Below are positions 1 to 64,000 of a DNA stretch of 64,000 nucleotides, piece after piece. The notes beneath the pieces were generated by a model. The model was not told where the DNA came from. It searched no databases and was given only the letters and a program-made list of their open reading frames with translations. Positions within the stretch are counted from its first letter, which is position 1; every line of letters begins with the position of its first letter. Both the position numbers and the translations under genes were made by a program. This stretch comes from Tubulanus polymorphus (taxonomy: Eukaryota > Nemertea > Palaeonemertea > Tubulaniformes > Tubulanidae), in assembly GCF_964204645.1 (NCBI RefSeq), contig NC_134029.1, positions 14,868,850 to 14,932,849 of the forward strand, read 5' to 3'.

Positions 1-1680
1 TGTCATAGAAGAACAAAGTCAGTTGAAAATACCTACCCACTGCACCGATAAAGAATGATTGCTATCCAGAGACCAGTGACAGTCAGTAATGGGGAGTGAT
101 GGTACCGTTCGTGATTATGTTTTAATAATGGTTATTGAACATCAATTTCATAGGCCTATGTGAATTGTAGTCCCCATCTGATGGCCTGACTTGTCAGACT
201 GACTTATCACTCCTCTATTAATAGTAACACTATGCATAAGGCCTTCCCTCCTGCATAGTTTACCCTATAGGCCAAATTTGTGCTTTGGGCCAAATTCTGT
301 TTTCTTATCTAGTCGACTTTTTTTCTGAACTGACAATAACCGAATATGCGCTTAAACTGTCACTAGGGAATGGTAAAAACACCGTAGCTTCGTTCTTCTC
401 GATGTTATTTCCCCCAAAACCCGGCACATTAGTACTTTGCGCATATAGTAGCACATGCCCGTAGTAGCACATGTGGGTCAACATATCCATGTGAGTTGAC
501 CCCTAGGTGGCACTCTTTCAAAAAACGGAATGTAACGTACTGATTTCGGGTGAAATCTTTGCTCGCATCCCTGAACGACATTCTATCAAGATAGGCAGAA
601 ACCCGTTATCACTGCTTGCAGCTATATTTATTATTATAATTTTTTTCCACACTTTTTTTGTCAAAAGTACATAGGCTTTTTTACATTACCGCTGTTGCCG
701 ATACAATCCGTCTAATATTCAGCTCACTTCGATCTACAAATACTCCGTGCGTATTTTGAAGAATCAACGTTACAAAAGCACTGTAGGGCCGTAAACATCG
801 AAAATTGAGCCCCATTCAAAGAGCCGACATGTTTTTCTAAGTCTTTCCGAAATCTACCGCACGTTTCTTGTCACGTAGATTATCAAATCAAGCATAAATT
901 AACAATTTTATTACCCAAAGATTGCACATTCAGCCGCGGTTTTTAAAAACTAATTTTAACAATAGTCCATTTTCCTCATCAAATCATATTACCGATACAC
1001 AGGAAATTTACTACTTTAGATTTTAAAAGCACCGTCGAGCCGTAAACATCGACTAATCGACGTGTGTCGCTACATCGTTCCGGGGATCAGCTGCGAGTTT
1101 CTCCTCATCATGAGAATCAAATAGAGTACAAATTAATTTATTACTACCTGTGATTTGGTTGCGGGCTTCAAGCAGTTAGTTTAACAATACCTTTTTTCTT
1201 TACAAAATTAACCGTGTATTTACTAAGATTAGAGTACCTATTAGTCGTAGGCCTAAACTAAACATGCCGAAGAGATATAGCGGAGAAAAGCTCTTGTGTT
1301 GACGAGGTATCAAAATAAAAGAATATATTACTTTATTCGGCCGCGGGCTTCAACCTCTATAACAATACCATCAATACTCTATATTTCCTGCAGTACATAC
1401 CGATCATTTTCAAATGCACAAGGTATTTACTAAATACAAGTATATAACACACTCTTATCTGTATGCTGGACTCACACTTGACATTCGGAGTAAGCGTTCG
1501 CTGTGGGGGAAAAGAGATCGTTCGCTGTGTCGCTTGAAGTGTTTTTCGAGTTTTACGCGACCTTAAGGCTTTAGGCCTACCGGTACTGTGCTTTACTGTC
1601 TCAAACAAACACAGTATAGCCTAATTGTTGCGTTTATTAACGGACTCATTGGATTGAACTTCAAAACAAAATTTACGATA
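1..1680. repeat. intronic/intergenic DNA with degenerate tandem repeats
   Basis: I see no supportable gene. A degenerate unit recurs about every 270-300 bp: a phrase like AGCCGTAAACATCGA appears near 789 and 1030 and, diverged, near 3133, and a GGCCGCGGGCTTCAA-type phrase appears near 930, 1160 and 1340. The stretch around 360-480 (CTTCGTTCTTCTCGATGT and following) is related to 4590-4680, so it belongs to a dispersed family. Short open frames here are not conserved and look fortuitous. Confidence 0.5.
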
Positions 1681-1696
1681 TTTAGGAGGGTTGTTA

Positions 1697-1825
1697 TTCA
1701 ATAGGCCTACGACCAATCTGTCCGGATGTTAGGCCTACACATATACATAGGCCTAAATAGGCTAGTAGCATCTACTAGGATAAAGCTAAGTTCACTGTAA
1801 AGGAGGAATCAGATTTATTAAAATG
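1697..1825 (+). repeat. dispersed repeat, copy 1 (TAGGCCTA-rich)
   Basis: This segment is clearly related to 54144-54262: both hold TAGGCCTAC motifs, TAGGCTAGTAGC, a CTACTAGG block and then AAAGGAGGAAT. In both places it lies upstream of T-rich TTCGTTCGAACA repeats, so the two loci are copies of one composite repeat. Confidence 0.6.
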
Positions 1826-1999
1826 CATGTTAATTAGTGATTAACTGGTTCTGACTTGCAACGATCAATCACAATTTTATTGGCAAAAATGAAGATTTTT
1901 TTTGAAAATTTCGTCTGAGCAGACAGCTTTGTAAGCCAGACTTTTCATTTGAGTTTTTTCATCATAAATGAAACTGGTATTTCATTAATTCCTAATGAC

Positions 2000-2316
2000 T
2001 TAAGCCGGGCGTAGGTCGGCTTGCGACTCACTGCGACGCCATTCACTGCGACCGCCAGCGACGATTGTGTCGCAACGACTCATCGACCTACACTCCCTTG
2101 CGACGGGTTGCCACTGTCAGCAACGCCAGTCACGGATAGTCGCATGTGTTCTACTTTTTGCGGGGTGACACGACTGTCACAACGGACCTACGCGCTCTTG
2201 CGACTGGCAGAAACTAGTAGCACAGTCGCTGACAATAATATCGCAACCGACTTGCAATGAAACTTGCGATGCAACGCGTGGATCGCGTCGCAAAGCCGAC
2301 CTACATCCGGCTTTAA
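2000..2316. mobile_element. MITE-like element with imperfect terminal inverted repeats
   Basis: The left end (GCCGGGCGTAGGTCGGC) is matched in inverted orientation by the right end (GCCGACCTACATCCGGC), with further complementarity through a GTCGC block inside. TTAA flanks both ends (2000-2003 and 2313-2316), consistent with a target duplication. The interior is rich in short TGCGAC/GTCGCA motifs. No transposase is present. It sits inside the composite repeat that has a second copy near 54.1 kb. Confidence 0.65.
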
Positions 2317-2329
2317 GTTACTGAGGAGC

Positions 2330-2900
2330 CCCAGAAATATCCTTTTGTTTTTCGTTTAAAAGACCTTTGGCTCGAAAATTCTTTCGTCGGAACAAAATTT
2401 GTTTTGTTCGAACCAATAACATTCTGTTCGATTGAACCAATTTGACAAAATAGAACAAAGTTGAATGAATATTTTTTGTCAAAATGAAAGGTGTTTCGTT
2501 CGAACGATTCGAACAGAATTGTTTCAACTTGAACAGAATTTTCTTGTCAGAACATTAGGTTTTTCGTTAGAACTAGTATATTGTAAAAAGTTTTTTCTCT
2601 GAACCAAAAGCATTAAGTATTTTGTTCAATCGAACAGAATGGTTTTCATTCAAACATCCGTTCGAAAGAAATTGTTTCCGCTCAACCAAATTTTTTGGCC
2701 GGGGCAAAAAGTTTTTCATTTCAACAATAACATGTAGCTTTTTATTCGAGCGCATTTTTTGTCAGAATGAAGAAGTTTTGGTTCAAATAAAAAGTGTATT
2801 GTTCGATCAAACAGAATTGTTTTCATTCGAACAAGATTTTCTTGTCGGAACATTAAGTTTTTTGGTCGAACAGCGTGTTAAGGTTGTTTTGGAAATTTAC
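2330..2900. repeat. degenerate minisatellite of TTCGTTCGAACA / TTTTCTTGTCAGAACATTA units
   Basis: The stretch is an imperfect tandem array whose unit combines TTCGTTCGAACA-like and TTTTCTTGTCAGAACATTA-like blocks. Related arrays are at 6680-7050 and 54290-54370. Open frames on both strands follow from the repeat composition and show no protein family. Confidence 0.6.
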
Positions 2901-3780
2901 TCGGTCTGGTACATTTTGGATTACTGTGTATGTCATTTATCAGGACATTAAAGAGAAGACGACTTAGGATACTACCTTGCGTGACTCCATTAGACTGGAT
3001 CTTACTGAAAGGATATAAACAACTGCAACTTATTTTCACTGTCGGTGAAACCATTCTGTATCACAAGTACTACGCTGCATTGACAAATACTGTACGTGAT
3101 ATTAATCAGAATTGCACTGTTTACTCACTCTGAGCCTCTAAACATCGAAATTTAAGCCCGATTCAAACAGTATCCATCTACGTATGTGTATTGCCTACGT
3201 GTCATTCCCACAGCGCGTCACTGCGTCTGTTTGTGTCAGTGTCCCTATAAGCATTGATAGAGCTGGTGTACTAGATCTGTAGTTTTTAGTATTTTTATCT
3301 CTTCTAATATGTATGTGGCGCACTGAATGAGGTCAGTCTCGAGTGAACGCAACTGAGGAATTTTCGTAGCCGCATATACAAGCAATAGCACACTGGCAGT
3401 ATCTTCCCTGTATAGAGCTAATTAATGCAGCTATCTATACGGGAGAGCCTGGATGATTATATTCTGCTAGCATCACAATATTCCTTGACGGATTTACTTG
3501 AAACTTTCGTGAGATGTACGGAACACAGGTACCTTGAGGTAAGTCGAAGGGATCTTTGATTGGGACCCCGTTCACCCACCAGGGGGTGTTTTACATTTGA
3601 AAATTCTGACATCGAAAAGTTACTGTGTGAGATAATTCTTTGTCTTAGACTTTTCAGCTTCGGGCGAGCACGAAAGTTGTTCAAAACAGCCCGGAGGTTA
3701 AAAAAGTGAATGGCACGCCCTATCTGCGATTAACCGTTTGGACTCTACGGGCTCGAAAATGGGCCCCCAAATTTTTTAAT
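2901..3780. other. non-coding stretch, nothing recognised
   Basis: No gene, RNA or mobile-element terminus is recognisable. A diverged copy of the AAACATCGA repeat from the left edge lies near 3133-3160. The 3583 region holds the first of several CCACCAGGGGG motifs. Confidence 0.4.
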
Positions 3781-3784
3781 GAGA

Positions 3785-4520
3785 TTTTTGCTCCTAGCTC
3801 CTTAACCGTTGGAGATAGAATGGTGGTGGCAATGAGTGATCAGTACCCCTTGTGAAGACGCTTTTATTGATGTATGGTATAACTATGTAACTCATATGGT
3901 TCTCCAGTAGCGCCACCTATAAGAAGCTGGAATACGCATTTTCATCTATATCGAGTAAGGGTATCAATGGATTTCTATAAAAATTGATACACATGTAACT
4001 GGTTACTAAACGAAACGAACCCCTCATATGATTAGTTCCCATTTTAACCACTAGGGGGCGTAAATTTTGAAAAATCGATTTCAGCATCCATTTTTGCATT
4101 TAATGCGGTCTAATATGAAAATCACAAAACTTGGTATGAGTACAAAGACGTGTGTAATATGCCATCCTGCATGATTAGTTCATACAACTGCCACCAGGGG
4201 ACTGTGAAAACAACGATTTTTGCTCCTAGTTCCATAACCGTTGGCGATAGAATCGAGGTTGCAATGTGTGGTTAGTAGCCCTTTTCAAGATACTTGTATT
4301 TATGTATGGTTTAAGTAGGTAACTTATATATGGTTCTCCAGGAGCGCCACCGACATTTTGCTTGAAATGCATTTTCATTGATAGCTACTAAGCGGATAAA
4401 GGGATTTCTATGAAAATTGATATACATGTACCTGGATATAAGATACAACGAATCCCTAACATAATTAGTTCCTATTCTAACCACTAGGGGCGTTAATGTT
4501 GAAAACTCATTCTAGCATCA
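3785..4520. repeat. two diverged tandem copies of a ~430-bp repeat
   Basis: TGCTCCTAGCTCCTTAACCG near 3789 recurs as TGCTCCTAGTTCCATAACCG near 4219. Between the two, the same order of blocks is kept: a GGTTCTCCAG-AGCGCCACC block, a GGATTTCTAT-AAAATTGAT block, and an ACCACTAGGGG-CG block. The copies are clearly diverged. Each carries a CTCF-like CCACTAGGGG(G)CG sequence. Confidence 0.65.
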
Positions 4521-5140
4521 GTTTTTTCGATTGTAATTCAGTAGTATGCTAACCGGCAAATTACCAGCCACTTGGGCATGGTAAAAGTACCATATCTTCG
4601 TTATTCTCGGTGTCATTTACCCTAACCTTGGTACATTAGAACTTTTTGCGTAGTATACCATGTGAATAAACAGATTTTGAATTGATCAAGTTTAAATCAA
4701 GGTCGTTGAGTCGCGGAGGGCTACTAGAATTACGTTCGTCTCAGAGAGAAAACAAACGACAGAAAAGTATCAGGTGATTATCGATAGCCTACTACGGTAC
4801 ACACAGTTGACAAACAGTGTTATAGGCCTGTGCCGGTTGGTGTGTACTGGGAATAAATATTCTGGTTGGTCAGTTGGTTCGGTTGTGAAGTGTGGAAGCT
4901 AAGAAAGCCTACCGGTATTTATTTGTCTATATATAGGCCTATTATATAGTACCCAATAGCATTTTAAGTACGAAGTTGTTACCCGTACGTGACTGTACGG
5001 TGATATCCACAGGTTAACCGTACGTGAGTTCCCTAAAAATGCTGTACGTGAGTTCCTATAATCTGCATACACGCGTGCGTAAAAGAATAGAGATTGGGTT
5101 GGGTGAGGCTAGGCTATTTATAAATCAAATTTCATCTAAC
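4521..5140. other. non-coding stretch, nothing recognised
   Basis: It contains a diverged copy (4590-4680) of the repeat seen at 360-480, and a short cluster in which CCGTACGTGA recurs (4983-5050). No gene is recognisable. Confidence 0.4.
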
Positions 5141-5149
5141 CTGCAGTTA

Positions 5150-5230
5150 CGTTCTGTGGCACAGTGGGTAAATCACTGGACTACTACTGGATTTTTTTTT
5201 TTTCGTTTGGTTTCGAATCCCAATATTGCA
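5150..5230 (+). repeat. tRNA-derived SINE-like fragment
   Basis: TGGCACAGTGGGTAAATCA resembles a tRNA A box with D-loop, and GGTTTCGAATCCC resembles a tRNA B box about 45 bp downstream. A run of T separates them. The cloverleaf is not complete, so this is a tRNA-like retroposon head, not a functional tRNA. Confidence 0.5.
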
Positions 5231-5494
5231 TGTCTGAGCGTCAACGTACTCACGTATGGCTAACCTGTAGTAATCGCCGAACAGTCACGTACAGGTAACA
5301 ACAGCTTTTTAAGTATTAAGTGAGTGCGACAAGCCTACCATGCCTATGTGCTACAAACACAACTTTTTCCCCTCTCGTCAGCCCTACAGTGATGTTACTA
5401 ATAACTGGTGCCATTATAACATGGATAGGATTTGGTCAGGACTAGCCTAAAGTCTAATTCAGTCTATGTACTAATTCACTCGATAGGCCTATTT

Positions 5495-6690
5495 TTAGCC
5501 CACTTTTTAGCCCAGCGGGCTATTGCGTTCACTTTTCGTCTGTCGTCCGTCCGTCCGTAGACGGAATCCAGTTATTTTGGGAAGTTTTGAAGACGCTTCA
5601 ATGTAATGTCTTGATATTTGGGTTACACATGTATCTACCCTAGACACATCTTCAGCCCAAAAACTGGCCCTGTCAGAATCAAGATGGCCGACTGGCAGCC
5701 ATTGTTGTTCACCAAAATCAACACTTTTTACACATTTTTGAACTTTTTGAGGGAAATTTTGAAGACGCTTTGATCAATTACCTTGATCTTTTGGATGTAT
5801 GTGAATCCCCCCAGGGCCCATCAGCATAACAAAAATTGGGTCAATCGGACACAAGATGACCGTCCTATGACCTTTTTAGTGCCCAAAAATGTCAATTTTG
5901 GCCCGAATTCTGAGTGCTGTAGCTCCCTACTGGTTTGCCATTTCTCATTGCAATTTGTGATGGGTATTCTTTGAAAAGGGATGTTTTATACCTGAGACAG
6001 GTATTTTTGATCAGCCAATTATGACGCAATTGGCGACCATCTTGGTGTCATAAGCACTCATTCGTAGGTGGGAAAAAGTTTTTCCACATTATATTGTTGA
6101 TATTTAAGCATATTTTCTTACCACAATCAATTGGAAAGTTGTAGCTCATGACGTGGTTTATGATTGTGGTGAGTTTGAAGGTCATTGGATTTTGTATATG
6201 GCCACCAGGGGGCGTTGAATAATACAATATCTCAGCATTTCTTTATTATATTAGACCTATGCATATTTTGCAACCACAATCAATTGGAAAGTTGTAGCTC
6301 ATGACATCATCTATGATTGTTGCGAGGTTTTAAGGACATTAGTTATTCTATATGGTCACCAGGCGTTGGATAGTAGAATAACTTAGTATTTCCTTATTAT
6401 ATTGGTACCTGGGCATATTTTGTTACCATGATCAATTGCAAAGTTGTAGTTCATGACATGTTCAATGATTGTGGTGAGTTTCGAGGTCATTAGGGTTTTG
6501 AATATTGTCACCAGGGGGGCGTTGAATAGTAGAATAACTTAGTATTTCAATATCAAATTGGTAACGAGGCATATTTTGTTATCACAATCAATTACAAAAT
6601 CGTAGCTGCTGACATGTTCTATGATTGTGGTGAGTTTCAAGGTCATTGGTTTTTGTATATGGTCACCACGGGGCGTAAGGTTTAACGAAA
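5495..6690 (+). repeat. large dispersed repeat (GCCCACTTGGG family), copy A
   Basis: It opens with TTTAGCCCAC and AGCGGGCTATTGCGTTCACT, followed by CGTCCGTCCGT microsatellite and a long conserved body. The rest is an internal array of ~150-bp subunits, each with AATCAATTGGAAAGTTGTAGCT, GATTGTGGTGAGTTT and TCACCAGGGGGCG blocks. It aligns with 32466-33765 and 40118-41145. A short frame (5783-5974) is preserved in all three copies but resembles no protein family. The 3' end of this copy is lost: it runs into T-rich minisatellite. Confidence 0.8.
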
Positions 6691-7050
6691 GGTTTTTCCC
6701 TCGAACAATCGTTTATTCGATTAGAGTTGTTTCAATTTGAACAAAATTTTCTCAGGACAAAAAGTTTTTCATTTCAACAATAATATAGCTTTATTCGAAC
6801 ACATTTTCTTGTCAGAGCGAAGAAAAGTTTTCGTTCGCACAAAAAGCGTATTGTTCGATCAAACAGAATTGTTTTCATTTGAACAAAATTTCAGAGCATT
6901 AAGTATTTATTTGTTCGAGCAGGTACATTGTTTCATCGAAGCATTTTTCGTTCCGAAAAGCAAAATTTTGGTGAAACTAAATAGCCTTTTCATTATAATA
7001 ATGAGTAATCTTTATTCAAACAAAATAAACTTCTCATTCGAACATAAATA
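6691..7050. repeat. TTCGTTCGAACA minisatellite, second array
   Basis: Degenerate copies of the unit seen at 2330-2900 abut the truncated 3' end of the dispersed repeat. The open frame across it reflects the repeat composition. Confidence 0.55.
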
Positions 7051-7445
7051 ATAATATGAATCTGGGTTTACTTTGTATCCAATATCCATATCATGCCTTT
7101 TAGGTTGAAGCCCATCATCCATGTTTCCGGCCATGTACGGCACACAGCTTGTTTAGGTCGTTTTTGAGCCGATTAATAGACAAATGGAGCAAATGACATG
7201 GTTTGCAGATGAATGGCTGCAACTGATTATATTCATGCAAATCATGCATCTATGGGTTCATTCTCCAATTCCGACAAAATTTTGAAAAAGGTCCTCATTA
7301 GAATATATAGAATGTTTTTTGCGATAATCTGAACACATCAGTATTGGTTTTCAAACCCCGATCAAAAAGCAATCTCCTTTTCGATTGGCTTAGGCACACC
7401 AAGCAGCAGGTGTTCATGTGGACGCATGGTATTGTCTACTCAAGT
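7051..7445. other. non-coding stretch, nothing recognised
   Basis: No coding potential, tRNA-like motif or element terminus is recognisable. Confidence 0.35.
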
Positions 7446-7670
7446 CCCAGTGGGCTATTGTGTTCACTTTTTATCTGTTGCCCGTCTGTTTGTCCATTCC
7501 TCTGTCGATAGATGGAAACCAGTTATTTTTTAAAGTTTTGAAGACGTTTCAATGGATTGTCTTGATTTTTCGTTTAGAGCTATATCTACACTAGATACAT
7601 CTTCTGCCTAAAAACTGGCCTGATCCGAATCAAGATGGCCGACTGGCAGCCATTATTGTTTGCCAAACAG
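7446..7670 (+). repeat. 5' fragment of the GCCCACTTGGG-family repeat, copy B
   Basis: AGTGGGCTATTGTGTTCACTT, the AACCAGTTATTTT block, TTTTGAAGACG, and the AAAACTGGCC and CAAGATGGCCGACTGG blocks match the first ~220 bp of copies A, C and D. The remainder is absent, so this is a truncated, more diverged copy. Confidence 0.7.
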
Positions 7671-8430
7671 ACAGTGGTTTCTATTTGTCTACACTAGAGC
7701 AAACACCGCTATCCTCAGATAGTGTTAAAATCAATACTCCACCAGAGTAAAGGCATTTCCTATCTGTAACAACCTTGTGGTACCAACACGCGCAGTAGTG
7801 ATATATCGTATGTTATATACATTGAATTTCTCTTGGACCGCACATTTAAAAAAAGTTGAAGTTAATACAATTCAAGACTCAGCGAATTTCTTCTGTTCGT
7901 CAACAACTTGTTGGCAATCAAACTGTTGTGTGCTTTCAAAAATTATCGAGAATTTTATTTAATCATATATTTTTTATTCAGCCACCTATCTTCACTTTAT
8001 AAGCCTAGCTGTGAATTGTGCAGTTACAAATTGATATACACTACTGAATCCAAAAAGGGCCTACACGTAATCAATTGAATAACAGGCTATAGGATAAGTC
8101 CATACTGCCATGATTTTATACTCTTGTAGCTATACATAATGAATATAAACCTTAGAAAACCACCAAACTAATATCAAATCCCGACAGGTGGATAGGTTTT
8201 GGAGTATTGCTGTACTAGAAGGGCACTCCCGCAGAAAATTTTGAATTTTAAAGGTCCGAAATGCAATCTTTATTGAAGCACCTTTGGGGCATAAAATCTA
8301 TCCTTCTAGAAATCAAACTATTTTTGATTATTCGAATTGACCACTTTTGGTTTACCTTTGTCAGCGATATGAAGTTGGCATTGAGCCAATTTCATGTAAA
8401 ATCGCGGTACGTTTTTTATGTGAGCATTTG
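7671..8430. other. non-coding stretch, nothing recognised
   Basis: A 119-codon frame on the + strand starts at 8261. It runs into repeat sequence at 8435 and resembles no family, so I do not call it a gene. Confidence 0.35.
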
Positions 8431-8434
8431 TTTC

Positions 8435-9470
8435 ATTGGTTCTCGGGTTAAACGACGTATAATCGATGCACTTGAAGACATGACGAACCACTGTCGATGT
8501 ACATGGTCAACTTTGTTAAAATTCTACGATAAACTGTTTTTGGGGGGAAAATTCTTAGCTCTCGCGTATAAAATTGCAATGACCTCGATTGGGAGGTGTT
8601 GTCTCTACGAGCGAATGTGATTGGCTGTTTTTGGGATATACGGGGAATTCCGGCGCTACTAAAATAATTATGGGTAAGCCGTCGAATGGCGAACGTTTCA
8701 TTGGACTAGGTGCCGTATACGTGCAAATTTCAAATGCTCATTGCTGTTGAGAATGTAATTATTATCCACCATAGGTATTGTTTCATTTTAATACCCGGTG
8801 ATTGATTTGATTGACACTGAAGTGCAAGTGAACATTCACTTACACAAGGCCTCCACGTGCGCGCGGAGTGCTACAGACTGTTGCATACACAAACACACGC
8901 TCGTACAGTATACACTACTATAGTGATAATGTAAACACTGCTTGCTGGCGCGTCTGACATTTCATCAACAGAAGATGAGCGCTATGTTTTCTGTTTGATA
9001 TAATTTAAAATAAATTGTAATTTCTTGTGACCTGAAAATATTAAGCAGCAAACTACAAGTATAGGTCGAGGTCTGAATATTGTAGTAGTAAATTCAAGGA
9101 TTTAAAACGATCTAATATGCCGATTTCTTACTGTGCCTGGTTAGATTCCGTGGCCATACATTGGAAGAGGTTTCCAAGACTAAATATTCAGCCACCCTCT
9201 GATATGTGACATCATATGAATTATATTTGAATATTTTTTCATATTGTGAAAAATATTTCTTTGAAAATATAAAATAGTTTCCCTGCCGCGCCTACCTGTA
9301 CCCTACGAAATGTATATTTTTGGTCTTATTTGACTACAAAATAATTCTTTGAGAAAGATGAAGATAGAACTTTGAAGTCACGAATTAAAAAGATTTTTCA
9401 AGCAATGCCCTTACCCCAAACAACCTCTAGCTTTCAAGGTAAACCACACTTTGCCCATGGGCAATTTATT
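8435..9470 (+). repeat. dispersed repeat, copy 1 (TTTCATTGGTTCTCGGGTTAA family)
   Basis: The block from TTTCATTGGTTCTCGGGTTAA to the GGTAAACCACACTTTGCCCATG end aligns over most of its length with 35104-36005, including the ATAATCGATGC, CCTCCACGTGCGCG and CCACCCTCTGATATGTGACA blocks. This copy has ~110 extra bases near 8640-8750 that the second lacks. No protein is encoded. Confidence 0.75.
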
Positions 9471-9689
9471 TATACTTTATTTCATTCATTTGTATTTTAT
9501 TTTGTTTATTTGTTGTAGTGACATGTACATCATATATGAAAGTATACAGAATATATAGATTTAGTACCCAGCCCTAATTAAGACTTATAAGGCACTTCAT
9601 ACTAACTGATGACATAACACGATTATGTGTAAATTATTGAGCAGGGAGTATATTACCATAGTATATACCATAGTACCTTACAAAAAAAT

Positions 9690-9870
9690 CACACATGTGA
9701 TTTTTTAAAAAAACGCGTGTGATTCACATGTGTAAAAATGGGACATTATCACACGTGTGATTTTGTATGCGAATCACACGTGTGATTTTGTCCCATTTTT
9801 ACACTGTGATACAGCCCTAAATGTGAATCACACATGTCATATAACACAGTCATGTGTGATTTATAACACA
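9690..9870. repeat. cluster of CACATGTG / CACACGTGTG palindromes
   Basis: Eight or more copies of self-complementary cores such as TCACACATGTGATTTT and TCACACGTGTGATTTT are packed in under 200 bp, with AATCACAC linkers. The same motif dominates the tandem duplication at 11084-12350. The open frame over it comes from the repeat. Confidence 0.7.
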
Positions 9871-11083
9871 TGTGATCTGCAGTCATCCTCATTGTTCCAG
9901 CTCTACATGACTGTATTCAAGAAGAAATATAAATACACATGCATAATGGTCAAAATTTGACCACTTCTTTCATTGGAAATGATGTTTCTACCATACTTCA
10001 CAATTTCCTAAAAACTCACATTGCAAACAATTCCAAACAATAAATCAATATCCCTAATATCAATCATCCGATAAAAAAGCAAAAGTTACATTATTATGAT
10101 AAGTGAAAGCAGACGAATATAAATGGGGCTATTGTAACACTCGCTTATAACATTTTTCAATCAACACTTACCATAACAGGACTCAAAACCTCTTTTTCAG
10201 TAATTTGTTCCGGCTGAAAGTATACGTTTCATTTTCTATGTAGATAAATTACTACTCGAGGAAATGTACTGACTAGATTAATAATGGAAAATTCCATTTT
10301 AATTTGTAAATGATTCATTCAAATGTAGAAAGAATTGGCAAATACTGTTCAATACCGGCTGATTGATCATTCAGTTTAGGAATTATACAGTATAGTATGC
10401 AAACGAGTGTCTTTTTCCTGGACAGATCGTGATTTAAAAATAGTTCATGGTGTAATCTAGGCCTACTTGTTATTTAACCTTTGAAAAAGCTAGGCATGGA
10501 CATGTTGTACTTTGCCATGCATCAATCATGGAATATTTGTAAAGCATCAGTCATGTCCATGAAATAAAGTTTGGATGAATTTGATTAATTGATTGATTGG
10601 TACACGCCACAGATTTTACCGATTACAGTACATTCAATTAACATCGTCCACTATGAATATTTGATGAAACACAATAATACTTGCTTTTGAGCTTGGATTC
10701 AAACACCAGACTTTTCAAACTAAGAAATTAAACATGAAAATTGATTAAAAACAGCAACGACTATCCTCGAAATAATTGCAAATGGCGCCATGCGTGCACG
10801 CTCATTCCGAGTCCTTTGCTTCCCATTGTCAACGGTTCGAATCCAGTAAATACCTACTAATTTTTCGAAGTCGTTTTTTAAAATTTATATTTTTTTAGAA
10901 CTCAACAGCGAATGTAAAAACATATAATAACCTTATTTTGTTTATTCAGCCGAATGAAAAAACAAACTCAATAGTCCGTGGACATTTGTACTTGGTTTTT
11001 GCACAGTAGGGGCACATGTTAGATAAAATCAAACCATGTGTTGAAAATGTTGAAATAATGAGTACAGTTATGGAAATATTCTT
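9871..11083. other. non-coding stretch
   Basis: No gene is recognised. A B-box-like CGGTTCGAATCC occurs at about 10834-10845 without a convincing A box, so it is at most a very degraded tRNA-like remnant. Confidence 0.35.
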
Positions 11084-12350
11084 ATTCCAACATGGATTCT
11101 ATGACAAAAAATGCAGATGTTCACAATTTGGAACCAACATGGGAATGGTTCATATCCTAAATATTCACACTGTTGCAGATTGGAATAACTGATGTTAATC
11201 ACATGTGTTATTCTTATGACATGTGTGATCCTAGCGGTTACACATGTGATCTGTGTTGTTGAGCCAATCACATGTGTGAATCACACATGTATTTCTCAAT
11301 CACACATGTATTTCAGAATCACACATGTGATCATGTGTTATTCACACATGTGATATGCTCCACAACACAGATCACATGTGTGATAGCTGGAATCACATGT
11401 GTTTTCTGTGTCTTTCACACCTTTCACACATGTAATGTGTGTTATTTCACACACATAACATGTGTGAATTTTTTGTAAGGGTGGAACTTGTGTTCAATCC
11501 ACGCACGAAAATATATGTCTTCAAAAATATTGTTATTTACACAACCTCTTGATTCTAGTAGTAACTCAGTTCTTCGGTGTTCATATTCTTCTACATTCAA
11601 TGAAACTCATCTGGTGAATTGGCTTGTGTTGCAAGTTCCCCATTAAAAGTGGATTCACCTATAAAACCGTTGGTAATTGTATACCGGTATACATAAAACA
11701 TGTAGATAATCACATGTAGATAGATTCCAACATGGATTCTATGACAAAAATGCAGATGTTCACAATTTGGAACCAACATGGGAATGGTTCATATCCTAAA
11801 TATTCACGCTGTGTTGCAGATTGGAATAACTGATGTTAATCACATGTGTTATTCTAATGACATGTGTGATCCTAGCGGTTACACATGTGATCTGTGTTGT
11901 TGAGCCAATCACATGTGTGAATCACACATGTATTTCTCAATCACACATGTATTTCAGAATCACACATGTGATCATGTGTTATTCACACATGTGATATGCT
12001 CCACAACACAGATCACATGTGTGATAGCTGGAATCACACGTGTTTTCTGTGTCTTTCACACCTTTCACACATGTAATGTGTGTTATTCACACACATAACA
12101 TGTGTGAATTTTTTGTAAGGGTGGAACTTGTGTTCAATCCACGCACGAAAATATATGTCTTCAAAAATATTGTTATTTACACAACCTCTTGATTCTAGTA
12201 GTAACTCAGTTCTTCGGTGTTCATATTCTTCTACATTCAATGAAACTCATCTGGTGAATTGGCCTGTGTGGCAAGTTCCCCATTAAAAGTTGATTCACCT
12301 ATTAAACCGTTGGTAATTGTATACCGGTATACATAAAACCTGTAGATAAT
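11084..12350. repeat. 640-bp tandem duplication, palindrome-rich
   Basis: ATTCCAACATGGATTCTATG begins at 11084 and again at 11724, a period of 640 bp. The two units stay nearly identical to the ATACCGGTATACATAAAAC block, with only scattered substitutions and one-base indels. Each unit holds about a dozen ACACATGTGA-type palindromes. The matching frames in the two units (from 11272 and 11913) are by-products of the repeat. Confidence 0.9.
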
Positions 12351-12354
12351 CACA

Positions 12355-13010
12355 GGGTGGATAGACAACATTTCACTCTCTGTCTGCCATCCCCTGAGAC
12401 TTCGTTAGTGCAATACAGGCTGCAATTCATGTGTGATTTTTCTTGAACTTAGTGTGTAGAGATGTCCACCCCTATTGAAAATTCTTGAATTTTTTGTTAG
12501 CGCGATACAGCATAGAATTCTTAACGTATTTTAATGAAAGTTAGTTTTTCATGAAAGATATGTTGGTTTTGACATATGAGATGTGGGCCCTAACACAAAT
12601 GATGGTTGTCGGTCATCAAATATGGCCGCCAGGGATACCATCTTGAATTTTAATTGTTAGCACAGTACAGCCTATTATTCAGCCCATCAATCTTCATTGA
12701 TTTTAATGAAATTTAGTGGAGTGGTTTGTCTAGGATAGATGTGCATCCCTATTAAAAATGGAGGGCATCGAATGTCACATATGTGAATTTTTTTAATTTG
12801 AATTTTTCATTAGTTTGTACAGCCTACATTTCTTGATGGTGCCCATTGTGAGGATTAGGGCAGGTGACATGACCCCCTATTGAAGTTGTAAGTTGGCAGC
12901 CATCATTGCTATCAGGGTAGTCAGCTTGAATCGTTTCGTTGCATCATACGTACATGCTTCAAATTTGTTGAGGATTTACCTGAAACTTAGTGTGACGATT
13001 CCAGCAGGTC
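12355..13010. repeat. degenerate dispersed/tandem repeat (TTGTTAGCRCRGTACAGCCTA type)
   Basis: Three or four diverged units of roughly 160 bp recur, each with a TTAGYGCRATACAG-like block, a GATTTTAATGAAATTTAGTG-like block and ACCCCTATTGAAAAT. A related fragment with GTCTACCCCTTTGAAAATTG lies near 48778-48830. No coding potential. Confidence 0.55.
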
Positions 13011-13079
13011 AGATGTGTTAACTTGATTGTACAATAACCAGGTATATTGTTGACGATTATTAAATATATATCTTTTCAG

Positions 13080-13210
13080 ACATCACTGGGTCAGGTGATG
13101 GGTGTGTTCGATTGTGGGAATGGGGGCACAGTCAATGCGTTACAGTTCCTCGGCAACCAGGCACACACCCAAAGGTTACAAAGATACTATTTAATGCACA
13201 AGGAAACAAG
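13080..13210 (+). CDS. DMXL: DmX-like (Rabconnectin-3 alpha) WD40 exon 1 of 5 in window
   Basis: This internal exon runs from a TCTTTTCAG acceptor to an AAG|GTAAAT donor. It translates to ITGSGDGCVRLWEWGHSQC followed by a VTKILFNAQGNK ending. That matches the WD40 repeat in the C-terminal propeller of DmX-like/Rabconnectin-3 proteins, which regulate V-ATPase assembly and act on Rab3/Notch-related trafficking (family knowledge). The exon ends on a codon boundary, in phase with the next exon at 44139. The ~30.9 kb intron after it hosts the Maverick. The paralogue cannot be assigned, and upstream exons were not found in the window. Confidence 0.85.
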
Positions 13211-15165
13211 GTAAATACTTAGTTATGGATCATCATGAGAGATCTGATGTGAGAACTAGCATTTGATTAGGGTGCAAAAACCCTTCCTTTTGATATTTCC
13301 CTTTATTTTGAACCTTCCATCTTCCACTTTGAATTACTGCTATATGCGACTAAATCAATGTATGAAGAATTTACCACATTCTTCATCATTAAGTCAATGT
13401 TAGTTCATTAGGGTTTCAGCTGATTTCGCAGCAACCTCTTGTAATTCTGTTGATTATTATTATTCCTTGTCCCCTTTCCAGCCAAAAATCTTTTATAAAA
13501 TCAAACTCCTCTCAGATTTGACTACTAACAGCTTGTAAATGTAATATTCAATTCGGACAGATATATAACCTCCCGTTCGGTTCCTGAACTTTGCTGAAAA
13601 AAATGAAATGCTGAAAAAAAAAACGCTGAAATTTGAGAGAATTCCCGAAAAACGCATTGATTTAGTCTCAACCTAAGTTTCGGTTATTGAATTGGTTATT
13701 GTTATTACTTTCGGGCCGGTGTCCGCTGCCGAGTCGTGAACCGTGCTTTAGTCTCGACCTAAGTTTCGGTTATTGAATGGGTTATGTAGATATATGGCTA
13801 CAAGGTCGTCGTCTTCGGCTCCGTTCAACATGTTCAACTTTTGATGGCGTCAGACCAGAATTAGGTAAGTAGCTCGAACATGCGTATGGCTGGGACCCCA
13901 AAAATAGTACCTAGAGTGAAGAAGAGGTCCCCCATAAATATCGCCATAATTCTGCAAATGGGATAGGTACCAAATTTCGGTTATATGTATGAAATCCATT
14001 GGGCCTGAGAGACAGATTGATGATGAAATAAGGGATTTCCCCGACTTTTTTGCTTGGACTAAGGGAACCCATCACAGTGGGGGATTCCCCTCGATATTCG
14101 GCTCGGATATACTGGCATCCCTGTACTGGGATACCTTTCCTTTCTAAGGTTTGGTTATTTCAAAAGTTAGGTTGGGTATGTGGGGCAAATACCACTGCAA
14201 AATGCGTAGCTAAGATGCTGCCCTATGAGCCCTAAGCAGGATTTCCCCTAAATTTACGTGCTTATATATATGAACTAAACTCTCGAATTTCTTGTTTTAA
14301 CTATAGGATATAGAAGATTTTGAGAATAGTGGTCTGAGCTCTGACTGATTCATGGATGACCTAATTTCCTTGACAAGAGTCAGAAACTTCAGTTGAAGTC
14401 TTCAGTCTGGAGGAACAATTTTTCAGGACACACTGTATAACATGATTCTTGCTAGCCGAAAACTAGGTCATCAAAACTACATCAGTTTATCAGTTCCCAA
14501 AACTACCATCATGCTTCCCTGAAATGGAAAATTAAATAGATAATATTTTTCTTCATTTATTTACATTTTATTTGTCTGTACATCATGATGTATAATGTTG
14601 TTATTGTTTTATGTGCATGTACCGTTATGAGCTAAAAATGAATTTATCACTTCGTTTGAATAAATTGTTAATCACACTATGGTCGCCCGAATCGATATTA
14701 CTAAACCATTAATTTTCTAAACTGACATCATTCTTTCTTTTATTGCCTTTTCTACAAAACATATATTATAAGGCACATTCACACTACAGATTTAACATTT
14801 AAGTTGAAGTACAAAGGATAGTACAAGCTAATATATATTTATTATGTATTATATAAGTTACTCACAGGGGTCAGTTTCATGAAAATATGCAGCTTATTTC
14901 TTGTATCGGGAACCATGATCCAAAGCCAAGTTATGAATGCCGGAATTCACAGAGGGACGTGTACGTGCCAAAAACATGCAACAAAATAATCTATAACTGA
15001 ACCGACGAAAATCAAATGAACTAGATTTGATTGAAAATAATCCATCTACATGTATAAACTCAACACACACCAATTCTTAATATTTTTTTTTCATGGTAAT
15101 TCCTTGCAACTTACCATTCCAACTTTTAATGCAAGTAGTAGTTGAATGAAAATACAGTAAGGCTG
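13211..15165. other. DmX-like intron, 5' part before the Maverick
   Basis: No gene is recognised. A ~30-bp direct repeat (TAAGTTTCGGTTATTGAAT) occurs twice, at about 13673 and 13758. The frame at 14050-14235 resembles no family. Confidence 0.45.
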
Positions 15166-15171
15166 AACCTG
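15166..15171 (+). repeat. Maverick target-site duplication, left copy (AACCTG)
   Basis: AACCTG directly precedes the first base of the left terminal repeat and recurs directly after the right one at 32036-32041. A 6-bp target duplication is the hallmark of Maverick/Polinton integrases. Confidence 0.95.
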
Positions 15172-15512
15172 AGTAATTAGAAGATGGCGTTTTCAGATCA
15201 GAGGTCGAGAGGTCGAGACACCACTCATCACAGCTAGGCTCTAGTGAGAACGGACGATTGCTCTGTGACACACATATACAGTGAGTGCGCGTAACAACAA
15301 CTGCGCGTGGATAGATCGATACAGTGAGTCTCTACTGAGAACGGTTATTAACGCGTGTGCTGTTACTGTAGTACAGTGATTGCGTGTCAACTGTGCCCAG
15401 ATAAATAGATGCTGTGAGGCTTGGGTGAGAACGGTTAATAGCGTGTTTGTTATATACAGGGGGAAGTAATCCCCACTCATCACCACAAGTAATTTTTTTT
15501 CCTTATAAATGG
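15172..15512 (+). repeat. Maverick left terminal inverted repeat (341 bp)
   Basis: It matches the reverse complement of 31695-32035 almost base for base; the differences I noticed are a G/A near 15444 and a T/G in the T-run near 15495. It has internal structure: GAGAACGG recurs at 15246, 15337 and 15427, giving three subunits with a ~90-bp period. The inner edge carries the shared start motif and the first codon of PolB. Confidence 0.95.
15490..15512 (+). promoter_or_regulatory. TAAT-T(n)-TATAAATG start motif, left TIR (PolB)
   Basis: TAAT with a T-run, then CC, then TTATAAATGG, with the ATG at 15509-15511 being the PolB start. Other copies of this ~22-nt motif precede the genes at 22724, 23306, 23749, 24200, 25620, 27099 and 30285, so it is likely a shared promoter core. 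A mirrored copy lies in the right TIR. Confidence 0.75.
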
Positions 15513-16885
15513 AAGAGAATAAGACAGAACAAATTGATGTTAATGAAAATCAATATCATTGTCCATATTGTAAAAAATACATTGATAAATCTCAAAAATC
15601 GCGTCATGAAAAGTCTTCAAATCATATAAAAAATGTAATAGATTTTGAAACTCCAGAAAATTCCAATGAAAGAAAAGAACGATTAGAAAATATGAATGTG
15701 GATGAAATAAAATGTGAAGTTTGTAATGAATTTATAGTAAAAAGGAATTATAATAGACATCTCGAATCACAAAAACACCATCAAAATTTAAGTAATAATG
15801 TTTTAGGAAAAGATTATTTCGATGATAAACCTCAAAAAGTAAAAAAACCAACTTCAAAAACTAAATCCATTTCAAATAAACCTTACATGGAAAATGTTAG
15901 AAATTATATTGATTCACTAGAAATAAAAGATACAATTGAAATTTTAGAAACATTACATAGTAAAATTGGTCCTGCGGCTATTATATTTAGATTCTTTAAA
16001 GGTACAACAATAGAAGATTATAGTAAATTTAATGAAATAATAGAAAAAATACTAGATTTGATAACAGATGTTGAATATCCAAAAATTAGTATCTCTGGGA
16101 AAGTAAGTTTTATAAAGTCAGAAGAAAAAATGAATTATAATATTCAAACACACTCTGAAGAAATAATTTCAAAAACACAAATAAAAGAGAAGTTAGAAAA
16201 AATATTTAATGGATTTAAACGTCATATTGAAGAAAGATATTTTGAGGGTTCTGGCTTAACATTGAATGAAATTATATATTTAGATTTAAATGTTTACAAT
16301 ACAAAAAGAAATAAAACATCAAAAAGTAAAACAATGTTTAAAAATGATTCAAACTTTACAACAAAAAAGGATATTAAAGCATCATCTTATATTAAATTAC
16401 CAATTACGACAAAAGCAGTAATAAATATTCAAAATGAAGATAATAAATGTTTTCTATGGTCAATTATTAGTTGCTTACATCCAACACAGGAAAATGTTTG
16501 TAGAATAACAGATTATCAGAAATATGAAACATTATATAAAATTGATCAATATCCAGTAACTATAAAAATGATACCCAAAATAGAAAAAATTAATAAGTTA
16601 AAAATAAATGTATTCGAATTAATGCAATTACCAAAGACTAAAGGTGAAAATATTAAAGATTATACATTGGAAGCTTTATATTTAACAGAATATTATGATG
16701 ATGAAAATGCTATAGATTTGTTATATTACAAAAAAGATGAAAATGAACATTATATGTGGTTAAAACAAATTGATTTATTCTTTAGAACAGAAAGTGATTT
16801 TAACAGCCATAAAATTTATCTATGTAGAAAATGTTTATCTAAATTTAGAACTGAGAATGCGTTACTAAAACAAAGAATTATGTGA
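15509..16885 (+). CDS. polB: protein-primed DNA polymerase B, N-terminal part (frameshifted)
   Basis: First part of the Maverick replicative polymerase. The ATG lies inside the left TIR in the shared start motif. Two C2H2-like fingers are visible (C18, C21, H33, H39 and C69, C72, H84, H90). A long linker follows, then the EDNKCFLWSIISCLHP segment typical of Maverick PolB N-terminal regions (near residues 310-325). A third CxxC (CRKCLSKF) follows close to the end. The frame ends prematurely: a one-base indel near 16865-16872, in an A-rich run, drops the ribosome into a TGA. The correct frame continues into the piece at 16911, whose first Met is internal. The N-terminal region of such polymerases is thought to include the priming or zinc-binding part (inference). 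Confidence 0.85.
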   Translation: MEENKTEQIDVNENQYHCPYCKKYIDKSQKSRHEKSSNHIKNVIDFETPENSNERKERLENMNVDEIKCEVCNEFIVKRNYNRHLESQKHHQNLSNNVLGKDYFDDKPQKVKKPTSKTKSISNKPYMENVRNYIDSLEIKDTIEILETLHSKIGPAAIIFRFFKGTTIEDYSKFNEIIEKILDLITDVEYPKISISGKVSFIKSEEKMNYNIQTHSEEIISKTQIKEKLEKIFNGFKRHIEERYFEGSGLTLNEIIYLDLNVYNTKRNKTSKSKTMFKNDSNFTTKKDIKASSYIKLPITTKAVINIQNEDNKCFLWSIISCLHPTQENVCRITDYQKYETLYKIDQYPVTIKMIPKIEKINKLKINVFELMQLPKTKGENIKDYTLEALYLTEYYDDENAIDLLYYKKDENEHYMWLKQIDLFFRTESDFNSHKIYLCRKCLSKFRTENALLKQRIM

Positions 16886-16910
16886 TAATAAAGATTTTTG
16901 TAAATTAATA

Positions 16911-17978
16911 ATGCCAACAAAAAAAGATTGTAAGTTGAAATTTACTAATCATAAATTTAAGAATATTGTTCCATTTGTAATTTATGGGGATTTTGAATCA
17001 TTGAATAAAGAATTAACCGATCAAGATAGAAAAGAAATATATAATAAAAAGCAATTATTAAAATCAATGGATAAAGGAAGTGAATTAAATGAAGATATAA
17101 TTCAAGACCCACCAATTATAAATACAATTAAAAAAGTTCATCAAAGAGCTGCTGCTTATGGAATTTATATAAAATCAAATTATCCTGAATTATATGAAAG
17201 TCAATATATTTCTTTTAGAGGTGAAAATGTAGTTAATGATTTTTGTGACAAAATGATTGAATTAGAAAGTGATTTTGCAAAATTATTAAACAAAAATAAA
17301 AGAATAGTTATGACAAAAGAAGATGAAATTGATTTTAATTATGCAACTCATTGTTGTTATTGTGAAAAACGTTTTTATTCATTTGATAAAAAAGTTAGAG
17401 ATCATGATCATTTAAATTCAAAATATCGTGGAGCTGCTCATGAAGATTGCAATTTACAAGCTAAGAAAGTTAATTTCGTACCAATATTATTTCATAATTT
17501 ATCTGGATATGATACCCATCTATTTATAAAACAATTATCGGGAAAATTGGGTGCAATTAATCAAGAAATAGAAGAATATAATGCTATGAATGAAGCAAAT
17601 GTAAGAAAATATGATTTTAAACTATTAGCTAAAACATCTGAAAATTATATTTCATTTCTATTTGGTTGCATTAGATTTTTAGATTCTTATAGATTTCTAG
17701 CAAGTTCATTAGATAATTTATCAAAAAGTTTGGTTGAAAATGATTTTGTTATAACTCGATATTATTATCCAAATGAACAAGATTTTAAATTATTGAGATA
17801 TAAAGGCGCAATTCCTTATTCATTTTATAAAACACATGATGATTTTAATGTAACAGAATTATTAAAAGATCAATTTTATGATCAATTAAAAGAGGAGTAT
17901 GTGAAAGACGAAGTGTTTAATAGAACATTAAATATTTGGAACCATTTTAAGATGAAAAAATCATGGCGAATTAGTTGA
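16911..17978 (+). CDS. polB: DNA polymerase B, 3'-5' exonuclease part (frameshifted)
   Basis: Middle part of the same polymerase. Exonuclease motif I is IYGDFES with D27 and E29 of this piece. A CxxC region (CCYCEKRF) and RDHDHLNSKYRGAAHEDCN follow, the His/Cys-rich segment characteristic of Maverick and related protein-primed PolB. Exo II is HNLSGYDTHLF. The annotated ATG is probably an internal methionine, because coding similarity extends upstream across the indel near 16868. The piece ends at a TGA created by a second indel in the A-run near 17952-17958; the Exo III region (YLKSDV) lies in another frame just beyond it. No full-length product can be made from this copy as sequenced. Confidence 0.85.
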   Translation: MPTKKDCKLKFTNHKFKNIVPFVIYGDFESLNKELTDQDRKEIYNKKQLLKSMDKGSELNEDIIQDPPIINTIKKVHQRAAAYGIYIKSNYPELYESQYISFRGENVVNDFCDKMIELESDFAKLLNKNKRIVMTKEDEIDFNYATHCCYCEKRFYSFDKKVRDHDHLNSKYRGAAHEDCNLQAKKVNFVPILFHNLSGYDTHLFIKQLSGKLGAINQEIEEYNAMNEANVRKYDFKLLAKTSENYISFLFGCIRFLDSYRFLASSLDNLSKSLVENDFVITRYYYPNEQDFKLLRYKGAIPYSFYKTHDDFNVTELLKDQFYDQLKEEYVKDEVFNRTLNIWNHFKMKKSWRIS

Positions 17979-18000
17979 TTTATATTTAAAATCAGATGTT

Positions 18001-20568
18001 ATGATATTGGCTGACATATTTGAAAAATTTAGAGAAGTTAATTTGAATCATTTTAATGTTGATCCTTGTAATTGCTACTCTAGTCCTGGTTTAACCTGGC
18101 AATGTGGTTTAAAATATACAAATGTAGAATTAGATTTATTAAAAGAACCAGATATGGTTTTATTATTTGAAAAATCAATTAGAGGTGGAATTAGTGGTGT
18201 TATGGGAGATAGGTATTTTAAAGCAAATGATGAATATAAATTATTATATATTGACGCCAATAAGTTATATGGTTGGGCAATGATGCAACCTCAACCATAT
18301 AAAAATTTTATATTAACAGAAGTTGAAAATGGTGATAAAACTGATTGGGAAAGCGCAATTGCGAGTTTAAAAGATGAAGCACCAATTGGTTATTTCTTTG
18401 TAGTTGATTTAGAATATCCTGAAAATATAAAGTTTAAAACAAGAAACTTTCCTTATTGCCCAGAACATTTAACTGTAGATGATAGTTATTTAAGTGAATA
18501 CCAGAAGAAAATAAAACCGAAAGATCATGTTTTTACAGAAAAATTAATACTTACTCAAAATAATAAATACAATTATATCGTTCATTATAGAATGTTAAAA
18601 TTTTATCTAAAACAAGGAATGAAATTAAAGAAAGTACATAGATATATTGAATTTAATCAATCGAAGTGGTTAGAAAAATATATAGATTTCAATACTCAAC
18701 AGAGAACCATATCAAAAACAGATTTTGAAAAAGATTTCTTCAAATTAATGAATAATAGTTCTTATGGTAAAACATGTGAAAATATTAGAAATAGAAATGA
18801 TATTGAATTAGTCAATAATTCTGAAAGATTAAGACATTTACAATCAAGTCCTAGACATTTAGGAAATAAAAGATTTGAAGATTATTTAACAGCAGTTAAA
18901 TTAAAAAGAACATCAATGAAATTTAATAAACCTATATTTATTGGTTCGACTGTTTTAGAAGTATCAAAATTATTAATGTATGATTTTTATTATAATGTTT
19001 TACAACCACTTTTTGGGGAAAAGCATATTAAAATATTATATTTTGATTCTGTAACAGCTGACACCCCAATATTATTAAAATGTAATGATAAAATATTGAT
19101 AAGAAGAATTTCAGAAATAATTCCAAAACAAAATGAATGTTATATTTCATATGGAGAAAAAGAATTAATACAAATAAATGGTTTAATGGATGTTTGGACA
19201 AGAAATGGATGGAAAAAATTAAAGAATATTATTAGACATAAAACAAATAAAAAAATCTATAGAGTTAGAACTAAATTAGGATTTGTAGATGTTACAGAAG
19301 ATCATAGTTTAATTAAACGAAATGGCGATGAAATAAAACCAACTGATATAAAAATTGGAGAAGAATTATTGCATAAAAGATTTTTCCAAAGAATGAATCA
19401 TATGTCATTTGATGAAATTATTGATAATATTTATAATATAGAACCCGAAACATTAGAAGAAAAAGAATATTTTATCAAAGGATTTTTCATGGGTGATGGT
19501 TCAGCAGGTGTGTATAATTATGTTTGGGGTAATAAATATTGTTGGTATTTATGCAATCAAGACTTAAAATTATTAGAAAGAATTAAGAAATTCTGTGAAG
19601 AAGTTTATCCAAATAAAACATTTAGAATCATGGATGTTATGAAATCATCAGCAGTTAATAGAATACTTGTAAATAATCCTAAAGATTTTGCTATAAAATA
19701 TAATAATGAATTCTATATTCATGCAATAGTGAAAAGTAATACTTCAACAAAAGAAAAGATAGTTCCAGATTATGTATTAAATGCAAAAAATAATTTAAGA
19801 AAATGGTTCTTCATTGGATTCTATGCAGCAAATGGTGCTAAAAAATTTACAAAAGATAAAAAGATTACCTTTGCACAGAAAGGAAAAGTTGCTATATCAG
19901 GGTTAAATATATTATGTAATTCATTAGGCTTCAATATGAATATTGGATTGATTAAATCTAAACCAAATTGCTTTAATCTAAGCCACACAGAAAAAGATTT
20001 AACTGAAGAGGTTAAAGATTTATTTGAAATATATAACCCATCAGATTATGTTTATGATTTATCAACTGAAGATGGTACATTTAACTGTGGATTTCCATTA
20101 ATTTGCTTCAATACGGATGCGTATATACTAAAAATCAAGACAAATGATATAACAAAAGACTTAAAAACATTAAAACATCATTTTGATTTTAGCAATTATC
20201 CCAAAGATCATGAACTATTTAGCAATGATAATAAAAAGATTCCTGGTAAGTTTAAAGATGAATTAGGGGGTGATGAAATGATTGAATTTGTTGGGATAAG
20301 AAGTAAAATGTATAGTTACAGAACAAAAGATCATGAAGCTAAAAAGTTAAAAGGAATAACAAAACATGTGGTTGATAAACATATAGAATTTCAAGATTAT
20401 ATAAAGTGTTTATATAAATCAATTGTAATGAAACACAAAATGAATTGTTTAAGATCAGAAGATCACGAGATGTACATTAATGAAGTTGAAAAAACTAGTT
20501 TGAATCCATTTGATGATAAAAGGCATATTTTAGATGATGGTATAAAAACATTACCTTATGGCCATTAA
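18001..20568 (+). CDS. polB: DNA polymerase B, palm/thumb part interrupted by an intein
   Basis: Polymerase part of the Maverick PolB. After IRGGISGVMGDRYFKAN comes motif A, YIDANKLYGWAM (D85), then motif B, KLMNNSSYGK (residues 248-257). Motif C is split: YFD ends at residue 349, residues 350-704 are an intein, and TDAYILKIK resumes at 705, so the catalytic DTD is restored only by protein splicing. The C-extein keeps FVGIRSKMYSY and ends LPYGH. The ATG at 18001 is internal; true coding sequence enters from the preceding frame after the indel near 17955. The TAA stop overlaps, on the palindromic TTAA at 20565-20568, the stop of the convergent minus-strand gene. This 855-codon frame has no stop or frameshift. 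Confidence 0.9.
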   Translation: MILADIFEKFREVNLNHFNVDPCNCYSSPGLTWQCGLKYTNVELDLLKEPDMVLLFEKSIRGGISGVMGDRYFKANDEYKLLYIDANKLYGWAMMQPQPYKNFILTEVENGDKTDWESAIASLKDEAPIGYFFVVDLEYPENIKFKTRNFPYCPEHLTVDDSYLSEYQKKIKPKDHVFTEKLILTQNNKYNYIVHYRMLKFYLKQGMKLKKVHRYIEFNQSKWLEKYIDFNTQQRTISKTDFEKDFFKLMNNSSYGKTCENIRNRNDIELVNNSERLRHLQSSPRHLGNKRFEDYLTAVKLKRTSMKFNKPIFIGSTVLEVSKLLMYDFYYNVLQPLFGEKHIKILYFDSVTADTPILLKCNDKILIRRISEIIPKQNECYISYGEKELIQINGLMDVWTRNGWKKLKNIIRHKTNKKIYRVRTKLGFVDVTEDHSLIKRNGDEIKPTDIKIGEELLHKRFFQRMNHMSFDEIIDNIYNIEPETLEEKEYFIKGFFMGDGSAGVYNYVWGNKYCWYLCNQDLKLLERIKKFCEEVYPNKTFRIMDVMKSSAVNRILVNNPKDFAIKYNNEFYIHAIVKSNTSTKEKIVPDYVLNAKNNLRKWFFIGFYAANGAKKFTKDKKITFAQKGKVAISGLNILCNSLGFNMNIGLIKSKPNCFNLSHTEKDLTEEVKDLFEIYNPSDYVYDLSTEDGTFNCGFPLICFNTDAYILKIKTNDITKDLKTLKHHFDFSNYPKDHELFSNDNKKIPGKFKDELGGDEMIEFVGIRSKMYSYRTKDHEAKKLKGITKHVVDKHIEFQDYIKCLYKSIVMKHKMNCLRSEDHEMYINEVEKTSLNPFDDKRHILDDGIKTLPYGH
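19048..20112 (+). other. intein (355 aa) in PolB motif C, with LAGLIDADG-type endonuclease domain
   Basis: In frame inside PolB, between D349 and T705 of the 18001 piece. Block A is SVTADTPILL with Ser1 as nucleophile. Block B is VDVTEDHSLIKR with the TxxH pair at intein positions 83 and 86. Blocks F and G are YVYDLSTEDGTFNCG and LICFN, ending in Asn355 and followed by Thr+1. LAGLIDADG-like motif 1 is FIKGFFMGDGS (Asp at intein 150); motif 2 is FFIGFYAANGA (Asn at intein 262 where an acidic residue is usual). The penultimate residue is Phe instead of the common His, a variation known in some active inteins. Length fits a full intein with endonuclease. The motif C site matches that of PolB inteins in some giant viruses (family knowledge). 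Splicing activity is inferred, not shown. Confidence 0.93.
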
Positions 20569-21881
20569 AACATAAAATCAATATCATCATACTCGAAATC
20601 ACTATTGGCTTCTTCATTTTCATTTAATTGTTCAGGTTCTTCTTCCATTCCATTTTTCTCATTTAAATAAAGTTCTATCTTGTTCCACATTTCATCTCGC
20701 TCTCTTTGTTTCTTTTTGTTTGTTAATTCGTCAAATGGAATTATAATATCTAGGTTTAAATAATTTACAATCTTATTTAAAAAGAATTCATAATTTATTG
20801 AATCTGTTATTCTATTTTCCAAATGATACATTAATATTTGTTTGAATATTTTTTTTATATTTTCCATATCTTCTTCTGTTAATTTAGGTTTTTCATAATA
20901 ATCGTTAAATAATAAATATAAATACATTTTCTTTTCTTTTGTGTTAAATGTTGGCGGAATAATTGTTTTTATAATATCTTTTTTAGTTATTTCACCATTT
21001 TCATTTTCTATTATTTTCATTTTTTCAAGCCATTGCATATATTCTGGTGTATGATCTTCCATAGAAAATATTTTAAAAATTTCATCTAGATAATTCAATT
21101 TTGGATCTATGAGAAAATCTCTAGTTTTTTCTTCACCCAATAAATTCTTTTGCCATCCACATTCATTCCAAAATATCACAGGACCTTCTTGTCTTAAGTA
21201 CTCATAAATACATTGTGGGCATTTTTTTCTATCATAGCTTGGTGATAGATCTTCATTAAGCTCTTGGTATTTTCTTACGTTTTCTTTATGTTTTATTGTT
21301 CTATTATGTAGATTTGAATTACTTGTTGTAATAATCAATTTACAATATTTACAATAATATGTTTTTCTTGTTAATTCATTATATTGTTTTTCTAACTTTT
21401 CAACTGTTTCTTCATTATCTGGTAACGTTTTCTCATAATTTATTTTTTCTAATAAATTATTTTTTCTTTCATTAAATTCAGTTTCAAATTAATAATAAAT
21501 TTTATCTATATGTACTTCACGAAATTGATGATTCTCCGAATCTTCTATATTTTCAGGGCTATATTTTATTCGACAAGGCTCGCAGAAATGATCTTTTATC
21601 TAATCCTTATCATAGAATAAGAAAGGTCTTTTCCAAATAACTTCAGGTTCAACTTCAGCAGAATTACTATTACTTTCATTACTATCAACATTAGCCGTTG
21701 CGCCGTTAATTCTACACTTCTCTGAATGTTTTTTAACATAATTTCTTGAGAATAATTTATTACATTTTGGGCAGTTTATTTTAGGGGGTTTATAATTTTC
21801 ATCATGTTTTTTCATATGTCGTGCCATATTACTTTTTCTTAGAAGTTCACCACAAATTTCGCATGCTATCTTCTCATCCAT
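20565..21881 (-). pseudogene. Maverick multi-zinc-finger protein, two in-frame stops
   Basis: One reading frame runs from ATG 21881 to the stop at 20565 (~438 codons) but is broken by TAG at 21602-21600 and TAA at 21491-21489; all parts share the same frame. The first 93 codons encode two fingers (CEICGELLRKSNMARHMKKH and CPKCNKLFSRNYVKKHSEKC). The middle has CEPCRIKY and YYCKYCKLIITTSNSNLHN. The last 257 codons include CPQCIYEYLRQEGPVIFWNE and an acidic tail. It could be two genes, but frame continuity and spaced CxxC motifs favour one. A TAAATAAATG start context with an upstream A+T-rich run resembles the shared motif. It converges on PolB with overlapping stop codons. Function unknown; nucleic-acid binding is inferred from the fingers. 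Confidence 0.7.
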
Positions 21882-21926
21882 TTATTTAGGAAAATTTTAT
21901 TAAAATTAATTTTTAGTGATGAGCGG

Positions 21927-21951
21927 TAATTTTTTTATGTTATAAATAGTG
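21927..21951 (+). promoter_or_regulatory. shared start motif with damaged ATG (penton gene)
   Basis: TAAT, a T-run, ATG, then TTATAAATAGTGG. The motif core is intact but the expected TATAAATG reads TATAAATAGTG, so the start codon is lost. Elsewhere in the element the motif ends exactly in ATG. Confidence 0.6.
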
Positions 21952-22707
21952 GTAGAATTAAAAGAATACAGAATATTTGTTGATTCTAGAAAACTTACAA
22001 ATTATAAATCAGATAATTTACTAGTACAATTAGATAGAGAATTTAAGAATTGTGTAGATTTAAAATTAGTTAATATAAGTTTATGTAACTCATTTTACAA
22101 TATATCGGATAAAAGTCTAGAACATTTAATTTTTTCAATCTTTTACAATAAAAGGAATAAATGTTTTTTTATATATTTAAAACCAGGATTATATAATTTA
22201 GATACATTAACACAAGAAATTAATAGAAAAGCTCGAGCTAAATTAGGAAGTGATTCCGGATTTAGTATTAGAATTTTAAAAAGTGATAGTTCTAATAAAA
22301 TAAAGATTAGGTTAGCTAATGACGAACAATTTAAATTTACAGTAAGAAAACCTTTAGGTAAACTGTTAGGAATTAACCCAGATATTGTTACAGCATACGC
22401 AGAAGGTAGATCAAACTTAATACCTTTTACACATTTTTATATTTATTGCAATTTGATTGACCCAACAAAAACATTTGAAGCAACTAAAGATACAATTTGT
22501 AATTCTGGTTTATTAAATATTTTACCATTAAAAAATGTCAAACAATTTGGAACTCAAATAAATTATAATTTAACTGAATGTGATTTCAAACCTTGTATTC
22601 CACATTTCAATAATTTTAAATTAGAAATAAGAAATCATAATGGATATTTAATTGATTTGTATAACTTTCCTGTAATTTATGAATTAGTTATAAGATGTAA
22701 AGAGTAA
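21949..22707 (+). CDS. probable Maverick minor capsid (penton) protein
   Basis: A 252-codon frame opening at GTG because the expected ATG of the start motif is missing. The layout fits Maverick penton proteins: an N-terminal YRIFVDSRKLTN segment, a FKNCVDLKLVNISLCNSFYNI strand region (quoted in part: VDLKLVNISLCNSFYNI), then FIYLKPGLYNLDTLTQEIN, the 'PGxYxxxxLxxEIN' pattern seen in single-jelly-roll minor capsid proteins of polinton-like viruses. Length (~250 aa) is right. No membrane segment. It precedes the small membrane proteins and lies 4.4 kb upstream of MCP. The assignment rests on pattern and length; a structure prediction would be decisive. Whether it is translated is uncertain because of the start. 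Confidence 0.6.
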   Translation: MVELKEYRIFVDSRKLTNYKSDNLLVQLDREFKNCVDLKLVNISLCNSFYNISDKSLEHLIFSIFYNKRNKCFFIYLKPGLYNLDTLTQEINRKARAKLGSDSGFSIRILKSDSSNKIKIRLANDEQFKFTVRKPLGKLLGINPDIVTAYAEGRSNLIPFTHFYIYCNLIDPTKTFEATKDTICNSGLLNILPLKNVKQFGTQINYNLTECDFKPCIPHFNNFKLEIRNHNGYLIDLYNFPVIYELVIRCKE

Positions 22708-22726
22708 TTTTTTCATTATATAAATG
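22705..22726 (+). promoter_or_regulatory. shared start motif before ORF 22724
   Basis: TAATTTTTT, CA, TTATATAAATG. It overlaps the TAA stop of the preceding penton frame (22705-22707), so gene end and promoter share bases. Confidence 0.75.
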
Positions 22727-23080
22727 AATATAACTGTTGGACCGAGTATATGTTTTGGGTTTGATTTTAAACGTGAGAAAGAAATGAAATTTAATATGAA
22801 TGATGTAATTACACATATCAAAAATATTGCATTTTCTAATGAAACAACATTTGAGTATGAAACAACAATAGATAAAGAAACTTTAAATGTAGAAAAGATT
22901 ACTAATTTAATTAGAGAATCTTTAAGATTTTATGAATTAGATGAAGATTTTATCATCGATGATATTAAAAAAGTAATAATTGAAATATATGATAATCATA
23001 AAACTAGTAATGAAATAAATGTTGAATTAATCATAAATAAGTTAACTAAATATTTTGAAGATAGTAATTTTTTTGATTAA
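22724..23080 (+). CDS. small Maverick protein of unknown function (118 aa)
   Basis: Starts at the ATG of a shared start motif. The protein is acidic and predicted largely helical, with no membrane segment, cysteine cluster or recognised motif. Its C-terminal codons (DSNFFD and stop) are written in the T-run of the next start motif at 23065, so its end overlaps the next gene's promoter. I do not recognise a family. Confidence 0.65.
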   Translation: MNITVGPSICFGFDFKREKEMKFNMNDVITHIKNIAFSNETTFEYETTIDKETLNVEKITNLIRESLRFYELDEDFIIDDIKKVIIEIYDNHKTSNEINVELIINKLTKYFEDSNFFD

Positions 23081-23086
23081 TAAATT
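23065..23086 (+). promoter_or_regulatory. shared start motif with ATG changed to ATT
   Basis: TAATTTTTTT, GA, TTAATAAATT: all motif elements are present, but the final G of ATG is T. The reading frame behind it is open and hydrophobic, suggesting a start lost by one substitution. Confidence 0.65.
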
Positions 23087-23281
23087 AGTGATAATAAGTG
23101 GATAATAACTGGATTATATAATGGAGCATTACTATCAGTTGGAACTGTTGGTTATTCAATGGTATTAAAAAAAGTATTCAAAATGGGAAGTGTTAATGTT
23201 GATAGATTAACATTAGCAGTTACTTTATCTAATTTAACTATTGATTATTTAGAAACACAGAAATATATTCCTCCCATATAA
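23084..23281 (+). pseudogene. small hydrophobic Maverick protein, start codon lost (65 codons)
   Basis: Behind the damaged start motif an open frame of 65 codons runs to TAA at 23279-23281. It begins ISDNKWIITGLYNGALLSVG and contains one likely membrane segment (GALLSVGTVGYSMVL) followed by a basic KKVFKMG segment. Position among other small membrane-protein genes and the motif placement support a real gene whose ATG became ATT. No intact ATG opens this frame near the start. Family not recognised. Confidence 0.5.
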
Positions 23282-23286
23282 ATACA

Positions 23287-23308
23287 TAATTTTTTTGCTA
23301 AATAAATG
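23287..23308 (+). promoter_or_regulatory. shared start motif before ORF 23306
   Basis: TAATTTTTTT, GC, TAAATAAATG, immediately after the stop of the preceding small gene. Confidence 0.75.
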
Positions 23309-23728
23309 GCTTCTGCAATTATAACTATTATAGGATCTGCAATTGTTAACGCTTTGGCATTTACTGGTGGTGGTTATTTATTTAAACATATTGATAAAAA
23401 TAGTTCATTAGGAGAACAAAGAAGACATAACTTAGCGTTAGAGAAATATAATAAAGCTGCAGAAGAATATAGAGAAAAGAGGCAAAACTATATGGATTAC
23501 ATCAATAAAGAATTATATGATCAGAAGATTTCACATAGAGATTTTCAATCAGTTGATGATGCAATGAGTTTATATAACGCGGTAACCAATAAAGAAAAAT
23601 TACATCTATACAAACCTAAATTATCAGATTATTATACCCCGAGTAAAGAACAACAGAAATATGAAATAATATGGATTTTAGGTGGAACTTTTATTGTTAT
23701 ATTTGTAGCATATAAATTTACTAATTAG
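23306..23728 (+). CDS. conserved Maverick membrane protein (140 aa)
   Basis: ATG in the shared start motif. A small-residue-rich hydrophobic N-terminus (AIITIIGSAIVNALAFTGGG) is followed by a charged helical middle (LALEKYNKAAEEYREKRQNY), a KLSDYYTPS segment, and a C-terminal membrane segment (IIWILGGTFIVIFVAYKF). From memory this architecture recurs as an unassigned ORF in Maverick elements of other animals. Role unknown; a virion or membrane protein is inferred from two hydrophobic ends and position in the structural gene cluster. Frame intact. Confidence 0.75.
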   Translation: MASAIITIIGSAIVNALAFTGGGYLFKHIDKNSSLGEQRRHNLALEKYNKAAEEYREKRQNYMDYINKELYDQKISHRDFQSVDDAMSLYNAVTNKEKLHLYKPKLSDYYTPSKEQQKYEIIWILGGTFIVIFVAYKFTN

Positions 23729-23751
23729 TAATTTTTTTTGCTAAATAAATG
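23729..23751 (+). promoter_or_regulatory. shared start motif before ORF 23749
   Basis: TAATTTTTTTT, GC, TAAATAAATG, starting one base after the stop of the preceding gene. Confidence 0.75.
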
Positions 23752-24183
23752 GAAGATAAAGTTGATAGTATTGATATTATTCCTCATGATATAAATAAAA
23801 CTAAATTAAAAACATATTTAGAAAAAGAAATATTAGAATTTGAAAGTGACTTAAAAGTTAAAAAGAAAAAATATCTAAAAAGTAAAATTATATATTATTT
23901 GATTATAAGTGGTTCGGTTACAATTAGTTCTGTAATAACATTTCTAGCAATATTCAGTCCATTAACACCTTTAGCTATATCAATTGGTGTGTTAGGATTA
24001 AGTTCAAGTGTTTTAACCGGTATAAGTTCAAAATTAAATATAAAAAGTAATAAAGAAAAAATTAAAACTAATATAAAAGAAATTAATAAATTAAAGAACA
24101 CACTAGATTATATAATAAGTTTAAATGGCCATATAACAGTTGAAGAACAAGATAAATTATTAAAAGAATTAATAAATTATTAA
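23749..24183 (+). CDS. Maverick membrane protein with flanking coiled-coil segments (144 aa)
   Basis: ATG in the shared start motif. A charged N-terminal helix (LEKEILEFESDLKVKKKKY) leads into a long hydrophobic region likely to form two membrane passes (IIYYLIISGSVTISSVITFL and PLAISIGVLGLSSSVLTGI), followed by a second charged helix. Its TAA stop is the first three bases of the next start motif. No family recognised beyond the general pattern of small Maverick membrane proteins. Confidence 0.7.
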   Translation: MEDKVDSIDIIPHDINKTKLKTYLEKEILEFESDLKVKKKKYLKSKIIYYLIISGSVTISSVITFLAIFSPLTPLAISIGVLGLSSSVLTGISSKLNIKSNKEKIKTNIKEINKLKNTLDYIISLNGHITVEEQDKLLKELINY

Positions 24184-24202
24184 TTTTTTAATTATATAAA
24201 TG
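24181..24202 (+). promoter_or_regulatory. shared start motif before ORF 24200
   Basis: TAATTTTTTA, AT, TATATAAATG. The leading TAA is the stop codon of the preceding gene. Confidence 0.75.
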
Positions 24203-25603
24203 GTAGATAGTTTTCCAAAAGCTTTCCAATATAATAAATCAATTAAATATAATATTCCAGCAATAGATTTTAATAAAGATATTACATATAGAAATGAAGT
24301 TTTAGATTCATTAACTAATTTAGAAATTTATGTTACTGAAACTAACAATTTTAATGCAAAGATGGAAAATATATTTCATGTTTATTTAATTGATTTTAAA
24401 AAATTGAAAGATGAAAAACAATGGTTATTAAAATCTAATATGAGGTATTGGCAGAACCAATTAAATTTTGCTGTTTATTGTGCAACAACAGGTTGTGGAA
24501 TTAGTTGGAATGATCATTTGAATAATTCTAAATATAAATTAATTCAAAGTTTATTTAGATTTCATACATACTTTCAAATCAGAATAATATTAAATGAATT
24601 AGAGTGCGCTTTACCAGGATCAAGATATTTTAAAGAATTAGATAATAATATTAATTTATCTAAGTTTTATAAAATTTGCAATGAATTTAATATAGATATA
24701 AATAATTCTGATTTTAGAACAAAAATTGGAACAATAAGATCACTTCCTTGCCCTAAAAAGGTTGCAGAATATTGTGCACTTCCCATACCATCTAATAGTT
24801 TTTATAATATCTATAATAATAAATTAGGTTATGGTAAAATAGAAACTAAGGATTTAGAAACATTAAATTTCAATAAATTACCGAAATCTTATGATAATTT
24901 AAAACAATAATGGTTGGGTTTATTTTATTTTAGAAAATAGTGAAGGTTTTACTAAATCAGGTATAGAAAGAATAAATCAATCTATTAGAACTTATTTGAT
25001 TTGTATTCTAGGATCACAAGTTGAAACAAGATCACCGATAATTGGAAATTTGAATACATCATTCGATACACAAAAACAATTTAAAGTATTATTTGAAGAT
25101 TCCATACATAATGATAAAAATAGATCGATTCCAGAAAACATATAGATATCAAAATTATTTAGATAAATCACATATTAGATTAAATTATTGTATAGGCCCT
25201 AATCTATTAATTATTTCTAATGATTTAGTATTAAAGATGGGAAATATAATTGGTTATAATAATCTAATTAAAACTGCGACAATAAATAATTCATTTGGAT
25301 TAAATGATATAAATAAAAAGATTATAACTGCTCCAAAATTAATGGAAGGTGAAAAAAATAAAAAACATTCAATCAACAGAAACTAAAACTAAGAATATTA
25401 AATTGGATAATGATTCCAAAATAAAAAATTACAATACTGCAGAAAATGGTGCCGTCCGGCACCCACACGGTGATATTAAAACTGATAATATTCAACATGA
25501 TATAATTAAAACTGATAATGACAATAAATTACATGAAAATACTAAATTAGCTTTAACTTGTATAGGAATTGTTATAGGAGGAATATTATATTTTAAATTT
25601 TAA
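24200..25603 (+). pseudogene. large conserved Maverick protein with C-terminal membrane anchor, frameshifted
   Basis: The first 236 codons are open and contain RYWQNQLNFAVYCATTGCGI, LFRFHTYFQIR and ALPGSRY, patterns I recall from a conserved, unassigned Maverick ORF. The frame breaks at a TAA (24908-24910). Coding character resumes in another frame (WVYFILENSEGFTKSGIERI, SIRTYLICILGSQVETRSPI), shifts again near 25120-25140 into the 25093 frame (GPNLLIISNDLVLKMG), and again in the A-run near 25350 into the 25349 frame. The last piece ends with LALTCIGIVIGGILYFKF, a single membrane anchor. Together this is about 467 codons with three frameshifts. Function unknown; virion association is inferred from position between membrane proteins and MCP. 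Confidence 0.7.
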
Positions 25604-25622
25604 TTTTTTTATTATATAAATG
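25601..25622 (+). promoter_or_regulatory. shared start motif before ORF 25620
   Basis: TAATTTTTTT, AT, TATATAAATG. Its TAA is the stop codon of the preceding frame (25601-25603). Confidence 0.75.
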
Positions 25623-27074
25623 GATGTAGAAGGTGGAGAAGATATTGGAATGGATCCTTTTGATGAACCTGGTATAACTGATGAACAACCACCTGATTTT
25701 GATGAAACAACTTTTAATGATGGTAATGAGCCAGAATATAATAATAATTTAAATATGCCTGATTATATTAGAAATGCAGAATCACAATTAAATCCTGAAA
25801 ATTTAGACCCAGGTTTAGTAAAACAAGATTTAGATAATTTAAACAAAATAGCTAAATTAGAAGATATAATTAAAAAATCTAAACTTAACATAAATGATGA
25901 AGACGTTGGACCTTTAGTAGATAAATTAAGATTTTTAGATAATGGTAAATGTTATTATCATTTGAAAGGTGATTATTATATTGATATCACTTATAAACGT
26001 GAAAAGAAAATATTATCAGAATCAACTTTAGAAAAATTAGAACCAGATAGAATTAAAAGAATAAGTAATAGTAATGAAATAACTGATGTTACACAAAAAG
26101 AAAGAGATGATAATATAGACGTATTTAAACAAAGAATTAATGAATTATTTGAAATAATCAAAAAGAAATCAGAAACAGAAACAACTTCTGAACAGAATAT
26201 AACTTCCAAAAATAGTAAACTTAAATCAAATAAAGTTCCAATTGAAAAACTTTTACCGAATGGATTAATTGATGCAACAGATCAAGAATTAGAAGATTTA
26301 GATATATTTTCTGATAAAGCAATTAGAGAAATTATTAGTATAAGACTTGCATCTAATAAAATTGCGCATGATAAAAGTATAAGAGATTTTAAAATTAGAA
26401 CTTTAGAAAAAGAATTAACTGATAAAAATAAAGAAATAGAACAATTAAAGTCTGATTTAGATCATCAAGTAATTGATGAAATAGAATATAGGCAAAAAGA
26501 ATTACGTTTAGAAAAAGAAAAAGATGATTTAGAATATAACATAGAATTACAAAAAGAAGAAATTAAATTATTATTAAAATCATATGATTATAATATTAAT
26601 AGATTAAAAGTTATTTTTAAAGATTTGTTGATGAAACCAGATTCTGAAATATCATTGAAAGATAGAATAAAATTGTTATTTAAATTAGAAGGAATAACAA
26701 TTCTTTCAATTCTAACAGCTGTAACTATGTTATTTACAACAATTGGTTTAGCAATATCAAATGCTTTGAAATCTACACCTACTCTCAATAAACCGGATAA
26801 ACCCCCGAATGATAATAATTCTATACAAGATAAAGTTAAAGATGGTTTTAAGAAATTAGCAAAATATTTATGGGAACTATCTAAAAAATCTGCTGCAGCT
26901 TTACCTGGAGTTATTGCATCAATTGTTGGTTTTATATTGAAATCTGCTGGGAATATTCTTAACTTTGCTGCTGAACATATTATTTTATTTTTAATCACAG
27001 TTGTAAGTGCTATTATTTTTTGGTTAGTAAATATGATATCAAAAAGATATCAAGAAAAAAATAATAAAGAATAA
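25620..27074 (+). CDS. Maverick coiled-coil/membrane protein (484 aa)
   Basis: Intact frame opening at the shared start motif. Residues 1-60 are acidic and Pro-rich. A long helical, charged middle (roughly residues 160-330, e.g. LEKELTDKNKEIEQLKSDLD) predicts coiled coil. The C-terminal third has a hydrophobic segment (ILSILTAVTMLFTTIGLAI), a Pro-rich linker (LNKPDKPPNDNN), an Ala/Gly-rich helix (KKSAAALPGVIASIVGFIL) and a final membrane segment (IILFLITVVSAIIFWLV). The C-terminal arrangement recurs, as I recall, in an unassigned ORF of many Mavericks. It directly precedes MCP. A membrane-associated structural role is inference. Confidence 0.75.
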   Translation: MDVEGGEDIGMDPFDEPGITDEQPPDFDETTFNDGNEPEYNNNLNMPDYIRNAESQLNPENLDPGLVKQDLDNLNKIAKLEDIIKKSKLNINDEDVGPLVDKLRFLDNGKCYYHLKGDYYIDITYKREKKILSESTLEKLEPDRIKRISNSNEITDVTQKERDDNIDVFKQRINELFEIIKKKSETETTSEQNITSKNSKLKSNKVPIEKLLPNGLIDATDQELEDLDIFSDKAIREIISIRLASNKIAHDKSIRDFKIRTLEKELTDKNKEIEQLKSDLDHQVIDEIEYRQKELRLEKEKDDLEYNIELQKEEIKLLLKSYDYNINRLKVIFKDLLMKPDSEISLKDRIKLLFKLEGITILSILTAVTMLFTTIGLAISNALKSTPTLNKPDKPPNDNNSIQDKVKDGFKKLAKYLWELSKKSAAALPGVIASIVGFILKSAGNILNFAAEHIILFLITVVSAIIFWLVNMISKRYQEKNNKE

Positions 27075-27079
27075 ATAAT

Positions 27080-27101
27080 TAATTTTTTTGTTTAATAAAT
27101 G
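27080..27101 (+). promoter_or_regulatory. shared start motif before MCP
   Basis: TAATTTTTTT, GT, TTAATAAATG; the ATG at 27099-27101 opens the major capsid frame. Confidence 0.75.
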
Positions 27102-28352
27102 AGTGGGAGTTATATAAGTCCTTCTAAGATTTCTAGAATATCTAATGCTATTAAAGCAGAAAGATCACATCGTATAATTACTCATAACCCTTCAAATATT
27201 AATCTGAAATATTAATATGAAACTTTATATGTTAGAATTCCTAGATTAACACAAAATACTTTTTATGTTCCAAATAGTATTTATTTATCAGCCGATATAA
27301 AAGTAACTGGCCATGATAACAATTATGTTGTTGATAATGTTGGAAGATATTTGATTAAAAAATTAACTATAAAGATTGGTCCGGAAACAGTTTTCTCATT
27401 AGATGATTATAATTTATTTATGCATTATAAAGATTTATGGTTAACTAAAGAAAATAGAAATAATATGATATTTCAAGGCATCCAATCGGAAAACCATAAT
27501 AAATTAAGATCAGGAGCTAATGACGCAATAGTAACTCGTGCCACAGATAATTTGATTAAAAAGATTTATGGAAGCAAATATAAAATTCCATTAGATTTTG
27601 AATTGATAAATAATAATGCACCTTTATATAAATACGCAATTCAAGAAGATATTATATTTGAGATAACATTTGCTCCTGTAAATGAAATTGTATTATCTAG
27701 CGTTGTTAAAGATATGAGTTATAAATTATCGAATATATGTTTAGAATATGATACAGTAACTGATGAAAATATTTCAAGTATAATTCAAACTCAATACAAT
27801 CAAGGATTTTCATTATTATATGATTATATTGATAAATTTAAAACTGTAACTATTATTGCAATGATGAAATAATTAATGAGAATATTAACTTCCCAAGAAG
27901 ATCTATTAAAGGTATATTAATATTTTTTACTATTGCAACATTCTAATGGTGCAATAAAGGTAGATAATTATTATAATCCTGAAATAACAAAAGTAGAAAT
28001 AACTATCGAAGGAATAGCAAATAAAATATTTTGCCAAGGAATGAGAATGATAGATCAGTGGCCAGAAATTAGAAAACATTTTATGAATGAAAAAGTAAAA
28101 TCATTTGAAAATTGTAATATTAATCAAATTGATTATTATACCGGCAATAAATATGCATTATGGTTAGATTTTAGAACAACAGAGGATAATTCATTACATG
28201 GTTCTGGAAAAAAACTACAGAACACTAAAGATGGAATACAATTATTCATGAAAAAGAAAAAAGGAAGCTTAAATTTTAAAATGCATATTTATATTATATC
28301 TGACGCGCAATTAAATATTGTAAATTCACAATTAGATAGTATTCAATATTAG
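27099..28352 (+). pseudogene. mcp: Maverick major capsid protein (double jelly roll), broken
   Basis: The frame opens at the shared start motif (MSGSYISPSKISRI) and hits an in-frame TAA at codon 39 (27213-27215), directly before YETLYVRIPRLTQNTFYVP, the conserved N-terminal region of Maverick MCP. The same frame stays open to 27872 with NVGRYLIKKLTIKIG, YNLFMHYKDLWL, IQSENHNKLRSG, YGSKYKIPL and YKLSNICLEYDTV. Frameshifts near 27868 and 27925 move the code to the 27933 frame, which holds IEGIANKIFCQGM, YALWLDFRTTEDNSLHGSG and the C-terminal IYIISDAQLNIVNSQ. Family and order of motifs are clear; about 418 codons in total is somewhat short. As sequenced no full capsid protein can be made. Confidence 0.88.
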
Positions 28353-28363
28353 AAATATAAAGT

Positions 28364-28385
28364 TAAAATTAAGGATATATAAATG
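28364..28385 (+). promoter_or_regulatory. TATATAAATG start motif before integrase (T-run lacking)
   Basis: TAAAATTAAGG then ATATATAAATGG: the core with the ATG is kept, but the T-run seen at most other genes is absent. Confidence 0.55.
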
Positions 28386-29510
28386 GGTGGTAAAAAAACT
28401 CCTAATACTAAAGAACAATATTTAAGAAATTTATATTACAACCCTGAGAGTTCGGTTGCTTATTCTTCTACTTAAAATATATGGCGTAAAGTAAAACAAG
28501 ATAAATTAGATAAGATAATCCCACAAAATTTAGTTAAATATAAAGATATAAATGAATTTATGTTAGAACAACCAACATATACAACACATAAAAAAATTGT
28601 TAGAAAATATAAAACTCGTAAAACTATGGTAAGTTATGTAGATCAACAGTGGCAAGGAGATTTAATTGATATGAAAAATGTTAAGAAAGATAATGATGAT
28701 TATTGGTGGTTATTGAATATAATTGATATTTTTAGTCGTTTTGTATGGAGCTTCCCACTTTATAGAAAAGATGCTGTACAAACATCAAATGTTTTAAGAA
28801 AATTTCTTTCGGATGATAAACTAAAACCAGAAAAAATACAATTTGATGATGGAAAAGAGTTTGATGATTCACTTGTTCATGAACTCTTAGATAATCATAA
28901 TATTGAATATTTTTCAACAAAATCGGATAAAAAAGCAGCAGTTGTTGAACGATTTAATAGAACATTAAGAACAAGAATGTGGAAATATTTTACAGCAAAT
29001 AATACTTTAAAATGGATTGATGTTTTACCAAAATTGATAGAAGGATATAATAATTCTTATCATTCTTCTATTGGAATGAAACCTATTGATGCTAGAAAAC
29101 CTGAAAATGCTGAAATTGTTTGGAATAATTTATATGGAGCATTTCTTGTAGATGATTTTGGTGAACCTAAATTTAAAGTTGGTCAAAATGTTAGAATTTC
29201 TAAGTATAAAAAGATATTTGATAAAGGATACGATCGAAATTTTACTAGAGAAATATATAAAATAAAAAAGGTAATAACAACAAAACCATATGTCTATAAA
29301 TTAGAAGATTTAGATGGTGAAGAAGTTGATGGCTACTTTTACGAAGAAGAATTGAGTTTAACTACCGAAAATCTAGAACAAGAATATAAAATTGAAAAAG
29401 TATTAAAAACAAAAACTATTAAATAAAAAAAATATTCTTTAGTAAAATGGGTTGGATGGCCAGATAAATTCAATGAATGGATATTGTCAAGTAAAATTAA
29501 AAATATATAA
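28383..29510 (+). pseudogene. int: Maverick DDE integrase with C-terminal chromodomain, broken
   Basis: Retrovirus-like integrase that would insert the element. ATG at 28383 opens MGGKKTPNTKEQYLRNLYY; codon 31 is an in-frame TAA (28473-28475). The same frame continues through IWRKVKQDKLDKII to the rve core: WQGDLIDM (D34 of the frame counted from 28560), IQFDDGKEF (D96) and AAVVERFNRTLR (E130), then YNNSYHSSIGMKPIDA. After 29426 the frame stops in an A-run, and VKWVGWPDKFNEWILSSKI, a chromodomain end, follows in another frame to a TAA at 29508-29510 that abuts the next ATG. Both lesions would prevent a complete enzyme. The chromodomain probably influences target choice (family knowledge). Confidence 0.9.
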
Positions 29511-29513
29511 ATG
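29493..29513 (+). promoter_or_regulatory. TATATAAATG start motif before ATPase
   Basis: AAAATTAAAA then ATATATAAATG; the TAA within it is also the stop of the chromodomain frame. T-run absent, as at the integrase. Confidence 0.55.
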
Positions 29514-30119
29514 AATAAGGAATTATTTATATTTGAACCTCATAATATGTTAATTTCTGGTGTATCAAATTGTGGAAAAACTTATTTTATGTTAAATTTA
29601 TTAGAAACTGTTTATGAAAACTATTTTGATAATATAGTATTATTTTGCCCAACATATGAATTTAATCAAACTTATGATAGAAATATTACTAGGAATAATA
29701 AATTTATTATATTAGATCCTAAAACAGTAAAAGAAAACTTAGATAATTGTATTAAAATAGCAATTGATATTTATAAAGGATCAAATACATTATTCATTAT
29801 AGATGATTGCGCAAATTTACATGATTCAAAAGTTAGAGAAAGTGAGTTATGTTATTTAGCTTTCTCCGGGAGACATTTCGGGATAACAACTTGGGTTTTA
29901 AATCAAAAATATAATTCAATTGTTAAAGACTTTAGAGAAAACATTAGATTTCTAGTTTTATTCTACAATAAAGATAGAAAATCGATGAAAAATGCACTTG
30001 AGGAAAATGATATTATTCCACATGATTTACATAATGAATATATGGATAAGTTGAAAAATATTAAAAGATCAAAATTACTATTTAGATTACAACACCCATT
30101 TAAATATGAATTTATTTAG
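29511..30119 (+). CDS. atp: A32-like genome-packaging ATPase (FtsK/HerA superfamily)
   Basis: Intact 202-codon frame. Walker A is SGVSNCGKTYF (G17 to T24), and Walker B is TLFIIDDCA (about residues 91-99). The LAFSGRHFGITTWVLNQKY segment fits the sensor region that follows Walker B in Maverick and NCLDV A32-type ATPases. Length is close to the usual ~200-230. Such ATPases drive genome packaging into the capsid (family knowledge). Its presence with MCP and a probable penton supports a virus-like lifestyle in the ancestor of this copy. The TAA of the upstream integrase directly abuts its ATG. Confidence 0.92.
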   Translation: MNKELFIFEPHNMLISGVSNCGKTYFMLNLLETVYENYFDNIVLFCPTYEFNQTYDRNITRNNKFIILDPKTVKENLDNCIKIAIDIYKGSNTLFIIDDCANLHDSKVRESELCYLAFSGRHFGITTWVLNQKYNSIVKDFRENIRFLVLFYNKDRKSMKNALEENDIIPHDLHNEYMDKLKNIKRSKLLFRLQHPFKYEFI

Positions 30120-30265
30120 ATTCAATTAGTTTGTTAATCTAGTTGAATTCTAGTTATTGGTAGTTGTAACAAAAATCAAATAGATTTAACAATATTTTAA
30201 CTAGCTTGTTAATCTAGTTGAATTCTAGTTACATTCTAGTTGAATTCTAGTTGCAACATCACAAC
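30120..30265 (+). repeat. intergenic array of CTAGTTGAATTCTAGTT direct repeats
   Basis: This is one of the few non-coding gaps in the element. CTAGTTGAATTCTAGTT occurs at least three times (near 30139, 30216 and 30237) with TCTAGTT half-copies between. The unit is partly self-complementary (CTAG...GAATTC...CTAG), so local hairpins are possible. Function unknown; termination, replication or recombination are all speculation. Confidence 0.65.
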
Positions 30266-30287
30266 TAATTTTTTTGTTATATAAATG
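30266..30287 (+). promoter_or_regulatory. shared start motif before ORF 30285
   Basis: TAATTTTTTT, GT, TATATAAATG; ATG at 30285-30287. Confidence 0.75.
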
Positions 30288-30890
30288 GTAGGTGAAAAGA
30301 AAATAAAATCTAAAAATGGTGATGTTCCAATTGATAAAACTTTAGATGATTTAGGAATAACAGAAAACAAATTAACTCCAGATAATTGTGCTTTAAATAA
30401 TGTTACAACAAATAATAATTATGAATATTATCTTTATTGCAAACATCAATTAGAAATATTAATAGCATCTGGAAAATGTAAAAAATTTGTCGATAAAAAT
30501 TTAACTTATAATGAATTAGATACAATGAAATCAGTTGAAATTATTAGATTATTTAAGATTTATGAAGCCGCGAGAACAGCTAAAATTAAAGACGCGATAT
30601 CAGAAAATGTAGTAAAAGGTTATAGTAAATTATGTAATTATATACTACCAATTGAAGATGAAAATAGATTATATTCCGATTTAAAAAATTATTATTTAGT
30701 TATGACTGAATTAAATAAATGGATTGGATATTTATCGTTTCAATTAGGAGGATTTATGACATTATTATCAACTGGGGTTATAACATTTTCAAATATTGAA
30801 AGTAAAAATATTTCTATAATAAATGAGCGAGGTGAAAGAAGTGAAGGAATTAACTGTGAAGAAAAAACCGAGAACTCAGAAACAAATTGA
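30285..30890 (+). CDS. conserved Maverick protein of unknown function (201 aa)
   Basis: Intact frame at the shared start motif. The middle has VKGYSKLCNYILPIEDENRL and the C-terminal part WIGYLSFQLGGFMTLLSTGV, a pattern I recall from an unassigned Maverick ORF. No catalytic motif is visible; one hydrophobic segment (GGFMTLLSTGVITF) may be membrane-associated or core. Its last 23 codons overlap, in another frame, the start of the next ORF at 30823. Confidence 0.65.
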   Translation: MVGEKKIKSKNGDVPIDKTLDDLGITENKLTPDNCALNNVTTNNNYEYYLYCKHQLEILIASGKCKKFVDKNLTYNELDTMKSVEIIRLFKIYEAARTAKIKDAISENVVKGYSKLCNYILPIEDENRLYSDLKNYYLVMTELNKWIGYLSFQLGGFMTLLSTGVITFSNIESKNISIINERGERSEGINCEEKTENSETN

Positions 30891-31191
30891 ATGGTCTCGG
30901 CAATTAGGAATTAAATCACAAGAATATAAAAAAGCTGAAAAAGAAAAAATAAATAATAAAAATGTTAATAAAAATGGTGAAAATATTGTTATTTCTACTC
31001 CTTCTGATAATATAATATTTGATAAATATTTATATTTTACAGTTGGATTTGTAATTGTATTCATTTTGATTGGGTGTAATTGGTATAAGAAATCAAATAA
31101 AATTCATGATATTAATAATTCTGAAACAACTGCTATCAAAAGTGAAAATAATTCTGAAATTCCAAAATTGATAATAAAAAAAATGGATTAA
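30823..31191 (+). CDS. small Maverick single-pass membrane protein (122 aa)
   Basis: ATG at 30823 lies in a TATAATAAATG context inside the end of the preceding ORF (68-bp overlap). The N-terminal half is strongly basic (VKKKPRTQKQIEWSRQLGIK), followed by one clear membrane segment (YLYFTVGFVIVFILIGCNWY) and a polar tail. The topology suggests a tail- or signal-anchored virion or membrane protein. Family not recognised. Confidence 0.65.
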   Translation: MSEVKEVKELTVKKKPRTQKQIEWSRQLGIKSQEYKKAEKEKINNKNVNKNGENIVISTPSDNIIFDKYLYFTVGFVIVFILIGCNWYKKSNKIHDINNSETTAIKSENNSEIPKLIIKKMD

Positions 31192-31372
31192 TATTTTAGA
31201 AAAAAAGCAAAAAAAAATAATTTTTTTAAATTAATTGAATATCTCACTACTTTTGTCTATCACTGTGTGGGTGCCGTTTATGGCACCATCTATGCGGAGC
31301 AATTAAATTGTCCAGATAAGTCATTTCGGATTCTAGATATTCATTATTTTTATTAATTTATTTTTTTTAAAT
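31192..31372. other. A+T-rich gap between convergent Maverick genes
   Basis: No gene. It contains a 24-bp stretch that is unusually G+C-rich for this element, including GGGTGCCG and GGCACC, which can pair as GGTGCC/GGCACC around TTTAT (31271-31287). A terminator-like or structural role for the convergent genes on either side is possible. Confidence 0.4.
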
Positions 31373-31698
31373 TTAATCAACAATTTCTAAATCATGATGG
31401 CCATCTTCATTTTTTCCATGATATATTATTTTAAATCCTTTTAAATCTTTTAATTCCTCTGTACTCAATGAAACCCATTTATCAGGTAAAAATACTTTAA
31501 ATTCTCGCGATGTACTAACATTACATTCGCTTAAATTAGCTGATACTTTCTCTCCATATTTAGTTTTTATCTTTTCTAATTTCAATATTTTATGTTCAAT
31601 TTCTTTTGTAACATCAACTAACTTTTTTATTTCAAATTGTTTTTTGCTGGTTTAATTCTGTTATTTATTGTTGCTAAGAATGCTTTTCTATCTCCCAT
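31373..31698 (-). pseudogene. small minus-strand Maverick gene starting in the right TIR, frameshifted
   Basis: An ATG at 31698, inside the right TIR within the mirrored start motif, opens 23 codons (MGDRKAFLATINNRIKPAKN start) that end at TAA. Just downstream, in another frame, coding sequence continues without a stop into the 70-codon frame at 31585-31373 (MKLEKIKTKYGEK start, FKVFLPDKWVSLSTEELKDL middle). The A-run and surrounding AATTTGAAAT look like the site of the indel, near 31640-31648. The whole would be about 108 codons. No recognised family. The layout mirrors PolB at the other end: first gene inside each TIR edge. Confidence 0.55.
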
Positions 31699-31717
31699 TT
31701 ATAAGGAAAACAAATTA
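31695..31717 (-). promoter_or_regulatory. TAAT-T(n)-TATAAATG start motif, right TIR
   Basis: Reverse-complement copy of the motif at 15490-15512 with one base changed in the T-run. It places an ATG at 31698-31696 on the minus strand. Confidence 0.7.
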
Positions 31718-32035
31718 CTTGTGGTGATGAGTGGGGATTACTTCCCCCTGTATATAACAAACATGCTATTAACCGTTCTCACCCAAGCCTCACAGCATCT
31801 ATTTATCTGGGCACAGTTGACACGCAATCACTGTACTACAGTAACAGCACACGCGTTAATAACCGTTCTCAGTAGAGACTCACTGTATCGATCTATCCAC
31901 GCGCAGTTGTTGTTACGCGCACTCACTGTATATGTGTGTCACAGAGCAATCGTCCGTTCTCACTAGAGCCTAGCTGTGATGAGTGGTGTCTCGACCTCTC
32001 GACCTCTGATCTGAAAACGCCATCTTCTAATTACT
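31695..32035 (-). repeat. Maverick right terminal inverted repeat (341 bp)
   Basis: Inverted match of 15172-15512, ending ...CTAATTACT. It is almost identical to the left repeat, including the three ~90-bp subunits marked by CCGTTCTC. The 109-codon + strand frame over it (31637-31966) is a shadow. Confidence 0.95.
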
Positions 32036-32041
32036 AACCTG
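32036..32041 (+). repeat. Maverick target-site duplication, right copy (AACCTG)
   Basis: Identical to 15166-15171 and directly adjacent to the right terminal repeat. Confidence 0.95.
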
Positions 32042-32465
32042 ATAACCCAAATTAAGTGCTAGCATCGAACTTATGATTATTTTGATTTGGTTTTCGGTGT
32101 CATTGAAATTCGTAAATAAAGGTTCAACCGTCGTAGTATACTGTACTTAGCATAGCTCTGATTGGGTGTCATATTTCTACAAGACAAGGAGGAGTGTGAA
32201 AGGGTCTTCCCCGGGTAGGGCTTAAACCTGGTTTACTTTCTATCTTAATTTGCTGGAGACAAGGTGAGTTAATATGCAGAATACCTTGCACCAAGGGTCG
32301 GTTCCTTAGCAGTTTTAAATTCCTTGTTTCGTGATGGGAACGTCGGTGGGAATCTTTACATTTGAAAGGTTGGCAGATAATGTCCTTGAAAGCCTTTAAT
32401 TGGTTTATCTTTGTCAGCAGTATGAGGTTGGCATTGAGCCAATTCATGTAAAATCGCAGTACATT
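32042..32465. other. DmX-like intron between Maverick and dispersed repeat
   Basis: No gene recognised. TTTGTCAGCA-TATGAGGTTGGCATTGAGCC (32411-32440) resembles 8357-8385 (TTTGTCAGCGATATGAAGTT), so it belongs to the family at 8.4 kb. Confidence 0.4.
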
Positions 32466-33765
32466 TTTAGCCCACTTGTGACTTTAGTCCCAGCGGGCTA
32501 TTGCGTTCACTTTTCGTCCGTCCGTTCGTCCGTCCGTCCGTCCGTCCGTCCGTCCGTCCGTAGACGGAATCCAGTTATTTTGGGAAGTTTTGAAGACGCT
32601 TCAAGGTAATGTCTTGATATTTGGGTTACACATGTATCTACCCTAGACACATCTTCAGCCCAAAAACTGGCCCTGTCAGAATCAAGATGGCCGACTGGCA
32701 GCCATTGTTGATCGTCAAAATCATCACTTTTTACACATTTTTGAACTTTTTGAAGGAAATTTTGAAGACGCTTTGATCAATTACCTTGATCTTTCGGATA
32801 TATGTGAATCCCCCCAGGGCCCATCAACATAACAAAAATTGGGTCGGTCGGACTCAAGATGGCCGTCCTATGACCTTTTTAGTGCCCAAAAATGTTAATT
32901 TTGGCCCAAATTCTGAGTCCTGTAGCTTCCTACTGGTTTGCCATTTCTCATTACAATTTGTGATGGGTATTCTTTGGAAAGGGATGTTTTATACCTGAGA
33001 CAGGTATTTTTCATCAGCCAATTATGACGCAATTGGCGGCCATCTTGGTGTCACCAGTACTCATTCGTAAGTGGGAAAAAGTTTTTCCACATTATATTGA
33101 TACCTAAGCGTATTTTGCTACCACAATCAATTAGAAAGTTGTAGCTCATAACGTGTTCTATGATTGTGGTGAGTTTCAAGGTAATTGGATTTCGTATATG
33201 GCCACCAGGGGGCGTTGAGTAATACAATATCTTAGCATTTCTTTATTATATTCGTACCTATGCATATTTTGTAACCACAATCAATTGGAAAGTTGTAGCT
33301 CATGACATCATCTATGATTGTTGCGAGTTTTAAGGACATCAGTTTTTCTATATGGTCACCAGGGGGCGTTGAATAGTAGAATAACTTAGTATTTCCTTAT
33401 TATATTGGTACCTAGGCACATTTTGTTACCATGATCAATTGCAAAGTTGTAGTTCATGACATGTTCTATGACTGTGGTGAGTTTCGAGGTCATTGGGTTT
33501 TGAATATGGTCACCAGGGGGCATTGAATGTTAGAATGACTTAGTATTTCCAAATTAAATTGGTAACGAGGCATATTTTGTTATCACAATCAATTACAAAA
33601 TCGTAGCTGTTGACATGTTCTATGATTGTGGTGAGTTTCAAGGTCATTGGTTTCTGTAAATGGTCACCAGGGGGCATTGAATGTTGAAATTGTTAGATTG
33701 TTCAGCATTTTAAACCACTTCCCAAGTGGTCATGGTGTCCCTGGACCCCTAGTTTATGTGAGCAT
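32466..33765 (+). repeat. large dispersed repeat (GCCCACTTGGG family), copy C (most complete)
   Basis: Begins TTTTTAGCCCACTTG and ends CTTCCCAAGTGGTCATG...CCCCTAGTTT. The terminal GCCCACTTG and CAAGTGG(G)C form short inverted ends. It contains the CGTCCGTCCGT microsatellite, the ~600-bp conserved body and four ~150-bp subunits with TCACCAGGGGGC motifs. Aligns with 5495-6690 and 40118-41145. No transposase; probably a non-autonomous element. The frame at 32786-32998 is conserved as DNA among copies only. Confidence 0.85.
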
Positions 33766-33940
33766 TTTTTGGTTTGAAGAATGAGAACCTAAGCTATCGT
33801 TAAGTTGCAGTCATGAAGACACGTGACAGGATCGGAAGATTTTTTTAGATTGCATGATACGCCTCAATAAAATAGGTCCACAGACGTTATTCGCTTGTCT
33901 AAAGAATAATAAAATCATCATGATAAGATATCTAAATAGA

Positions 33941-34552
33941 TACCGTATTTTCCGGCCAATAAGCCGAGGGCAGTTTTTTAGCCTAAAATACATGGATTTC
34001 ATAAAGCTTCGCCCAATAAGCCGAGGCCCTTCATCAGAGAGTTTAATTCACTGATTTGTCAATTAGTTCGTCTTAATTGACGATTTAAGAGGCTGACAGT
34101 AGCGCCCGCCGATGTGTGAGAGTGCTGTGTATACTATCATCGCCGAGTGACTGTGCTATATATAGACTCATTCAGCTGATTACTATACACACAGCCATAC
34201 ACGCAGTACGCGGCTCACTGCTGATTTGCATATATACTAATGTATGAACTGACACGTGGTAGTACGATGAACTCGCGCGTTATATAAATGTATACCATTG
34301 CCGCTGTGCGGTGATAGAACAATCAAAGTAAAAATAAAATAGTTCAAAATAGATTATAATTGGTAGTAAATAATGACCTCAAATAAATATCGACCACTTT
34401 TCTTGATTTTGACGATCATTGAGAGCATTAGAGTCGCATAGATCAGGAAGTGATATTTTATGTCAGATCGTACCCGCCCAATAAGCTGATCACGATATTT
34501 TGGGTAAAAATCTGAGGCTAGAAAATCGGCTTATTGGCCGGAAAATACGGTA
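33941..34552. mobile_element. MITE with 27-bp perfect terminal inverted repeats
   Basis: TACCGTATTTTCCGGCCAAT (first 20 of 27 bases, 33941-33967) is repeated inverted at 34526-34552. TA at both outer ends would be the target duplication. The ~610-bp interior has no open frame of note. A related but different terminus, TACCGTATTTTCCGGTGTAT, occurs at 43111. Confidence 0.85.
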
Positions 34553-35095
34553 TTAAATAATATCATTTCTTGTAAGCATGCCTAATGAACGCCGATTTAG
34601 CGGTTAAACAAATCATAACTTCTACTTGCGCATGAATACAATATCAATGCTGTGCCTATTGTAAGCGCCAGTACCCCGTACGCACAGCCTTACACACGAC
34701 ACCGGCCTCCACTTCAAAAGTTATGACAAAATGTTAGAAACATTTTTGATCCGATTTACACCAAATAAACCTTTAAAGCAAGGTATTTAGCATCGGATAT
34801 TGTGCCGAAAATTCCAGATTGATACACAGCATAGTTTTTCAAGTAAGCCCATTTTTAGTGTAAACCAATTATGTTGTTTGACAGGCAGGATCAGCTGTGT
34901 GCCTCATTTTATCGATGACGTTAGATGTAAACAATAACATTACCACGTGCGCAATGCAAACAGCAAACAAATTGAATTTTTTAAGCAAACTTCTCTAATG
35001 GAATATTAATTTCTTTTTCATAATTTGCCTTTCTTTTATGTAATTTATAATTTATACATCAGACTTTGCTTCTTCGAAACATCAGGACTTTGAAG
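34553..35095. other. non-coding intron stretch, nothing recognised
   Basis: No gene, RNA or element terminus recognised. Confidence 0.35.
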
Positions 35096-35103
35096 TCCTC
35101 TTG

Positions 35104-36005
35104 TTTCATTGGTTCTCGGGTTAATGTATAATCGATGCGATTGAAGACATGACGAACCTCCGTCGATGACATGGTCAACTTAATTTAAATTCGACGAAAA
35201 ACTGTTTTTGGTCGGAAAATTCTTAGCTCTTGCGTATAAAATTGCAATGACCTCGGTTGGGGCATAGATATTGTTTCATTTTAATACCCGGTGCTTGTGT
35301 TGAAAGTTCATTACACAATGCCTCCACGTGCGCGGAAGCGCTAACATTAATTAGACTGTTGCACACACAAACACGCTCATACAGACTACAATATGGTGAT
35401 GCTGTAACGCTGCTTGGCGCGTGCACGTTTGGTATGATAACAGGCTGAATAATCGGCGTAGCAGAAGATGAGCGCTGTGTTGTTTTCTGTTTGATAGAAT
35501 TTGTAATAAATTGTAATTTCATGTGACCTGAAAATACTAAGCAACAAACTATAGGTAAAGGTCGAGGTCTGAATATTGTAGTGGTAAATTCCAGGATTTA
35601 AAACGATGTAATACTAACTACGCCCCAGTTTTAGCTTCCACGGCCAAACATTGGAAGAGGTTTCGTTTCCTAGACTCATCAGCCACCCTCTGATATGTGA
35701 CATCATATGAATTTTATTTGAATATTTTAACATATTGTGAAAAAATTTTTTTGAAAATATAAAATAGTTTCCAATGCCGCGCCTACCTGTACCCCACGAA
35801 ATTTTGGATGTAGACCATGAACACATGTTTATCTTTGGTCTTATTTGACTACAAAATAATTCTTTAAGAAAGATAAGATAAAGTACAATATAAACTTCTA
35901 GAACTTTGGAGTCACAAATTAACAAGATTTTCAAGCAATGCCCCTTACTCCAAACAACCTCTAGCTTTCAAGGTAAACCACACTTTGCCCATGGTCAATT
36001 TATTT
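35104..36005 (+). repeat. dispersed repeat, copy 2 (TTTCATTGGTTCTCGGGTTAA family)
   Basis: Aligns with 8435-9470 block by block. It is flanked by ATCAGGACTTTGAAGTCCTC upstream and, near 36528, by CTCAGGACCTTTGGTCCTCT, which may be the outer ends of a larger composite element (35080-36550). A related end, CAGGACCTTAGGTCCTCTAG, also occurs at 45429. Confidence 0.7.
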
Positions 36006-37590
36006 TTACAGTTAAACTGAAATTATCGCCGAGTTATATGGCAATGTGGGGTGCATTTATTCATTTACTGCAGACATAACAGTCGGCGTCTAGCCATATT
36101 ACTGAGGGAAGCACGCGCTGGCAGATCACAAGTGATTCACACTGCATATGCTACAGTGAAAGCACATGCTCATATTGCCGCACGCATTATGAATATGCAC
36201 GTTTTTCATACAGTGAAATAAGATTTTTGAATGAAATAAACTTTATCTTTTAGATTTTCATTTAAGTTGTCGGTCCAATTATTTGTCTTCGTCAAAAAGT
36301 CTTTGAAAGTGATGCACATTGGTCTGTCGATCTTTTTGAACTATAACCGGCCGTATCTCACTCTAAAGTTTAAGGTAATATAAATCGATCTGGTGTACCA
36401 CTGTCTGAGGCTCCAGTCTCAACATAATCTCCAGGGCACTAGGTGAACATATCTGCATAATTAAAAGAGTAGTAGAATAACAATGTAATATGTTTTCTTT
36501 AATATTATAAAAAACTGGACCTCGACAGCTCAGGACCTTTGGTCCTCTAGTTTTTTGTTAGAACTACATTTCTTTTTGGAAGAATACATAGTTGTTACCT
36601 ATGTTCGTGTTCACACACATGTGTCACACAGACTGTTGTGTCATGTATTGACCTACTGACGACCACTAGCTAGGTACATGTATATGGAAAGCTTGCACCT
36701 CACAGCATGTGGCCTAGTTAAAAGTTTCCAAGGAACTTGTTATTTTACTATCGCAGCCAAACTCCTCTCTCACCTTCGTGGCCTGTGGCTGCTGTTGAGG
36801 GGTCGTTCTGCTTTTGTCTGCCAGATTTTGACTCGCTAATAAACTCTGTGATAACATTAAATAATTTCATTTCATACATATCTCATTATTCCCCATTAGT
36901 ACAAATAATATAATTAACACAGATAGTACTTATCAATATAAATCATGCTTTCCTTATCGAACATTTGCATACATACCTGCTCCTATTAGTGCAAACCAGT
37001 ACTATAAATGCAAAGGGCGAACGGAAGTAGCCTTTAAAATTTCCCAGGAAAAAATAATCTTATCTGCACCGCTAAATAAACCTTTCCCGGCCCCTTACAA
37101 CTCACCCCGGGTGAACGCAACTCTCCGTAGCAAACAGCGGAATATCTTAGGAAACAGGGACTCACGTAGAGATCAAATAAAAAGCATAAACTGATAGAAT
37201 ATGCCAGATAGATTTATTACACCCATCTCCCCGAACAAGCAGATTTCGACTGGCTAACAAAGTCCGGAAGACGACTCCCCAGTGCTTACGGACAACCATC
37301 CGGACCTGAGATGGCAGCACCATCAAATACCTGACTAGACAAAATACGCAACCTCATAACATTTATATTTTAAGTCAACAGTGAAGCTAAGACATAATTC
37401 ACATTTTTATGAATTTCCGTTCCAAAAATATGTCCCCAAATAATCAGTATAAGCGAATAAGTATATGAGTTTTGGAAATTTTCTTTTTCCAAAAATAACA
37501 TTTGTTATGACAAAAGATATATTTGGTGTTGCTTTTCAAAATATTTGTGAAAATTTTAGATTTTATAGGTAATGTCATGTCAAAAAAAAT
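36006..37590. other. intron stretch with composite-repeat 3' part, otherwise unrecognised
   Basis: TTTCATTTAAGTTG and AAGTCTTTGAAAGTGAT (36250-36315) recur at 46190-46235. The ACTGGACCTCGACAGCTCAGG end near 36520 resembles 45400-45430. From 36560 to 37590 I recognise nothing. Confidence 0.45.
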
Positions 37591-37592
37591 AA

Positions 37593-39215
37593 TTTACAGT
37601 GAATCAAACAGTAGATTTGATCGGGCAAGACAGTGATTCCGGCAAGGACTCAGACTCTGATTATGAAATTGATGAGAACGAATATTTAGAAGTGACTGAT
37701 TTTGATGATGATTTCGGAAATTCTGATGACTCAAATGGTCCTGTTTCCATGGAAATGGATGATGTAGATGATGAAAATGATTTTTCTGTGCGCCCAAATA
37801 CAAGTAGGGCTCATAGTCCTGATTATCATCCCTGTGTGAGTGACAATGATAGAAATAATAATAGGCCTGCTGCAGGAAGAGCTCGAGATCAGATTCTGAG
37901 GGGTCGTGGTCATCCGAGGTCAGTCTCCAGAGGCTGAGGTACACTTGCTGCTACTGTACCTTCACGTGGCAGAAGAAGCCATTCTCAAAGCCGTGGTCGT
38001 GGAGGAGGTGGGTGAGGAGCTACGCCTGTAGCAGAGATGGGGCTGTTGGGCAAACACAGAAAGGTGCCCAATAAATGGTGCCCAAATTATGACCGTCAAC
38101 CACCGAATGGAATGAAAATCGCTGCTGCAATCGATTGGACGCCCATTGATTATTTCAACAATTTGTTTCCAAATGGAGCCTTTGATCCCTTAGTTACTGA
38201 AACTAATCGGTATGCAGAACAGTTTCTGGACTCTCCTATTGAACTACCAGCATCTTCCAGGTACCATCATTGGGAGAACATTGATGTGAATGACATATCT
38301 ATATGGCGATGACATTAGCTATGGAGATATGCCATAAACCCAGAATTGAAGACTATTTTTGTGGTTTTTGGCTAACTGCTAAACCCAATATGTCATATTT
38401 CATGAGTAGGAATAAATTCCAGTTGATTTCATCCTTTCTTCACTTCAGACATGACGCAGAAAGGATACCAAACGGTCAGCCGGGATATGATCCATTGTAC
38501 TAAGTGAAATATATTAGATAGATATATAAAGATATTAGATATTTGTGTTCCTTGGTATAAAGCACTTAATACTACAACCCTGACCTGGCCGTTGATTAAA
38601 GTATGGGCAAATTCAAGGGGAGATTATATTTTAGGCAGTATATGCCATAAAAACAAATTTGGTGTAAAGCGTTGGTGCTTATGCGATGCTAATGGGTATT
38701 GCCTGGACTGGTATACATATACTGGCAAATCTGGTGACGAGGCAGGTCCAGGGTTGTGGAATAAAGTTGTAGAAAGGCTTACAGCCCCTTATTATAACAT
38801 GGATCATCATGTATATATGCAGATGATTTCTTTAAATGTCACCATCAATAATGATTAAATTGAAGCAAAATGACACAGGCCTGTGTGGAACTGTGAAGCC
38901 CAATAGGATTGGTCTTCCATCTGCTATGCCAACGGCAAACCTTGCTCGACCCGATCCTCTTTTGAATGCTGATGGTGGCATGTCAGCTGTGACATGGATG
39001 GATGTAAAAAAAGTAAATGCAATTACCTCTATCCATGGAAACAATGTGAAAAATATTCAATTAGAGATAAAGACCAGCCCACAGGGAGGTACGGAAACCT
39101 GGACTGATCTGCGATTACGGTGCGTACATGGGTGGGGTTGATCGAGACGATCAACTCCTATCGTTCTATGATCACAACCGCCTCTCTAAAAATGGTACAT
39201 GAGAATCTGCTTGAC
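37593..39215 (+). pseudogene. piggyBac-like transposase pseudogene, 5' part
   Basis: Successive frames with stops and frameshifts spell a piggyBac (DDE_Tnp_1_7) transposase. The N-terminus is acidic (DSDSGKDSDSDYEIDENEYL) with an RGRGHPRS basic patch. Then come WTPIDYFNNLFP, YHHWENIDVNDI, MEICHKPRIEDYF and MSYFMSRNKFQLISSFLHF. The catalytic region has WANSRGDYILGSICH, DANGYCLDWYTYTGK and VYMQMISLN in place of the usual VYMDNFYT pattern. KLKQNDTGLCGTVKPNRIGL and YMGGVDRDDQLLSFYD follow. The gene is cut at 39227 by a TTAA-flanked insertion and resumes at 42272. Confidence 0.85.
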
Positions 39216-39223
39216 TGCTGTGG

Positions 39224-42200
39224 TTAACACGTTCGCTGCCGCTGACGAGATAAATCGTCATGGTGGGTGCACCGCAGTTTGCCAGGATATATCGTCATCG
39301 ATTCAATGTCATTTTATAGCGTTATGAATGACCTGGCAAAGGCGACAAACCAACTTACAATTGTCTGGCAGTATGGAGAGACTAAGATATTATTTATGGG
39401 GGTAACTCAAGTCCATATCATTTTTGATGGGTTTCGTGTTTAGGCGACATCGTCGTCATGTCCGTCCGTACGTCCGTCTGTCTGTGGATGTTTCTTTATG
39501 ACACGATTTAAGCTGTTTGTGTGGACTGATTTTTCTGTAAATTTGCACATATATTCTGTACTTGGTGATGGTGCAGCTTGGTTATTATTTGATTCTGATG
39601 TTTATAAGTGCTCTTAATTTGGTTATAAAATAATCAACATTACTCAGTAGTTCAAGCCGCGCTCAATTCACTCGCTGTGTGTGTGTAACACAGAACATGC
39701 TTGTACGTGGAGATATGATACGCTCGTACAACACGCCCGCGCTGATCTAGTCTAACGCCTTGCGCGCGGTATTCGATATTAATTGGCCAGCTGAGATTTC
39801 CGCCCCAAATATAACACTCGAATTTACTGAGTACAGGAGCTTCAATCACAGTCGCAAGAAATATTGATGACAAAGTCAAAGTTTAACTACATATTCCACA
39901 AAACAAACGAGGCATTTTGATGAAAAGAGTTTATTTTGTTTGAAAAAAACATCATTTAAACACCGAAATATTATCAGCGCACCACGGCAGGTAGCGTGCA
40001 TCCACTATTTTCCGCAGTTATAACATCACACGCCCAAGATCTGTGCTTTGATCAACGCTGAGAACTAATCTTAAGTAATTAAAGATGGCATTAAGTGTCA
40101 TCAATTGAACCCGTCATTTTTAGCCCACTTGGGACTTTAGTCCCAGCGGGCTATTGCGTTCACTTTTCGTCCGTCGTCCGTCCGTCCCTAGACGGAATCC
40201 AGTTATTTTGGGAAGTTTTGAAGACGCTTCAAGGTAACGTCTTGATATTTAGGTTACACATGTATCTACCCTAGACACATCTTCAGCCCAAAAACTGGCC
40301 CTGTCAGAATCAAGATGGCCGACTAGCAGCCATTGTTGTTCGCCAAAATCAGCACTTTTTACACATTTTTGAACTTTTTGAGGGAAATTTTGAAGACGCT
40401 TTGATCAATTACCTTGATCTTTCGGATATATGTGAATCCCCCCAGGGCCCATCAACATAACAAAAATTGGGTCGGTCGGACTCAAGATGGCCGTCCTATG
40501 ACCTTTTTAGCGCCCAAAAATGTTAATTTTGGCCCGAATTCTGAGTCCTGTAGCTTCCTACTGGTTTGCCATTTCTCATTGCAATTTGTGATGGGTATTC
40601 TTTGGAAAGGGATGTTTTATACCTGAGACAGGTATTTTTCATCAGCCAATTATGACGCAATTGGTGGCCATCTTTGTGTCACCAGTACTCATTCATTAGT
40701 GGGAAAAAGTTTTTCCACATTTTACTGATACCTAAGCGTATTTTGCTACCACAATCAATTAGAAAGTTGTGGCTCATAACGTGTTCTATGATTGTGGTGA
40801 GTTTCAAGGTAATTGGATTTCGTATATGGCCACCAGGGGGCGTTGAATAATACGATATCTTCGCATTTCTTTATTATATTCGTACCAATGCATATCTGGT
40901 AACCACAATCAATTGGAAAGTTGTAGCTCATGACATCATCTATGATTGTTGCGAGTTTCAAGGACATCAATTATCACAATCAATTACAAAATTGTAGCTG
41001 CTGACATGTTCTATGATTTTGGTGAGTTTCAAGGTCGTTGGTTTTTGTAAATGGTCACCAGGGGGCGTTGAATATTGAAATTGTTAGATTGTTGAGCATT
41101 TGAAACCACTTCCCAAGTGGGCATGGTGTCCCTGGACCCCTAGTTATGTCCTTACGTTAACAATCGTTGGAGCCCGGCTATCTTGTATTTAGTTTGCAAC
41201 ACTGATGATTTTGATATTTTTGATACTTAGTGCACAACGCGAGTCGATTGCATTGTCAGCAATAAAGTGTTAACCGTTTACCATTTATGTATCAATTACG
41301 TGTAGTAATAGATAACGCAAGACCCACAACAGACCCACATTTTAATTGTCGAATGGTCATGCGAAGACATGGTGTCACATTCAAAAACGTTTTAAGCTTG
41401 GGCCTAAATTGCTTTACTATTAAAAGCTATCATGAATGAAACTATTGAAAGCCACAATCACTCAGTTGCTGAACTTGATTTCAACCGTAACTGGCCGTCC
41501 TGGTTTAATATCTACTTCCCTGAAATTTGAAAAACTTATATAGCATCTTCTGATTTTGTTTGTCCCGAGTAGTTAATGTTCAAGTTTTAGTTGTTTTATG
41601 TCATTGCCTCATGGGATCAAAATTTTCAAGTCCAAAATGTCCATAATTAAACTTGCGTAACTGTCGTTTTTCCGCTGGTGAATATTGTTTTCCTGTTCCA
41701 CTTGGTCAATCGTGAGACTAGCTATAGGCCCGCAGGGTACAGCTAGCAGTTGACCTTAAGGTTCAGTCTGTAAACAGCTTCAAGACACTCATGTTGAATC
41801 ATGGATGTGAAGCATGCACCCAATGGACTGCATGCCATGGGTTCTTGGCGATTGTGCCGAGAGCAGACTGTATCCAGTGGCCATGTATATTAGCTGATGT
41901 TTTACCTTGATAGTATGGATTAAACATGCACCGCATCAACGCAGTTATTTCCATTCACTTTTCAAGTTCTAAGTCAATACCGAAACTCATCATGGAATGT
42001 TTCTTTCTGGTTAAAACTTTTATTCTTTTAGATTTTTATTTGATTTTTCACACTTTTCACTGGCGATGGGGACAAGAAAAAATTGTGAATCTCTTCACCA
42101 GTGCCAGTGACAAGTTATCTCGTCATTGGTTTTTTTATACTAAAATAGATCAGTGTATTGATTTATCAATGAACAAATAGTGCTGGCAGCATATAAATTG

Positions 42201-42271
42201 CATAATGTCAAAAATTAGTGTTGGCAATGGCGACCGGACCTTAAACCGGTAGGTGGCAGCGAACGTGTTAA
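39224..42271. mobile_element. nested TTAA element (piggyBac-type ends) inside the transposase pseudogene
   Basis: TTAA at 39224-39227 and 42268-42271 flank an element whose ends are perfect 13-bp inverted repeats (CACGTTCGCTGCC / GGCAGCGAACGTG). TTAA duplication plus such ends is typical of piggyBac-superfamily elements. The ~3.0-kb interior has no transposase and contains copy D of the GCCCACTTGGG repeat (40118-41145). The insertion interrupts the resident transposase between its GGVDRDDQ segment and its C-terminal Cys-rich domain. Confidence 0.85.
40118..41145 (+). repeat. large dispersed repeat (GCCCACTTGGG family), copy D
   Basis: Starts TTTTTAGCCCACTTGGGACT and ends CTTCCCAAGTGGGCATGG...CCCCTAG. 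GCCCACTTGGGA and TCCCAAGTGGGC are perfect 12-bp inverted ends. It has fewer ~150-bp subunits than copy C (two and a part instead of four), so copy number of the internal unit varies. It sits inside the nested TTAA element. Confidence 0.85.
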
Positions 42272-42598
42272 TACCTCTATTGCTTACAATTCAATACATC
42301 CACTTGCATCGCAAATGGAGCACCAAGATTTTATTGAATCGGTAATTGATGGGCTACTCAATGGTGTGATACCACTACTTGCAAGAGGCCAGGGAAATCT
42401 AGTGCTCACACTATACCTGATAGGCTAACTGGTAGGCATTTTGTGGGTATACATGAAAGCAAAGGGCCTGATTGTGCTGTGTGTAGTGACAGGACTGTAA
42501 AACGAATCCAAACATAGTACTACTGCAAGCAGTGTGAGGTGGCAATGTGTAGTGTCGACTGCTTCGATAGATTCCATACACAGGTTGTGGAAAAATAA
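42272..42598 (+). pseudogene. piggyBac-like transposase pseudogene, 3' part
   Basis: Continuation of the frame cut at 39227: IAYNSIHPLASQMEHQDFIE, then after a frameshift RLTGRHFVGIHESKGPDCAV leading into the Cys-rich end CSDRTVKRIQT, an in-frame TAG, and YYCKQCEVAMCSVDCFDRFH. The C-x2-C pattern is the usual C-terminal zinc-binding domain of piggyBac transposases. Ends at TAA 42596-42598. Confidence 0.8.
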
Positions 42599-43105
42599 GT
42601 GTGTAAAATCCCCATGAAAAACAAAAATAACAAAATTTTTGCTGAGATGTATAATAACTGTATTGTATTTTATAGTTGTACAAGTTAATATTTAAAAAAA
42701 AGTTGTGAATTCTGAAAATCTTGTAGTATCTATGATTTTTTCAATTTTTCGGGTTGCGAAGTCAAATTTGGGGTCAAATGTCACAGAAAGGTCATGTCAA
42801 CGGTTAAAAAGAATTGGCAAGTTTTGGGAACCAATATAAGCTACTTAAAACTTCTGTACTGTGCCTGTCTAAAGTGCAGTAAAGTGTCTATTGTTATGCA
42901 AACTAATCTGGAACTGGGAGCGACTTAGTAATTCGGCAGAAAAAGGTTCAGTCTGTGAACAGCTTCAAAACACCCGCCTTGGATCATGGAAATGAAGCTT
43001 GTATCACATCATAGCCAATTTCCTAAATTGGCATGTCATGGGTCAATTCTTAGCAGTTGTGCTGTGAGCAGACTGTGGTTATGGTAAGTGTACTTACTGA
43101 CATTT
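42599..43105. other. non-coding intron stretch, nothing recognised
   Basis: It probably includes the 3' flank of the piggyBac element. GTTCAGTCTGTGAACAGCTTC (42950) recurs as GTTCAGTCTGTAAACAGCTTC (41762) inside the nested element, together with GCATG-CATGGGTTCTTGGC-like sequence, so the two are related repeats. Confidence 0.4.
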
Positions 43106-43110
43106 TACCT

Positions 43111-43195
43111 ACCGTATTTTCCGGTGTATAAGTCGAGTTTTTGAGACAAAAAATCTTGTCCAAAAAACGCAGGTCGACTTATACACCGGCCACAC
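43111..43195. repeat. TACCGTATTTTCCGGTGTAT repeat fragment with inverted arms
   Basis: CCGGTGTATAAGTCGA (43122) faces TCGACTTATACACCGG (43172) about 35 bp apart, forming a compact hairpin with 16-bp perfect arms. The left end is like that of the MITE at 33941. Confidence 0.7.
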
Positions 43196-43199
43196 TTTC

Positions 43200-44138
43200 G
43201 AAACCGTTTTAAACTTTAGCGTGCCAATAATCGATACACAGCAGTCTAATACTAGACTACAGGCGCACGGTATTCAATCTATACACTATACATTCAACAC
43301 GTGGATATAATACAAACAATGAGCACTAATCCGGTAATTTAGAAACAACAGATCCCAATGATTTAATAATGCAAACAGTGGTAAAGACTCTCAACTTCTA
43401 TGAGAATGACATCGGCATAGCCCTATTCAAATCCAATTAGATTTAACCATTTAATTCCAATCTGGCTTTATTGCGCATTCAAATCAATAAGACAAAGGGA
43501 AAAGATTGATCTTAGATATGACCCACGTGCCATCAGTGCTACTTATAAAAACCTGATTGTAGAATATAAATTATATTGAGCGAGGAGTGTATTTTGAATA
43601 ATATAACCGACAATTGCTTCATGTAAAAGTGAATGTGACGGCTTGCCCTAGTGCCTCTTGGGGGTCTTGATCTTAAACTTAATGGTACACAATTGGGACA
43701 ACATTTGGGGCTGAAACTTATCAAAAAAGTCCATGCAATTAAACGGCCACCAGCGGGAAATAGTCAAAGAGGCTGTATGTTGTCCAATTTGTTAAACTTT
43801 GTACATACGTTGTCTAATATCATTCTTATAGATATAATTGTGGCCACCGTATTGCCGACGCTTTAACCAGAAAACCTGTAAAGCGACTTAGTGACATTCA
43901 ATTGGTGTTCACATTAAAAAAGTGATGTTGTTTCTAAAGGTGATGTTCATGAATAGACGTCGCATTTGAAAAGCGATGTACGCGAAGAGACATCGCTTTT
44001 CTTCAGAGACATAGCTTTTTCCTCGAAGTTGTCCTTTTCTGCAAAAGTAACTTTGCTTTACTCAAAGCATCATCTCCATTTTCGTACACAAAAGGCTAAT
44101 TGATCAAAGGCCAATAATTGGCAGTCATTTTCTTTTAG
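43200..44138. other. non-coding intron stretch before DmX-like exon 2
   Basis: No gene recognised. Short frames at 43539-43866 on the two strands are not family-like. A cluster of GACATCGCTTTT-like motifs (43930-44060) appears repeated. Confidence 0.4.
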
Positions 44139-44216
44139 TTTGGTGTTGCTGATAGCGAAGGATTTGTGTGTTTATGGCAAGTTGGGCTTGGCGTGAATAT
44201 GAACAAACCATTCATG
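44139..44216 (+). CDS. DMXL: DmX-like (Rabconnectin-3 alpha) WD40 exon 2 of 5
   Basis: A 78-bp phase-0 exon between a TTCTTTTAG acceptor and an ATG|GTATGT donor. It encodes FGVADSEGFVCLWQVGLG and continues to NMNKPFM, the blade that follows the NAQGNK end of the preceding exon in DmX-like proteins. The spacing shows the intron between them is 30,928 bp and contains the Maverick, two MITE-type elements and the piggyBac nest. Confidence 0.85.
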
Positions 44217-44440
44217 GTATGTATTACTGCCACATATACAAGTTGAGTTAATTTTGGCATTAAGGGTTCACATGACAAGAATATATCAGCTAAAACATCG
44301 AGCTACTATTTTTCTGATCAAGTCAGTGCCATGGGCATGAATGACTGTGATATGGTAATAATCCATGCATTTGTAGAGAGAATCCCACAATTATAACGAA
44401 AAAATCCGAAAATGAAACTTCGAGATAGTAGTATATTTCA

Positions 44441-44474
44441 ACGTTTCAACTATATCCTAATAGTCATCTTCAGG
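44441..44474 (-). ncRNA. hammerhead-ribozyme-like motif, minus-strand copy
   Basis: On the minus strand: CCTGAAGA, then GACTAT-TAGGAT-ATAGTT (a possible 6-bp stem II), then GAAACGT. This is the CUGANGA / GAAAC arrangement of hammerhead ribozymes, which are known in Penelope-like elements. One extra U next to stem II and an unverified stem I make activity doubtful. Confidence 0.4.
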
Positions 44475-44781
44475 AATAATGAGATACTACAAAAATTATG
44501 AGATATATATACAATCCAGAGACAAAGAGACTAATTCAAGTAATCAGAGATGATACAAACTAAAGGAAAATTTATGTAGAAAAAGTTACACGCTAAAATA
44601 GATTAAAGGGAAGCAAACTAAGGGGTAATTATAAACAACAATAGTGAGTATAAATATAAATTAGAACTTGAAATCAGTAGTAAAAAGACAAACTAGTGGG
44701 CACTTAAATTTAAACAATGGTGAATACAAGTTGAGAGACTAAAATAGATGAGAGAACAAATAACAAATAATCAAAGGGGAA

Positions 44782-45117
44782 TCAAGTGTTGAGTTTAACC
44801 AGTTTACAGAGGAATTTAGATATAAGTTTATTATGGGGTGAATAACCATTGTTAAGGTTTACAACGTTGTTCGAATTTTCAATTATTAATGCAGATTCCA
44901 AAATATGTCTTTTAGTTTTATCGCTGCAAGGGTAAATTAATTCAGCATTAGCGAAATCAAAATTGTGTGAAGTCTGAAATACATGACTAGCAACTCTGCT
45001 TTCAGGTTTAAAGTTTTTTACATCTAACTTATGCTCTTTTATGCGTTGATTAAGGTTCCGACCTGTTTCTCCTATATATACTTTGTCGCAAACGAAGTTC
45101 GGTTTGTTATTAATCAA
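44782..45117 (-). pseudogene. GIY-YIG endonuclease fragment of a Penelope-like element
   Basis: A 111-codon frame with DKVYIGETGRNLNQRIKEHK, then SRVASHVFQTSHNFDF and ELIYPCSDKTKRHILESALI. This is the GIY-YIG nuclease domain (the YIG is explicit; Arg and Glu follow at the expected places) found at the C-terminus of Penelope-like reverse transcriptases. The N-terminal RT is absent upstream at 45120-45950, where only repeat sequence is seen. Probably a 5'-truncated insertion. Confidence 0.8.
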
Positions 45118-45966
45118 TATGTTACTTAGTATATTATTGTATTTAAAGATAAGTTGTTTATTTAGTGACGAAGAGAAACTTTAGAATCCTCGAGGAAAGG
45201 TACATACGGTACAATGATAGGTTGTTTATCGGTAGCCAAGGTAGGAGTTCTAAGGTTGTTATTTCTAAAATGCGTACTACAAGCTTTAAGGAGAGCTTTT
45301 TTCAAAGTCTAACCGTAGTGCAAAGGGCAGTTGGTAAAGCAAACAGATCTGCATAATTTAAAGATTAGTAGAATGAACAATGTAATATGTTTTCATCGAT
45401 ATTATAAAAAACTGTACCTCGTGAGCACAGGACCTTAGGTCCTCTAGTCTATATTGCTGTCATGAATTTACTTCAATTTTGTCCAAAGCATACTATAGGA
45501 AAAAAATGTTAGTCAGTTAATTATAGCCACTGCAGTCACTACAGGTCCATTAGCATAATTACCATAATAGGTATTTAATCTCTCAATGAAAATACATATG
45601 TAATGAGAGAGATACTTTATTTCAAATTATGTGCGATTTTCTTTAAAGTTGGTAGTTTCAATATAGGGTTGGTCCAGCAATGAAGCCTATCGACACGGCT
45701 TGACTGTAGCGACCCCATCTTCGTATGGGCAACGTGTGTGCTCTGATCATGGCTGCGGCTGTCTTGATATGCGCGATGGAACCGGTCTGGCTTTACTGCG
45801 GATTATCAGCAAAAAGACCGGCTCAGTATCGCAGCTGTGCCCTTGGATTCGCATCACGCTGTAGCTGCTACGGTTCACTCTTTTAACCCTCAACGAATCT
45901 ACTCGTAAAATACAAAGTACATCTATCACGATTGATAGAACACTATATCCGTATTGAATAATTATT

Positions 45967-46002
45967 CCTGAAGATGAGTATTAGGATATAAGCGAAACGT
46001 CG
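45967..46002 (+). ncRNA. hammerhead-ribozyme-like motif, plus-strand copy
   Basis: CTGAAGATGAG, TATTAGGATATA, AGCGAAACGTC: CUGANGA-like and CGAAAC core with a GUC cleavage triplet, in the inverted partner of the motif at 44441-44474. Stem II is weak. Same caveats. Confidence 0.4.
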
Positions 46003-46075
46003 AATAAATTACTCAAAGTTACATTTTTGGACTTTTTCCTTATCATTGTGGGATTCTCTCTACATCCCTCTATCG

Positions 46076-46888
46076 TTTACTGGTATCTTGAACTTCAACT
46101 CATCTCACCTCTGCACTTCAAGGCTGTGGTAAAACCTCTTAGCCCATAGGCAATTATTATTTGAATAAAATAAAGTTATTAATCGATTTTCATTTAAGTT
46201 GTTATCAGTCCAATTACAAAGTCTTTGAAAGTGATAGACCTGTTCAATTCCCACCACAGAAACAAATGCTTCAGGAATGAAAATTATAAGTCCAATGCTC
46301 TGATCATTATTGCCATCAGACAGATATTGATTGACTTAAAATGATAATGGAAAATTTGACTCTTACCGGTATTTTGTAAGTGATAATATCAATGTAGAAA
46401 GATTTAGCAAATAATGTGCAATACCTGACCATTCCATACATCATCTTTTTCAGTATCCTTGTGAGTTTTATCTGCAAAATGTCAATAAATCATTAATATT
46501 CATGCATAATACATATTAATAACTAGTAAAAAGCTACAAATACTTTTATAACAGTTACATTCAACTGTGATATGAAGTGTATCGTGTATAATGTTTGCAG
46601 ATATCCCTTGATTTTCATATGGTAATCTTAGAAAACAAAGAAGTGATACAAGACATGTACATTGAAAGTGTCTGAGTGTCTGAAACGTCTGAGTGTACTT
46701 TACACTGGAAGTGCACTATTCATAATCAATAACTTTAAGTGGCCAACACTTCTGTCTGTGAAAGCAGAAATCTAGTAACCAGAAAAATATTCTGTGTTCT
46801 AGAAGTGCACAATCAAGAAGGGCCATTTGGGTCTGGTGAAAATGCTCATAGTTTGATATCACTTGTATTTTTATAAAAACTTTTTCAG
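46076..46888. other. DmX-like intron, nothing recognised
   Basis: Contains a fragment (46190-46240) of the repeat at 36250-36315. No gene recognised. Confidence 0.4.
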
Positions 46889-47033
46889 AGTTTAAAATGC
46901 CATAGCAAAACTATGAATGATTTTGCATTCGTTGGATCATCTAGTCTCCTTGCAACAGCTGGTCAATCCAATGATAATAGGAATGTTGCATTGTGGGATA
47001 CATTGGTACCAAAAAGAAGTTCGCTTATTCAAG
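46889..47033 (+). CDS. DMXL: DmX-like (Rabconnectin-3 alpha) WD40 exon 3 of 5
   Basis: A 145-bp exon between a CTTTTTCAG acceptor and a CAAG|GTAGGC donor, starting in phase 0 and ending in phase 1. It encodes SLKCHSKTMNDFAFVGSSSL and LATAGQSNDNRNVALWDTLV, near-diagnostic for the DmX-like C-terminal propeller (CHSK...D FAF, SGQSNDNRNVCLWDTL pattern in vertebrates). Confidence 0.92.
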
Positions 47034-47149
47034 GTAGGCTCACAGATGAATTGTTTTTTTGGAAGCTGTGGTAGGTTCTAATGGCACATGCTAATTGTTT
47101 ATCGATGGCAGAAAATTGACAAAGAATTGGTTCACTAGAATTAATTCAA

Positions 47150-47885
47150 TACGGGATATCAACAAATTCAAGTTCTGGAATTACAATCGTTTGACGGCGC
47201 TAGTCAGAACCGGAAATTGGAACCTAAATCCACCATGTTCTAGTTCATTGCAATAAAAATCTTGTGCTTCCAAATTTTTAGTTAGCGATATTTTACTTAT
47301 TATACATCGTCACGCGTAATCATTTAAGTCTGATATCCTGACAATGTGTTGGATTCGATAAAACCTCACTTCAAAAGCTAAAAGATCGCTAGAAATGTAA
47401 AAACAATTACCAAGAATCACAAATTTAGCGATGACGCTCAAGCAGCTAACGGAAGTAAAGACAGGTGCCGGATGTCATCACTTTGTTTTTGAGTTCAAGG
47501 CTCTAAGGAGAATTTATTGCTGGCTGATGAATATGAATAATATTAAGAAATAAAATTTTAAAAGGACTACAATCGTAGATCCATAATGAAAATGTGAAAA
47601 GTACCAGAGCTCGAACCGACTTTTTTGATTATTTTAGGACATTTATAGTGATTTCTAGCATTTGCAGTAAGGTTTTATCGTATCCAACCTAACGGTAGGA
47701 TATCATAATTGAAGGATTAATCATGACAATAAATAGTAAGTAAAAAACGCTCATTAAAAACTTGAAGCGAGAGATCTTTAGTGCAAATGAACTAAAACAT
47801 GACGGATTTAGGTTTCAAATTTCCGGTTCAGACTAGTGCCATCAAACGAGTAATTCCAGAACTTGAATTTGTCGATATCCCATTG
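47150..47885. mobile_element. foldback element with ~270-bp imperfect inverted arms
   Basis: GGATATCAACAAATTCAAGT at 47152 faces ACTTGAATTTGTCGATATCC at 47859. Complementarity continues inward through GGAATTAC, TCAGAACCGGAAATT and CCTAAATCC-type blocks to about 47420 and 47620. The arms are perhaps 80% similar. No open frame inside. Either a MITE or a foldback element in the DmX-like intron. Confidence 0.7.
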
Positions 47886-49096
47886 GGAAGGGGGCAGTGG
47901 AAATTTGGGTAATTTTCAGAAATTAATTGCCTGTTCATCTTCAGTAACTTCTGCTCTCTTAATTCAGCTAGCACAGTTCTGGCATTCTACTTTGTGCAGG
48001 ACTCATAGCCTAGGCCTAGTGATCTGCACTTGCTTCTCTAGCACGAAACGGCCTGCAATTCTTGATGCACTTTCATGATACTAGACGTATCGGCCCCACT
48101 CCGCGCAGTGGCGCCACCGCGCGGGATTTACGCGAAGCAGCAAACACAAACATGGCCACTCTCAATTTTCAATGAGAGAAATCATGTGTGCATTTCAATT
48201 ATTTCGGCTGTTAGGGTTTTAAGGCACAATATAAGTTGATGATGTATGTGTGATATGGCGATGTTAATTAATGATAATTCTGCAGTGAAGCTAGTGACGA
48301 ACGTTGCCAATTGAGTGTACAGCTGCCAAAAACACTGAAATGTGCGTGGTTGCGTAACTATTTGCAGTGAATTGCAGACGAAACATGAAGCATTAACGGC
48401 CGTTTAAAAAAAAATTATACCAATCGCAATTGTAAAATAAAAATGAGATAGAACCTAAGTTAAAATTCTGGCCATTTCTAAAATGTTATTACTAATTTTT
48501 AGTCAGTGCCGAACGTTTAGTTTTCAAACAATAATGAGGGGTGGTAGGTAGTCATGCAATTCAAGTCATCATTTATATCACGTTACTTCCGTGTTGTTGA
48601 AAATCTCGCGAGTCCTGGACCAAACCCCATTGAACAATGTGATCTGTGTGCTGCCACAAATGCACACAGATCACACTACACTACCCATTACACACTCCAG
48701 TACCCACAGCTTTCATATATCCATCCAAATATTTAGAGTGTCTTTCTTCCTGGGTGTAAGAATTTTGGTAGTTGAAATGTCTACCCCTTTGAAAATTGAA
48801 ATGTCTACCCCTTTGAAAATTGAGGTCAAGAATGGCCGCCAGGGTTGCCATCCATCTTAGATTTCTTTTCATCACAATGCCTACAATCCTTTCCATGTAG
48901 TGTGATCTTTGGGGCAGCTAAAATGGGCTTGTCTTTTCATGTAAGGATATATTAACAGAAAATGAATATTATCGTCACATAGCCTATACCATCTTAACAA
49001 TTTAAAACTTGTTACATCATTACAATGTAAATCTTTCTGTAAAACTTTGAATACTGGATCATTCTTCTTGTTATTTCATTATTATTTAATTTTTGT
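47886..49096. other. DmX-like intron, mostly unrecognised
   Basis: A short tandem GAAATGTCTACCCCTTTGAA (48773 and 48796) belongs to the repeat family at 12.4-13.0 kb. The frames at 47863, 48554 and 48591 are not family-like. Confidence 0.4.
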
Positions 49097-49392
49097 TTAA
49101 CCCTTTCAGTGCGTCTACACCGCAGTGCGGTGTATGAATCAGTGATGTATTTTGCTAGTACTGCGCACTGCGGTGTATTGATGTAATTAGTAATTAGTTT
49201 TTATCTCTATTGAAAGATGGCAGCACCTGTCAAACATAGTGAAATACTAGTAACTAACAATACACCGCGCCGCGGTATAGACGCACTATGGTGGTATTCC
49301 CATTATTCAACACACAAGGGTGAAATTTTTTTAAATTTTCAAATTATCTCCAGCACTATAGGGTATTGATTAGTCAGCACTGAAAGGGTTAA
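49097..49392. mobile_element. piggyBac-type MITE (288 bp, TTAA duplication)
   Basis: TTAA at 49097-49100 and 49389-49392 flanks perfect 12-bp inverted ends CCCTTTCAGTGC / GCACTGAAAGGG. CACCGCAGTGCGGTG and CACTGCGGTG palindromes lie inside. No coding capacity. Confidence 0.85.
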
Positions 49393-51140
49393 GTGGGTTA
49401 TTCAGTTCCATTCAGCCTATTGTATACACAATTGCTAGTTTTCTGCCGAAACAACGGTTTGATGAAATTAACTCGGACCCTGATTATCACCTTAACAGCA
49501 TTATTGATACTGATTTTGAATTACATGATTCAGAGTCTTCATATCTAGAAATACCTGAAGTACATAGTCTTACTGATAATGGTTGCAAAATGAATGTTGT
49601 TCACTTAAAGGCCGACTTCAAGTATCAAAGGCCCATCATCTGTCAGACATGGCAGTATCTCTGAACCCATAGAGCAGTCAAGATCTCCAGCGTTGAAACT
49701 GGAATTTCCCTAATATCTCTGCCCGTTAACTTATTTGGACCCTCCTTTTGGTCAGGGATATGTGTAAACATGTAATATAGTCATATCTATGGCTTAAAAT
49801 TTAGTTTAAGCCCTCCTTCATGCATAAATTAGCAATTTACTTAGTGCATTCTTCAAATTTTCAAATCTTTGTATGACAAGCTGGGAGGAGTTATTCACCT
49901 CACCACAGAGAGCACAGTGACATGTATTCATAAACCTATATAAACAAAACAGTTGCAGCTCTCTAGTGCGGGGGGGTTAGAAAACTTTTGACCTGAAAGT
50001 TGTATCAAACTGAAAACTTATATATCGTCTTAACCCTATATCAGTAACAATGTGTGAAAATTTCATCAAAATCAGACAAAAATTGAATAAATTGAAAATA
50101 CAGATTTTATGTTCAACTCAATTATTACTGGAGGAATTCTTATCAAAAAACATCTACAAAATCAGCGAATTCTAATTAAGAAGATTACTTTGACCAAAAT
50201 GTTATCAAACATATACGAAAAAAGTTTTTTAGGACGTCGTGGTAACACGACGTCCTGTTGGAATCGTGTAAGGCAGTTTGTTAAAACGTAGATAATTTCT
50301 CGGGAGTGACTGAAAGCTTGGTGCTGTAACTTGCACATTATTTTAGTCATGAATTTTAAAGGATTGAGATTTGTTTCTCCTGGAATTCTATGCAGTAATT
50401 GCTGAGAAATTTCTAAAAAACATGCGATTTTGGCCCATTTTGGTTGTACGTCGTGGTCGAAGAGTTAATGCTATGCTGTTGTTATGGGATACCGCAATAA
50501 AAACAAATTATACAGATGATGTTTGATGGAGATATGAATATTTATTAAAAAAGAATATATATGTTTTCAGTCGGCATAAATTGGTGGTGTTTGTTTTTCA
50601 TTTTATTGAAAAAAATAAATATTTGCGGGACTGTTCTAGCTGGACAGGAAGTGGAGTAGTCGGAGCAGTACACGTACACGTGCGCCGTTTTCCAAGAATC
50701 AAGTTTCCGTAGTAAGTATTGTTCAATTTATTTTGTGAATTGTGTATCTCGCATGTCTCAAAACATCACACGCTTGCACTGCTTTATCGGGAAAACTTAT
50801 GAGATCGTAAATTAAGATGAGAAGCAGCACTTAATTCGCCGGGAATTAAACCCGGAGGATCCATATTTCTTAGTTATAGGTCAATTTAAGCGGTTGCGAA
50901 GCCAGTCGTTGTATAATACGTTCCTTAATTTCTTGATATGCAAGTCGGTTTCGTCTCTTGTGAATAACAATTCGATCGACTGGGTTGAAATGAGGCCTAC
51001 GTAGTATGTGCTCGATCCTCCTCGGCTTTACAATACAGTCATAGCCTAAGAGTGACAGCACAGTGCACACAACACAGCATAGCAGTGAAGTAGGCCTACA
51101 CTATACAGCAGTATACACTGCCTATCTCGCTTGTTGTTAA
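49393..51140. other. DmX-like intron, weak coding trace then unrecognised
   Basis: 49450-49600 holds an acidic open stretch (FLPKQRFDEINSDPDYHLNS, then DFELHDSESSYLEIPEVHSL) that looks like an eroded transposon N-terminus but matches nothing I recognise. A perfect hairpin lies at 50231-50256. Nothing else is recognised. Confidence 0.4.
50231..50256. other. perfect 11-bp inverted repeat (hairpin)
   Basis: AGGACGTCGTG-GTAA-CACGACGTCCT. ACGTCGTGG recurs at 50449 and ACGACGTCCTGTT at 52800, so it may be an element terminus. Confidence 0.6.
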
Positions 51141-51144
51141 GACA

Positions 51145-51197
51145 TCCGCCCTCAGCAGGGATTTGAACCTAATGGCCTCGCTACACTCAGCCACGGC
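51145..51197 (-). repeat. tRNA-derived SINE-like fragment
   Basis: On the minus strand, CCGTGGCTGAGTGTAGCGAG resembles the D arm with A box, and GGTTCAAATCCCTGCTGAGG a tRNA T arm with B box, only ~30 bp apart. The anticodon region is shortened, so it is not a functional tRNA. Confidence 0.5.
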
Positions 51198-51199
51198 AA

Positions 51200-53040
51200 T
51201 TCAATTTAATTTATTCATAAAATCTGTACATACAAAGATTGTCAATGAACATAAGCAAGGAGAAAGAAAAGCAGTCACAAACAAATGAAATGCTTACAAA
51301 AAATACAATTGAAACATAACAATGAAAATGGAGCACCAAGTTGAGACAGATGATGCAACTGAGTTCTTAAAGGAGCCACACTTAACAACTCTATTTACAA
51401 TATTATTTACAAGCAATTTGTTTAAAGCCGAATTTTGTAAAAATGCCTAGGTTTATCAGGCACGAACCCCCACAAATTTAGTATCAGTTTGAAAAAAAAT
51501 TTAGAAAAAAGTTTTCATATTTCAAAGAAGAACAGGTTATAGAGCCAGGTTTAAAAAAAAATACATTCATGTCCACACATACGTGACGCCATCTATCATG
51601 AAAACTATGTACTAAGTGTCAACTCCAGTCAACGGGCTTTTCAAGCAATTATTTTGGACACTTTCATAGCTTAGATTGCAGCTAATATTGAAAATGTGTG
51701 GACCAGAGGTACTAACGGTTAAGGTATTCATTTCATTAGTTAACCACTTCCGCAATTTCTTTGAAGAAAGTTCCTCAAATCATCCCCACTTAATCTTAAA
51801 AAATTAAGACAAAACTCTAGTTTTGCATTTTCATATCTACCAAATACAATATGAAATATTTGTTGATTGATTTTGTTTTGTTTTTCAGACTCTGAGAGCA
51901 CCAAAGAAACAAAAAACTACGAGATTCTTGCCATTGAAAAGATAGATTCAACCGATGTAAACTTTTTATGCGACCTCGGTGAAAACACAGATTGTTTCAG
52001 TATTAAGATACCTAAACCTATGCATTGTAATTATTACCAATTGCAAACAGTATCATTCGAACTAAAACAGTTTTTGAAACATGGTTTAACACACATTCGG
52101 TACAATTTGATTAGGTGTCTAATTAATATTATGTCTTATACATAACGTGTACATTCATTTCCTGTGTTGAAAAAAATCGGCAAACAAGATCAGTTGTTAA
52201 GTTAGCAAATAAAACTATTTTTACATGTTTCTATATATTCAATCTTGGTGTTCTTCATGCAGTTCAGCAGGATATCTGGCCCACACCTCCATCCATCAGC
52301 TTTCAAAATTGAGATTGTGACACTATATGGGATAACATTCTAGTCAAGATTTCAGTTTCATGGAATAACATTACCAAGGACTTGTATGAACATTTCTGTA
52401 CAGTTCACATCTATTTCGAAACAAATGCAGTAAAAATTACCGCTAGATTCCCTATCATACCTAGGGGTCTGCAGGCAAATGATCCTTGGTTTTGTTAATT
52501 TGATGGAGATTTGTCCCTCCAATGAATTGATAATTTGCTACGGCACATTTGAAATTGAAAAATGCTGCAGGTTTAAAAGAATTGACATGGGTTGCTGTCG
52601 CCACCTACTGCATTCTATGATAGAATTGCTGTAGGTCAGATTTGTCCAGATTTTAGGCCTGGTACTGTTACAAATGACGCCAACTTGATCCATCTAATAG
52701 TTACCGTAAGTGTTTATGAAACTGCTTCTAGTCAGCATTGTTTTCTCCACCCATATAATATTTATGTTGCCCATGAAAGTAAGTGCATACATATACAAAC
52801 GACGTCCTGTTAGAAAGTGTGTTTCTAGTTTTTATGTGTCACTGCGATACTGTGTGATACTGGTGTGAGCCAGATGTGTTCCAGTAAACATTTTAAACAA
52901 ACTACCGCTTGCTAGTTGCTAGTGGGATGTGGCCTGCACTGCAAATCTCAAATACCAACCGGTGGGTTTTTGGACCTCCATTTGAGTCAGCCTTTAAATA
53001 GCCATAGCATACTGAGTAAAGTATCAATGATTGCAAACAT
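51200..53040. other. DmX-like intron, nothing recognised
   Basis: No family recognised in the frames at 51867, 52592 and 52916; the last may include degraded sequence 5' of the LINE fragment that follows. Confidence 0.35.
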
Positions 53041-53043
53041 CTC

Positions 53044-53900
53044 GCAGGATGTGGGTATTACCATTAGAAAAAATTATATCATATCAACTTCGTATATGAT
53101 CTATGTTTCTTTAAAGAAAATTACTTTGAGAGCTGCTTTATCGAAGTTAACTGTACCAAAGGTAAAAACATTATAATTGGAGAGGTGTATAGCGTTCCTG
53201 GGTCCAGTGAAAAAAATTTTACTGATGATTATACTAGTTTATTAAATAGAATAAAACCTAAAAAAACAGTTTTCATAGGTATGGACTAAAATCTTGTTTA
53301 TCTAAAAGTAAATACTCATAACAACACTAAGAAATTTTAGGAATTAAATATAAGTAATGGATCATTCCCAACAATTGTCAGGCCCACTAGAATTACACAC
53401 TGTACAGCCACATTGATCGATAATATTTATGTTAGCTTGAAATTTATGATTTTAAATCAGCTGTTGTAACGTCACTCCTCATTTTCCATGCCTTCTAACT
53501 TTTAAAGATTTTAATTATGAATATATGTACAAACAAGAAACAAAATTCTGATTTTACAGACAAATTTATTTATAGAAATACAAAAGAGACTATCATTTAT
53601 TGATTTTAGTGATATAGATCAATGAAATACTGAAGAAGGATATGAGTATTTATTGAAAGGTATTTCAGAAACTATTGACATATTAGGTAACACCATTACA
53701 AATAAAAAGACACAGAACAATAACGATTACTGAACCATGGATGACACCAAATTACCGTAAATGCTGTTTCAAACAAAGACAGTATAATTGTTGTGATTAT
53801 TTACTGACTCGTGGATTCAACTACAAACAAAATTTGCAATTAAAAATCTGGCAACATTGATGCGACCGGTAGTACAAAAAATTTGTTTCTTCATAATCCG
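53044..53900 (+). pseudogene. LINE (non-LTR retrotransposon) APE-endonuclease remnant
   Basis: In shifted frames: GITIRKNYIISTSYMIYVSL, ESCFIEVNCTKGKNIIIGEV followed by YSVPGSSEKNFTDDYTSLLN, then VFIGMD where GDFN is usual, and FPTIVRPTRITHCTATLIDN. This is the endonuclease/exonuclease/phosphatase domain of LINE elements. Further on, EPWMTPNYRKCCFKQRQ resembles the linker before RT. No RT core was found. Many stops: long dead. Confidence 0.75.
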
Positions 53901-54143
53901 AAAATAAAATCAATTTTACGAATTGAATACCCCAGAGACCTACCCCTCTTAAAAGGGAGTAGGAATACGATGTTTAGGAGGGTTGACTCCCTGGCAAAGT
54001 TTCATGGACAGTTTCAAGTCAGCTGTCCATAACGACCAACATCTCGATAATGTCATCATGTTTCAGTGCCTTAGAGGATTAGTAACCGGAGAGGCTTCAT
54101 ATACGATTGTAGGGTTAGCTCTAACCGATGCAAATTAAGTGCA
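53901..54143. other. unrecognised intron stretch
   Basis: No feature recognised; the stretch leads into the TAGGCCTA repeat. Confidence 0.35.
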
Positions 54144-54400
54144 ATAGGCCTACACCCCTTCTGACCGGATGCTAGGCATGCGTATACGTAGGCCTACATA
54201 GGCTAGTAGCCGCTACTAGGTTAAGCTGTGGTCCCTCTAAAGGAGGAATTAGATTTATCAGATCGATAAATAAGGAATCAGATGATTGAACAGAAAGTAT
54301 ATTGTCAAAATTTTCTTGTAACAAGAGGTTTTTTCGTTCGAACAAATATATTCGATCAAATGTTTTTCATTCCTAAGATTGAACTAAATAGTCTAAAGTC
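54144..54400 (+). repeat. dispersed composite repeat, copy 2 (TAGGCCTA + TTCGTTCGAACA)
   Basis: 54144-54262 aligns with 1697-1825, and 54290-54370 holds the TTTTCTTGTAACAAGAGG / TTTTTCGTTCGAACAAATA units of the minisatellite. The MITE present in copy 1 (2000-2316) is absent here, giving an empty-site comparison. Confidence 0.6.
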
Positions 54401-56042
54401 TATCCGAGTAGTTATGACCGGGTACATCATAGAGTTGTTACACTCACATATCTGGATCCCTGTGGTTTCTATCACTCAGCCCTACGAGTAATTGAGGTCA
54501 AGCGACTACTGCATTCAAGAGTGAATAATATACCATCAACTGGCCATTCATTAAAGGATATAAAATACACATTTTTATTATTTTACTTAACCCTTTATTG
54601 AATTTTTAGTTTCATTTTGGGAATAATCATGTCATGTCGCAAATTCAACCTGATTGAATTTGTACATCTATAAACTCTTCAGAGTCTGTGGATATAATAT
54701 TATTAGTTATCTGAAATTATCTCATGAGTTGACTGCTGTTGTTTTGCTTGAAACACCGTCTAAATATAATCTTTCAACTTGGAAATTGGTTTTGACACTT
54801 CATAATGTAAATAAACACTGACTTCAGCATCCAACGAAAATATTGACTCTTGAATGCAAACAAGACTTCAAAACTGAATTTTCATTGCTTATTATTTCAT
54901 TTTCTTGGGTTAAGTCTGGAAAGGTTTTTCATATTATTCACTCTTGCCTGTTACTATAGTAACAAGCAGCTGGGGTCCAGCGAGTCAGCGATGCTCAGTG
55001 TGAGTTTGATCACTTACAGCTGTCAGTATCAATTAAATCGTTGTTGATACTGGCTGGCTCTTTGAGAGTGAAATGCTGCGGTCATTACCACTGAGATAAA
55101 CTTGTAATGTATTTTGACTACTTATTAAGACTATTTAGTTCCACGAATATTTTACTAGTCTTAACTCATTCACTCCGGAATTTTCAAATCTAAAATACGG
55201 CGTAGCATACGGATTTTCCCCCATTATGGTTAACAAGGGATTCCCCTCTGGTTCTTCCCATGATCAATAGTGTCTATGACGCGTTGAAATTTTATGAAAA
55301 TTTCTGGCTGGGGAAAAGTGATGATAATGATAATAATCAACAAACTAACAAGAGGGTTTCTGATGAGTATTCATTGTTTAATTTTTCATCTGCTCTCTTT
55401 CTAGAGGCCATTTGAAACTGGAATGATTGGATAAAGCACTAAATCTAAAAAAGGCACACTAAAATTGAATGTGAAGGCAAATTTAGCGGCATGATACCAA
55501 TAAATGGCACTCAAACTCCCTCGCTGGGCATTAATACTGGCCCTTTTCATACTGTGCTGTAGTCAGTGAATGGCCCTGGATCCGCGCCTGAATCCTATAG
55601 GAAAAGATTGCCAAAAACGCTAGCTAGTGGCAATCATTAAGGAAATAAGCTGGTAAAATTACAATTTTTGGACTGTTTATTGGCTTGCAGAATTGCAAAA
55701 ATGCAGCCAATCAATTTTATATATTTTGTGCACTCTTCCCAGAGCCCTAAATGTGTTCTGGTCATTTTTAAATCCAACCTCTAATTGCATGCAAGTGAAA
55801 GTTATCAAATTAATATAATTGTTCATGCCTCTAGATACTAGAAAGGTAAACAACTTTGATGGTGGCAAATTGTTTATGATCATAATACATCATATCATTG
55901 AAATCTACCAAAATAATTGAAAAAAGGGTGAACCACTGTGAACATGCCAAATGAACAATTAGGCTGAAGGGTTTTAAGTCCATGGACCTATCTTGTTTTC
56001 CGAATAAGTACCTTCATTAAAACATGTATTTCTTATTTCCAG
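54401..56042. other. DmX-like intron, nothing recognised
   Basis: No gene, RNA or terminal repeat recognised. Confidence 0.4.
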
Positions 56043-56132
56043 CATTCACTTGTCATGACCAAGGATGTCCAACTGTTTTGTTTGCACCTCAGCATCATGC
56101 GTTAATAAGTGGAGGAAAGAAAGGAGAGATTT
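56043..56132 (+). CDS. DMXL: DmX-like (Rabconnectin-3 alpha) WD40 exon 4 of 5
   Basis: A 90-bp exon between a CTTATTTCCAG acceptor and an ATTT|GTATCC donor. The codon split from exon 3 is completed (G|CA), giving AFTCHDQGCPTVLFAPQHHA and LISGGKKGEI, matching the DmX-like FTCHDHGATVL.APKQQLLISGGRKG pattern. It ends inside the Cys codon that exon 5 completes. Confidence 0.9.
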
Positions 56133-56868
56133 GTATCCTTAGAAATATTAATAATTGACTTTGAATATCAAATTTTGTTAATCTAGGGCAGTGTCATTTC
56201 AGGGGAAGATAAACAATTGTCTCCCCCATTGAAGTAGAGACATCAATGTCTCCTGTGTTCGCCGCCCCCTTCAAATTCATAGGACATTTTTTTCCAGATG
56301 AAAGGCTTTTCACTGTGCAAATAAGCATATTCATTCTAATCAATCAATAGAGCATTATCATAACCCATTCTCTAATTCCTAAGAACATAATTTTGAAATT
56401 ATATTAGCTGCAACAATCAGCCGCTGTTCATGTTAACCTTCTGTATCGTCTGCTGTTTTGCTTCCGGTATTTGTTACAAGATTAAACATTGTATACTGCA
56501 AGTTCAATTTCTGTGAAATCTTCAGTTGGTGGGATGTTAGGAAAGAATTCTTATTTGCACTATAAAAAATTGATCCCTGACTATTGTGCAAGTATCTGGA
56601 AAATATAGCTCTATTCTCAATGGTGCACTAGGCACGGATGACCTTGTTATGCCATGTGCTTGAATTACAAATTCAATCAAATTTTATTTTGCCAAAAAGC
56701 ACTAAGCCCAATTCAGTTTTATTGTATTGAACAAAACAAAATTACATGAAATGAAAATCCCTTTTCGTTCTGCCTCAATTTCCCTCGGTCTCTCGTTGAA
56801 AAATTTGTTCGTTTAACCATCGGTGATTATTTTCTTCAACACGTTATACATCCTTCATCGTTTTTAAG
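56133..56868. other. DmX-like intron, nothing recognised
   Basis: A short intron with no recognised element. Confidence 0.4.
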
Positions 56869-56996
56869 GTATTTTCGATATACGCCAGAGACAACTATTA
56901 CAAACTTTTCAGGCCCATGAGTCAGCTGTGCGCTGCATGACACTCGGTCCAAATGAAGAATATTTTGTCACGGGCTCGGCTGATGGAAATGTTAAG
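56869..56996 (+). CDS. DMXL: DmX-like (Rabconnectin-3 alpha) WD40 exon 5 of 5
   Basis: A 128-bp exon from a TTTTTAAG acceptor to an AAG|GTAAGT donor. After completing Cys it encodes IFDIRQRQLLQTFQAHESAV and RCMTLGPNEEYFVTGSADGN then VK, a complete WD40 blade of the DmX-like C-terminus. The following exon(s), expected to start with VW, were not found up to 64000 and may lie beyond the window. Confidence 0.92.
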
Positions 56997-58880
56997 GTAA
57001 GTGTCACAAATTTCTGTAGAGCCATCAATCCATCGAAATGAAGTAATATGTTATTTCAACTTCACGAACAATTTTTTCACACTATGTACAAATAAATATC
57101 TCTTCAAATTCTTCAAACCCACACCTCTACTATCCAGTTCCTGCTCTAAAGCTGCAAAACATATAGTAAATCATAGGTAAAATACACTAATATCTAATAT
57201 TCGATTTTCGTATACTTATGGACTTAATGTGTCCCGTAAACCCGTTCATTACTCAATTAGAATTCACAATTGTTTAATTCTCCGAATTACCGAACAACGG
57301 TTATTTTACTACTACATAAATATACTTCAACCGACCAATGGCTAAACAGCAGGATTTCTCCTGAAACATCTGTGTACTTGTCCTGGTACACACACCACAA
57401 ACCACTCCCAACTATAATCCTACTCCCTCATATACATGTATCCATAACCATGCACTGTAGCACTTGACGAGTTACACACTGTACAGCCAGCTCAGTCCTG
57501 TGACAGGTATATAGTAGCCCTAAATCTGTAAGTTGCTAATAAAGCTGTGCATGCACTCTTTTACATTTTTGCAAGTTGCTTAGCACACATTATTTCGGCT
57601 CATGGGTAGAAGTATGAGTAGATATTTTTGTTCATGCATGTCAAAACACATGTGAGCAGAAATCCAACGTATAAATTCTTGCTCATGTCCTCAATATATA
57701 AAGAGTCTTTTAACTTCATATTGGATAAAATATAATTAATTGCATTACTGGACTTACGAATTACTATTGCTACCTAGCTTTCAAATACCCTATACGATAT
57801 TTGTGCATAATAACAGAAAGTGGATGTATTTTAAAGCTCATAATTACTATGGTCTTAGGCCGTTTTTATAATAGCATGGTTTATGGGGTAGACAGTAAAA
57901 TATCATTTCGGAGGAAGAAATAAAAATAAGGAAGAATTTACCTCAGTGAGATAAAATCACTTTTTGATGGAAGAGTGAACTGTCGATAGGGCAATATACA
58001 TATGTCCAACCAAATTATTCTTGGGAAGTTCGAATTCTGCGCGCTGTGATCAAAAAAGAACCTAGCGTTTTTCAATTTTTTCATCATTTCAGGCAGGATC
58101 CACATTCGTCAGAGGTTAAAAATCTTTTTTTGCTCATTTTTTCACTGAATTTGTTCCACAGACAGGAATAAAAATAAAACTTCCTCAAATTTCGGGAGGT
58201 GGTTCCCATAAACCAAGCTATTAAAAAAAGGCTTAGCAAATGGCACTGGACATTCAGTTCAATGTTAACCATAGACTTAATGAATTAATGCCACTAATTT
58301 TAACTGATATTTTTGAAACACAATAACTGGAGAAATACCCCTAATTGTGGCGGTTTAGTGGTTGCATTAGAATATGAAAATCTGCACATATATACATGCA
58401 TCTTCTGATAAATTGCAGTCCATATTTAGCAAATGATCTCGAGATAATTGGCCAGCTCTACATCTGTGCACCCAAATAGAGCAGTTTCTACTAATACTGC
58501 TAAAAATGAACAAATTTTTCAAACAATGATGTGGCCAGTTCCAAGTTCACTTCTAAAATTGTTCTTTGACTAAGCTTTTTTTTTCCCAGGGAAAAAATAT
58601 CCCAATCTATCATAACCAACTTTGAAATGTAGTTAATTTCACATCATAATAAAACCAGAGAACAAACTTGGTAATACATTTCAATAACAATTTTAACATT
58701 TTTACAACAAATAATGGCTCTACATGTATTTTGATTTAATTATTTGTATTATAGATTTGAAATCTTCTTAAATTTGACGTAATTATTGAAGAAACTGTGC
58801 ATTTACTTTATAACTTTATACGATTTTCTCCATTAATGATATGTAATTCTTGTCGATCTATATGCGAAAATAAAATCTAT
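56997..58880. other. DmX-like intron, nothing recognised
   Basis: GCATGCACTCTTTTACATTTTTGC (57549-57572) is present inverted at about 59292-59315, so some of this and the 59.3 kb region are related repeats. No gene recognised. Confidence 0.4.
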
Positions 58881-58884
58881 AGAC

Positions 58885-59012
58885 TCGAGCCAATTTGTGG
58901 GTAGTTTACAATTAAATCCAGTTTATTCTGGTTTTGAAAACAATAACCCGAGCCAATTTGTGAGCAGTTTGCAATTAGATCCAGTTTATGCTGGTTTTAA
59001 AACAATAGCTCG
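58885..59012 (+). repeat. two-copy 64-bp tandem repeat
   Basis: CGAGCCAATTTGTG begins at 58885 and again at 58949, with the rest of the ~64-bp unit (including AAATCCAGTTTAT / GATCCAGTTTAT and CTGGTTTT) conserved. A third, partial copy with CTCGAGCAACA follows. Confidence 0.75.
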
Positions 59013-59479
59013 AGCAACATTACGAGCAAGTTACATGAAATTCCAGCTCAAACCAGTTGGGCTCAAACCAGCCCAAACATTTCCGATTATTTTCTTCTTC
59101 TGTTAAAAAATCAGTGGTTAAACAAGCTTTTTTCCGCCTTTCGACAGTACCATTGGTCGTATGTGCATTGTTTCTATCGAACCTTCTCGACATGTACTTT
59201 GACATGCTTGAGCAAGAATTTCCGCTCATGCCTTCATTGGAATATGATTTAAAGATATCCGCATGAGCAGTAACATCTGCTCGCGAGCAGTTTGCAAAAA
59301 TGCAAAAGAGTGCATGCACAACTTTATGAGCAACTTAAAGAAAGTGGGTGTATTTTATAGCTCTGTGAATAACAAATATAGTATAAGAGATTATCACAGA
59401 AATACGTAACAGAAATACTTCACATCTATCCCCCCCCCCGAAATAACACAAATTTCAAGTTTTGTTAACCTTTAGGGGG

Positions 59480-59902
59480 TTAACTACATACGGCATATCG
59501 AATATCGTCATTTTGATTTTCACTTCCGCATCTACTCATGTGATCAGCAGTCACGTGATCCCGCCCATTGACCGCTTTAATTCTGAATCTATACTTCTGT
59601 AACTCCAGTGCCCAATACATTACACGTTCGTTGTTAATCTTCACCCTATTCAAAAATTTTAATGTTTGATGATCAACTTCTAAAGTGAACTCTCTACCAA
59701 ATAAGTATTGGCATAATCGTTTTATAACCCAAACAAGTGCAAGACACTCGCGCTCAATTATGAATGATTCAGCAGGCTTCAGTTTACGACTGACGTACAT
59801 GACAGGAAGTTTCTTCCCACTAAATTCCTGCATCAGAGCTCCACCTATCCCAAGAGAAGATGCATCAGCACACACAATGAATTCTCTCTCAAAATCAGGC
59901 AA
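59480..59902 (-). pseudogene. Ty3/gypsy RNase H domain
   Basis: A 140-codon frame: FIVCADASSLGIGGALMQEF (first catalytic Asp in CADAS), IIERECLALVWVIKRL (ERECLA, catalytic Glu), FTLEVDHQTLKFL (VDH, third Asp) and DHVTADHMSR near the end. The domain itself is intact. It is out of frame with the RT piece upstream. Confidence 0.88.
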
Positions 59903-59975
59903 TCTCTTGGTTTCTGTGCAACTATCTGCTTTATTAAATAAAAAGCTTCAATTGTTTTGTCCGACCACTGTAAAT

Positions 59976-60854
59976 TTACAGGGTGCCCTTTTTTATCATA
60001 TCCGTTAAAGGCTTCACCAAGTCGGTGTAATTCGATATGAATTTGGAATGGTAGCCAGTCATACCTAGGAATGCTCTTAACTGTTTCTTTGTTTCAGGAA
60101 GAGCTACTTCTAACACGCATTCAACTTTATCATCTTGGCAATGAATGTTGGGGCCCCCGAAACTGTGACCCACAAAATCAATCTCGAAATAACCAAACTT
60201 ACACTTTGACGGACGGGCTGTTAACCCATTATCTCTCAATCTCTGAAAATCATTTCTTAATGTGGCCATATGATGATACCACTTTACTGTACCAACGATT
60301 AAATCATCAATATAATTACCAGAATGCTCAATATTCTGTAAAAATCTTCTCATCATTCGGCAAAATACTTGACCAGAATTCACTAACCCAAATGGCATAA
60401 CTTTAAACTGTTCCAACCCGCTTTCCGTTTGAATACTAGTCAAATGCTTACAGCACTCACACATTGGTATTTGCCAATACCCTTTCGCTGAATCGATTTT
60501 CGCTGAATCGATTTTGGTCAGGAAATTCTTGCCTTTCATTTTCATCAAAACAGACTTGATCTGACGAAGGCTCAGCCAAAACTTTGTCTGCGCATTTAAC
60601 CTCCTGAAATCGATACGATAGCGTATCGTGCCGTCAGATTTGCCTACAACTATGGGTGGACTAGAGAAATTACTGTCAGACTCTTCTATTACATCCATCT
60701 TCTCAACTTCTTCATTCAATTGCTTTTGAAGTGAAAAAGGAGTGGGGTATGGTTTTAAATGCAAAGGGGTATCATCTTCTAACTCGATATACATTTTGAT
60801 TAAACTAGTCCTACCTGGCAAATCACTAATAACATCAGCATATACCTGTAACAA
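59976..60854 (-). pseudogene. Ty3/gypsy reverse transcriptase domain
   Basis: A 292-codon frame with TSLIKMYIELEDDTPLHLKP, IEESDSNFSSPPIVVGKSDG, IDFRRLNAQTKF, a KIDSAKGYWQIP catalytic segment, FKVMPFGLVNSGQVFCRMM and the YIDD box (GNYIDDLIVG), then LRAFLGMTGYHSKFISNY. The catalytic segment carries a five-residue tandem duplication (IDSAK twice), due to a 15-bp repeat at 60485-60514. Upstream it ends near a TAA; the integrase pieces precede it. Confidence 0.9.
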
Positions 60855-60900
60855 ATCTCTTAACTCATCCTGTTAATCCCATGACAACTCAGGATTTATA

Positions 60901-61640
60901 TCAGCATCCATCCATGGACACTAACGGACAAAATTCTATACCACACGCTTCATCAGGAACACCCTCGGCTGAGTTGTTTTCAAACATCTGTAATCTCCCA
61001 GGATCAGTACAACTTAATGTATTCTCTCTATCAAAATACTTTTTAAGCATATTTACATGAAATGTTTTCACTTTTCCATACACGTCTATCCTTTAATCAT
61101 TTTCATAACCTTTCCACTGCATAGTGAGCTTATTAATATCAGTTGGCAACAATTATAATTCCTTATCGCCTAACTTTAATTTCCGACCTTTCACCTTATT
61201 GTTATAGTACTTACTCTGCTTGACCTTGGCTTTACTTAATTCTTCATTAGGCATCCTACATGTTTCATCCATGCGTTGTCTTAGTTCAAATACATACTGA
61301 TATGTAGATCTTACTTCCGGTTCTTCTTTCTAGCCAACCCACAATTCTTTAAGGATAGATAATGGCCCTCATACGGTTCAACCGTATAGTAGTTCGAAAG
61401 GAGAGAATATCAAAGACTCTCGGGGTACCTCCCTGTACGTGAATAGTAAACTGGGCAAATAACAATCCCAGTCTTATAGTCTTTCGCCGCTCATTCTTTG
61501 TAACATTCGTTTCAAAACTCCATTTAAATTCTCACAAAGACCATTTGCCATTGGATGGTATGGAGAGTTCAGTATGCCCTTAATAGACACAACCTATAAA
61601 CCTCTTTACATACCTCTGAAATGAGGACCTCTGTCGGACA
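60901..61640 (-). pseudogene. Ty3/gypsy integrase remnant (core and C-terminus)
   Basis: In several frames on the minus strand: TPYHPMANGLCENLNGVLKR (the HP..NG..E catalytic-Glu region), LLFTYREVPRESLIFSPFEL, GPLSILKELWV, and, after a gap, YGKVKTFHVNMLKKYFDRE, the typical integrase C-terminal end. Stops interrupt it (for example in the ELLYG segment). It is positioned 5' of RT on the same strand. Confidence 0.78.
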
Positions 61641-61660
61641 CCACCTCTCTCAGAACCCCT

Positions 61661-62707
61661 TGATTTTGGGTTCCAAGGATTAAAGCTCAAGGTCACTACA
61701 GGTCATTCATGTGAAACCTTGTGAACATGATTCAGGAAGACTTGTTGATCAGGGATGAGGTTTCCCGTTTTAAAAAAAAAACAAGCTTTACAAATTGTCC
61801 AGATCCGTTGAGAAATTGATGGAGGTGGAAGGTTTGCTGTGTGTGGCATTATGTTTCAGTTCACAAAACTGAGTATTTTAGCATGCTTGACAGTGCCCAA
61901 AGATTTTTGTTATGTGCTGCCATCTGGTATCGCCAATATAACTACTGCAAAAAAATAACCAGTTCATGCTGCTATCTAAAGAATTGAAACAAGGCTGTTA
62001 AGGAAATCATGCTGGGAACCCCCACTTGTAGCTTAGTGCCTATGTTGCAGTTTAGCTCCAATTTCAGTAATTAACAGAAATTTTCATCTGGTTGATAGCA
62101 GGACTATGATATTACTGTAAAGATTTGGGGTATCCTCAGTTTGGTACGACAAAAGAGGCCCGAAGATTCCTGTGAACCCACAAAATAATTACACAAAAGA
62201 TCTGAGTTACTAGACAATACCTCTATTCCACGATGGGCACAACAAGAAGGAAGAACAATAGAACAAAAGATCTTAGGTGGCGCACCAGTACGGTGCGCCT
62301 ACAATAATAACAATAGGACGGCTCCAGCCGTCACATCACTCTCCCCTTAAAAACAATGGTTTGATTGGGTCAAACCATTATAGACAAAATCCCCTGAAAG
62401 TTCATTGTTCATTTGCGCAATTCTATTTCACAGTCCTATATACACACAAGTACAAGTAGCAGATTTGGGGACGATTTGTGCCAGCACTAAAATCCAAACC
62501 ACTTTAGGTAGAAAATTATTCTGGCCCCCGCGTAGTCCAGCAGATGGATTTGATGGTCCACTGGTCGAGGCAGTCATCCTGGTTGGTAATTGACGCACAA
62601 GTGTCGAGCGATTGACCTGAAAAATTAAAGGACAGACAGCAGAAAACGAAACGAAAACAACAGAGCTGAGCTCTAGTTGATTCCCTGCAGGGTCGTATGG
62701 GATGTGG
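61661..62707. other. intron/intergenic stretch with two small hairpins
   Basis: No gene. GGCGCACC-AGTAC-GGTGCGCC at about 62279-62299 and GACGGCT-CC-AGCCGTC at about 62317-62332 are perfect short hairpins next to each other; they may mark a degraded LTR or element end. Confidence 0.45.
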
Positions 62708-63519
62708 TTAGATTATGCAAGATACCGCCCAATGAGGAAAATGACGGATAATGTCAGCCTTCACTCTTCTAAGCCCTGCCAATGTATAGTGGACCCCATG
62801 GTACATACGGTCGGGTAGGTCGGGATGCTCCAGGTGGATGAACCCCACCCGCTCTGCTGCTACGTTTACCTGGTGTGAACGTCGAACTGCATCAGGGTTT
62901 TTGTGAAAACACGGGCGTATTGGAACCTCCAGGTGGAAAAGTTTGCGCCCGGGATAACGTTTGGATAATAGTCCATACGCCTCAACCATGGCCTTTTCCG
63001 TTTCCGCGAAACCTCGTTAGTGGTTAGTACCATGGTTAACCACTACTGCTTGGCAGGGGACCACACACCCTTTTAACGTTTCCAGGAGCTGTTCTAAAGT
63101 CTCACCAGAGTGAGCGATCAGGAAAAATGTTGGGCGAAACTTTGGTTCGCGAGAACATAGAGTCTGAAACGAGTAGGATTCGGGGGCTACTTTTGGATCT
63201 CAACTTGCCAACGTTCCTCCGGCAGCCTCGACCATGGCTCGGATTTCTCCAACCGCTGCAGTCATGCGGTCTTCAGCAGCAGACTTCCTCCTGGCTCTCA
63301 GAGAAAACAGCTTGATCGCAGATATTGCAGTGCCGGTAACCTTTGCGCCAGGTGGCACAAAGAAGGCATTGTATTGATCCACGAGTTCCACTGTTTTCGG
63401 ACGTGACACATTCTTTCCATAGAGGATGAAGTCAACCAGATATTTTGCCATCTGGGTGACCAAATCTTTCTTTCTTCCAAGTTGTCGAGCTGTAAGACTT
63501 CCATTGGAACCTGCACCAA
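62708..63519 (-). pseudogene. SGNH/GDSL-hydrolase-like protein, in-frame stops
   Basis: On the minus strand, LVDFILYGKNVSRPKTVELV and FSLRARRKSAAEDRMTAAVG form a helical N-terminal part; an in-frame stop near 63203 follows. LIAHSGETLEQLLETLKG and VVVNHGTNH come next, then another stop near 63020. AMVEAYGLLSKRYPGRKLFH, NVAAERVGFIHLEHPDLPDR and GVHYTLAGLRRVK follow. The HSGET, GTN and H-x-T/L-G blocks resemble the Ser/Asn/His layout of SGNH hydrolases. It lies just downstream of a gypsy-type pol C-terminus, so it may be an extra ORF of a retroelement. Assignment is tentative. Confidence 0.5.
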
Positions 63520-63562
63520 TAAAAAAATAAATTCATCGATAAGTAGTGTACTACTTTAAGTT

Positions 63563-63964
63563 CTACATTATCAAGAGCAGAGCAGGTAGCGGACGTCTCG
63601 CTGTTAACCCAGAAAAGACAAAGAAATACCCCGGCCAAATCTTCTTAGATTTGACCCTAACTGCCAGGCCAGGCCACATAAGCTTACAATTAGCAATAGC
63701 CTGGACATAGTCTTTCTGCCAGATCGGTTGTCGAATGTTCTGTCTCGACCTAAGTTGTCTGGTTGGCTCAGGGCTGTCTACCTCAAAACCTTGGATGGCG
63801 TCATCAGTGAAGGAAATGTCATCTGCGCACGAGTCATCCAATTTCTCTGTGTCTGTCTCACGGTCAGTTTCCACCACAGGTTGTATGGTTTCAAGACAGC
63901 TCACCCTCCACCAGCCTATCCTCCCCCGAACCACTATCCTCAGAAGAGGCAACATCCTCTGCAC
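63563..63964 (-). pseudogene. retroelement pol C-terminal fragment
   Basis: A frame with an acidic stretch (TDTEKLDDSCADDISFTDDA) followed by PTRQLRSRQNIRQPIWQKDY, the basic/Pro-rich 'R..R.P.W..DYV' ending commonly seen at the C-terminus of gypsy-type polyproteins. The rest of that element would lie beyond the window. Weak assignment. Confidence 0.45.
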
Positions 63965-64000
63965 TATCGCTTTCGTATAGTGCAGTGTTTTCCAACTCTT

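What the first reader, a model, noticed from the sequence alone, without database searches (positions are those of the whole stretch)
19048..20112. Intein inside the catalytic motif C of a Maverick/Polinton DNA polymerase in an animal genome
The sequence shows a 355-codon in-frame insertion that splits YFD|TDA of the PolB active site. It has N-terminal Ser1 (SVTADTPILL), a TxxH block B, a VYDLST..G block F, terminal Asn and Thr+1, plus two LAGLIDADG-like motifs. Family knowledge: the same site hosts inteins in PolB of some giant viruses, and inteins are not known in ordinary animal nuclear genes. Inference: a mobile intein entered a Maverick lineage, possibly from a large DNA virus sharing the host, and makes polymerase activity dependent on protein splicing. 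I do not know of a described case in a metazoan Maverick.
Basis: partly seen in the sequence, partly recalled or inferred. Interest (0 to 1): 0.92.

Follow-up and report, generated by a model that had tools for sequence, protein, structure and literature searches.

The report
Intein inside an animal Maverick's polymerase
A self-splicing protein parasite (an intein with its own homing enzyme) sits in the active site of the DNA polymerase of a virus-like mobile element that has copied itself many times through an animal's chromosomes, and sister copies in the same genome still show the empty site.

Summary

New here: the intein is polymorphic within one genome. Of 116 N-extein matches scored, 89 could be paired across the site: 79 have a gap of intein length, 1 a shorter one, 9 none, the nine joining exactly. 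Common variants show purifying selection on splicing and endonuclease parts; singletons look nearly neutral. Maverick inteins form one clade; their polymerases do not (p-AU 1.2e-7), so the intein moves.

The window's own copy is dead: polymerase in three frames, one endonuclease Asp now Asn. Prior art: homing domains in polinton polymerases have been ascribed to intein invasion (PMC11071308), so this is a new variant, not a new kind.

The parts
15166..15171 (.). target-site duplication AACCTG, left
   Evidence: read from sequence; same six bases at 32036-32041
15172..15516 (+). terminal inverted repeat, left (345 bp, 99% complementary to the right arm)
15509..16885 (+). polymerase ORF piece 1 (N-terminal part, zinc-finger-like start)
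   Evidence: resembles the start of P0122 by eye
16911..17978 (+). polymerase ORF piece 2, in another frame (weak Endonuclease_7 similarity, below cut-off)
18001..20568 (+). polymerase ORF piece 3, 855 aa, holding the intein
18001..19047 (+). N-extein, ends ...ILYFD (motif C)
19048..20112 (+). intein, 355 aa, Hint splicing domain plus LAGLIDADG endonuclease
19048..19050 (+). Ser1, first intein residue
   Evidence: Ser in 88 of 88 rows (81 copies, 7 counted twice)
19294..19305 (+). block B TEDH (TxxH)
   Evidence: T in 88, H in 87 of 88 rows
19480..19500 (+). first LAGLIDADG-type motif GFFMGDG
   Evidence: Asp in 86 of 88 rows
19816..19836 (+). second LAGLIDADG-type motif, GFYAANG in this copy, GFYAADG in most open copies
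   Evidence: Asp in 85 of 88 rows, Asn in the window only
20110..20112 (+). terminal Asn of the intein
   Evidence: Asn in 83 of 88 rows
20113..20568 (+). C-extein, begins Thr-Asp (second half of motif C), with stop
20565..21338 (-). VLTF3-like protein
   Evidence: PF04947 26.1 bits, cut-off 25
21949..22707 (+). protein with weak DUF5901 similarity
   Evidence: E 7.8e-4, 18.9 bits, below the cut-off of 26.4
28560..29426 (+). retroviral-type integrase (rve)
   Evidence: PF00665 40.7 bits, cut-off 32.6
29511..30119 (+). A32-type packaging ATPase
   Evidence: PF04665 51.3 bits, cut-off 22.8
31691..32035 (-). terminal inverted repeat, right
32036..32041 (.). target-site duplication AACCTG, right

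Best explanation
The insert is a polymerase motif C (PolB-c type) intein with a LAGLIDADG homing endonuclease, living inside the protein-primed family B polymerase of a Maverick/Polinton that has multiplied in an animal genome. The polymerase gene is read through the intein as one long protein. The Hint domain then cuts itself out (Ser1, block B TxxH, terminal Asn, Thr+1) and rejoins YFD to TD, restoring the catalytic motif. The endonuclease cuts intein-free polymerase genes of co-replicating or neighbouring Mavericks at this conserved site, and repair copies the intein in. Shown: anatomy, exact empty sites in the same genome, selection on both parts in the variants that spread, and movement between polymerase lineages. 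Inferred: splicing itself, cleavage itself, and that homing takes place while copies replicate together. The window copy is a decaying carrier, not a working one. The confidence below is for the whole mechanism with present or recent homing; that the insert is an intein I put at about 0.97.
Against: No splicing or cleavage was assayed. PF14890 stays below its gathering score in the four copies scanned from this genome (window, three), and the related P0001 is below the TIGR01445 cut-off (22 bits) though above that of PF14890. The penultimate His is never present. Only 43 of 81 inteins read directly are open (24 of 81 by the alignment-based count), so many copies are dead. Copies recombine freely, so the differences around the site do not prove homing tracts; the scan in 250-base windows shows no breakpoint peculiar to the intein borders. 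Omega counts pool variants across copies, without a tree, and include copies with frame shifts. The genome tool scores only its best candidates, so counts are lower bounds and the plus/minus ratio may be biased; the 79 were classed by gap length, not each opened. There are only nine minus copies.
Confidence: 0.72

Rival explanations
1. Relic intein: it still splices, but its endonuclease no longer homes. The plus/minus mixture is just old inheritance shuffled by recombination among element copies.
For: Asn for Asp in the window copy. Strong recombination among copies: mean r2 falls from 0.13-0.23 under 100 bases to 0.04-0.07 at 100-300 within regions, and four gametes are seen in 43% of close to 91% of distant site pairs. 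Most paired copies carry the insert.
Against: The two catalytic Asp are kept in 86 and 85 of 88 rows. The endonuclease part shows omega 0.17 for common variants. Intein and polymerase trees disagree across distant Mavericks.
Confidence: 0.23
2. Hint-type autoprocessing domain that cleaves but does not ligate (as in Hedgehog or BIL domains), making two polymerase pieces.
Confidence: 0.04
3. Ordinary polymerase insertion or assembly contamination.
For: None beyond the rarity of inteins in animals (PMC5784728, passages).
Against: The 114 scored intein matches lie mostly on the twelve chromosome-sized contigs (contig lengths). The window's contig, 24.9 Mb, also holds Wnt exons. 111 of 113 homologues lack the insert.
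Confidence: 0.01

Closest known systems
Motif C inteins of PF00136 family B polymerases (YGD|S...N|TDS; P0007 and others)
   Same: Same insertion point in the catalytic motif, Ser1, Thr+1, Hint plus LAGLIDADG; about 29-41% identity for rows that cover the whole intein.
   Different: Host protein there carries PF00136/PF03104; here a Maverick polymerase whose homologues match PF03175. The six Maverick inteins form their own clade.
PI-PkoII (2cw7), an archaeal polymerase intein (archaeal host and site recalled)
   Different: 537 aa against 355; 21% identity.
Homing endonuclease domains in polinton pPolBs (Jeong et al. 2023, cited in PMC11071308)
   Same: Same class of host protein; PMC11071308 suggests intein invasion for the inserted domains.
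   Different: Paper not held, so site and splicing motifs could not be compared. Filled and empty copies in one genome were not met in the ten paper searches.
Maverick inteins P0001-P0006, P0034, P0040, P0241, P0243-P0246, P0248 from contigs mostly unnamed
   Same: Same site where the border is present; 40-73% identity in the matched intein stretches.
   Different: Many are fragments. P0245 has a C-extein 86% and an intein 73% identical to the window's, closer than the rows in the trees.

Membership tests
Intein (protein splicing element) | in-frame insert with exact insert-free homologues | tested here: met
   111 of 113 empty; 9 empty copies in the same genome
Intein (protein splicing element) | Ser/Cys/Thr1, block B TxxH, terminal Asn, Ser/Thr/Cys+1 | tested here: met
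   S1 88, T 88, H 87, N 83, T+1 87 of 88 rows (81 copies, 7 counted twice)
Intein (protein splicing element) | penultimate His of block G (usual, not strict) | tested here: not met
   K, F or V. K, S, V, Y and F also stand there in related polymerase inteins
Intein (protein splicing element) | TIGR01445 intein N-terminal region, curated cut-off | tested here: met
   30.9 bits for the window and 30.2, 30.8, 32.7 for three other copies, cut-off 24.5; P0001 only 22
Intein (protein splicing element) | PF14890 gathering score | tested here: not met
   25.0-34.4 bits in four copies of this genome against 35.8, E 2.3e-8 to 1.9e-5; met by the relative P0001 (42.4)
Intein (protein splicing element) | Hint fold | tested here: met
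   model pLDDT block means 51-93 over the intein, most above 69
Intein (protein splicing element) | splicing activity | not testable with these tools
   needs an assay
LAGLIDADG homing endonuclease | two LAGLIDADG motifs each with an acidic residue | tested here: met
   for the family; the window copy itself has Asn in the second
LAGLIDADG homing endonuclease | cleaves the empty site | not testable with these tools
   needs an assay
Maverick/Polinton | terminal inverted repeats and 6-bp target duplication | tested here: met
Maverick/Polinton | rve integrase, protein-primed PolB, A32-type ATPase | tested here: met
   for integrase and ATPase; PolB by homology to proteins of which two of six scanned match PF03175
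Maverick/Polinton | capsid proteins and cysteine protease | tested here: inconclusive
   no clear Pfam match among the other ORFs scanned

The most novel reading that the evidence does not exclude
An actively homing intein is spreading through a family of virus-like elements inside an animal germ line: a selfish protein within a selfish element within an animal, caught before fixation. The empty copies are targets not yet reached, and the intein hops between Maverick lineages of different hosts.
Probability: 0.5. Interest if true: 0.85.

Novelty: new variant of a known kind. Interest (0 to 1): 0.74.

Why it matters
[quoted passage not shown] Here at least 114 intein-bearing places, many of them broken, lie in one animal genome. 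Filled and empty sites side by side, with silent and replacement variation in about 80 copies, let the homing cycle be dated and tested without laboratory evolution. It also suggests that an intein can persist in the active site of a polymerase through many rounds of transposition in an animal.

Tried and rejected
Contamination, a normal polymerase insertion and a private oddity of this copy were rejected. The idea that the endonuclease is dead in the whole family, suggested by the window's Asn, was not borne out: that change is private to this copy.

The single-sequence fold was useless (mean pLDDT 35.3); the model from alignment A4 was used instead (mean 64.5). Weak matches to tissue factor were taken as chance.

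IMG/VR gave no relatives for three queries nor for P0009, a member of the nearest non-Maverick intein group, so that group could not be named. Alignment A2 found two viral contigs at 28% identity over the intein and its borders; the one opened, L089, holds a polymerase ORF with an insert at YGD|TDS.

Ten contigs binned with bacterial genomes encode related polymerases. The match lengths suggest no intein in the nine that span the site; these were not opened. L100 covers residues 1-273 only.

The host species was not identified: COX1 had no match in the assembly. Wnt exons show an animal only. A search of solved structures with A3 gave nothing useful.

Rows dropped before counts: 16 of 76 inteins from the intein tree by length. 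The extein tree used 51 rows, a sample of the 125 proteins with a usable N-extein plus the window, and warns that two long rows meet (P0004 with P0167). The test used 19 rows, five of them with intein; P0004, P0005, P0034 and P0221 were left out. In one search, P0003, P0004 and P0006 carry inteins but their flank matches do not reach the site, so they are outside the 113. 27 of 116 N-extein matches had no scored C-extein partner.

Papers seen: passages of PMC12220804, PMC11071308, PMC5718144, PMC5784728 and PMC3671162, section 12 of PMC12220804, the first part of the reference list of PMC11071308, otherwise search listings. Paper searches. In these no report of an intein with its splicing motifs in a metazoan Maverick was found; Jeong et al. 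2023 and the adintovirus paper are not held.

It is now 0.72 for the whole mechanism (rival 0.23), with about 0.97 for the insert being an intein.

Full report
What is there. The window lies on a 24.9 Mb contig of a 267.8 Mb, 77-contig assembly. An AT-rich block (about 23% G+C against about 37% around it) at 15172-32035 is bounded by 345-bp inverted repeats that are 99% complementary and by the six bases AACCTG on both sides. It encodes an rve integrase, an A32-type ATPase and a VLTF3-like protein above Pfam cut-offs, and a polymerase; two of six homologues scanned match DNA_pol_B_2. This is a Maverick/Polinton. Capsid and protease genes were not identified by Pfam.

Host. Thirty-nine Wnt exon matches at about eleven loci, with none in the 14 control genomes, show an animal. 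The species was not identified; COX1 gave no match.

Copies in the genome. A search with the 855-aa ORF scored 53 of 2492 candidates; all 53 cover the intein, at 93-100% identity, and 11 of the 53 are listed with an open frame of 1686-1690 aa and no stop in the match, so the unbroken gene appears to be one long frame. A search with the intein alone scored 114 of 621 candidates, 88-100% identical. Searches with the two exteins apart scored 116 of 1875 and 150 of 1425 candidates. Pairing them by position: 89 of 116 N-extein matches have a scored C-extein partner; the gap is 931-1077 bases in 79, 775 in one, and 0-3 in nine; 27 are unpaired. The nine were fetched. All nine join at the exact border, YFD followed by TDS or TDA in eight and IDA in one, with extein DNA 95.0-98.4% identical to the window. 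So the intein is present and absent in the same element family in one genome.

Selection. Eighty other copies and the window were laid against the window ORF (88 rows, seven copies twice). Ser1 is kept in 88 rows, block B Thr in 88, His 87, first Asp 86, second Asp 85, terminal Asn 83, Thr+1 87. Forty-three of 81 inteins are open when read directly; the alignment-based count gives 24. Variants seen in one copy only behave nearly neutrally: omega 0.67, 0.84 and 0.59 in N-extein, intein and C-extein, with 24, 26 and 8 stops. Variants in more than five copies show 0.03, 0.16 and 0.07 and no stops; the endonuclease part alone 0.17, its singletons 1.00. The simplest reading is selection on splicing and on the endonuclease in the elements that spread, then decay after insertion. 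The window copy is itself decaying: three frames, and Asn for Asp in the second endonuclease motif.

Around the site. Plus and minus copies differ most close to the site: Fst-like 0.22-0.46 in the bins within 150 bases except 0.11 at -150 to -75, 0.27-0.29 out to 600 bases on the left, and 0.06-0.14 further out on either side. By permutation the differences are strongest next to the site (0 of 500 on both sides) but also present further away (6 and 2 of 500). Silent diversity is 0.086-0.18 in codons 301-349, 601-704 and 705-754 and 0.095 in 251-300, against 0.024-0.063 in the other bins. Mean pairwise difference is 6.2% in the intein and 3.9 and 3.7% in the exteins, and intein and N-extein distances correlate weakly (0.22). 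Pairs of variants under 100 bases apart have low r2 across the right border (0.022) but not across the left (0.14); within regions it is 0.13-0.23. These patterns fit exchange around the site from diverged donors, but copies recombine freely everywhere and the 250-base scan shows no breakpoint peculiar to the borders, so this is suggestive only.

Relatives. A protein search restricted to the intein found 182 proteins, 120 listed. The closest over full length, P0001-P0004 and P0006, are Maverick polymerases with the same insertion point, and most of the other rows extracted are PF00136 polymerases with YGD|S...N|TDS. A search restricted to the N-extein found 6732 proteins among the 7994 candidates scored, 120 listed. 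Of 113 proteins whose flank matches both reach the site, 111 have nothing between them. The closest, P0121, is 85% identical and empty. In the intein tree (60 of 76 rows) six Maverick inteins form one clade with support 100 among PolB inteins. In the N-extein tree (51 rows, nine with intein) intein-bearing rows are scattered: seven changes, at least three forced by well supported branches, with a long-branch warning for P0004. A 19-row test without P0004 rejects one clade, p-AU 1.2e-7. A later search found Maverick intein fragments up to 73% identical; one, P0245, has a C-extein 86% identical, so intein-bearing relatives closer than those in the trees exist. The intein thus entered Maverick polymerases, probably once in this sample, and has moved among them.

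How it works. The gene is translated through the intein; the Hint domain excises itself and joins YFD to TD; the polymerase then has its catalytic aspartates side by side. The endonuclease recognises the conserved DNA of motif C in empty copies; repair from a filled copy spreads the intein. Anatomy, empty sites, selection and movement are shown; splicing and cutting are inferred from knowledge of the family.

What is known. [quoted passage not shown] PMC11071308 (passages and part of the references) says polinton polymerases contain homing endonuclease domains at different positions and suggests intein invasion, citing Jeong et al. 2023, not held. PMC12220804 (passages and one section) describes GIY-YIG and HNH homing enzymes in polinton-like viruses, another type than this one. 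The kind is therefore known; the identification in an animal genome with its splicing motifs, the filled and empty copies side by side and the selection pattern are what I did not find in ten paper searches.

Noticed in passing
L009-L088 and window 18001-20568: Linkage among common variants of dispersed element copies falls within 100-300 bases and four gametes are common even at short range, as if copies recombine like a population, perhaps while replicating as free DNA.
   Followed up: partly
P0020 (protein): The same intein type sits in an ADP-ribosylglycohydrolase at GGD|TDT, and related ones in topoisomerase/gyrase-type proteins at DQD|TDG (P0050, P0054, P0055, P0112): a D|TD site shared by unrelated proteins.
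   Followed up: partly
window 15509-20568: The window's polymerase is broken into three frames, so this copy is inactive; 11 of 53 matched copies are listed with a frame of 1686-1690 aa and no stop in the match.
   Followed up: yes
L089 2408-5764 and L090: Viral contigs with 28% similarity over the intein region; L089 carries a polymerase ORF with an insert at YGD|TDS, beside a gene that looks like a ribonucleotide reductase by eye. L090 was not opened.
   Followed up: partly
codons 251-349 and 601-754 of window ORF 18001-20568: Silent diversity among copies is higher beside the insertion site and in the C-terminal third of the intein than elsewhere.
   Followed up: partly
window 59976-60854: Reverse transcriptase ORF on the minus strand (RVT_1, E 1.3e-19), probably an unrelated retroelement.
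   Followed up: no
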